Positions 1-36,476 of a stretch of DNA of 36,476 nt are shown piece after piece; the first letter of the stretch is position 1; every line of letters starts with the position of its first letter. Both the position numbers and the translations under genes were made by a program. This DNA is from a virus. The stretch spans positions 1 to 36,476 of IMG/VR virus record IMGVR_UViG_3300042564_000096. The stretch is one strand, 5' to 3'. A model generated the notes under the pieces. That model was given only the letters and a program-made list of their open reading frames with translations, was not told the DNA's origin and made no database searches.

Positions 1-340
1 CAACAGGATCCAAAGTAAAAATTTTAGAAGAAGCGAGAGCGATATATGATTCAATTAAGGTATCTGTTACTTTTATATCGTGATGTTCTCTTATAATATT
101 AGCGATTCGATTTTCAGATATCTCTTCGTATATTTCTTGTGAGATTTGTACTTCTAGTTTTTCAGAAAAAGTTTTACTTTTAATATATTTTCTCGCCTCT
201 TCTAAACTCTCAAATTCAGATGACTTACGATCAATAGTTATAGAGCCATCTCTGTGCATCTCAATAAGATGACCAAAGGATCTGATGCTACTGAGAACAT
301 CAGAACCACTTAGAGATTGTTTGAATTGACCGTAGTACAT
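1..340 (-). CDS. Head-morphogenesis protein in the gp68 position, C-terminus cut off
   Basis: The reading frame opens with ATG directly after the stop of the gp67-like gene (TAAATG junction) and stays open for 113 codons to the left edge, so the C-terminus lies outside. It begins MYYGQFKQSLSGSDVL and ends, as far as visible, with DTLIESYIALASSKIFTLDP. It is mostly helical-looking and charged, with no membrane segment or signal peptide. In T4 the order is 20-67-68-21, so by position this would be the small prohead core gene 68. I do not recognise T4 gp68 sequence itself in it, so the assignment rests on synteny and on similarity in style to small proteins following gp67 in T4-like environmental phages. 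No strong ribosome site is visible, and translation may be coupled to the preceding gene. Confidence 0.6.
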   Translation of the reverse strand, partial: MYYGQFKQSLSGSDVLSSIRSFGHLIEMHRDGSITIDRKSSEFESLEEARKYIKSKTFSEKLEVQISQEIYEEISENRIANIIREHHDIKVTDTLIESYIALASSKIFTLDPV

Positions 341-514
341 TTATTCTTCAGTAGCAGTTTCTTGTGCAGTTTTAAACATGTTATGCGCAACTTCTTGACG
401 CATAGTTTCTAGTTGCCCAGAAATCTTTTCTGCCATAGCAACATTAAATGCGCCTTCAATGGCAGTTGCGTCTTTACTTGCAATTGCGTCGATTAAATTT
501 CTTGTAGTCGTCAT
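341..514 (-). CDS. gp67: gp67-like prohead core protein (57 aa)
   Basis: This 57-residue frame starts MTTTRNLIDAIASKDATAIE and ends ETATEE. The pattern of an N-terminal 'LIDAI' helix, then 'AFNVAMAEKISGQLE', then an acidic tail is what I know of the short T4 gp67-type prohead core proteins, which are scaffold components proteolysed during head maturation. It lies 9 bases after the portal gene stop. An AAAGG ribosome site overlaps that stop, which fixes the ATG at 514. T4 gp67 also sits directly after the portal gene, so context supports the call. The protein is shorter and less acidic than in T4. The alternative is an unrelated small head protein. Confidence 0.72.
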   Translation of the reverse strand: MTTTRNLIDAIASKDATAIEGAFNVAMAEKISGQLETMRQEVAHNMFKTAQETATEE

Positions 515-523
515 AATATACCT

Positions 524-2107
524 TTATTTATTTTGATTGTTTGAATTTGGATTTGGAAGTTCATTGGCTTGCGCTTCTGGTGGAGCATGTTGTTGTAGGT
601 AGTTCTGCTGTGCAGTTTGTGCAACAGCAGCTACAGTACCATCAAAGTCTGCTCTGTGAACTTGATCTTCCAAGTCCGTTTCCATTTCTTTATCCATGTC
701 GTCCATTTCTTCATCAGACTGATGGAGGACATTTTTACGAACCCATTTAGCAGAGTAGTACTTACCAATGTAAGGATCCATCTGCTGAAGCATTTGAATG
801 CGCTGCATCAATACTTCATTGTTCTTTAATTCATTAAAGTGGTTGTCGATATCATATTCAAATGAAATCTGTTGCTTAAGATCATCCCACTCATCTGAGC
901 GAATAATACCTTTAGCAATTAACTGAACACGTAGTGCTTCGTAGAACAAACCATTGAAACGCTTACGTAAGCGAGCAATGAATTTACTAAACTTGATCTC
1001 ATCACGTGTAATTTCAGTGGAACGTCCAAGGCTAAATCCTTGTTGTTGCTGTAAACGAGACAGCGGTACATTCAATGCTTGATATAACTTCTGTTGGAAG
1101 TATTGAATGTCTTGGATATCACCAAGATTCTGTCCACCTGGAAGTGTAGTAATCTCTGTACCTTTACCACCTTCACGACGTGGCATCCAGAAATCTTCCA
1201 TCATGGATAGATGTTTGCGATCATCACGAACTTCGCCAGTAGTTGCATCATATACAACTTTGTTGCGGAATTTGTTCATGATGTCATTAACGTATTGTTC
1301 TGCCTTCAACTTTGGAAGGTTACCAACGTCAATGTAGAATACTCTACGTTCTGGTGCACGTGAAATACGGTAGATAACTACCGCATCTTCAATCATTTTA
1401 AGCTGATTAACTGGCTTAATTGCTTTATGCAAATGAGACAACATCATGCCTGTATTTGCATCGATCAAACCAGATGGAGTAAAGATGATCGAGTCTAACG
1501 TCATCTTCACACCTTGTGTGGTTTGCTCAGTAATACCTTTATCATTGTACAAATAAAATTCGTCAATGATTTTTGTAACATCAACACCTTGTGGTGTTTT
1601 TGCTTTTTCTACGTTCTTAATGCGTCGAATCTTACGTGGATCGACTTGACGTAGTTCAACAATACCTTGTTTGATATTGGCTTCATCAATAAGAATATGA
1701 TAGTATACACGTCCATCAATATACCATTGACGGAAGATATCATGTCCACGTTCTCTGAATTTTAAGAGACGTAGTATAGTATCAAACTCAGCATGAAACT
1801 TTTTCTTGATTGGTTCAGATAACTTAACCGCATCAAGATTCATCTTAATGGCACCATCATCAGAAACGATTGCCTCATTAATAATATCTTCAATTGCCAT
1901 ATCAGTATCTGCATACTGAGCAATTTCACGATATCGCCTAATGAGGTCGTTTTCATTTTTAACTACACCTTCAATGTCCATTACCATGCCATAATAGGCA
2001 CTGGCACTGGCAACTACAGTGGAGCCATCATCAGAAGAAGGGGGAACAACGCTCCCCACTTCTGGCTGATTATCTTTTTTTCGTATTTCAAAGCCAAATA
2101 ATTGCAT
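524..2107 (-). CDS. gp20: Portal vertex protein (gp20)
   Basis: This 527-residue protein has almost the same length as T4 gp20 (about 524). It forms the dodecameric ring at the unique head vertex through which DNA is packaged and to which the neck attaches. The sequence carries the most conserved T4-type portal block at about residues 230-355: KPVNQLKMIEDAVVIYRISR, then RAPERRVFYIDVGNLP, EDFWMPRREGGKGTEI and TLPGGQNLG. The N-terminal third includes RQWYIDGRVYYHILID. The C-terminus (from about 480) is acidic and Gln/Asn rich, as is usual. It follows the tube gene by 25 bases. The first ATG is preceded by a weak TAGG-type site, and the start agrees with the family length. No disruption is seen. 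Confidence 0.97.
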   Translation of the reverse strand: MQLFGFEIRKKDNQPEVGSVVPPSSDDGSTVVASASAYYGMVMDIEGVVKNENDLIRRYREIAQYADTDMAIEDIINEAIVSDDGAIKMNLDAVKLSEPIKKKFHAEFDTILRLLKFRERGHDIFRQWYIDGRVYYHILIDEANIKQGIVELRQVDPRKIRRIKNVEKAKTPQGVDVTKIIDEFYLYNDKGITEQTTQGVKMTLDSIIFTPSGLIDANTGMMLSHLHKAIKPVNQLKMIEDAVVIYRISRAPERRVFYIDVGNLPKLKAEQYVNDIMNKFRNKVVYDATTGEVRDDRKHLSMMEDFWMPRREGGKGTEITTLPGGQNLGDIQDIQYFQQKLYQALNVPLSRLQQQQGFSLGRSTEITRDEIKFSKFIARLRKRFNGLFYEALRVQLIAKGIIRSDEWDDLKQQISFEYDIDNHFNELKNNEVLMQRIQMLQQMDPYIGKYYSAKWVRKNVLHQSDEEMDDMDKEMETDLEDQVHRADFDGTVAAVAQTAQQNYLQQHAPPEAQANELPNPNSNNQNK

Positions 2108-2132
2108 AATTTATATCTTAACCTACTTTATA

Positions 2133-2729
2133 TTAAATAGGGAATGGGAAAGTTCCGACTGGAGTGTTAATTGCCACGTTTACACCAACACGGCTACCAG
2201 AAGTAGTAGTGTTAGAAGTGAAGTAGTTGTAAGTAAACTCAACATCAAACTGTTCAATTTGGTTCTGTTGATCGAAGTCTAATTGAATCGCACCAATGTT
2301 AGTTGGCATAGCGTCAGCAAATCTATAAGATTTAATGATAGCGCCAGAACGATCTAATTGATACACTTGCAAGTCAACTTGATAGTCAGTAGGAACAGTA
2401 CGACCAAGAGTAGTATTGTAATTCTGAATACCATTTTGCCAAACTTCAAGGGCATTACGGATGTTGAAAGAAACATCATTGTAAATCGAAACAGTCCAAG
2501 GTTGGAACGTGCGTTCACCAGCAAAGTTTACTGGACGACCACGATACAATGTTTGGATTGGTTCAATAGTAGAAGCTGGTAGCTGAGCAGAACGGCACAA
2601 GAATTGTGCTTGTTGACCTGCCACGATACCTAGTCCTACGTATGATGGGAATGTTAATTGAACGTAGAATTGATTTGGACGTGCACCGCCACCGATCATC
2701 TGCGCTTTAAAGTCAGCAATATTTGCCAT
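2133..2729 (-). CDS. gp19: Tail tube protein (gp19)
   Basis: This is a 198-residue protein, slightly longer than T4 gp19 (about 163). It polymerises as stacked hexameric rings inside the sheath and forms the DNA conduit. Family signs are the start MANIADFKAQMIGGGARPNQ, then QAQFLCRSAQLPASTIEPI, 'YRGRPVNFAGERTFQPWTVS' and the FNIRNALEVWQNGI helix. The C-terminal 'QNQIEQFDVEFTYNYFT' strand region is also typical, and the extra residues lie at the C-terminus. A strong AAGGAG site sits just before the ATG. A late-promoter-like AATAAATA lies 23 bases upstream and a hairpin follows the preceding sheath gene, so the tube may be expressed partly on its own, as suits an abundant protein. Confidence 0.95.
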   Translation of the reverse strand: MANIADFKAQMIGGGARPNQFYVQLTFPSYVGLGIVAGQQAQFLCRSAQLPASTIEPIQTLYRGRPVNFAGERTFQPWTVSIYNDVSFNIRNALEVWQNGIQNYNTTLGRTVPTDYQVDLQVYQLDRSGAIIKSYRFADAMPTNIGAIQLDFDQQNQIEQFDVEFTYNYFTSNTTTSGSRVGVNVAINTPVGTFPFPI

Positions 2730-2752
2730 TTAAATCTCCTTGTGTTCTTATC

Positions 2753-2760
2753 TATTTATT
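2753..2760 (-). promoter_or_regulatory. Candidate late promoter for gp19 (AATAAATA)
   Basis: The minus strand reads AATAAATA, one mismatch from the T4 late promoter -10 element TATAAATA. It lies 23 bases before the gp19 ATG, in the gap after the gp18 hairpin. The position fits a promoter, but AT-rich intergenic DNA makes chance matches likely. Confidence 0.4.
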
Positions 2761-2769
2761 CTTTGTAGA

Positions 2770-2789
2770 GGGGAGAATTTCTTCTCCCC
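2770..2789 (-). terminator. Hairpin after gp18 (8-bp stem, GAAA loop)
   Basis: The minus strand forms an 8-bp perfect stem, GGGGAGAA / TTCTCCCC, closed by a GAAA tetraloop, 9 bases after the sheath stop codon. The bases after it (TCTACAAAG) are not a clear U-tract. It may therefore be a weak terminator, a transcript-processing signal, or an mRNA 3'-end stabiliser between sheath and tube. Confidence 0.55.
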
Positions 2790-2798
2790 ACCGATTCA

Positions 2799-4724
2799 TT
2801 AGGCGCCAACTTCGCTGAAGTTAATGCTTGATCGTGCCGCAACAAAGTTCAAAGTAATGTAGTTGATAGAACGATTTGGTTTGACGAAGATGTCAGCAAC
2901 GAATTCGTTAGCATCAATAACCTGTCCTGGATTATTTGTTTCATCGCACTTAACCACGAAATCAGTAATACCACGACGACCTTGAACATCACGCAAGAAT
3001 GGCTCAACTAGATTCTTAAACTGAGCACGAGTGAAGCCATCATTGAATTCGAACAACTGGAAGCGAGCAGCAGTTGCAATTGATTTCTCAAGAACAATGA
3101 ATAGACGACGCACGTTGATACGATCGAATGCAGAAGGTTTAGCCAATAGAGTCTTATCACCGAACAATACTGTACCTTGTCCTGGGAATGTAACAACTGG
3201 GTTAACACCATTCTTATAAAGAGCATCACGATCTGTTTTAGATGGATTGTGTGCCAATTTAACTACGTTCTTAATTTGACCACGATTTAGACCACCTGGA
3301 GAGAACCATGGGTCATTAGTATTATCAGTACGTGCGCAAGTACCAGCAACGTCACCATTCAATGGGATCCAACGATATAAGTCATTGTAACGATCATACT
3401 GGTATTTGTAACCAGAGTCAAGAACAGCGTAAGAAGTGCTTGGTAGTTCATCACGGTAAGCATTGATAGCATCAGTAGCAGTAGAACCTGCACCGACAAT
3501 AACATCACCAGTAGTAACATCTTCTGGAGAAGCAAAAACGATACAATCTAAACGAACTTCAGCAACGTTGTTGATAACATATTCTACAGTGGCAGAAGAT
3601 GCTTTACCCATAGGGATTAAAGCGATATCATAAGTTGCATCATCAGCATACATTGCATAAGCACTTTGTTGCTGACCATCAGTTAGTGTCAATGAATCTA
3701 CACCACCACTTAGTGATTTAGTAACAGCACTAGACAAAGCAGCGAATGCTTTAGCAGAAGAAGAAGTACCCCAGTTTGTACCAGCAACAGGATGATCCAT
3801 CCACCAGATGTATTCAGAAGTGTTGTTCAATACATCTTTATAGTAGTTATTAGATCCATCTGCTCTTTTAGCATCTGATGCTTTAGAAACAAAAGAGAAC
3901 TTTTCTAAGATGGCACCTTGAACACCAGTCCACAAACCATCTTCATCAATAACGATAATGTGTAATTCATCCTCTTCACCACCAACGGCAGCAGCAGAAG
4001 AAGAAGTTCCTGGAGCAGAATCAAATTCTGCTTTATAAGTCCATGTGCTAAATGTATCAATATCTGCCATAGAAACTAACAATGAGTTACCTAAAGCACC
4101 TGGATACTTGGCAGCAAATTCACCAACAACACCAGCGCCATTAGCGTAAGTAGTTGTGTAAATGTTTTCGTTATTAATTTTAACACCAGCAGTAGTAATA
4201 GTAGCAGTTGCTGCTAAGCCAGAACCACCACCACCAGAAAACGAAAGTGTTGGTGCAGATGTATAACCAGTTCCTGCAACTACAACACTTATCGCAGTAA
4301 CAACACCTGCAACAACTGTTGCAGTTGCAGTGGCTTGAATACCACCAGTAATATTTGGTGCACCAACTGAAACAGTTGGTGCAGTTGAATAACCAGTACC
4401 ACCAGCACTAACAGCTATAGAAGCAACACCGCCAGTTTGCGTAGCAACAGCGTTCCGTGCTGCAGTAGCATCGCCACGACAGACTAAAAGATTATTACTA
4501 TATGCTAAGAAATTAGCAGCAGTAAAGAAAGACTGAGCATTAGTATCAGTCGGTTTTCCGAAACGACGGACTAACTCATTTTCAGATGTTACACGAACAG
4601 GATCCAAAACTGGACCCCATTGGAATGCACCAGCAAATGCGCCAGCAGAAGTAGCTACGGCAGGGATAATAGATGTAAAGTCTTTTTCTGTGACTGCTAC
4701 ACCTGGACTAAGTTGAAAAGGCAT
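2799..4724 (-). CDS. gp18: Contractile tail sheath protein (gp18) with inserted repeat domain
   Basis: This 641-residue protein is close in length to T4 gp18 (about 659). It forms the contractile outer tail cylinder. Recognisable are the N-terminus LSPGVAVTEKDFTSIIP, 'AGAFQWGPVLDPVRVTSENE', and the conserved C-terminal block from about residue 420: SGYKYQYDRYNDLYRWIPL, 'AGTCARTDNTNDPWFSPGG', 'FDRINVRRLFIVLEKSI', RFQLFEFNDGFTR and NRSINYITLNFVAARSSINF. Residues 94-180 are a two-unit Gly-Tyr/Ala-Pro repeat, annotated separately. It replaces or modifies the protruding domain present at about the same place in T4 gp18. The ATG has an AGGAG site 8 bases upstream, and a late-promoter-like CATAAATA lies 61 bases upstream. 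The conserved termini are intact, so assembly function should be kept. Confidence 0.96.
   Translation of the reverse strand: MPFQLSPGVAVTEKDFTSIIPAVATSAGAFAGAFQWGPVLDPVRVTSENELVRRFGKPTDTNAQSFFTAANFLAYSNNLLVCRGDATAARNAVATQTGGVASIAVSAGGTGYSTAPTVSVGAPNITGGIQATATATVVAGVVTAISVVVAGTGYTSAPTLSFSGGGGSGLAATATITTAGVKINNENIYTTTYANGAGVVGEFAAKYPGALGNSLLVSMADIDTFSTWTYKAEFDSAPGTSSSAAAVGGEEDELHIIVIDEDGLWTGVQGAILEKFSFVSKASDAKRADGSNNYYKDVLNNTSEYIWWMDHPVAGTNWGTSSSAKAFAALSSAVTKSLSGGVDSLTLTDGQQQSAYAMYADDATYDIALIPMGKASSATVEYVINNVAEVRLDCIVFASPEDVTTGDVIVGAGSTATDAINAYRDELPSTSYAVLDSGYKYQYDRYNDLYRWIPLNGDVAGTCARTDNTNDPWFSPGGLNRGQIKNVVKLAHNPSKTDRDALYKNGVNPVVTFPGQGTVLFGDKTLLAKPSAFDRINVRRLFIVLEKSIATAARFQLFEFNDGFTRAQFKNLVEPFLRDVQGRRGITDFVVKCDETNNPGQVIDANEFVADIFVKPNRSINYITLNFVAARSSINFSEVGA
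4185..4445 (-). repeat. GYxxAP repeat module inserted in gp18
   Basis: This stretch codes for residues 94-180 of the sheath protein. Two units share the pattern GGTGYSTAPTVSV and AGTGYTSAPTLSFSGGGGSG, separated by ATATATVVAGVVTAISVVV. The same pattern recurs in gp14, the gp7-like protein and gp8 of this phage, in a different protein context each time. It lies where T4 gp18 has a surface-exposed domain, so an exterior location is inferred. Confidence 0.8.
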
Positions 4725-4785
4725 CGTAATTCTCCTATTACATTGTTTAATTTAGTTTTGCTACGAGGAGCACAACCTACTAATT

Positions 4786-4793
4786 TATTTATG
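4786..4793 (-). promoter_or_regulatory. Candidate late promoter for gp18 (CATAAATA)
   Basis: The minus strand reads CATAAATA, one mismatch from the T4 late element TATAAATA, 61 bases before the sheath ATG. The 81-base gap between gp17 and gp18 is long for this compact module, which supports a regulatory role. Confidence 0.45.
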
Positions 4794-4805
4794 AAACCCA
4801 AACTT

Positions 4806-6386
4806 TCAGAAGTTTAGGGGTGGTTTCTCCTCACTATGTCCATCATCCATAAAACCAAATGGAGTTAGTTCCTGCTCAATAGCTTCAATTCTTTGCTTAT
4901 ACATTATTTCTCGGAGGTTTACATTATTTAGGTCTTTAAAATAAGGGTTAGTTGTAAGCCAAGAAAATAGAACCAATGTCATGACTAAGTCATCATGGTA
5001 TCCATCATCTGCAGCATAGCTTCCCTTAGTCTCGATAAATGTAGAGATCTCTGAAATTATATCAGCATCTGGAACTAGTAGTTTATGTTCTTCCAATAAT
5101 GATTTAAAATTATGGCATCCAATACGCTTAACACGTTTATCTGTCATAACACCAAGTTGAGTTTTACCGCTACCGAAACCACCTGATACAGTTTGCATTC
5201 CTGTGGTTCTGCTAACGAATAAAATATTTTCATATTCAAGTTCACTATGTAAAATATAAGGAACTTGTTCACTGGCATTCATCTCAACTAGAACGAATGC
5301 CTCGTTATATTGTGTGGCAATTGTGTGTATTACGTTTGGATATAGTAGTGGGCTAATTTGATTATTTCTAAACTTACCAACTAATTTATATGGAACATCT
5401 GTAATATCAATAATTGTAAATGCAGAATAATCACCATCTACACCCATTGCAGTATCACATACCATAACATATGTGTGACCCTTTTCTGGCTTCTCGTAAA
5501 TATCCAAACCATCTTTCGAGTGAATTGGATTATCAAAAGACATAGAAGCAATAACATCTGCATTGATTAGCGTTAAGCTAGAACCTAAGAACTTACAAAT
5601 AACTTCTTGGTTATACTTAAGATCGCCAAGCATACGACGTTGTTCTTCAGCCCATGCTTCATCACGTCCTGGAATTCTCCAGTAAGGAATGAACAAAGGT
5701 ACAAATCCATTACGATCATTCTCAGCATCATTCCAGAATTTCCAGAAGTGATTATAACCGAGTGGTGTAGAACTTAGTAAAATCTTTGTAGTTTGACCAG
5801 CAGAAATTGTTGGATAAACAGAAGTAAAGAACTGCTCAGCAACAGTGTTTGGAATAATGGCAGTTTCGTCAACGTATAACATGTTGACTGATTTACCACG
5901 AATACCTGAGGCAGTAGTTGCTGCAGTAAAAACTTTTGAACCATTCTCTAGTTCAATGTCACCTTTGTTCCAAGTAGTGACACCTTGTTGTAACCACTGT
6001 GGTAGATTCTCATACATCGTTTGATATCTGCTAAGCACTTCACGTGCAGCTGTTGCTTTATTGGCAAGGATAGCTACAGTTTTGGCTTCTTGAAACAAAG
6101 TATACCAAAGGATGTACGCAGCAGATGTTGTAGTCTTTCCCTGCTGACGACCTTCCATAAGAATCACACGACGATTATTATGGATTACTTTTACTTTTTC
6201 AATTTGACATTCATACAGTTTGAATGGTACAAGACCATGATCAAGCGAAACAATCATACAATAGTTTTCAATAAAGTATATTGGATCACGTGCGCACTTT
6301 AAGTATTCTTCAATCTGCTCTGGCAAAAACTGGATTTGAACACCAGCTGCCTTTAGGTTCTGGTTTGAATTATATATTTGTGCCAT
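4806..6386 (-). CDS. gp17: Terminase large subunit (gp17)
   Basis: This is a 526-residue packaging motor ATPase-nuclease, shorter than T4 gp17 (610). The N-terminal ATPase has Walker A EGRQQGKTT at 78-86, Walker B NMLYVDET at about 168-175 with the catalytic Glu, and coupling motif SSTP at 205-208. The RNase H-fold nuclease begins near 305. Candidate metal ligands are Asp in VMVCDTAMGVDGDYS (311 and 319), Glu in VLVEMN (368) and the DGYHDD pair (465-466). The protein would dock on the portal encoded two genes further on. It starts only 3 bases after the gp15 stop. In T4 the small terminase gene 16 lies between 15 and 17, but there is no room for it here. The C-terminus is short and acidic. 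Confidence 0.97.
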   Translation of the reverse strand: MAQIYNSNQNLKAAGVQIQFLPEQIEEYLKCARDPIYFIENYCMIVSLDHGLVPFKLYECQIEKVKVIHNNRRVILMEGRQQGKTTTSAAYILWYTLFQEAKTVAILANKATAAREVLSRYQTMYENLPQWLQQGVTTWNKGDIELENGSKVFTAATTASGIRGKSVNMLYVDETAIIPNTVAEQFFTSVYPTISAGQTTKILLSSTPLGYNHFWKFWNDAENDRNGFVPLFIPYWRIPGRDEAWAEEQRRMLGDLKYNQEVICKFLGSSLTLINADVIASMSFDNPIHSKDGLDIYEKPEKGHTYVMVCDTAMGVDGDYSAFTIIDITDVPYKLVGKFRNNQISPLLYPNVIHTIATQYNEAFVLVEMNASEQVPYILHSELEYENILFVSRTTGMQTVSGGFGSGKTQLGVMTDKRVKRIGCHNFKSLLEEHKLLVPDADIISEISTFIETKGSYAADDGYHDDLVMTLVLFSWLTTNPYFKDLNNVNLREIMYKQRIEAIEQELTPFGFMDDGHSEEKPPLNF

Positions 6387-6389
6387 TAT

Positions 6390-7133
6390 TTAAAACCCGT
6401 CTAACCAATTCTCCGTGGAAAGTGTTGCTGTTGTAGCGTCACCTGTTGCAACATAGATACGATTTGGATCAGTTATATTATTGAGACCAATATTAGCTTC
6501 AACTTGAGAGATAACAGCTTGTCCAGAAACAGCACCAAACAAACTCGTCTTCAATGTGAAATTAAGAGTATGTGTAACAAAACGACGAGTTTGAAAATCA
6601 CCATCATACTCATCTGAAACACTAACGCTATTTAAAATAACTGGAATGTCTTGTTTAACATTCATATCAGGTACAGCATTAATTGCCAGTGTATACTCTG
6701 GAGTGAATGTTGGAAGAATTTGTTCAATAATTTGAAGACCATCTTCTTGAGTTTTAGTCAAGACATAAAGAGAAATTTCAATATTGTATGGAACTGGCGT
6801 ATACATATATGTCATTGAGTCAATACCAGAACCACATTTAATTTGTTGCATACGATTTAACTTGCGCTGAGAATCGTAACTATAACCAAGAATTTCAAAC
6901 GACATTCTTGGAAGAGTCGTATAAGTATGTTGTTCTAAGTTTGGATCAGAATCAAGACGCACAATCCATTTTTCCTTTGGGGCATATGCCAGTGGAATCT
7001 GTAAACGCTGAATAGTTTCTCCAGTTACAGAATCGCCTTGTTTACGATCAATATAGATGTCACTAAACAAACTACCAAATGCAACGATAGTTTTTCTAAT
7101 TAGTCCATGATAGAATACATTATTGCTCAACAT
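6390..7133 (-). CDS. gp15: Tail terminator / sheath stabiliser (gp15)
   Basis: This 247-residue protein is slightly shorter than T4 gp15 (272). It forms the hexameric cap that ends tube and sheath and joins the tail to the neck. Shared features with T4 are the start NNVFYHGLIRKTIVAFGSLF, 'IPLAYAPKEKWIVRL', 'TLPRMSFEILGYSYDSQRK', and the very characteristic 'YNIEISLYVLTKTQEDGLQI' followed by IEQILPTFTPEY. The region around NSVSVSDEYDGDFQTRR is also diagnostic. The start codon lies inside the gp14 gene, with a 14-base overlap, implying translational coupling. No better internal start preserves the conserved N-terminus. It is followed almost without a gap by gp17. Confidence 0.95.
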   Translation of the reverse strand: MLSNNVFYHGLIRKTIVAFGSLFSDIYIDRKQGDSVTGETIQRLQIPLAYAPKEKWIVRLDSDPNLEQHTYTTLPRMSFEILGYSYDSQRKLNRMQQIKCGSGIDSMTYMYTPVPYNIEISLYVLTKTQEDGLQIIEQILPTFTPEYTLAINAVPDMNVKQDIPVILNSVSVSDEYDGDFQTRRFVTHTLNFTLKTSLFGAVSGQAVISQVEANIGLNNITDPNRIYVATGDATTATLSTENWLDGF

Positions 7134-8043
7134 CTATTTCACCAAATGGGTTAGTAGCGGAAAACAAAACGTCTTGCGCTTCTTGTTTAAATGTATTGTT
7201 ATCACCAAACGAATCAACTTTATCAATATCAATTTTAACAGTTGCAGTTGCCAATGCACCAGAACCACCTCCACCAGTGAATGAAATAATCGGTGCAGTT
7301 TGATATCCAGTTCCTGGATTAGTTATGTCAACACGAATAATCTTATTTGCTGACGTTCCAGTTCCTCTAACTGCTGTGGCTGCAGCATTAATACCTGAAC
7401 TACTTGTGAATGAAACAGTAGGAACAGATGTATACCCAGAACCTTGATTAGTCATAGTAATAGCAGTGACGCTGCCATACTTAGTTCTAGTTGTATTTGT
7501 TGAGAATGATTTGAGTGTTTCGAATGCATCAACTTCTGGTACACCAGTATCGATACGTTCAGAAGCATATTGGAAAAGTTCAACTTGTAATTTATAAACA
7601 TAAAGTTTACCAAGTTGATAGAATGGATCTTGGTGTTGTACGAATTTAATTTCGAACAAGCCTTTTGTGAGAGGGAAATAAATCAAATCACCTTCACATG
7701 GACGATTTGGTAATTGCGTTACTCCATAACGTCCAATGAACTGATCCCAACGACGACGTGCACAAACTAAAGTAGCTGACTGCTCCATCATCAAACCAAA
7801 CTTTTGTAAAAATGGTCCTTGTCCTGCGAAGCTATCAATATTTTCAAAATACATTTCAATTGGAAATGCAGTTTTGAATTCACTTAAACGATCTTCACCT
7901 AACACGTTATCTTTTGAAACTAATGTTCTTGGGATGTAGAAGATTTCCTGTCCGTAAATACGCAGGGATTCAATAATAAGATCCTCGATGAGCATCTGCT
8001 CAGTACGAGTACCATTCGTAAAGTAAACATTAGTTGTAGTCAT
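7120..8043 (-). CDS. gp14: Neck protein (gp14) with inserted repeat domain
   Basis: This is a 307-residue protein; T4 gp14 has 256. With gp13 it builds the neck that closes the filled head and accepts the tail. The N-terminal two-thirds is typical gp14: NVYFTNGTRTEQMLIEDLI, 'ESLRIYGQEIFYIPRTLV', 'FPIEMYFENIDSFAGQG', then RWDQFIGRYG, 'RPCEGDLIYFPLTKGLFEI' and KFVQHQDPFYQLGKLYVYKL. Residues 189-270 are a two-unit GYxxAP repeat absent from T4 gp14. The gp14-type C-terminus (DNNTFKQEAQDVLFSATNPF) resumes after it. The gene starts one base after the gp13 stop. The insertion near the C-terminus probably explains the extra length. Confidence 0.95.
   Translation of the reverse strand: MTTTNVYFTNGTRTEQMLIEDLIIESLRIYGQEIFYIPRTLVSKDNVLGEDRLSEFKTAFPIEMYFENIDSFAGQGPFLQKFGLMMEQSATLVCARRRWDQFIGRYGVTQLPNRPCEGDLIYFPLTKGLFEIKFVQHQDPFYQLGKLYVYKLQVELFQYASERIDTGVPEVDAFETLKSFSTNTTRTKYGSVTAITMTNQGSGYTSVPTVSFTSSSGINAAATAVRGTGTSANKIIRVDITNPGTGYQTAPIISFTGGGGSGALATATVKIDIDKVDSFGDNNTFKQEAQDVLFSATNPFGEIDVEQ
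7234..7479 (-). repeat. GYxxAP repeat module inserted in gp14
   Basis: Residues 189-270 of gp14 contain MTNQGSGYTSVPTVSFTSSS and NPGTGYQTAPIISFTGGGGS, each followed by an Ala/Thr-rich strand (NAAATAV, ALATATV). The pattern matches the insert in gp18 unit for unit. The family-typical gp14 sequence lies on both sides, so this is an insertion rather than a terminal fusion. Confidence 0.8.
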
Positions 8044-8044
8044 T

Positions 8045-9010
8045 TTATCCCAAGAAGAATTCTAGAGGGGCTGACTTAGACATTAGGGAATCTTCTAGAT
8101 CCTTAATTTCTCCAACAGCTTCATCATATAACTTATCTCCATCTAATGTAACACCACCTGGAAGTTGAATGCCAGAGAATTTCTTAATGTTAGTTGCCCA
8201 CTGTTTTTTAAACAATGCTATAACATAATGCTTTAACCAAGACTCATCCCATACTTTACTGGCTTCTGCTGGATCTAAAGCACGGTAACATTCAACAACT
8301 ACAAAGTCGCCGAGTGCTACGTCAGCATCCCAGTTCATATCAAGATAAAGTTTACTGTTACGACGATTAAAACGGAACATTGGATGTCCATTTAATTCTA
8401 AATCTAGTAGAGCCAAGTGACTCATAACAGTTTTGTAATAAATGATAGATGTAGATGTTAAATCATACAAGTCATTTAAGCGCAATTGATATTGCAGGTC
8501 AAATAAACTCTTAGAAGATGATGCTTGGCTGAATGGTAACACACGTGTAATACCATAAACCAAATCTGGAACAGTTATGTATCTTTTATCCCAAACACCT
8601 AATGTGCAAGCTGGAGTCCCAAGAACTGCAGTGACTCCACTATTTGTACCCGTAAGTGTTTCGCCAGCTACAAAAGTTCCTTCAACGTGCGTTACTAATA
8701 ATGTTGTTCCTACCGATGCTCTTGAAGTTTCACGTTGAACTTTAGCTACAGCACCAGAAGTTCCACCAACAACAATTTCTCCTAATGCGAAATTCTCAGC
8801 GACAGATGTTGTAAGTTTAATTTCTGAAGCACTAATGTTAAATTTTGTGTATACCTTTTCGATACCATCAGGATGATAAACTCTCCAGTACTCTAGTGCT
8901 TCATCTAGACGATCCTCTAGCTGATCATCATCAGCATTAATTTCAACTACAGGATGTCCAAGTGCACGTAGGCAGTACTGTTTTAACTGATCTCTAGAAG
9001 CTACTGCCAT
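8045..9010 (-). CDS. gp13: Neck protein (gp13)
   Basis: This 321-residue protein is near T4 gp13 in length (309). It is the head-completion/neck protein. The N-terminus, RDQLKQYCLRALGHPVVEIN followed by 'ADDDQLEDRLDEALEYWRVY', is the signature of gp13 in T4-like environmental phages. Further typical parts are ITVPDLVYGITRVLPF, 'SLFDLQYQLRLNDLYDLT', 'MSHLALLDLELNGHPMFRFN' and the C-terminal 'LPGGVTLDGDKLYDEAVGEI'. Residues about 62-140 look inserted: FALGEIVVGGTSGAVAKV and FVAGETLTGTNSGVTAVL form two units of a 'GExxxGxxSGxxAxV' module also present in the DUF4815 protein. A good AAGGTGAT ribosome site precedes the ATG. The next gene follows after one base. Confidence 0.95.
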   Translation of the reverse strand: MAVASRDQLKQYCLRALGHPVVEINADDDQLEDRLDEALEYWRVYHPDGIEKVYTKFNISASEIKLTTSVAENFALGEIVVGGTSGAVAKVQRETSRASVGTTLLVTHVEGTFVAGETLTGTNSGVTAVLGTPACTLGVWDKRYITVPDLVYGITRVLPFSQASSSKSLFDLQYQLRLNDLYDLTSTSIIYYKTVMSHLALLDLELNGHPMFRFNRRNSKLYLDMNWDADVALGDFVVVECYRALDPAEASKVWDESWLKHYVIALFKKQWATNIKKFSGIQLPGGVTLDGDKLYDEAVGEIKDLEDSLMSKSAPLEFFLG

Positions 9011-9020
9011 TTATATCACC

Positions 9021-9794
9021 TTATGCCTTGAATTGCGTTTGTACAGCAAAAACTGTAAATGTTGAACCAGCAGTTTTAATAATTGTGTATGTATAATGAT
9101 CTTGCCCAGATGCATTACCTTTAGTTGGTGCACCACCAGACCATGTAGTGGTAACACCAGAGGTAGTACCATCAATATTAACTGATGTATTATAATAAGC
9201 AGTGCCACCTTGTGGAACGATAAATGCAACAGTGATGGCATCACCAGTAGTCATGACAGAGTTTAATGTAGTTCCAGAGTTACCCCGAATATTAATAGAC
9301 CAGTTAGCAGAAGCATTAGATGTATAGTAAAGAACTGCTTGCGTGAGGTAATCAAAAACTACTGAGGAATTAGCAGCAGTGGCAGAAACAGTAACAAACT
9401 CTCGAACCCCAGTTATGAATACATTACTTAAAGATGGTGCAGTTCCAAGTACGTTTGCACCAGTACCAGTACTACTAGTAACACCTGTACCGCCATTGGC
9501 AACAGGTAATGTGCCAGTAACACCACTAGTTAGTGGAAGACCAGTGCAACTCGTCAATGTTCCAGAAGATGGAGTTCCAAGAACTGGCGTTGTTAGAGTT
9601 GGACTAGTTAATGTTTTATTAGTGAATGTTTCTGTGCCAGCTAGAGTTGCTAGAGTACCAGTACTGGTAGGCAGTGTAATTGTGGCAGAACTGTTAAGAA
9701 TACCACAGCCAGTGAGATCTAAATTATCTGAGTTTGGGATTTCGGCAATCTGACTTGTCGAAGAGTTTACAATGAGAGGGAATCTGTTAGCCAT
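9021..9794 (-). CDS. Small tail fibre protein with shared C-terminal tip domain (257 aa)
   Basis: This is a fibre-type protein in three parts. Residues 1-33, MANRFPLIVNSSTSQIAEIP plus 'NSDNLDLTGCG', are a short N-terminal motif seen in fibres of environmental phages and probably attach it to the virion. Residues 34-130 are low-complexity shaft repeats ([43 protein letters not shown]). Residues 132-257 are a compact domain (VFDYLTQAVLYYTSNASANW, then TAYYNTSVNIDGTTSGVTTT) that is clearly related to the C-terminus of the 406-residue fibre at 21795-23015. A perfect late-promoter match lies 18 bases before the ATG, and an AGGAAAAG site is present. Its position just before gp13 corresponds to T4 wac (fibritin), but no sequence similarity to wac is visible. 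Confidence 0.8.
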   Translation of the reverse strand: MANRFPLIVNSSTSQIAEIPNSDNLDLTGCGILNSSATITLPTSTGTLATLAGTETFTNKTLTSPTLTTPVLGTPSSGTLTSCTGLPLTSGVTGTLPVANGGTGVTSSTGTGANVLGTAPSLSNVFITGVREFVTVSATAANSSVVFDYLTQAVLYYTSNASANWSINIRGNSGTTLNSVMTTGDAITVAFIVPQGGTAYYNTSVNIDGTTSGVTTTWSGGAPTKGNASGQDHYTYTIIKTAGSTFTVFAVQTQFKA

Positions 9795-9812
9795 GTTCTT
9801 TTCCTAATTGAT

Positions 9813-9820
9813 TATTTATA
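9813..9820 (-). promoter_or_regulatory. Late promoter TATAAATA before the 257-aa fibre gene
   Basis: There is an exact match on the minus strand to the T4 late promoter element TATAAATA, which in T4 is read by the gp55 sigma factor with gp33 and gp45. It overlaps the stop codon of the preceding fibre gene and is 18 bases from the next ATG. It could drive the small fibre and the neck/terminase block that follows. Confidence 0.6.
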
Positions 9821-12800
9821 GAGATAATGTTACTTCTGTGTTTGCTGATCTACCGATAACAGTAAGAGAACCGCTAGTCACAGAAATTGTTACCGCAGTA
9901 GATCTAGTACCAACTACTAAGTTTTTCGTGATAGTTGCTGTAGAAGCAGAAGTTATCAAACCTTTGGCATTAACTGTTATTACAGGAACCGCACTAGCAG
10001 AACCGAATTGTCCTATGTTGGAGTTTACAGTAGCTAAAGTAGATGTACCAGTTACGTTTCCAGAACCATTGAATGACGCTGATGTCCAAGCAACATCACC
10101 AGTCATGGCAATAGTGCGACCAGTAGTTAATGTAGCAGCAGAGCCTGTAGTGTTTTGATTTAGTGTTGGTACATCTGCTGCTTGTATCGCTGACATAACA
10201 ACATCGGTGCCATCACCACGTAGATATTGACCTGCAGTCACTGAACCAGCAAGCGCATCCATTGCAGCTTGACGGGTGGTTTGTCCTGTACCACCATTAG
10301 CAATTGCCACTGTTCCACTTACGTTTGTAGCGTTACCAGTTAAAGTGCCAACAAACGATGTAGAAGTAACTGAACTTAAACCAGCGATGGTTGTCGCAGT
10401 AGCACCAAGAGAAATTGAAGTAGAACCGACAGTTACAGAACTGTTTGCTAAGTTAGCGTTAGTGATACCAGCAGAACCAGAAAGATTACTATTAGTAAGA
10501 CCAGAAATTGTATTTGAGCCAGCAGCGATTGTTTTGTTGGTTAGAGTTTCAGAGCCAGCTAATGTTGCCAGTGTACCAGTAGTTGGTAGAGTTAAACCAG
10601 TAGTACCAGTAGTAGTTAATGTAGTAGCATGAGTACCAGAAGTAGTAAGGTTACCACCAAGAGTAATTGTCTTACCAGAGTTATTTACTCCAGTACCACC
10701 ATATTGACCAGCAATAACAGATGCATTCCAAGTACCAGATGTTAGAGTTCCAACTGCAGTAATCTGAGTTTGGGAAGCGTTAACAGAGTATTGAGTACCA
10801 GCTAATGTTAAACCAGTCCCAGCAGAATAAATCTGCGCAGAAGAAATTTGAGTAAAGTTAATTGCAGTCGTACCAACGGTAATAGTTCCCGTGGTATTCA
10901 TAACATACAACTCACCAGCACCAGTATTACCTTCTTTTACATAGAAAGCATCACCAGCACCTAAACCATTTGGATCACCGACAGCAGCATTATCTGCATC
11001 AGTTGCACGAGTTAAAACCCAATTGACAGAACCAGAACCAACAGCAGTAACAGTATAAACACCATTATGAGCAGCATTTGCTTGTGTATAAATTAAAACA
11101 CGATCATCTATACTTAATGTAATACCATCAATAACTAATGCAGCTTGAGTTCCAGAATTTGTTAAAGTAGCACCAACACCAGCAGTTCCATTAGCATAAG
11201 TTGCAGTTAGAGCAGTTGGCGATTCAACACGAACAGGTGCGTGGTAGTGAAGAGAAGATGCCGCTATAGTATCAACATACTGTTTGGTTGCAACATCAGT
11301 AGCCACAGTTGGTTCAGCAACATTGGTAACCTTATTGGCACCAACGTCAATAGTTTTAGTAGAACCAATAGTTAGGTTGCCAAGAGTTGTTGTCCCTGTG
11401 ACACCTAATGTTCCAGCAATGGCAGTATTACCTGTTGTATCAGCAACAGTAAATGCATTGGTATCAACTGCAATACCGCCATTGGCATTTAATGCACCAG
11501 TTAAGGTAGTTACACCAGTAACACCTAATGTTCCACCAATCGCAGTATTACCAGTAGTATCTGCGACAGTAAAGGCAGTACTATCCATAGTAAGACCACC
11601 ATTAAGAACAGTGGCACCAGTAACTGTCAATGTTCCAGCAATCGCAGTATTACCTGTTGTATCAGCAACAGTAAAGGCATTGGTATCCACAGAGATACCA
11701 CCATTTGCAGCCAATGCACCAGTAAGCGTAGTTACACCAGTAACACCTAATGTTCCACCAACAGTAGCATTACCATTTGCAGCAAGAGATATATTACCAT
11801 TTACAGACACGCCACCATTGGCATTTAATGAACCTGTTAAAGTAGTAATTCCAGTAACTGCTAAAGTAGTGCTAGCAGTAATTGCTTTTGCCGCTAATGT
11901 AGTATTTGCCACAGTTAGAGTGCCAGTTGCAGCACCAAGATTCAAAGCAGTAGCTGCACCAAAAGCATTAACAGTAGTTAAATTTGTATCAAATAGAGTT
12001 AGCGTACCAGTAGAAGTAGAAGCAATCGTTGGAGATGCTCCATTCATATTTAATGTAGTAGCATTACCAAGAGTTACAGTAGCATTATTAATAGAAGCAG
12101 TACCAGTAGTAGCACCAATAGTTAAAGCAGTTGCTGCACCGAAAGCATTAACAGTAGTGGCAGTTGTATTTAATAAAGCAACTGTTGTTTGACCAGCAGT
12201 AATGGAAGTAGCATTTGGTAATGAAATTGTAGCATTGTTTATGTAACTAGTGCCTGTAGATGAACCCATCGACAATGTTGTAGCACCCTGTCCGAAGTTG
12301 ATAGTAGTGGCAGTTGCATTAAACACATTCTGAGTAGTTTGTGTTCCGACAATAGTGCCAGTATAATCTTTAAGGTTAGTTCGATTCCACTGACCCACTT
12401 GGGTTGCTGCAGTTCCTGCAGAATCTTCAGCATAAAAATCTAGATCACCATTTGATGCTGCAGCAGATGTTTCTGCTTGAATAAAAGTAAATCCATCAAC
12501 AGATTTAACACCACCAAGAGATGCCCATGCTGATGCAGCATATCCTTCAAAAGAAGAGATAGTACTATTGTAGCGGATCATACCAGTTGCTGGAGTTCCT
12601 GGACGCTGCCCAGTTGTACCAACAGGAATTTTCCAGTTGCTTGTACCAGTGGCAGTTAGAATATTTAAGCCAGCCAATGAAGTGCTAGAACTACCAAGAG
12701 CAATAACAGTAGTACCAATAGTAACGTCAGCAGTTGCCCATGATGGTGCATAACCAGCACCTTCTGAACGTAAGAATGTACCTGAAGCACCAGCAGTAAT

Positions 12801-13280
12801 GAAAGTAGATAGATTAGTATCAGACTGAATAATTAACTGACCAGCAGAACCACCAGCAATGTTAGTTGCAGTAGTTGCTAGAGTAGCAGTACCTACAGAG
12901 AGAGAAGAACCAGCAACCCATGTTGGAGCACCAGTACCACCAGATACTAAAATTTGACCAGAAGTTCCTGGACTATTTATTGCTAAACCACTAGAAGTAG
13001 AATATGGTATAGCACCAGCAGCAGCAGTAAGAGCAGAACCTGTACCACCATATGGCAAACCAACGGCATTACCTTGCCAAACAGAACCAGTACTGAATGT
13101 TTTATTCAGAGCAGTCTGCGAAGAGACGTTGTTAAGCATGGTAGAACCACCACCTGCGGTAGTTCCGTCATGAAGACGAATTGTTTTTAGATCGGTGTCA
13201 ACAGACAATTCACCCTGCGCTCCAGTGAACGCATTGTTCTGAGTTGTTGTACCTCGTCTAAATTGTACTTGTGTTGACAT
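9816..13280 (-). CDS. Long repetitive tail fibre protein with Mtd_N-like N-terminus (1154 aa)
   Basis: The N-terminus (STQVQFRRGTTTQNNAFTGA, 'GELSVDTDLKTIRLHDGTT') has the pattern of the small N-terminal domain found in major tropism determinant-type phage receptor proteins (Mtd_N), likely the virion anchor. The rest is a long Ala/Thr/Gly/Val-rich beta shaft. About residues 470-640 hold tandem units of 34-40 residues (GVTTLTGALNANGGI, VDTNAFTVADTTGNTAIAGT). A KQYVDTIAASSLHYHAPV segment starts a globular domain of about 150 residues. Next come [20 protein letters not shown] repeats. No transmembrane segment, catalytic motif or chaperone domain is visible. An AGAGGAAAAC ribosome site precedes the ATG. 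It is probably a long fibre contacting the host surface; the true attachment site is unknown. Confidence 0.85.
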   Translation of the reverse strand: MSTQVQFRRGTTTQNNAFTGAQGELSVDTDLKTIRLHDGTTAGGGSTMLNNVSSQTALNKTFSTGSVWQGNAVGLPYGGTGSALTAAAGAIPYSTSSGLAINSPGTSGQILVSGGTGAPTWVAGSSLSVGTATLATTATNIAGGSAGQLIIQSDTNLSTFITAGASGTFLRSEGAGYAPSWATADVTIGTTVIALGSSSTSLAGLNILTATGTSNWKIPVGTTGQRPGTPATGMIRYNSTISSFEGYAASAWASLGGVKSVDGFTFIQAETSAAASNGDLDFYAEDSAGTAATQVGQWNRTNLKDYTGTIVGTQTTQNVFNATATTINFGQGATTLSMGSSTGTSYINNATISLPNATSITAGQTTVALLNTTATTVNAFGAATALTIGATTGTASINNATVTLGNATTLNMNGASPTIASTSTGTLTLFDTNLTTVNAFGAATALNLGAATGTLTVANTTLAAKAITASTTLAVTGITTLTGSLNANGGVSVNGNISLAANGNATVGGTLGVTGVTTLTGALAANGGISVDTNAFTVADTTGNTAIAGTLTVTGATVLNGGLTMDSTAFTVADTTGNTAIGGTLGVTGVTTLTGALNANGGIAVDTNAFTVADTTGNTAIAGTLGVTGTTTLGNLTIGSTKTIDVGANKVTNVAEPTVATDVATKQYVDTIAASSLHYHAPVRVESPTALTATYANGTAGVGATLTNSGTQAALVIDGITLSIDDRVLIYTQANAAHNGVYTVTAVGSGSVNWVLTRATDADNAAVGDPNGLGAGDAFYVKEGNTGAGELYVMNTTGTITVGTTAINFTQISSAQIYSAGTGLTLAGTQYSVNASQTQITAVGTLTSGTWNASVIAGQYGGTGVNNSGKTITLGGNLTTSGTHATTLTTTGTTGLTLPTTGTLATLAGSETLTNKTIAAGSNTISGLTNSNLSGSAGITNANLANSSVTVGSTSISLGATATTIAGLSSVTSTSFVGTLTGNATNVSGTVAIANGGTGQTTRQAAMDALAGSVTAGQYLRGDGTDVVMSAIQAADVPTLNQNTTGSAATLTTGRTIAMTGDVAWTSASFNGSGNVTGTSTLATVNSNIGQFGSASAVPVITVNAKGLITSASTATITKNLVVGTRSTAVTISVTSGSLTVIGRSANTEVTLSL
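11395..11870 (-). repeat. Tandem repeats of about 102-120 bp within the 1154-aa fibre gene
   Basis: About four imperfect units of 34-40 codons follow one another. The units share VTGVTTLTGAL, ANGGI, VDTNAFTVADTTGNTAI and GGT. On the plus strand the recurring phrase is CAGTATTACCTGTTGTATC and variants, at 11421, 11541 and 11646. Because the similarity is at DNA level, unit number could change by recombination. Confidence 0.8.
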
Positions 13281-13303
13281 AGTTTTCCTCTAATTCGATA
13301 TAT

Positions 13304-16183
13304 TTAGGCTTGTGCTTCTGACCAGAACAAGTTTACTGATACTGTTGCTGCATTGGTTGAAGAAAGATTTCTAACAACAACTGCTAAAACGTCTGGACCA
13401 TCAGGATAGTTAGAATAACCACCAATAGCAGAGTTTGTTAATTCTTTCAACTGCGATAAGTCAATCTCAGCGAAACCATTTGGCTGACCAAGAGTTGAGA
13501 AGTTTTGCTCACCTGGAGTTGCAGCAGTTGAAGTGCTGGTGGAAATCTGAGCAAAAGAAGGTTGTGAACCAAGAGCAGTAGTATTAACAGCAGTCCAAGT
13601 TAATGATGATGCATCAATATTACCTGGATTCAAAATACCATAAACTTGTACAGACTGGTCTGATTGAACTTGTAGTTTTTGTAGCAACAGTTGAGAACGA
13701 TTAATAAGATCTCGATCACCAAAGTTACCAGCAATTGAGTTTGATACTGATGGTGCTAGACGCAAGAAGAACTGCGTTTCAGAAGAACTTGCAGCAATAC
13801 TATTACCGATACCAGCATAGTTAAAATAGTAGCCACGATCAGAGTCAAAACCACCATCCATAATATAAGAAGAACCCCAGTGGTTAACAATTGGAGCGCA
13901 AGTACATGTAATTAAAGTTACTGCATTATAGCCATTACCAACTGCGTGGCTTGCCGCTGTACCACCAGAGAATGTTTTACTAGAACCACCAACGAACATG
14001 GTAAACGATGCACCACGAGTACATCCAGTTAATGTATTACCAGTCTTACCAGTATATGTAATATATTCACTATCAATAAGAATAGTACCACCAGTAGCTG
14101 GGAAACGAGAAGCATCATATAATACAACTGAAGTAACTGAACTATTCATAGCAGTTGCTAAACGATCTCGAGCAGATTCATTAATCGCTTGATAACGAAC
14201 CGCACTGTTACCAGTACGCATGTACGCTTCATCGTTCACGTTATTTTGTTTCATACGATGAACAGGAATCATATTACCATCTGGACCACGGAGCATGAAG
14301 TCGATAAAACCAGCACCATACCAAGAGAATGAAATTCCCAACATCTGCATTTTATTCAGATTAACTGCATATCCAGAAATGCCAGTACCATCAATCTTGT
14401 CAAAATTAAACTGAGACTGTGGAATACGTTGATCAATAACGTGGGCGATCTTAATGCCTGAAGAGTTATTAACGCCACGATATTCTGGATTGATGGTCAT
14501 GGTAGTATCATCGGTAATAGAACCAACACGATATGTCATACCACGAATAACAATACTATCGCCAACTTTTAACTGTTGAGTGAATCGAGTTGATGAACCA
14601 GTAATTGCTTGCGAACCAGCAGTAACAGAAACGAAACCAGATAATTGATAAGTTGCAGAACGCTTAACGACTGCTAATTCTTGTCCATCAAATTCCCAGA
14701 ATAATCCATTTTGATCATCAAAAGCACCAACACGAGTAGATGCGCCAATCCAATTTTTAACAGTAACACGTGGAAGGTTAGTAATAACAGCAGTAGTACT
14801 GCCAAGAGTACCTTGAGCAGAAACAGTAAATGTAGACTCATTCGTGATAGAAACTACACCATACGTGCCGTTGTATCCAGAAGTAACAACACCTGCAATT
14901 TCAACAGTGCATCCAGCTTGTAAACCATGATCAACCTCAGTTGATACAGTAATAACAGAACCAACAGTGGTGGCTGAAGCAGAAATTTGGTCAAGGTTTA
15001 GAACTGGATTGAATAAAACACCAGAAGTCCAAAGAATACCTTTACCTGATTGGTAACGCATATATTTCTTAGTTTGACGGGAAATAGAGGCACCATGAGA
15101 AGGTAGGAATGTTCCAAGGTTTACACCACCATCGAATGGTCTATGTTGAACGAAAGCATCAGAGCGAGTATAAGTTGTGGCAACAATACTAGAGTTTTGC
15201 ACTGCACCACCAACTCTAGCAGTAAATGTAAATGTCGTAGCAGATGGAACAGTTTCAACGAAAAAGTTACCACCCATTAAGGTGTGGTTTGTTCCAGAAG
15301 AAGTAACAATATTAACAATTGGAGCACCAGCAACCAAGCCATGATTTGCTGAACATGTTACTGTAATAATAGATGGCGATGCTGCATTAGAAGAATATCC
15401 AGTAATAGGTAATTCAGAACCAGCATAGAAACCACCACGACGTGCATACGTAGATTGATTAAAAACAGAAGTTCCATTGGTTCCTACAATACCTTTAGCA
15501 AAGTATGTAAACGTAGTTGAAGAAGGAACAGAAGAAATAACGAATGCGCCTTCAGAACGAGAAGCAGTTGCAACACCAGCACAACCGAAGATAATAACTG
15601 GAGTTGCAACAGAAAGTCCATGAGCCTGAGAACATGTAACAGTCATAACAGATGGATTACCACCATCTGATGTAATATCAGTAATAAACAAGTCAAGTCC
15701 TGGCTTCTCATAGATACCTGGAATACCACGGATATCTGAATAGTTCTGCCACTTAGTTGGCTGAAGACCATACTCAAAGTCAGCGTCAATTAATGACTGA
15801 GGATTAGCAACACGTTGACGTTCAATAGCGTCAACACCGAAACCATATGGGCGAACTACATTGCCAATATATTTTGGAGCATCAGAGTAAATAGCAAGTT
15901 TGTCAGATGATAACATTGATGCTGTATCAGATGCGAAAGTAACTGTAGTTACACCAACCTGCTCAGAGTATTGATTTGAACCACCCATGAAAGTAGTATC
16001 AGTGGCATCGTAAGAGATAGTACCATTCTTTGTTGGATCACCAATAGCGTAGATGTTTGTCTGCTGTGTTTTGTTCGCAATAATCAAAAGCTGAGTTAAG
16101 TCAACTTTACCAGGAAACTTAACAGTTCCTGATCCCGCTACATTTGGAGAGAAAATATATTTTTCAACTAACTGGCGTGCCAT
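13304..16183 (-). CDS. Large virion structural protein with HGL-type modules (959 aa)
   Basis: This is a non-repetitive structural protein of the kind found among tail/baseplate genes of T4-like environmental phages; its exact role is unknown. The N-terminus (QLVEKYIFSPNVAGSGTVKF) looks conserved. Three modules follow at about residues 176-231, 268-325 and 408-459 (MTVTCSQAHGL, ITVTCSANHGL, ITVSTEVDHGL, each ending near TTFTY/TFTV). Residues 515-570 form a GTxF-type module (SSTRFTQQLKVGDSIVIRGM). Residues 690-725 read FPATGGTILIDSEYITYTGK, a pattern seen in other phage tail proteins. The C-terminal third (CAPIVNHWGSSYIMDGGFD, 'DRGYYFNYAG') appears to be the conserved core domain. An AAGGATAT site lies before the ATG, and the gene starts 9 bases after the preceding stop. 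An anchor plate or fibre-hub role is inferred only from neighbours. Confidence 0.8.
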   Translation of the reverse strand: MARQLVEKYIFSPNVAGSGTVKFPGKVDLTQLLIIANKTQQTNIYAIGDPTKNGTISYDATDTTFMGGSNQYSEQVGVTTVTFASDTASMLSSDKLAIYSDAPKYIGNVVRPYGFGVDAIERQRVANPQSLIDADFEYGLQPTKWQNYSDIRGIPGIYEKPGLDLFITDITSDGGNPSVMTVTCSQAHGLSVATPVIIFGCAGVATASRSEGAFVISSVPSSTTFTYFAKGIVGTNGTSVFNQSTYARRGGFYAGSELPITGYSSNAASPSIITVTCSANHGLVAGAPIVNIVTSSGTNHTLMGGNFFVETVPSATTFTFTARVGGAVQNSSIVATTYTRSDAFVQHRPFDGGVNLGTFLPSHGASISRQTKKYMRYQSGKGILWTSGVLFNPVLNLDQISASATTVGSVITVSTEVDHGLQAGCTVEIAGVVTSGYNGTYGVVSITNESTFTVSAQGTLGSTTAVITNLPRVTVKNWIGASTRVGAFDDQNGLFWEFDGQELAVVKRSATYQLSGFVSVTAGSQAITGSSTRFTQQLKVGDSIVIRGMTYRVGSITDDTTMTINPEYRGVNNSSGIKIAHVIDQRIPQSQFNFDKIDGTGISGYAVNLNKMQMLGISFSWYGAGFIDFMLRGPDGNMIPVHRMKQNNVNDEAYMRTGNSAVRYQAINESARDRLATAMNSSVTSVVLYDASRFPATGGTILIDSEYITYTGKTGNTLTGCTRGASFTMFVGGSSKTFSGGTAASHAVGNGYNAVTLITCTCAPIVNHWGSSYIMDGGFDSDRGYYFNYAGIGNSIAASSSETQFFLRLAPSVSNSIAGNFGDRDLINRSQLLLQKLQVQSDQSVQVYGILNPGNIDASSLTWTAVNTTALGSQPSFAQISTSTSTAATPGEQNFSTLGQPNGFAEIDLSQLKELTNSAIGGYSNYPDGPDVLAVVVRNLSSTNAATVSVNLFWSEAQA

Positions 16184-16192
16184 TGTATATCC

Positions 16193-16840
16193 TTAGAATC
16201 CGAAAATAATTGAGTAACCAAGATAATCTGACTTGATTGACTGATCGATGTTGTTTAGAGAGATAATGCCTGTGAAACTTAATACACCCAAATCGTAAAT
16301 ACTATAGGCAATCTCAGTAATTGTACCTAAATCTTCTTCAATAGTTACATTACTATCGTATACATATCCAAGATCTGATTGAGATGTGGCAAAAACTGCA
16401 GAAGCAACAACTGCATTCGAGTCAGCGTTAATCCAAGCAGAACCAGTATATGTTAAAACCTGCTGGGCTGTTGGGCTACTAATTGCAACATCAGATAAAG
16501 TAGATAATGCAGGAGAAGGTGCAGCAGTCCATGTAAGACCAGTTGGTCCACGAGCAAGGAACTGGCCAGAAGAGCCAGTACTACCATTAATAGAAAGTAG
16601 AGTAGTGGCAGTTAATGCAACTGTACCAGATAAAGCTGGTGATTGAAGTGTTTTTTCTGTTAGGGTTTGTGCACCATCTAATGTGGCAACAGTGACGATG
16701 GCATCTGTACCACCTGGAGATTTTTTGAAGAATAGGTTACCATCATAAGTGTTTAATGCAAGTTCACCCAACGACAAATCTGTCGTTGCAGGATTTTTGC
16801 TCTGTACTGCAGAGCGTTTGATTAAAACTTTATTAGACAT
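16193..16840 (-). CDS. Short tail fibre-like protein (215 aa)
   Basis: It has an N-terminal anchor motif, VLIKRSAVQSKNPATTDLSL plus 'GELALNTYDGNLFFKK', of the same type as the larger fibre at 16920-19946 ([20 protein letters not shown]). A short shaft follows (LDGAQTLTEKTLQSPALSG), then a segment common in phage fibres (PTAQQVLTYTGSAWINAD). The C-terminal 60 residues (YDSNVTIEEDLGTITEIAYS onward) are acidic and unrelated to its neighbours, and may be the distal or oligomerisation end. The start ATG gives the family N-terminus. Upstream are tandem hairpins separating it from the longer fibre gene. I cannot tell whether it is a stand-alone fibre or a truncated paralogue of the larger one. Confidence 0.75.
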   Translation of the reverse strand: MSNKVLIKRSAVQSKNPATTDLSLGELALNTYDGNLFFKKSPGGTDAIVTVATLDGAQTLTEKTLQSPALSGTVALTATTLLSINGSTGSSGQFLARGPTGLTWTAAPSPALSTLSDVAISSPTAQQVLTYTGSAWINADSNAVVASAVFATSQSDLGYVYDSNVTIEEDLGTITEIAYSIYDLGVLSFTGIISLNNIDQSIKSDYLGYSIIFGF

Positions 16841-16867
16841 TATAACCTATTCTATCTAGAAAACGAA

Positions 16868-16903
16868 CCCAGTATATACTGGGATGGGGAATTTCACCCC
16901 ATC
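16868..16903 (-). terminator. Tandem hairpins after the 1008-aa fibre gene
   Basis: Read on the minus strand, a GATGGGG/CCCCATC stem with a 7-base loop is followed at once by the perfect 16-base palindrome CCCAGTATATACTGGG and then TTCGTTTTCT. The second stem plus T-rich tail resembles a Rho-independent terminator for the 1008-residue fibre gene. The two stems share one base, so their folding may compete at the junction. Confidence 0.6.
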
Positions 16904-16919
16904 AATTATTTAGTGTTAC

Positions 16920-19900
16920 TTAGTAAGTACCACCATCAATATTAAAACCATCAAGAGTTGAAGTTGCCGCACCCGCACCAGTAATATTAGTGCCAATAAA
17001 CATTGCCTTTGCTACAGACAATCCACCAGAAAGAACAACAGCAGCAGTTCCAACAGCTGACGCATCAGTAGTTGCAGTCATTGTTACGGCACCAGAAGCT
17101 GCAAGAGTCGTAAACGCACCAGTATTTGCAGTAGAAGCACCGATTGGAGTATTATTAATACTACCAGTAGTGATTATTGCGCCAGTAATTGTTTTATTAG
17201 TTAATGTATCAGTAGTGGCACGACCAACTAGAGTATCAGTAGAAGATGGAAGTGTTAATGTTCCACTGTTAACAATGGTGGCAATAACTGGAGCAGTTAG
17301 AGTCTTGTTAGTAAATGTTTCAGTACCATCTAAAGTGGCAAGAGTACCAGTAACAGGTAATGTTAATGTAGTATTAGCAGTTGTAGTTAGTGCAGTAGTA
17401 TGCGCACCAGAAGTAGTAAGATTGCCACCAAGTGTGATAGTCTTGCCAGTGTTTGCTACACCAGTGCCACCGTATGCGCCAGCAATTACTGAACCTTGCC
17501 AAGTACCAGTACCGATAGTACCAAGAGTAGTAATAGTTGATTGACCAACATAAGTTGATGCGATGTCAACAGCATCGGCAGAGATAGAGATACGATCAGC
17601 AGTACCAACTACATTTAAAGTATTACCAGTCTTAGTTAAACCATCACCAGCGATAACAGAACCAGCACCAGAGAACTGAACGAAGGTAATCGGTGTAGTA
17701 CCGATAGTAACAGCACCTACGTTAGTACATACATAACCATTGCTTGCGCCATTTGTACCTTCTTCAACGAAAGTAAACGCACCTGGAGTGATTTCACTAT
17801 TTTCATCAGCATCAACTGTACGAGTTAATACCCAGTTTGCAGAAGCCGAACCAACAGTGGTAACTCTATAGAAACCATTCTGTAGACCAGTAGTTTGATC
17901 TTTAACAAGAACACGATCACCAACAGTAAGAACTCTACTATCAATAGTAAGAGCAGCTTGAGTGCCAGAGTTAGTAAGAGTTGCACCAACACCAGAAGTT
18001 CCATTATTATAAGTTGCAGTTAGGTTACCAGTTGTAGTAACGATAACTGAGTCTTTAACATCAAGACCAGTTTTAACAGCATCAACATAGTTTTTAGTAG
18101 CAGCATCGCTAGACTGAGTAGGTTCAGCAACAGAAGTAATACGTTTATTAGAAACGTCAACAGTACCTGTACCAGTTGGAACTAAATCGATACTATTGTT
18201 ACCAGAAGCAGCATTAACAGTCATATTGCCAGAAGTGGCAGTAATGCTAGTGGCTAAAGCAGCACCAAGAGTTGGAGTTACTAGAGTTGGGCTACTAGCA
18301 AATACTAAAGCACCAGAACCAGTCTCATCAGAAATAACACCAGCAAGTTCAGCAGAAGTGGTTGCAGCAAATGCGCTTAGTTTATCTGCCACATAAGCAA
18401 CAGTACCGCCCGCACCGAATGCCACAGAAGAAGTATCTGTACCAGTGAAAGTTAATGTATTGCTTGCAGTAAGAGTTTTTCCATTGGCAATTGTTAGAGT
18501 GCCAGTACTTGAACTGATAGTTAAACCATTAATACTTGTAGCAGTAGCAACTCCAAGAGTTGGAGTAATTAGAGTTGGACTAGATTCTAGAACAACTGCA
18601 CCAGTACCAGTTACTGCAGTAATACCTGTTCCATTAATTTGGAACACATTACCTGTAGCTGCTGTATTGAATGTTTTATTGGTAAACGCATCAGTAGTTG
18701 CTTTACCAACTAGAGTATCTGTTGCAACTGGTAATGTTAATACGCTAGAACCAGCAGTAGCACCAGATAAAATTTGAGTAGTTCCAGAAGTAGAACCTGC
18801 GAATGTTGCAGAAGTTAATCCAGCAAGAGATGTAGAAGTTGCACCAAGAGCAACTGTTGTGCTACCAATAGTAACTGAACTGTTTGCTAAGTTTGCATTA
18901 GTGATACCAGCAGAGCCACTAAGATTGGTATTGGTTAAACCAGTAATAGTATTTGAACCAGCAGCAATTGTCTTGTTTGTTAGAGTATCAGTAGTTGCTT
19001 TACCAACTAATGTATCTGTTGCAGCTGGTAGAGTTAAAGTAGTAGAACCAGCTGCAGCAGAAGCAGCAACAGTTGTAGTACCTGTGGTACCAGAGAAAAT
19101 TGCACCACCAGATCCAATAGTTGGAGTAGTTAATGCTGGGCTGGTTAATGTTTTATTGGTAAGGGTTTGTGTACCATCAAGAGTAACAACAGTATTATCA
19201 ATACTAAAGTCAACTGTATTAGTTGCTGAAGTTACTGTTGAGGTAATACCTGTACCACCAGCAAATGTCAGAGTATCAGTTGCAAGAGCAATAGTATCTG
19301 TACCAGTATCACCAGCGATGCCTAAAGAAGTTGTAATACTTGCAGTACCAGCTGCAGTTAATTGACCCTGTGCATTAACAGTGAATGTTGGAATCGCAGT
19401 GGCAGATCCATAACTACCTGCAGTTACTGCAGTATTAGTAATAGAAACAGTACTTGAATTGCCAACATCAGAATTGGTAATAGTAATACCAGTACCAGCA
19501 GTAACTGCACCACCAACTTGATCAAAAATGTATTCAGCAAGAGTAGTTGATGTATCACCAATATAAACATTAGTGATAACTGTTTTACCTGTACCATTCG
19601 GAGTTAAAAGAATGTTACCATTGGTATCTGTAGAACTAATTGTATTACCATCAAAGTCAAGATTATCAACTTTAAGGTTATTAATTTTGCTGCTAGAATC
19701 AAGAACAATCGCAGATGACGCAGTTAGCGTACCTGGAGTATGATCCAACATATCGGTAAAATACTTACCACCAATAACAAAGTGGTTTGCTGCGTTTCCT
19801 GAAGTTTCTGATCCTATACCAATGTATAGTCTGTCACCACCATTTGATCCGTTGTCTGTTAATGCTGAGTACGCTAATTCACCTGCGCCCAGTGTGGCAG

Positions 19901-19946
19901 GATTGCCACTAACTGACGAACGCTTAATTCTGATAATAGATGCCAT
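16920..19946 (-). CDS. Long repetitive tail fibre protein (1008 aa)
   Basis: The N-terminus, [20 protein letters not shown] followed by '[19 protein letters not shown]', is the usual virion-binding start of fibres in this phage group. A long shaft of Ala/Thr/Gly/Ser-rich units follows, with recurring [18 protein letters not shown], '[18 protein letters not shown]' and [16 protein letters not shown]. At about residues 620-765 there is a globular segment ([18 protein letters not shown], '[17 protein letters not shown]', [20 protein letters not shown]). It is homologous to a segment of the 1154-residue fibre. The C-terminus ([20 protein letters not shown], ending FNIDGGTY) is a tail end common in such fibres. 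The ATG has a GGAGAC site. No lyase or hydrolase active site can be seen, so a binding or structural role is favoured. Confidence 0.85.
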
Positions 19947-19960
19947 CTTTTATGTCTCCG

Positions 19961-20212
19961 TTAAAATTCTCCACCTTCCATGTTTTGAGCATCGAGGGTG
20001 GTTGTGGACGTCCACTTATTTGTTGTTGTTCTATAGACTAGCACTGAACCATTGAGTTTGCCATAAGTTGATGTATCTACATCGGCTACGTTATCTAACG
20101 ACTCTACCACAGCAGGTGGAGCTAAATCCGAGAATGCTGTAGTTAAATTCTGTTCTAATGTGGTAATGACTAAGTCTTCATCACCACTTAATGTTACGAA
20201 TGTGTCTGCCAT
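19961..20212 (-). CDS. Small conserved virion-associated protein (83 aa)
   Basis: This 83-residue protein starts MADTFVTLSGDEDLVITTLE. The second half, LDNVADVDTSTYGKLNGSVL followed by VYRTTTNKWTST and ending NMEGGEF, resembles the 'L-V-Y--TTNKW' segment that phage fibre proteins use near their N-termini. No membrane segment or cysteine is present. It starts 2 bases after the preceding gene and ends 14 bases before the 1008-residue fibre, so it is co-expressed with both. It may be an adapter between fibre and tail; I have no direct evidence for this. Confidence 0.7.
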   Translation of the reverse strand: MADTFVTLSGDEDLVITTLEQNLTTAFSDLAPPAVVESLDNVADVDTSTYGKLNGSVLVYRTTTNKWTSTTTLDAQNMEGGEF

Positions 20213-20214
20213 AA

Positions 20215-20547
20215 TTATTGAGTAATTTGAGGTGTTACCGTTACAATTCCCTCAACCACTCGCTTCTTTGCACCACCACTAGAAGTTACCTCTAAGTCAT
20301 AGAGATATCTTCCTGGAGGAATTGCTTCAGATTGAGTAGCTGTTAATTGAATTCGTACCCTTCCTTGTGCTGCAGCATAGATTGATGCAGTAAACGCATA
20401 TGCAGTGGAAGACGTATACGACTTTCTCATTTGAGATGCAACAGTATAGCCAGTTAGGTCGAGTGCCTGACCATTAGATGCGGTGACAGTGATTATATTG
20501 CTATAATCACTACCTTGATCTACAAAAATATTCGCTACAGTTGCCAT
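20215..20547 (-). CDS. Small beta-sandwich-like virion protein (110 aa)
   Basis: The protein has a pattern familiar from phage tail modules: an N-terminal VANIFVDQGSDYSNIITVTA, then 'LDLTGYTVASQMRKSY', a central strand-rich part GRVRIQLTATQSEAIPPGRY, then LYDLEVTSSGG and the end VVEGIVTVTPQIT. This resembles the short N-terminal sandwich domains of baseplate upper proteins and related virion proteins; the identity is inferred from pattern only. It is the first gene after a strong terminator and a perfect late promoter, with a CGGAG ribosome site, so it opens the second fibre operon. Confidence 0.75.
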   Translation of the reverse strand: MATVANIFVDQGSDYSNIITVTASNGQALDLTGYTVASQMRKSYTSSTAYAFTASIYAAAQGRVRIQLTATQSEAIPPGRYLYDLEVTSSGGAKKRVVEGIVTVTPQITQ

Positions 20548-20571
20548 TCATAACTCCGTGTTTTACTTCTT

Positions 20572-20579
20572 TATTTATA
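20572..20579 (-). promoter_or_regulatory. Late promoter TATAAATA opening the second fibre operon
   Basis: There is an exact T4-type late element on the minus strand, 24 bases before the ATG at 20547. It sits between a UUCG-loop terminator and a gene with a good ribosome site. This layout of terminator, promoter, ribosome site and gene is the clearest transcription boundary in the window. Confidence 0.75.
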
Positions 20580-20598
20580 ATTCTAGAGAATGCAAAAC

Positions 20599-20625
20599 AA
20601 AAAACCCCACCGAAGTGGGGTTTTT
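20599..20625 (-). terminator. Rho-independent terminator with UUCG tetraloop
   Basis: The minus-strand RNA would fold CCCCAC-UUCG-GUGGGG followed by UUUUUUGUUUUG. The loop reads C(UUCG)G only on this strand, which supports the direction. It begins within a few bases of the chaperone-like gene's stop. An A-tract before the stem makes it potentially bidirectional, but there is no opposing gene. Confidence 0.92.
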
Positions 20626-20629
20626 AACT

Positions 20630-21124
20630 CTATTCTAATACCCATCGGGCAGTATCTGTTCCAGTCTCTATATCTAATGTATAATTGCCTGTGGATGGCT
20701 TTTCTGGAATAATAACCCATGACGTATCAGACTCTCTCCATTCATATTTACCAAACGTAGGATTTGGATATTCTGGATGTCTAACTGGTGGAATAAATCT
20801 ACATGCATCTTTATTCCAAACCCATGATGCAGGTGGTGGGTTGAATTCTAAAACATTTAATCTAAATTCTTCTTTTTTATCATCAACTTCTTCTGCTGTC
20901 ATGTCTCGAATTTTATGAACTTCTTTAAAGATATCCCCATGTCTTTCAAACACAGTCTCAATAAAAACTTCATATGTTCCAACAGATAATTCACTTCTTT
21001 CTACCAGAACATATTCATTGTTATTATTCAAATCTATATCTGGAAATGCTACAAGTAAATTTTCTGTTAAAATTGGGAGACCTTCAGCCTCTCCACTTGA
21101 ATTTGTTTTAATATAGTAACTCAT
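20630..21124 (-). CDS. Probable tail assembly chaperone (164 aa)
   Basis: The C-terminal half has the Trp-repeat pattern of phage tail assembly chaperone-like proteins (Phage_tail_APC type): FNPPPASWVWNKDACRFIPP, then YEWRESDTSWVII. The N-terminal half, YYIKTNSSGEAEGLPILTEN plus 'AFPDIDLNNNNEYVLVER', is mixed alpha/beta. No signal or membrane segment is present. The ATG overlaps the stop of the glycine-rich adhesin gene (ATGA), so the two are translationally coupled, which fits a chaperone or partner for that adhesin. It is the last gene before a strong terminator. It could instead be a minor virion protein, because such W-repeat domains are not always chaperones. Confidence 0.7.
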   Translation of the reverse strand: MSYYIKTNSSGEAEGLPILTENLLVAFPDIDLNNNNEYVLVERSELSVGTYEVFIETVFERHGDIFKEVHKIRDMTAEEVDDKKEEFRLNVLEFNPPPASWVWNKDACRFIPPVRHPEYPNPTFGKYEWRESDTSWVIIPEKPSTGNYTLDIETGTDTARWVLE

Positions 21125-21783
21125 GGTGCTGCACTCAAATCATTTACTTGTGTTGATGGGAATGATCGAACAGTTCCAGGGTAAATAACTCGTACGCCTC
21201 CAGGACCTCCACTTTGACCACCACCATAATAAGGATGCCCACCCCTGCCGCCATTACCATAGCCACTACCACCTGGACCGCTGAGACCAACACTAGCTCC
21301 AGGTGAGTTTGAAGCAGTAACTCCATTTGTATTATAACCGCCTGCACCACCACCACCGCCATATTCACCAGCGCTTTGGCCAGGTGCACCATTACCTCCA
21401 CCAGTATATGTTCCTTCTGGACCTGCGCCACTAGTACCCGCAGCAGCACGTCCAGTAGTAGTTCCAGAAGGTGCAGCAAAAGATGAGTATCCACCACCGC
21501 CACCACCATAACTGCCGCCACCATCTACTGTTACAGTATATGAGCTGCCTGCTGTCACCGCAATATTATTTCTAAATGCTAATGCTCCACCGCCACCGCC
21601 ACGACCATCACCCCATCCGCCACCATTGCCAGCCCCAACACATACTACTGATACAGAACTAACCCCTTCTGGGGCTACAAAAGTTCCAGCACTACTATAC
21701 ACTGTTTGTCCGTAAATAAGACCTGCACCAAGAGCCTTAAATCCAAATATAGATCCAGCCCCTCTAGTTGATAATAAAGGCAT
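21121..21783 (-). CDS. Glycine-rich tail adhesin (gp38-like architecture)
   Basis: This 220-residue protein has a short N-terminal region (LLSTRGAGSIFGFKALGAG), then a strand pair typical of glycine-rich phage proteins (AGTFVAPEGVSSVSVVCVGA). From about residue 50 to 200 come many poly-Gly runs (GGWGDGRGGGGG, YGGGGGGYSS, EYGGGGGAGG, GGGQSGGPGG). The end, GGVRVIYPGTVRSFPSTQV, is a closing motif I associate with this protein type in environmental phages. Such runs form packed polyglycine II helices in the known T-even gp38 adhesins, with variable loops between them binding the receptor. No sequence homology to gp38 is claimed. The AAGGAGA site and ATG are clear. It lies after a fibre gene and overlaps a chaperone-like gene, the expected setting for a fibre-tip adhesin. 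Confidence 0.75.
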   Translation of the reverse strand: MPLLSTRGAGSIFGFKALGAGLIYGQTVYSSAGTFVAPEGVSSVSVVCVGAGNGGGWGDGRGGGGGALAFRNNIAVTAGSSYTVTVDGGGSYGGGGGGYSSFAAPSGTTTGRAAAGTSGAGPEGTYTGGGNGAPGQSAGEYGGGGGAGGYNTNGVTASNSPGASVGLSGPGGSGYGNGGRGGHPYYGGGQSGGPGGVRVIYPGTVRSFPSTQVNDLSAAP

Positions 21784-21794
21784 TCACGTTCTCC

Positions 21795-23015
21795 TTAAGA
21801 ATACTTAGTTTGAGTCCCTAAAACTACAAATGTAGCACTAGCAGTTTTAGTTATTGTTAATGAATATACATCAATAGAATTTATATTTCCAGTTGATGGG
21901 GCAGAAGTACCAGACCATTTAACAGTTACTGCGCTACCATCAATTTGAAACCCAGTTTGGTAATATGCAGTGCTCCCATTAGTGACCATAAAAGCTAATG
22001 ACATAGATTCACCAACAGCCATAATGCTATCTAGTGTAGCACCAGCACTTCCACGAACATTTAATGTCCAATTGGCGGAAGCATTTGATGTATAATAAAG
22101 AACTGCCTGTGTCAATAAATCATAGTTAATTGTACCAGTCGCAGCAGTAGCAGAAACTGTAGTTTTCTCAATAGTTTGTTGGATTGATAAAGTAGAAGCA
22201 ATAGTCTGTTTTGCAGAAAATGTTTGTGCTACGTTTGTAACAGCATTATTAGCATCATATGCCTGCACATTGGTACCTATTGCTAAACCGAGAGCAGTTC
22301 TTGCATCACCAGCAGTAGCACCACCAGTACCACCAGAAGCAATTGGTAAAGTACCCGTAGTTAAAGCAGAAGTAGATGTAGCATAAACAGCACCACCAGA
22401 AGTGAATGATGTTAAACCAGTACCACCCTTAGTAGTACCGATAGTGGTTGCATTCCAAGTACCAGTACCGATAGTACCAAGTGTAGTAATATTAGTGCTA
22501 CCTGTAAACGTAGAAATTGCAGTATTTTCTACGTTATTTAAAGACAAATCAGTCTTAACTGTAGAAGCAGAAACCCATGAAGGAGCAGTTCCAGTAGACT
22601 TAAAGTAAGTTCCAGAAGTACCAATAGCAAGTAGGGTTGTAGTATCAACTGAAGTATTGTATGGAATAGAACCAGCAAGACCGCCAACTATGTTAGTTGC
22701 CTTTGACGCAGTTCCTGTTACATTACCAGTTAAGGCAGCAGTGATAGTTCCAGCACTAAAGTTACCAGAACTATCTCTTGCAACAATAGTACTAACTGTA
22801 TTTGCTGTGGCAGAATTTAATCCATCTAATGTGTCTGCATCTATACCAGACCCAGTTCCATCAACAGTTAACAGCTTCGATAATACATCAGCAGCAGTAT
22901 AGCTAGTAGCAGTTAACTTAGTACCAACCTCAGTATTAAGGGCAGTAAAGTTAGCATCTACTTCAGCATTTGTAAGGGGACTACCCTTAGTTGTTCTTAG
23001 CGTTAATGTCGCCAT
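21795..23015 (-). CDS. Tail fibre protein with shared C-terminal tip domain (406 aa)
   Basis: The N-terminus, TLTLRTTKGSPLTNAEVDAN, is a widespread virion-attachment motif in fibres of T4-like environmental phages. Residues 50-280 are shaft-like repeats ([73 protein letters not shown]). Residues 283-406 form a compact domain, INYDLLTQAVLYYTSNASAN through AYYQTGFQIDG to VLGTQTKYS, that is paralogous to the C-terminus of the 257-residue fibre. An AAGGAAA site precedes the ATG. It lies directly before the glycine-rich adhesin, so it may supply the shaft that the adhesin caps; that pairing is an inference. Confidence 0.82.
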   Translation of the reverse strand: MATLTLRTTKGSPLTNAEVDANFTALNTEVGTKLTATSYTAADVLSKLLTVDGTGSGIDADTLDGLNSATANTVSTIVARDSSGNFSAGTITAALTGNVTGTASKATNIVGGLAGSIPYNTSVDTTTLLAIGTSGTYFKSTGTAPSWVSASTVKTDLSLNNVENTAISTFTGSTNITTLGTIGTGTWNATTIGTTKGGTGLTSFTSGGAVYATSTSALTTGTLPIASGGTGGATAGDARTALGLAIGTNVQAYDANNAVTNVAQTFSAKQTIASTLSIQQTIEKTTVSATAATGTINYDLLTQAVLYYTSNASANWTLNVRGSAGATLDSIMAVGESMSLAFMVTNGSTAYYQTGFQIDGSAVTVKWSGTSAPSTGNINSIDVYSLTITKTASATFVVLGTQTKYS

Positions 23016-23030
23016 TGTGTTTTCCTTACT

Positions 23031-23261
23031 TTAAGAACTTTTGTTTATTAGCAGCAGAAGCATCTGTTTTATCTCAGAAAGTTCTGTCTTCATGTTATTT
23101 ATTTCTTCCGAATGTTCTTCGAATTGTCTCTGTTTATTCAACGCTGCATCTCTGCGGTTTATATAATTCTGATACTCAGATCTATTAGTATTTATAATGG
23201 CGCTAGTGCTTATATCTCGCACCAGCCCATCTTTACCCTCAATTTTAACTATTCTAGTCAT
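23031..23261 (-). CDS. Small coiled-coil protein next to the DUF4815 gene (76 aa)
   Basis: The start is taken as the ATG at 23261, which overlaps the previous stop as TAATG. The longer reading frame would need a TTG nine bases earlier. The protein opens TRIVKIEGKDGLVRDISTSA, a short strand-forming segment with a conserved 'LVRD' look, then turns into a charged helix (RDAALNKQRQFEEHSEEINN) and ends with a Leu-heptad coil (MKTELSEIKQMLLLLIN). Similar short proteins, a beta start plus C-terminal coiled coil, accompany the giant structural protein in related phages. It is likely a trimeric or dimeric clip, or a chaperone, for that protein; the function is not shown by sequence. Confidence 0.75.
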   Translation of the reverse strand: MTRIVKIEGKDGLVRDISTSAIINTNRSEYQNYINRRDAALNKQRQFEEHSEEINNMKTELSEIKQMLLLLINKSS

Positions 23262-26200
23262 TATGCACAAGCGATAACACGAAGATCTTTAACTCTTGGA
23301 ACTGCCGCAGAGTTTGTGGACTTCATAACTAACTTAATTTGAAGCGAGTCAAAGGCACTGATATCTGTAGCAGTAAATGTCGTATCAATAAATTGATCAC
23401 TACCAACTTGAACATATACGATTTGACTATCTGGAGAAATTAGCGTCCAGTTAATAGTATCAAAGGAGGTAGTAGAACCAAGTGCTCCAGTTTTATAATA
23501 GACATCTACAGAAGCATCTGCAGGAATACTTGCTCCAAACTGTACACGGATTAGGTGTGATGTATTAGCCAAGTTAATTTTCTTAGTTACATACTTACTA
23601 TACGTAGAACTTCCAATAGGAGCAATTTCATCTACGAAAAAGTCTTTCTGAGAAAGAGTAATTGCAGGTGTAGCTGCCTGAGTAGTAAATGCTCTATTTA
23701 ATGTAACAGTGGCAGTAGTACCATTATCAGCAACTTTAGTCACTAAGAAAGTACCATCATTTAACGCACCAGTAGAACCAGAAACAGTCAGGTATTTACC
23801 AACAGCGATAGTTTGTAAAATTCCACGAGCAGTAGAGTTTGTAGAAGTAATAGTGCTTCCACTGAAAGCAATAGTAGTATTAGCAGTCAATAAAGCCTTA
23901 TCATCAATACCACCAATATTCATATTATCAGAAGTTGGAGCATTAATCTTATTGCTAATTCCAATCAGACTAATACGATGTGTGTCTAAGATCGGAGACA
24001 GCGAATCATTAGTGGTGCTCATAGTTACGTTGAATGCCGCAGATTTATTTCCACTTAAACTATTGTCTTCATTAACTTCAGAAGCTACCATTCTTGGAGT
24101 TGGGAAATAATTATTTTCATTTGCTAGAACATCACTAAATCCTGAGTCAAGAGTATAAGCAGACTGTGTAGAACTATCAACTGATTTGCCAGTTGTAGTC
24201 TTAATACCAAATGTAGTCATAGTTTCAGAGAAAGTCTGAATCTGTAGGGTTGGTTGTACACCATCATACTGCAAGTTTCTGGTAGCACGAACAGTAGTAC
24301 CACCAGTATATCCACTAGATGTTGGTGTTGTAGAAACAGTTATACAGTAAGAATCTAAATCAACATCACTAATAATCTGAGTTGTATAAATCTCAGCAGC
24401 GGGAACACCAAAGATAGGAGCAACATATTTGAACGCAGAACCAGAACTCAATGTAGCAGTAGCATTAGCCGTAAATGTGGCAGAAGTGTTACTTACAATA
24501 GTAGCAATCTTTCCGATATAAGAACCAGAAGAATTATAAATTGCAGTTCCAACAGCAAGTTGTGTAGTGAATGCAGTTCCAACACCAGTCAATGTGGTAT
24601 TAGCAGTGCTTGTTGCAATAGTTCCAGTACCTGTAGTTCCAGTTAACTGAGTTTGATCAGAACTTGTAATAATAGTACGTGATCCCGAAGGCATGCCATG
24701 GTTAGTTTGATATACACGAACCTTAGTCACACCACTCTTAATTTCAAACGGATCAGTTGCTAGATTTTGATATGGTAGAACATCATTGACGAACTCTACG
24801 TTAGCGATTACATCAGTCTCAAATTTAGCACGATAGATCGTAAACTTTAAATCTTGGTTTTGATCAGCTGTCCAAGTAGATGCATTCTGAGATTTAAAGA
24901 ATACACCCATGTAAGGTTGTTCAGAAATAGTACGATTAGATCCTGGAATCAAATCACCAATCTGAGAAATCCAAACTTGATAATTGTTTGAATCTGATGA
25001 AAGAATAATAGCATACTCTCCATTATCCTGTACATAAACAGGAGATGGAAATTCAAACGTAGTAGGAGTATCATACTTTGGAGTTGGTACACCACCAACT
25101 GAAACTACGTTGCTGGAGATATTTACATCAGCTGATTTTACAGATACTTTGGAGAATGGTAAAACTAATTTACCTGGATATCCGTTAACAACTTCACGAA
25201 TCTCTAAATTAACAGGAATGTTTTCATCTTTAGAAGCAAAGAAAATATCGATCTTAGTTAAGAATGCGCCACCTTTTTGTTGCACTAAGAATGTTTGTGC
25301 AAGTGGATCCCACCATCCTGTATCAGAAACAACACGATCAGCAGATTCTACAATGACTTGGTTTTCTACTAATTGTTCTTCAGCAAGTTGAGCATTACGC
25401 ACAGCATTAACAGTTGATTGACGTGTTTCCAGAATACCTTCAGCACGATATAAAGCACGACCACGAGAAGTAAAATCACCCTGCGCTGCTACGTTATCAA
25501 CTAATTTAAACTCACGAGTACCTGTACGGAAACGAACAGATTCACTATTTGGGATATTAAAGATTAAGTTTAAATCTCCAGTGAAGTTTGATACTAAGTT
25601 ATCTCCAGCCACAGTAGTGGTCAATGAAGAGAATGTACCACGTGCAGCAGATATAGAACCCTCTAGTTGCTCAGAAGCAGAGAATGTACCCTTAACATTC
25701 TGCACGAACATAGAGTAGATTCCAGTAGCTGCATTATATTCTTGACCAACAACAATAGCAGTTGCACCAGAAGTAGCACCAGTAATAACATCACCACGAT
25801 TCAAACAAACTTGCGAATCACCATTAATACGTCTAGCAGTTTCAGAAGAAAGACCACCTACGTTAGATGAATCATCAAATTGTCCACTAACTGGCAAATA
25901 TGTTAACTTAGACGCAGGAGTGCAGAATTGAGAAACTGTAACATCATCGAAATAAGGATAGAAACGAGTGTTGGGTTTTAATCCTTTAACTTGGACAAGA
26001 ATATTTCTTGAACGAATATATGGAATAACTGCAGTAGAAAGAATACGATCAGAAATAATCTCACGATCAATACGTGAGACTAAAGTTGTCTTAACACCAG
26101 TACGAGTCTGTCCGATTTGGGTTGCAACAGTTTCTGCAACAACTTGACGTGCATTAACGTGACCAGCATCTCTTCTACCAAAACGTGCATTAAACGCATC

Positions 26201-29200
26201 AACATCTAAGAAAACATCACCTTGACGTGCTGCCCAATTTATACCAGTAGTAAAAATTGTTCTTGATGATACGGCAGCACCAGTCCACTGATTTTGCCAT
26301 GCGTTCCATACAGTTCCTAGAACACCTGCACGTTCAGCAATAGCTTTCACTGCATTGAAGTTACCTTCAACTTGATTGACGATATCTGGACGACGTTCAA
26401 CTTCAAACCAATCATCAGAAGATGGCGTTAGAGTTACTTGTCCCAAGAATGTAAAGATGGCAAACGGATTAATGTTTTCTAAACGAGATGCGTATTCTTG
26501 ATTAACAAGTGGTACATGCTCAACAATAGGCAATGTAATAACATCACCATATATCTTGTAGTTTGCATCAATACGATCTGCGTCACTAGAATTCTTTTCG
26601 ATCAGATTAATGTTTTGCATTGAATAGAATGGACGAAGTTCACCCTTCTCCATATCAATAGAACACAAATAGTCAGGAGAAGTTACATCTCCAATATTTT
26701 GTGCAGCAAAACTATCTACGATAAATCCATTTTTAAATCTATCAAGACCAGCAGTGTCGACAATGTTCAATGATTCAGTTTGCTGCTCCAATAGAGATAA
26801 TGATGTATAGTATTCAAGATTGTCAATGCGTTTTTCTAACTTACCAATATCACGCATAGTATAGCGTTTATTGTCTACTGAACCAACCACGACAGAAGTT
26901 GATGTAGTTGAGAACGTATATGGCTCTAAAGTTAAATTATAGAGAACCATACCCAGAGATGGATCAAGTGGCTCTCCTGGAGTTAAAGAAGATACGCCAT
27001 CGATAGGGAAGAAGTTACCATTGAAATCAACAGCAATTTTAGTTTTGCGTGCCAAGTAATATGTGAAATCTGCACGAATATCAATACCACGTTTTGGAAC
27101 TAAGGCACCAGAAGAACCTGAACCACTAAATGTAGCACCAGCATCATCAATACGTGGACGGAAGTCAATAGTATCACGTAATGAAGTTCCATTAAATACT
27201 GGAATAGTTTCGTATGCTACGTTTCCTGGATATGAATTAACTGTGAAGTAGTCACCAGTAGAGTGGGTAAAGTATTCAAACTCAACGCTAATTGGGGCAG
27301 TTGGTGCAACATAAGATGCTTTTAACAATAGACGTGCTACATCATAGTGAGTGTGGCGCTGCCCATCATCAAATTCATATCGATCTGTAATATCAATAGT
27401 ATATGAACCAGCTGCAGAAGCAAATGTTCCAGCATCCATTTTAACTGAAATTAAACGGAATGCATCAGCCTTACCAAGTAATAACTCTGTCTTGGTTGCA
27501 GTGGCAGCAGTAGTGAATGTAGTAGTCGTAGAAGCTAATGTTTTAGTTTTCTCTGTTAGAGTTGCTCCAGATTTATTTACTGTACCAATAACGATAAAGT
27601 TTTGGGATGCAAACGTATCAGACAATGTAAATTGAACTGTTGCGTCAGAAACCAAAATTGCAGAAGGAAGAACTACTGCACCACCACTACCAGAATCATT
27701 ACACATTAACAAATAGTTATCAGTTTCTGCAGCAGAAGCAAATGTTCCACTAGAAGTAGTAACAGTTAATGTGCAATTGCCACCAGATGCGGAAGAAGTC
27801 GTTCCAGTGAAACGCTCCATAACTGTATAAGTTGTATCATTAGTGCCACCAGAAGAACGAACTGATTTAATAGCGTAATATGGAAGTTTATAAATTAAAC
27901 TTGTATTTTCTGGTTCTTTTAATTCTGCAGTAATTTCATCAACTGTGACGCCAATTACGTTCACAGCAGAAGCAACTTCAATTCTAGTTTGAGAAACGAT
28001 AGATGTTACACGAACACGATTAGTTCCTAGGTAAACCCAATCTCCAACTGTAAGATCAGTTTGGAATGATGTACCTAAACCTTGGATAAATGTACCTGAA
28101 CCTTGTGTACCGTAGGTATTAGAAGTGTATGAAGTAACTGAACCAATTAAACGTGTATTATCTCCAACGATATCTGCTGTGAAACTTAAATTAGCATCAC
28201 TTGATACGTTAAAGTAGAAAGACTTGGCATTTTCGTGGAAAGTATATCCAGCAGTAATATTAACATCAAACAAGAATACTTTATATTGCTCAGTACCTGA
28301 TGCAATTGTTCCATTGTGCCACTCAATACCACGAATACGTGCCGTGCCGATTGCATTTGCGCTTGTTGGAACTGCACCATCAGAAGTTACATATCTATCG
28401 TAAATGGTTACTGCAGCGAATGAATTAACTGGAGGTAAGTTATTGATGTTATCAACAATAACATAATTACCAACAGTGGCAGGAATAATGGCATTATCAA
28501 CCTGAACAAATTCACGTGCTTTATTGACTGCAATATATTCAGTTGCAACTTTTTCAATTTCGTAACCTTGTACATATGCCTTTCCTGGCTCTAATCCAAT
28601 AGCTAGTTTAGAAGAATCTCCACCATTAGCTGGTGTGAACACGCCACGATTGTAGTATGGAGTAATATTATATTCCCACTGAACACCAGTAGATCCTGGA
28701 CCATCATACGCTAAACCGCTAGTATGTGTAGGTGTAGTATTAATAGAAGTAGATGAGTTTTTAGCAACATATGTAGTTCCATTACTAGTAACTATGTCAC
28801 CAATCAAATATGCTGTATTTGATACCCAAGCACCACGATTGTTGTTTCTATGCTCACGAACATCGATTTTAAATGGACGTACAGCATAATTTCCTGACTC
28901 ATCATACGTGCGACGAGCAAGAGTTTTTTCTAAAACATTATATTCAGTTGTAGTTGTATGGCGAATAATCGCACCAGCATCTACACGAAGAAGTTCAATA
29001 AAGTCTACATCTGCTGTAGAATCAATCGATTTCTTATCTAGAACTAAATCAATGTAGTAACGATGAGCACCTGGAGCAGCATAGTTATAGCTATTTTGCG
29101 CATTATCTAAAAGTGATTCATATCCAGTATCTTCTGGAGTAATTAACTGTTCATCGACAGTCAATCCAATACGATATGTTGGTACATTTGTATATTTGTC

Positions 29201-29776
29201 CAGAATAATAGTTTGTGTATCACATAAAACAAAATATCCATTAACATAATATACACCACGTTCAATGGTAGCAGTTGAACCAATTCCAGTAGAAGCTGTT
29301 GCTATTGCTTGAACTTTATATGATGTTAATAGTGCGTCATCTGGGGTGATAGTTTCACTATCAGCAAACACTTGAGTTGTATTATCATTTGCAGAATTTT
29401 TGTAGCGAACATACAAAGTTGCTGGTTCAGCACCTGATGCAGAAATAACTTTAAGAACTTTAGCTTGTAAGCCATTAGCGCCAGTAACATCTTGCCCCTC
29501 TAAGCGAGTCAAATATGTTTCAATGGCATTACCAGCAAACAATGGCTGAAGTTTAATATATGATACATTGCAATCGATAGACAGTTGCCCTGGAATAATC
29601 ATGGCACCCTGTTTAAACAAGTGATCGCCACCACGTTTAATTTGGTTTTGTAGAATTGATTGGAGTTGTGTTAACTCACGTGCTTGAACAGCAAAACTTG
29701 GACGGAATAAAATTCTATGAAATTTATTCTCTTCGTCAAAGTCATCATTATATGGTTCTGTGTTGAAATCTAGCAT
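23261..29776 (-). CDS. Giant DUF4815 tail/baseplate structural protein (2171 aa)
   Basis: This is the largest gene of the window. Residues 1-450 are a DUF4815-type region (MLDFNTEPYNDDFDEENKFH, 'SFAVQARELTQLQSILQNQI', RGVYYVNGYFVLCDTQTI). Residues about 314-371 within it are a Trp/Tyr module (AWVSNTAYLIGDIVTSNGTT) like those in gp8 and gp7. A GTxF module lies at 553-612 (GLGTSFQTDLTVGDWVYLG). Residues 970-1300 are the conserved core (LENINPFAIFTFLGQVTLTP, 'VIPYIRSRNILVQVKGLKPN'). An SGATA module sits at 1328-1390 and the DTGWWDPLAQTFLV segment at 1485-1498. A second GTxF module lies at 1717-1786. The C-terminus (FDSLQIKLVMKSTNSAAVPR) closes with a typical DUF4815-protein end. It sits where T4 has genes 9-10, so it may form the outer baseplate or its pins. 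No T4 gp10 motif is seen. A candidate late promoter is close upstream. Confidence 0.85.
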   Translation of the reverse strand: MLDFNTEPYNDDFDEENKFHRILFRPSFAVQARELTQLQSILQNQIKRGGDHLFKQGAMIIPGQLSIDCNVSYIKLQPLFAGNAIETYLTRLEGQDVTGANGLQAKVLKVISASGAEPATLYVRYKNSANDNTTQVFADSETITPDDALLTSYKVQAIATASTGIGSTATIERGVYYVNGYFVLCDTQTIILDKYTNVPTYRIGLTVDEQLITPEDTGYESLLDNAQNSYNYAAPGAHRYYIDLVLDKKSIDSTADVDFIELLRVDAGAIIRHTTTTEYNVLEKTLARRTYDESGNYAVRPFKIDVREHRNNNRGAWVSNTAYLIGDIVTSNGTTYVAKNSSTSINTTPTHTSGLAYDGPGSTGVQWEYNITPYYNRGVFTPANGGDSSKLAIGLEPGKAYVQGYEIEKVATEYIAVNKAREFVQVDNAIIPATVGNYVIVDNINNLPPVNSFAAVTIYDRYVTSDGAVPTSANAIGTARIRGIEWHNGTIASGTEQYKVFLFDVNITAGYTFHENAKSFYFNVSSDANLSFTADIVGDNTRLIGSVTSYTSNTYGTQGSGTFIQGLGTSFQTDLTVGDWVYLGTNRVRVTSIVSQTRIEVASAVNVIGVTVDEITAELKEPENTSLIYKLPYYAIKSVRSSGGTNDTTYTVMERFTGTTSSASGGNCTLTVTTSSGTFASAAETDNYLLMCNDSGSGGAVVLPSAILVSDATVQFTLSDTFASQNFIVIGTVNKSGATLTEKTKTLASTTTTFTTAATATKTELLLGKADAFRLISVKMDAGTFASAAGSYTIDITDRYEFDDGQRHTHYDVARLLLKASYVAPTAPISVEFEYFTHSTGDYFTVNSYPGNVAYETIPVFNGTSLRDTIDFRPRIDDAGATFSGSGSSGALVPKRGIDIRADFTYYLARKTKIAVDFNGNFFPIDGVSSLTPGEPLDPSLGMVLYNLTLEPYTFSTTSTSVVVGSVDNKRYTMRDIGKLEKRIDNLEYYTSLSLLEQQTESLNIVDTAGLDRFKNGFIVDSFAAQNIGDVTSPDYLCSIDMEKGELRPFYSMQNINLIEKNSSDADRIDANYKIYGDVITLPIVEHVPLVNQEYASRLENINPFAIFTFLGQVTLTPSSDDWFEVERRPDIVNQVEGNFNAVKAIAERAGVLGTVWNAWQNQWTGAAVSSRTIFTTGINWAARQGDVFLDVDAFNARFGRRDAGHVNARQVVAETVATQIGQTRTGVKTTLVSRIDREIISDRILSTAVIPYIRSRNILVQVKGLKPNTRFYPYFDDVTVSQFCTPASKLTYLPVSGQFDDSSNVGGLSSETARRINGDSQVCLNRGDVITGATSGATAIVVGQEYNAATGIYSMFVQNVKGTFSASEQLEGSISAARGTFSSLTTTVAGDNLVSNFTGDLNLIFNIPNSESVRFRTGTREFKLVDNVAAQGDFTSRGRALYRAEGILETRQSTVNAVRNAQLAEEQLVENQVIVESADRVVSDTGWWDPLAQTFLVQQKGGAFLTKIDIFFASKDENIPVNLEIREVVNGYPGKLVLPFSKVSVKSADVNISSNVVSVGGVPTPKYDTPTTFEFPSPVYVQDNGEYAIILSSDSNNYQVWISQIGDLIPGSNRTISEQPYMGVFFKSQNASTWTADQNQDLKFTIYRAKFETDVIANVEFVNDVLPYQNLATDPFEIKSGVTKVRVYQTNHGMPSGSRTIITSSDQTQLTGTTGTGTIATSTANTTLTGVGTAFTTQLAVGTAIYNSSGSYIGKIATIVSNTSATFTANATATLSSGSAFKYVAPIFGVPAAEIYTTQIISDVDLDSYCITVSTTPTSSGYTGGTTVRATRNLQYDGVQPTLQIQTFSETMTTFGIKTTTGKSVDSSTQSAYTLDSGFSDVLANENNYFPTPRMVASEVNEDNSLSGNKSAAFNVTMSTTNDSLSPILDTHRISLIGISNKINAPTSDNMNIGGIDDKALLTANTTIAFSGSTITSTNSTARGILQTIAVGKYLTVSGSTGALNDGTFLVTKVADNGTTATVTLNRAFTTQAATPAITLSQKDFFVDEIAPIGSSTYSKYVTKKINLANTSHLIRVQFGASIPADASVDVYYKTGALGSTTSFDTINWTLISPDSQIVYVQVGSDQFIDTTFTATDISAFDSLQIKLVMKSTNSAAVPRVKDLRVIACA

Positions 29777-29806
29777 TTGGTCTTTTCTCTTACTTTGTAT
29801 AAAGTA

Positions 29807-29814
29807 TATTTATT
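29807..29814 (-). promoter_or_regulatory. Candidate late promoter before the DUF4815 gene (AATAAATA)
   Basis: The minus strand reads GAATAAATATAC directly after the gp8 stop and 30 bases before the giant gene's ATG. One base differs from TATAAATA. The same GAATAAATA string precedes the tube gene, which supports a shared variant, though chance in AT-rich DNA cannot be excluded. Confidence 0.4.
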
Positions 29815-29815
29815 C

Positions 29816-32800
29816 TTAGAATCTAATGATAGTTCTAAGCGTCACTGATTGATCTGCTGTTGGGGTGAACCCAGACTTGTTATCTATAAACAACATGTCA
29901 CCTGAATATTTATCTACTTTCGGAGCAGTTACCGCAGTAGCACTAAAAGTTTGTGCACCAGGACCCACAAATGTAGTACCAATTACGGGTTCATAGTTGT
30001 CTAGAGATTGCGCTAAAATAGAGTCGCCTGTATTTGTAACAATTCTGAAACGCTTAGTTGTATTAGCTACAGTAATTATACTATCTGCTGGGAAAAATGT
30101 AGTACTAATAGTACCAGCAATAACCCAACACGCAGAAGAAAGAATTGTTGTTAATGCATATGTGCTGCCATATTGCCTTGGATTTTTAAGGATACCAGCT
30201 TGACGATAATCATTATTGACGTCAAATCCTTGATTTTTATCTGCAGATACATTACTATAGAACATAAGAGTTCTAGCACTAAAATTACTTAATGCACCTT
30301 TACCATGACCACCATATGGTGTTATTATTGGACGAATTTTAGCACCAAAACCATTTCCAGTTAAGGTTGCTGTTGCCCAACGATACCCAGTACCATAATT
30401 GGTCATAACTATTTTTCTCACAACACCATTTTCAACAACTGCAGAAGCAGTTGCTCCAGTCCCATCACCATCAATAGTTACCGTAGCAGTAGCGTATCCA
30501 TATCCTCCAGAAATTATACCGATAGACATAATTCTACCATCAGCAGTTAATAATTCTGTGTTAGCTTGTAGAGTATTAATATCACCTGGAGATAAATCAG
30601 CTGAAATATCAGCATTGATGCCGTCTCCAGAAACAGTTAGTGTAGCATATGAATAACCAATACCACCATCATCAATTATAATTGATGCTAATTGACCATT
30701 CTCAAAAAATGGAACTAACCTAGCTTCTGATTTAATGCCAGTGAATGTAATACTAGCACCAGTACCAGTCAATGATCCAATAGAAACTGCAGGGCTAGCT
30801 ATAGAATATCCAGAACCATATTTTAATGTTGTAGTGCCAGTTATTGGAAATCCAGCATATGTTAATGTAGCAGTTCCATTAGTGGCAGAACCAGAAGTAT
30901 GAGTTGGTGTAGTAGAAGCGTGAGTAGTACCAGCAGCAGTTACTGTATATAAACGATTTGCATAATAGATTTGTTGGTTTAATGTAAGGGCAGTTGAAGC
31001 TGTCCATTGTGTGCCAAATGTTACAGATGGTGCAGACATATATCCATAACCAGCATTTGTATGCACAATTTTTGCTAATTTACCACCCTGTAAAACAGCA
31101 ACCGCAGTAGCTTGTCCCGCAGTATATGTAAATGTCTGCGTTCCAGTTCCAGCACCTGTAAGATTAATTGCAGTTCCTGCCACAGCATTACTATAAGAAG
31201 TGGCTAACTTAATTTGCGTCTGTGAAGAACGAATGATATAATAAGTCTGACCATCGGAAAGACCGCCAATAGCAGAAGTTCCAGCAGTATAAACAATAGA
31301 GTCTCCCGTTTGCAGTGGATGAACATCAGATAATGTAATAACTTCTGTAGTTGTGTTAACGGAAGAAGCTGATGTATAAGATGGTGCTGGAATATTTACT
31401 GTTGGTACTGATGTATATCCAGATCCAAAAGAAGAAATTTCAATTTCTCTAATCATTCCATACATTTTAACAGAAGTGATAGTGCCGCTACCATTAACAA
31501 TTACATCACCAGTAGCTGCAGTTCCAAGATATTTTAGTGCCGCAGTCCCATTTAATGCTTCTGCAATTTTATGCACTGGACCAGTTGCACCTGTAGTTCC
31601 TGAGATTGTAACTTGGTAAATATTATTGTTGTGAATAATACGTTGTCCCACGAGCAATAATGTTGATGCTAACCAAGAAGATGCATTTGGGAAAGGAGGT
31701 GAAACTATAATTGATGAATCACTTTGATAACTTGTGCCGCCACTGTTTAATAGATATCCATTTAAATAGAATGGATCAGCTTCTAAAAACCCGTCACCTT
31801 GTACAGAAATAGATCCTGCCGTATATGCAGAACCAGCCTGATCAATTCGCACTGTTTGTATATTTCCGTTGGAGTAAAATTGATTACGAAGTGCTGTAAC
31901 GATCGGTAGATAATCATCAGTTAAGAATTTATTACGTAATGCAACAGGTACATTAAACATAAACTTCCACATGTATCCATCAGGGAAAGTTATGGGATCA
32001 ACTGTAGTGCCAAGGGGTTTATATGTGGAAGCTGCATTATTGTTATTATCCAAACATTTGTATACGTTATACTCGTCTGTCATAACATAGTATACAGAAT
32101 CTTCTAATTTTTGAGCACCAGAAGGTGCAATAGAAACCACAGCTTCAGCAAAAGCCGAGATACCTCCATTGCCAACAGAAGCAATTATAACAGAAGGTGC
32201 TGATGTATATCCATCTCCACGAGATGTTAATTCTATATCAATAACAGCACCATCAAGAATTGTAGCTTCTGCCGCTGCGCCAGATCCACCACCATCACTA
32301 ACAGTTACATGTTTTAATGTAACTGTACCATTTGTGTGCTCTGTATTGTTAATATGGGTAGGTGCGGTAGTTCCAGTAGTTCCAGAAGTTACTGCAATAT
32401 AGTATCTATATGTTGTACCATTAACTGGAACTTTTAGAAATGAACCAACAGTAATTACAGCACTAGAAGTCCAAGTAACAGAACCTACAGAACCGATATA
32501 AACAGTAGGTGCTAAACCATAACCCAAACCACCATTTATTAAGTTAATACCTTGAACTTCTTTACTATATTGGTCGTCATATGCATCATAAACTACACCA
32601 GAAGTCCAGTCATATCTGTCTATTACAAAAGAAACATCTGTTGGTTTAATTTCTTTTAGAGTCATTATCTCATTGCGAGTTTTTAACTCATAGTCAAAAC
32701 TATCGATAGGAGATGGTGGGCTCAACTCTTCTTCCCATTCAAGAGTTTTTCCTAAGAAATAGTAGTATCTAGAATTTCTGTTTACAATTTCATTGTAAAT

Positions 32801-32857
32801 ACCCTCTGCAATAGATTTATGCAGAATGGTCTTGATAAGAGAAGATTGAGTCGCCAT
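29816..32857 (-). CDS. gp8: Baseplate wedge protein gp8, enlarged (1013 aa)
   Basis: This is three times the length of T4 gp8 (334 residues), but both ends match that family. Near the start it has FLGKTLEWEEELSPPSPIDS, comparable to T4's 'GRSEPWSSNENEVGFAPPYPTD'. Residues 255-320 hold VYYVMTDEYNVYKCLD and FPDGYMWKFMFNVPVALRNK. The C-terminus KYSGDMLFIDNKSGFTPTAD plus LRTIIRF matches the T4 ending. In between are inserted modules: GYxxAP repeats (about 109-118, 213-225, 478-488, 602-614 and weaker ones up to 835), three Trp/Tyr modules (129-184, 395-443, 618-668), and an HPLQTGD-type module (512-578, ending TAINLTGAGTGTQTFTY). T4 gp8 is a dimer in each wedge, bridging gp7 and gp10. The insertions would multiply exposed modules around the baseplate. 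It starts 14 bases after the preceding gene and has no disruption. Confidence 0.9.
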   Translation of the reverse strand: MATQSSLIKTILHKSIAEGIYNEIVNRNSRYYYFLGKTLEWEEELSPPSPIDSFDYELKTRNEIMTLKEIKPTDVSFVIDRYDWTSGVVYDAYDDQYSKEVQGINLINGGLGYGLAPTVYIGSVGSVTWTSSAVITVGSFLKVPVNGTTYRYYIAVTSGTTGTTAPTHINNTEHTNGTVTLKHVTVSDGGGSGAAAEATILDGAVIDIELTSRGDGYTSAPSVIIASVGNGGISAFAEAVVSIAPSGAQKLEDSVYYVMTDEYNVYKCLDNNNNAASTYKPLGTTVDPITFPDGYMWKFMFNVPVALRNKFLTDDYLPIVTALRNQFYSNGNIQTVRIDQAGSAYTAGSISVQGDGFLEADPFYLNGYLLNSGGTSYQSDSSIIVSPPFPNASSWLASTLLLVGQRIIHNNNIYQVTISGTTGATGPVHKIAEALNGTAALKYLGTAATGDVIVNGSGTITSVKMYGMIREIEISSFGSGYTSVPTVNIPAPSYTSASSVNTTTEVITLSDVHPLQTGDSIVYTAGTSAIGGLSDGQTYYIIRSSQTQIKLATSYSNAVAGTAINLTGAGTGTQTFTYTAGQATAVAVLQGGKLAKIVHTNAGYGYMSAPSVTFGTQWTASTALTLNQQIYYANRLYTVTAAGTTHASTTPTHTSGSATNGTATLTYAGFPITGTTTLKYGSGYSIASPAVSIGSLTGTGASITFTGIKSEARLVPFFENGQLASIIIDDGGIGYSYATLTVSGDGINADISADLSPGDINTLQANTELLTADGRIMSIGIISGGYGYATATVTIDGDGTGATASAVVENGVVRKIVMTNYGTGYRWATATLTGNGFGAKIRPIITPYGGHGKGALSNFSARTLMFYSNVSADKNQGFDVNNDYRQAGILKNPRQYGSTYALTTILSSACWVIAGTISTTFFPADSIITVANTTKRFRIVTNTGDSILAQSLDNYEPVIGTTFVGPGAQTFSATAVTAPKVDKYSGDMLFIDNKSGFTPTADQSVTLRTIIRF
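30854..32473 (-). repeat. Three Trp/Tyr (sugar-binding-like) modules inside gp8
   Basis: Units lie at 32306-32473, 31529-31675 and 30854-31006. Each has W, then a hydrophobic strand, then 'Y-VT--GTT', P-H, and NGT-L-Y: for example WTASTALTLNQQIYYANRLY then TPTHTSGSATNGTATLTYAG. The spacing of aromatics resembles short chitin/cellulose-binding modules (CBM5/12-like). Actual membership of that family is inferred from pattern, not shown. Confidence 0.65.
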
Positions 32858-32871
32858 TTATATGCTTCTAA

Positions 32872-33315
32872 TTAACTTACAGTGATAACCCAAGTGATAG
32901 CAATAGAATCACTCGAGGCTTTGTTAACAACAGGGAATGTTGTTCGGCATAGTAAAGTCCCAGTTGAAGAGCCATTTAAAATGCCTGCTTCAGTTATAGC
33001 ACCAGTACCTGTACCAGCAGGGAATGTAGCAGTTGCTGTTACAGTGTTTGTACTTGCTGAGAAAGAAGAAACAGCAACACGACCAGCTTCAATACCCAGA
33101 GTAGTATCTCCAACAATCGGAGTGCCAGTACCAGTACCGATAGCCATATGACTCATAACAGTTGCACTGTTACTAGCCATGCGAGAAGCAATATAGTTTT
33201 TACCAACAGTAACGACCAAGTTTGGTACATTGAACTCTTGTTTAATTGTTCCGTCTTCAGCACGAACTGTAACAGTTAGTTCGCCCTTCATTTTTAGATC
33301 TTCATTTAGATTCAT
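32872..33315 (-). CDS. Small virion structural protein between gp7-like and gp8 (147 aa)
   Basis: This 147-residue, mostly beta protein has the pattern of a family common in tailed phages: an N-terminal strand pair (GELTVTVRAEDGTIKQEFN, 'NLVVTVGKNYIASRMAS'), a central SHMAIGTGTGTPIVGDTTLG followed by 'EAGRVAV', and a C-terminal AITEAGILNGSSTGTLLCRT plus 'TFPVVNKASSDSIAITWVIT'. I do not know a firm function; it is likely a decoration or a small baseplate component. An AGGAG site precedes the ATG. T4 has no gene between 7 and 8, so this is an addition to the wedge cluster. No repeats of the GYxxAP type are present. Confidence 0.75.
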   Translation of the reverse strand: MNLNEDLKMKGELTVTVRAEDGTIKQEFNVPNLVVTVGKNYIASRMASNSATVMSHMAIGTGTGTPIVGDTTLGIEAGRVAVSSFSASTNTVTATATFPAGTGTGAITEAGILNGSSTGTLLCRTTFPVVNKASSDSIAITWVITVS

Positions 33316-33329
33316 TAGTAATCTCCTAG

Positions 33330-35753
33330 TTAAAAAGTTTGAGTTCTACCAACTCCGTAGTCGCCATCATCATCGGCGAAATAGTATAAGTCAGCAAATT
33401 GGTTGACCCATACAACACCTGCATCAGAAGGTGTATCAAGGGTATCATCAGTATATTTATCTGTTGTAATAGCAGGTGCATCAAGAGCAACAACTACTTC
33501 TGATGGATATGTTATTCCATCTACAGTAAATTCAGTTGGTATTAAGTAAGTTCCGTCGTCATCCAAAAAGTAATCTTCACCACTATAAACCTCACCCCAC
33601 CCAGCCCACATCTGATTAACAAAAGTCATTGTATCTCTAGACTCAGATGGTGTAACAGATTCTGTTAAAGGTTTATTTAAATCGATAACATGTGTGTCAG
33701 TGAAGCCGAATGAGTCTGAATACAGTTCCCAATGCTCAGTAGTCTCAAGCATTGGCATATTAGAATATGTAATTGTCTGTCCACTAAAGTCAACGTGATT
33801 CCAAACGATAGAACCCAAATCATGCGCTTCTATAGATTCTGTAAAATTACCTTTAGTTATTAATTTAGCTACTGCATCAGGAACAGTTACGCTGGTATCC
33901 TCCAAATCACCATTAAACTGTAATTGAGATCCAAGTGGTTTAGTTACATCCTTAATCTGAGAGTCATCAGTTTGAACTTCATCTTGTTCAATTAATGAGA
34001 ATATTTTCATTAAGAACTCTAAAGAAGCACTTACATCAAAATCATTTCTGATATCATACTCACCGAACAATGCCATCCCAGATGGGTGGATTAAAGTTTT
34101 GACTGCAGATTTGTAAGCCTCTAGTTTCTCATTAATTTTTAAAACGTAAGAAAATGCTTGGTAATATTTACTGTCTTGTATAAAGATAGCATCATCTAGA
34201 AATCCATCGTTATTTTGATAATACCCTGGATATTTTGTTAATGGTCCAAGTTCAACTTTAATAATAGAGATAGCATCAGCTTCGATCGTAGCTTCTCCAG
34301 ATTGAACATAGAACTGACGAATAATTTGACCAGAATATGCACCATCAAAAGCTGGTCCATATTGTCGTGTATATCCTAAAGTAGCAGTTCCATTTGAAGC
34401 TGTACTAGAAGTATGTGATGGTGGGGTTGTTGATGTTGTACCCGCAACAGTTACTGTATAAAGCCTATCATTATAATAAATCAATTGACCAAGAGTTACT
34501 GCCAATGTAGGTAACCAAAGTGTACCCTCATCTTTAGAGTAATCAGAATAGTTAATAAACCCCTGCTCATCAAATGTATTTAATGCTTCAGAAATATTAT
34601 AATTATATCGATTACCAATTATTGCTGTAGCAGAAGCACCAGATCCACCCCCACCAGTTATTTGAATCTCTGGTAATGTAACATATCCAGCACCAGAGTT
34701 GGCTATATTAATTTTAGTGATAGCACCAGCAGACCTTTCAACTGAAAGAACAGTGGCTGCAGTTGTATAACCCCCACCAACAAAATTTACTGTTGGTGTA
34801 GAAGTATATCCAGTACCACCGCTATTAATTGTAATACCAGTAATACCATTAGCTGATGTGCTAATATTTAAAGAAGTTCCTCCTGCGCCAGTAACAGTAG
34901 AGGATTGAGAAGCAACTAATGTTGCAGTAAAATCTGTTTCATATCCAATACCATATTTAACAAATTCAGCAGAAACGATACCACCATCAGCGTTAATAGA
35001 TTTAACTTTTAGTATAGATCCTGCGCCAACACCATTTTTAATGTTGAAGAGTTGACCAGCTTTAAAGTTTTTACCAGCTTGTAAAACAGAAACTGTTGAG
35101 GTTGTTGCAACAATACTAGCATCAAAAATACCCTGATAACGAATTCTATCATTAATATTAATATCACCGAAGAATCTACGATCAATGTAAAACTCATATG
35201 TGTCTGGTGATATTTGAACGTATCTATCGATTTCAATTTCAACGTCTTGTCTTCGATCTACAAGAACACGAATAATTTTGTTTGGTGTTACAACATCAAT
35301 GAGACGACCAACGATATCATCTGGATTACCTACATTAACTTTTGCAAAAACTGAAACGTCTTGAATCCATTTACCATCAGAAGCACGAAGAACCTGAGTT
35401 CCAGGATATTGAATAGTTACATTTTTATTGAATAATAAACGGAACAGGAATTTATAAGATAATTCAGAACCTTTAGCTAAATGATGGTCTTTAATTCTTG
35501 ATAAATTAAATCTCTCTCTATCTTGACCAAAAGCATAAATTGGAGAATTTGGAGCAACTTCATTTTTAAAAAATTCAATAAAATTATCAAGTGTTTTATC
35601 AATATCTCTAATTGTAACTAAATCTGCTTGAGTAGTTTCTAAGTGTTCATAATATGCTTGTAAAAAAGCAACGAATGTAGGATAATCCTCCCTGATAAAT
35701 TCAGGTAGTTGACTAGCTACTAAGCTAGAGATTTTTGGTTTTGTAATAGCCAT
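33330..35753 (-). CDS. gp7: Baseplate wedge protein, gp7-like (807 aa)
   Basis: Residues 16-117 (LPEFIREDYPTFVAFLQAYY, 'KGSELSYKFLFRLLFNKNVT') correspond to the C-terminal domain of T4 gp7, which has 'FEAFCEAYIQYLSDGYG' and 'KGIEASYKFLFKVLYNEEVE'. Residues 545-565 (AVKTLIHPSGMALFGEY) parallel the T4 'HPVGFGF' part. The long N-terminal propeller-like part of T4 gp7 (1032 residues) is missing. Inserted or added are a GYxxAP repeat at 303-380, a Trp/Tyr module at 413-463 and a C-terminal extension (590-807) with Asp-rich loops FLDDDGTYLIP and FADDDGDYG. The ATG overlaps the gp6 stop (TAATG). gp7 joins gp6, gp8 and gp10 in the T4 wedge, and the gene order 6-7-8 is kept here. Confidence is high for family, moderate for exact equivalence. 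Confidence 0.82.
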   Translation of the reverse strand: MAITKPKISSLVASQLPEFIREDYPTFVAFLQAYYEHLETTQADLVTIRDIDKTLDNFIEFFKNEVAPNSPIYAFGQDRERFNLSRIKDHHLAKGSELSYKFLFRLLFNKNVTIQYPGTQVLRASDGKWIQDVSVFAKVNVGNPDDIVGRLIDVVTPNKIIRVLVDRRQDVEIEIDRYVQISPDTYEFYIDRRFFGDININDRIRYQGIFDASIVATTSTVSVLQAGKNFKAGQLFNIKNGVGAGSILKVKSINADGGIVSAEFVKYGIGYETDFTATLVASQSSTVTGAGGTSLNISTSANGITGITINSGGTGYTSTPTVNFVGGGYTTAATVLSVERSAGAITKINIANSGAGYVTLPEIQITGGGGSGASATAIIGNRYNYNISEALNTFDEQGFINYSDYSKDEGTLWLPTLAVTLGQLIYYNDRLYTVTVAGTTSTTPPSHTSSTASNGTATLGYTRQYGPAFDGAYSGQIIRQFYVQSGEATIEADAISIIKVELGPLTKYPGYYQNNDGFLDDAIFIQDSKYYQAFSYVLKINEKLEAYKSAVKTLIHPSGMALFGEYDIRNDFDVSASLEFLMKIFSLIEQDEVQTDDSQIKDVTKPLGSQLQFNGDLEDTSVTVPDAVAKLITKGNFTESIEAHDLGSIVWNHVDFSGQTITYSNMPMLETTEHWELYSDSFGFTDTHVIDLNKPLTESVTPSESRDTMTFVNQMWAGWGEVYSGEDYFLDDDGTYLIPTEFTVDGITYPSEVVVALDAPAITTDKYTDDTLDTPSDAGVVWVNQFADLYYFADDDGDYGVGRTQTF
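34365..34517 (-). repeat. Trp/Tyr module in the gp7-like protein
   Basis: Residues 413-463 read WLPTLAVTLGQLIYYNDRLY then TVTVAGTTSTTPPSHTSSTA and SNGTATLGY. Aromatic spacing and the GTT...P-H...NGT-L-Y ending match the modules in gp8 and one in the DUF4815 protein. The closest in appearance is the third gp8 unit, which suggests exchange between the two genes. Confidence 0.7.
34614..34847 (-). repeat. GYxxAP repeat module in the gp7-like protein
   Basis: Residues 303-380 contain NSGGTGYTSTPTVNFVGGGY and ANSGAGYVTLPEIQITGGGG, linked by AATVLSVERSAGAITKINI. The unit length of about 40 residues and the strand order match the inserts of gp18 and gp14. Confidence 0.8.
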
Positions 35754-36476
35754 TATGAGCGACTTGTAGTAAATACGTAGTTCTTACCAGCACGCAGATC
35801 GCCATTGATTGTTTCATCAGCAATAGCAGTAACTGTCATATGATCACGTGCAATTTCTGCGATTTGATCATAAGCTGATACAACATCATATGAAGATGGA
35901 CGAATTGAGATTTCAAAATCAATATCAGCGATAGCAGTAATATGTAAATTCTTAATGTTAATCAATCCAGCTGCGTAGTCAACAGTACCAATTCTTGGAT
36001 CTACAATAATCTTTTCAGCAGAGGGACCAATATAATATAAACGCATATAACCTGCACCATCATCATCTAGATAGTGAATTGTTTCACTACCGTAAATAAA
36101 AATTCCAGTTGAGTAAATATTATTTTGAGCCAATCCAGTTGTATAAATTGGGTTAATAATATCAATGATGTATTGAGCACTCACGTTATATCGTGGGGCA
36201 ACTTTACGACGAATCAATACAGTCATATTATTATTACTAATACCCTTTTCGCACGTATCAATTAATCGACTTAATTTAGAGTGACGGAATACTCCATCAA
36301 ATCTTTGTAGTTCATCATCATCATACTTAATTGCAGTGTTATAGACAATTGTCTGAATCTCTTTAGCACTACGAATAGTTTCACGTGGATTGTAATATAC
36401 AGTTATATTTAAAGCAATATTTAAATAATCTGGATCAACAATTTCTGGTGTCACAGAAACTACGTTTTTATTTGCA
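35753..36476 (-). CDS. gp6: Baseplate wedge protein gp6, C-terminal part (cut at window edge)
   Basis: The frame is open to the right edge: upstream of the GTG at 36454 the codons read A-N-K-N-V-V-S without a stop. The gene therefore begins outside the window and that GTG is not the start. The visible part, about 240 residues, includes VTPEIVDPDYLNIALNITVY followed by 'YNPRETIRSAKEIQTIV', which parallels the T4 gp6 C-terminal segment with 'LTVKVTYNPNET'. Further on are FRHSKLSRLIDTCEKGISNN and VLIRRKVAPRYN, typical of gp6/gpJ-type baseplate proteins. gp6 forms the continuous ring of the baseplate that transmits the contraction signal. The stop shares a base with the gp7-like ATG. Confidence 0.9.
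   Translation of the reverse strand, partial: ANKNVVSVTPEIVDPDYLNIALNITVYYNPRETIRSAKEIQTIVYNTAIKYDDDELQRFDGVFRHSKLSRLIDTCEKGISNNNMTVLIRRKVAPRYNVSAQYIIDIINPIYTTGLAQNNIYSTGIFIYGSETIHYLDDDGAGYMRLYYIGPSAEKIIVDPRIGTVDYAAGLINIKNLHITAIADIDFEISIRPSSYDVVSAYDQIAEIARDHMTVTAIADETINGDLRAGKNYVFTTSRS

Follow-up and report, generated by a model that had tools for sequence, protein, structure and literature searches.

The closest described system is that of cyanophage Pam3. Its fibre protein gp24 is made up of a TNF-like and a glycine-rich domain, in which the stem is conserved and the far tip variable (PMC9608196). The partner protein gp25 helps gp24 to fold in a 3:3 complex, binds the fibre tip through its N-domain and contains a helical trimerising domain; in the accessible part of the same report, gp25 was undetected in the virion (PMC9608196). 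In Alteromonas phage V22 the receptor-binding protein gp26 is active only together with the downstream gp27, and according to the accessible part of that work, the fibre peak did not contain gp27 (PMC7289586). Tfa of phage Mu, according to the accessible parts of both sources, remains in the virion (PMC9608196, PMC7289586).

In environmental phages, receptor-binding tips are difficult to annotate, and so are the proteins that help them to fold. A gene pair of this sort was analysed here in the uncultured phage record IMGVR_UViG_3300042564_000096; the window, i.e. the whole stretch of DNA analysed, covers this record completely (36,476 bases). Its minus strand carries T4-like phage genes for portal, tail tube, sheath, terminase, neck and tail fibres. 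The pair probably constitutes a receptor-binding cassette, in which a tip adhesin with a TNF-like and glycine-rich (TG) core and a coupled assembly chaperone of the release type are exchanged as a unit.

The exchangeable slot and its surroundings

The features of the locus are as follows:

20215-20547, minus strand: conserved gene across the slot, with one PHROG match 'L-shaped tail fiber protein assembly' and 81-95% identity in four relatives
20572-20579, minus strand: TATAAATA, T4-late-promoter-like, directly past the terminator, in 5/5 phages
20600-20625, minus strand: intrinsic terminator (11-pair stem, 4-base loop, T-run) closing the cassette
20634-22713, no strand assigned: replacement slot, with flanks 74-92% identical and the inside swapped
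20630-21124, minus strand: gene of the chaperone-type small protein, 164 aa
21121-21124, minus strand: ATGA, four bases in which the adhesin stop and the small-protein start overlap
21121-21783, minus strand: glycine-rich adhesin gene with a Pam3 gp24-like TG domain (modelled), 220 aa, phrog_4474 match at E 1.6e-16
21795-23015, minus strand: preceding fibre gene, N-terminal part common to four relatives (L002, L003, L008, L009), rest swapped
23189-23196, minus strand: TATAAATA, possible late promoter for the unit of fibre gene, adhesin and chaperone, in 4/5 phages, not in L002

A first-pass annotation of the window had described a glycine-rich gene overlapping by ATGA with the gene of a small tryptophan-containing protein, both in a terminator-closed cassette. 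Both open reading frames were recovered exactly where it had placed them, and the strong terminator is indeed present after the pair, just outside the limits it had given. This terminator, read from 20625 to 20600, has the longest stem among 14 sites found in 16000-24000 (shuffled sequences give 4.4 ± 1.9 sites), and a hairpin with a T-run is found at the same position in all four relatives. The motif TATAAATA, which we take to be the core of the T4 late promoter, occurs three times in the window, not above chance (mean 3.97), so the promoter argument rests on its conserved position.

The large neighbour at 23261-29776 has 45% identity with a Synechococcus phage BUCT-ZZ01 protein and has relatives in Pelagibacter and Methylophilales phages; used as bait, it gave 72 loci. 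The region is present in the four relatives, where the genes on both sides are common and the genes between them differ. In all four, DNA homology extends across the large neighbour and the beginning of the preceding fibre gene, stops between 22714 and 22907 (L008 has one extra 52-base homologous piece at 22714-22764) and resumes at 20607-20633, which is the terminator. Inside the slot, no blastn match of at least 40 bases (E 1e-5) to L002, L003 or L009 was detected, and L008 gave only one 72% stretch, at 21844-22179. As an exception to the swapped remainder of the preceding fibre gene, its last 144 residues are kept in L008 at 60%. The adhesin and small-protein pair fills this exchangeable slot as a unit.

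Some further observations were made in this region. Behind the glycine-rich gene of L002 (19697-19984) no member of the small-protein family was found, and a short open reading frame of about 60 codons was seen by eye; in L009, two genes separate the glycine-rich gene from the small-protein relative. The large baseplate-type protein at 23261-29776 has a match to the carbohydrate-binding module CBM_5_12 at residues 316-352 (E 1.9e-5, just under the cut-off). Two different fibre genes of the window, at 21795-23015 and 9021-9794, share a terminal domain family, phrog_5906.

The adhesin and the small protein

The two proteins were divided into the following parts, all encoded on the minus strand:

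21721-21783: adhesin N-terminal segment, residues 1-21 (MPLLSTRGAGSI...), a possible docking piece, with low model confidence
21181-21720: modelled TG domain, residues 22-201, TNF-like strands and glycine-rich arms
21124-21180: adhesin C-terminal tail, residues 202-220 (PGTVRSFPST...), seen again in relatives
20900-21124: small-protein N-terminal domain, residues 1-75, homologous to the N-domains of Phage_tail_APC proteins
20636-20824: small-protein C-terminal tryptophan module, residues 101-163, predicted to form six short strands, common to phrog_7759

The adhesin contains 69 glycines in 220 residues (31%), with 13 runs of at least two. The profile of phrog_4474, a phage glycine-rich family whose function is not assigned, matched it at E 1.6e-16 and matched 25/25 members of the adhesin set A4 at E <= 0.001. 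The cut-off of the Pfam family Gly_rich_2 (PF21722) was not reached by the adhesin (17.6 bits vs 24.3); 15/25 A4 members matched this family at E <= 0.1, the best at 8.4e-12. An AlphaFold2 model was built from 25 aligned sequences (mean pLDDT 68.9, pTM 0.71), with the core strands confident and the glycine arms poor (block means down to 37). No helix of at least four residues was visible in the model, but residues 1-20 have a mean pLDDT of only 40-49. The best PDB match was the Pam3 fibre 7ypx_A (Foldseek E 4.3e-4; Z 11.8 over 153 residues at 3.9 A, 33% identity), followed by 7yfw_a, also of Pam3 (Z 10.8), the Bxb1 tail-tip protein (Z 9.8) and the TG domains of ALK/LTK (Z 8.1-9.1); the next unrelated fold falls to Z 3.8. 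These clear structural matches of the model point to a TNF-like and glycine-rich core, closest to that of Pam3 gp24.

The 'gp38-like architecture' proposed in the first-pass annotation was not supported. No match of the adhesin to the GP38 Pfam family was found up to E = 1, and the folds retrieved were those of Pam3 gp24, the Bxb1 tail tip and the ALK/LTK TG domains. The S16 gp38 fold (6F45) is absent among the listed fold matches, a listing that by itself does not exclude such a likeness. The gp38 reading was dropped because of the missing GP38 match and the Pam3-type fold. The accompanying analogy with a T-even pair is loose, since gp38 is a chaperone in T4 and an adhesin in S16, as described in the accessible parts of PMC7289586 and PMC9608196.

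For analysis of the variable positions, 109 TG domains including that of the window were aligned from 158 sequences, the others being short, identical or without the start motif. Many of these sequences were chosen because their C-terminal tail fits a DNA pattern, and tail conservation in this set is therefore partly a selection effect, and glycine-rich stretches align poorly. From the start of the domain to the end of the protein the window adhesin has 201 residues, against a median of 264 among relatives (range 128-441). All 108 other TG domains carry extra residues after positions 160, 175, 184 and 188, the insert after 160 having a mean of 27 residues, which indicates that the window adhesin is a shortened version. 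Two loops between glycine runs, beginning at residues 102 and 149, had been put forward as receptor-contact segments. In the first (102-117), one residue is found in at least half of the sequences at 8/16 columns (F102 in 88%, the glycines at 113-114 in 81-83%), columns 103, 107, 108, 110 and 115-117 are variable, with an insertion at 105; the stretch 100-114 aligns with a hairpin and then glycines, about half of its columns being conserved. In the second (149-167), 14/19 columns are conserved by the same measure, and within 149-169 mostly conserved columns are seen, with variation at 153, 156, 158-160 and a few others. At several conserved columns the window differs from the family glycine, which makes the alignment uncertain there. 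The loops are not uniformly conserved, so the receptor-contact idea stands to this extent; both are mixtures and not clean variable loops, and the variable places are short breaks between glycine runs.

The first 12 residues of the adhesin are identical in the sister phage L008. At L008:17575-19206 this common start is followed by repeated Ig-like sequence ahead of the TG domain. Within A4, one member matches Pfam Ig_2 (E 4e-9) and 12/25 match fn3.

The small protein has tryptophans at residues 101, 103, 129, 136 and 161. An AAGGAG motif is located directly ahead of the adhesin ATG and nothing comparable precedes the small-protein start, which fits translational coupling of the pair. In the small-protein family (A3, 30 sequences) the N-domain is conserved, and most members also have a module with paired tryptophans at the C-terminus. 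The structure model of the small protein was confident (pLDDT 92.4). No PDB fold match to it was obtained at E 0.001 (best E 0.6; two rows with Z 2.3-2.4), a result that does not prove a new fold. Against BFVD, models named 'Phage tail assembly chaperone' were matched at E 1e-5, 5e-4 and 8e-4, the two best matches being unnamed. The window protein had no Pfam match to Phage_tail_APC or Caudo_TAP (PF02413, Tfa) up to E = 1, and the 30 A3 members gave nothing in Pfam better than E 0.0046, with PF16778 absent among the nine families at E <= 0.1.

The N-domain was linked to known families through genes located behind other adhesins. It is fused to Phage_tail_APC in L240 (E 3.9e-24) and L232 (E 2.1e-21); in L225, which is cut by the contig end, the Phage_tail_APC match lies below the cut-off. 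A profile of four such proteins (A5: the APC domain is complete in two, truncated in one and absent from one) aligned with the A3 N-domain profile over 88 columns (hhalign probability 97.9, E 3.6e-13, from one pairwise comparison). Proteins of the L240 type bear the annotation 'tail fiber assembly' or 'tail assembly chaperone' in Lentibacter phage ICBM2. In L139 the same N-domain is followed by a C-terminus resembling the tail fiber assembly families phrog_188/105/136 (E 4e-4 to 3e-3), with only a below-cut-off match to Caudo_TAP (E 0.019); other members with such a Tfa-like C-terminus match more weakly. Some family members behind adhesins have no C-domain at all, and of 53 distinct members listed in that position, the profile match extends into the tryptophan module in 33 but stops short of it in 20, with E-values taken from small local sets. 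Phage_tail_APC proteins unmatched by the N-domain profile occupy the same place behind other adhesins in L170 and L179, with a 4-base overlap. The label 'chaperone type' given in the first-pass annotation gained support from the N-domain common with Phage_tail_APC proteins, by the chaperone-named BFVD matches and by the APC proteins of L170 and L179.

The C-terminal module leads to a different family, phrog_7759, which is annotated as of unknown function. The phrog_7759 profile was matched by the window protein at E 0.0067 and by 20/30 A3 members at E <= 0.1 (best 1.7e-7), and the profile-profile match reached E 2.5e-13 over 52 columns, at the C-terminus only. The N-terminal domain of phrog_7759 was not matched, the alignments covering the C-terminal part only. 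The module is found on at least two different N-terminal domains, that of the window family and that of phrog_7759 (at least 595 stretches). Judged from these sequence relationships, the small protein is a modular chaperone candidate, with an APC-type N-domain and a phrog_7759-type tryptophan module.

Recurrence of the gene pair

BLAST with either window protein retrieved no relative, whether among viral contigs or among 50,697 records of phages, a search whose low-complexity filter disfavours the glycine-rich adhesin as query. Because no direct match was available, neighbours and distant relatives were used as search handles, and a gene was scored as glycine-rich when at least 22% of its last 180 residues were glycine. 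In the scan seeded with the small protein (39 rows, 31 loci after removal of 8 duplicates), a glycine-rich gene was located directly upstream in 28/31 distinct loci; two of these loci, L076 and L104, lie on contigs from which seed sequences had been taken, and without both the count is 27/29. The three exceptions were L076 (the L009 contig, with the glycine-rich gene further upstream), L081 and L111, where the gene ahead of the small protein encodes a Phage_tail_APC protein. In the scan seeded with the adhesin tail, at least 120 stretches were obtained by the tail pattern, and 133 rows minus 23 duplicates and one short row left 109 distinct adhesins listed. The next gene belonged to the N-domain family in 54 (4 of which sit on contigs that helped to build the profile), was another adhesin in 25 and something else in 30, and an overlap of 1 or 4 bases was found in 36/54 pairs listed. 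With phrog_7759-type proteins as seeds (80 rows, minus 2 duplicates and 5 short ones), a glycine-rich gene was directly upstream in 67/73, drawn from the best 80 of at least 595 relatives.

As control, one method was applied with duplicates kept. The small protein was preceded by a glycine-rich gene in 31/35 cases, against 27/259 for the other gene pairs in those loci; for the phrog_7759 type the values were 69/74 (from the best 80 of at least 595 relatives) against 49/373, and in gp10-seeded loci 3/600 gene pairs qualified. Among cultured phages, the gene ahead of the phrog_7759-type protein was glycine-rich in 5/6 measured cases (Melnitz-1 twice, CRP-143, HTVC025P and CRP-207); in the sixth, DSL-LC04, the glycine-rich gene lies further upstream. 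In Pelagibacter phage Greip the tryptophan-module protein is preceded by a gene annotated 'DNA stabilization protein', which shows that the pairing is not universal.

No co-variation was found between N-domain distances and those of the adhesin stem, middle and tail (r 0.01, 0.04 and 0.06) in 45 usable pairs of 69, the other 24 being unusable and most tails being pattern-picked, with little variation. A tight one-to-one fit is not favoured by this result.

Several other features of these loci were recorded. Adhesins in tandem were seen (L139, L150, L130, L184, L221 and others, accounting for the 25/109 listed adhesins that precede another adhesin), and several tandem loci, e.g. L139 and L150, end with one small protein. 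The only match in the bacterial genome scan was L243, a contig of the MAG Acidithiobacillales SM1_46, where an adhesin overlaps a short N-domain small protein; the pair is also found, then, on a contig binned to a bacterium. In Melnitz-1 (L074), the genes annotated 'tail assembly chaperone' (8061-8249, 9095-9403 and 20898-21281) are not the tryptophan proteins, and those behind the glycine-rich genes are annotated hypothetical.

By eye, the next same-strand gene behind the pair appears to encode a member of one 2OG-Fe(II) oxygenase family in 23/74 distinct chaperone-family genes (L088, L100-L103, L106, L107, L109-L111, L113, L133, L172, L173, L178, L180, L186, L197, L208, L212, L215, L216 and L232), and PF13759 was above the cut-off in 23/23 of these oxygenase-type records. 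Perhaps the adhesin is hydroxylated post-translationally in such loci; the window has no 2OG-Fe(II) oxygenase gene of that kind. The next gene looks cupin-like by motif pattern in L104 (that is, the sister phage L008), L131, L152, L166, L181, L198, L231 and L243, and three more cupin-pattern matches look like oxygenases.

Possible role of the pair and likeness to known systems

To the observed gene order, overlap, domain homologies, recurrence and slot boundaries, the mechanism proposed here adds, conditionally, chaperone activity, specificity, receptor binding and release. The gene at 21121-21783 would encode a TG-type fibre tip with a modelled TNF-like beta core, the strands of which extend into glycine arms, and the short variable ends at the far tip may touch the host, as suggested by Pam3 gp24. 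The product of the gene at 20630-21124, made by coupled translation, would act as assembly chaperone of the adhesin. Its N-terminal beta domain may bind the nascent tip in the manner of the Pam3 gp25 N-domain, and the tryptophan module would stand where Tfa/APC chaperones have a helical trimerising domain, and would perhaps keep the glycine arms in register. The chaperone would most likely be released ahead of virion maturation, and the unit would be exchanged between the conserved N-terminus of the upstream fibre and the conserved terminator plus late promoter. The missing co-variation, together with the tandem adhesins that have one small protein downstream, speaks against a tight lock-and-key fit and points to recognition of a common glycine fold.

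It is possible, and we propose it only tentatively, that the tryptophan module is a dedicated polyglycine-handling domain, whose tryptophan hairpins keep the glycine strands of TG adhesins in register. If so, the widespread phrog_7759 family would gain a specific job and phage chaperones keyed to the glycine-rich fold of the client, not to its sequence, would be defined, which would fit the missing co-variation.

Alternatively, the small protein could be a resident part of the fibre tip like Mu Tfa, which stays in the virion (PMC9608196, PMC7289586), with the tryptophan hairpins touching host sugars. Tryptophan-rich beta hairpins would suit sugar binding, and the module is kept on two different N-domains. 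However, as reported in the accessible parts of these papers, Pam3 gp25 was undetected in virions (PMC9608196) and V22 gp27 was absent from the fibre peak (PMC7289586), and Phage_tail_APC proteins without a tryptophan module can occupy the same place behind the adhesin. We regard residence in the tip as unlikely. In a T2/S16-type arrangement, the adhesin would cap a separate fibre trimer in the manner of gp38, and the fibre at 21795-23015, not the adhesin, would be the client of the small protein. In favour of it, the stretch ahead of the TG domain has only about 20 residues, which is not enough for a helical shaft like that of Pam3, and the adhesin may therefore sit on another fibre. This arrangement appears quite improbable, since the small-protein family is located behind glycine-rich genes in many loci that were collected regardless of the upstream fibre and the adhesin has no GP38 Pfam match. 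That the two genes are mere neighbours in a recombination-prone variable region, with no functional partnership, would agree with the lack of co-variation, the intervening genes of L009 and the unpaired protein of Greip, but is very hard to reconcile with the immediate adjacency in 28/31 and 67/73 loci (the latter from the best 80 of at least 595 relatives), the much lower control frequencies and the short overlaps in 36/54 pairs listed.

With a receptor-binding cassette and its release-type chaperone as the preferred reading, a pair that has no direct match in two collections could be recognised through fold, gene position and shared domains, and the boundaries of an exchange slot were marked in T4-like phages. 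A role is proposed both for phrog_7759 and for the N-domain family, whose 30 members gave at best E 0.0046 against Pfam; the best lead is the proposal that phrog_7759 is an adhesin-assembly family. Among the titles and abstract openings listed from the open-licence literature, no published link was found between a phrog_7759-like protein or the tryptophan module and glycine-rich fibres.

Compared with known systems, the window adhesin is like S16/T2 gp38 in being a glycine-rich tip protein, a resemblance taken from the accessible parts of the papers, and unlike it in having a modelled TNF-like core in place of the gp38 beta-helix (PMC9608196) and no GP38 sequence match. The small protein shares with phrog_7759 the C-terminal tryptophan module and the place behind glycine-rich genes, whereas the N-terminal domain is different (the alignment covers the C-terminus only). 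With Phage_tail_APC (PF16778) it shares a homologous N-domain and the same gene position in L170, L179, L232 and L240, but the APC C-domain is absent from it. Relatives of V22 gp27 are said to carry DUF4376 (PMC7289586), and DUF4376 proteins are among the weak structural matches of the small-protein model (E 0.012); in contrast, V22 gp26 resembles T4 gp34 and pyocin fibres, and the terms 'glycine-rich' and 'tryptophan' are absent from the accessible part of the source (PMC7289586). Pam3 gp24/gp25 (PDB 7ypx), the best fold match of the adhesin, likewise consists of a TG fibre and its own small chaperone. It differs in the long N-terminal helical shaft of gp24, of which the adhesin model, of low confidence in that part, gives no sign, and in the helical trimerising domain of gp25, where tryptophan hairpins are predicted in the window small protein. 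By analogy, the pair would belong to a kind already known from Pam3 gp24/gp25 and V22 gp26/gp27.
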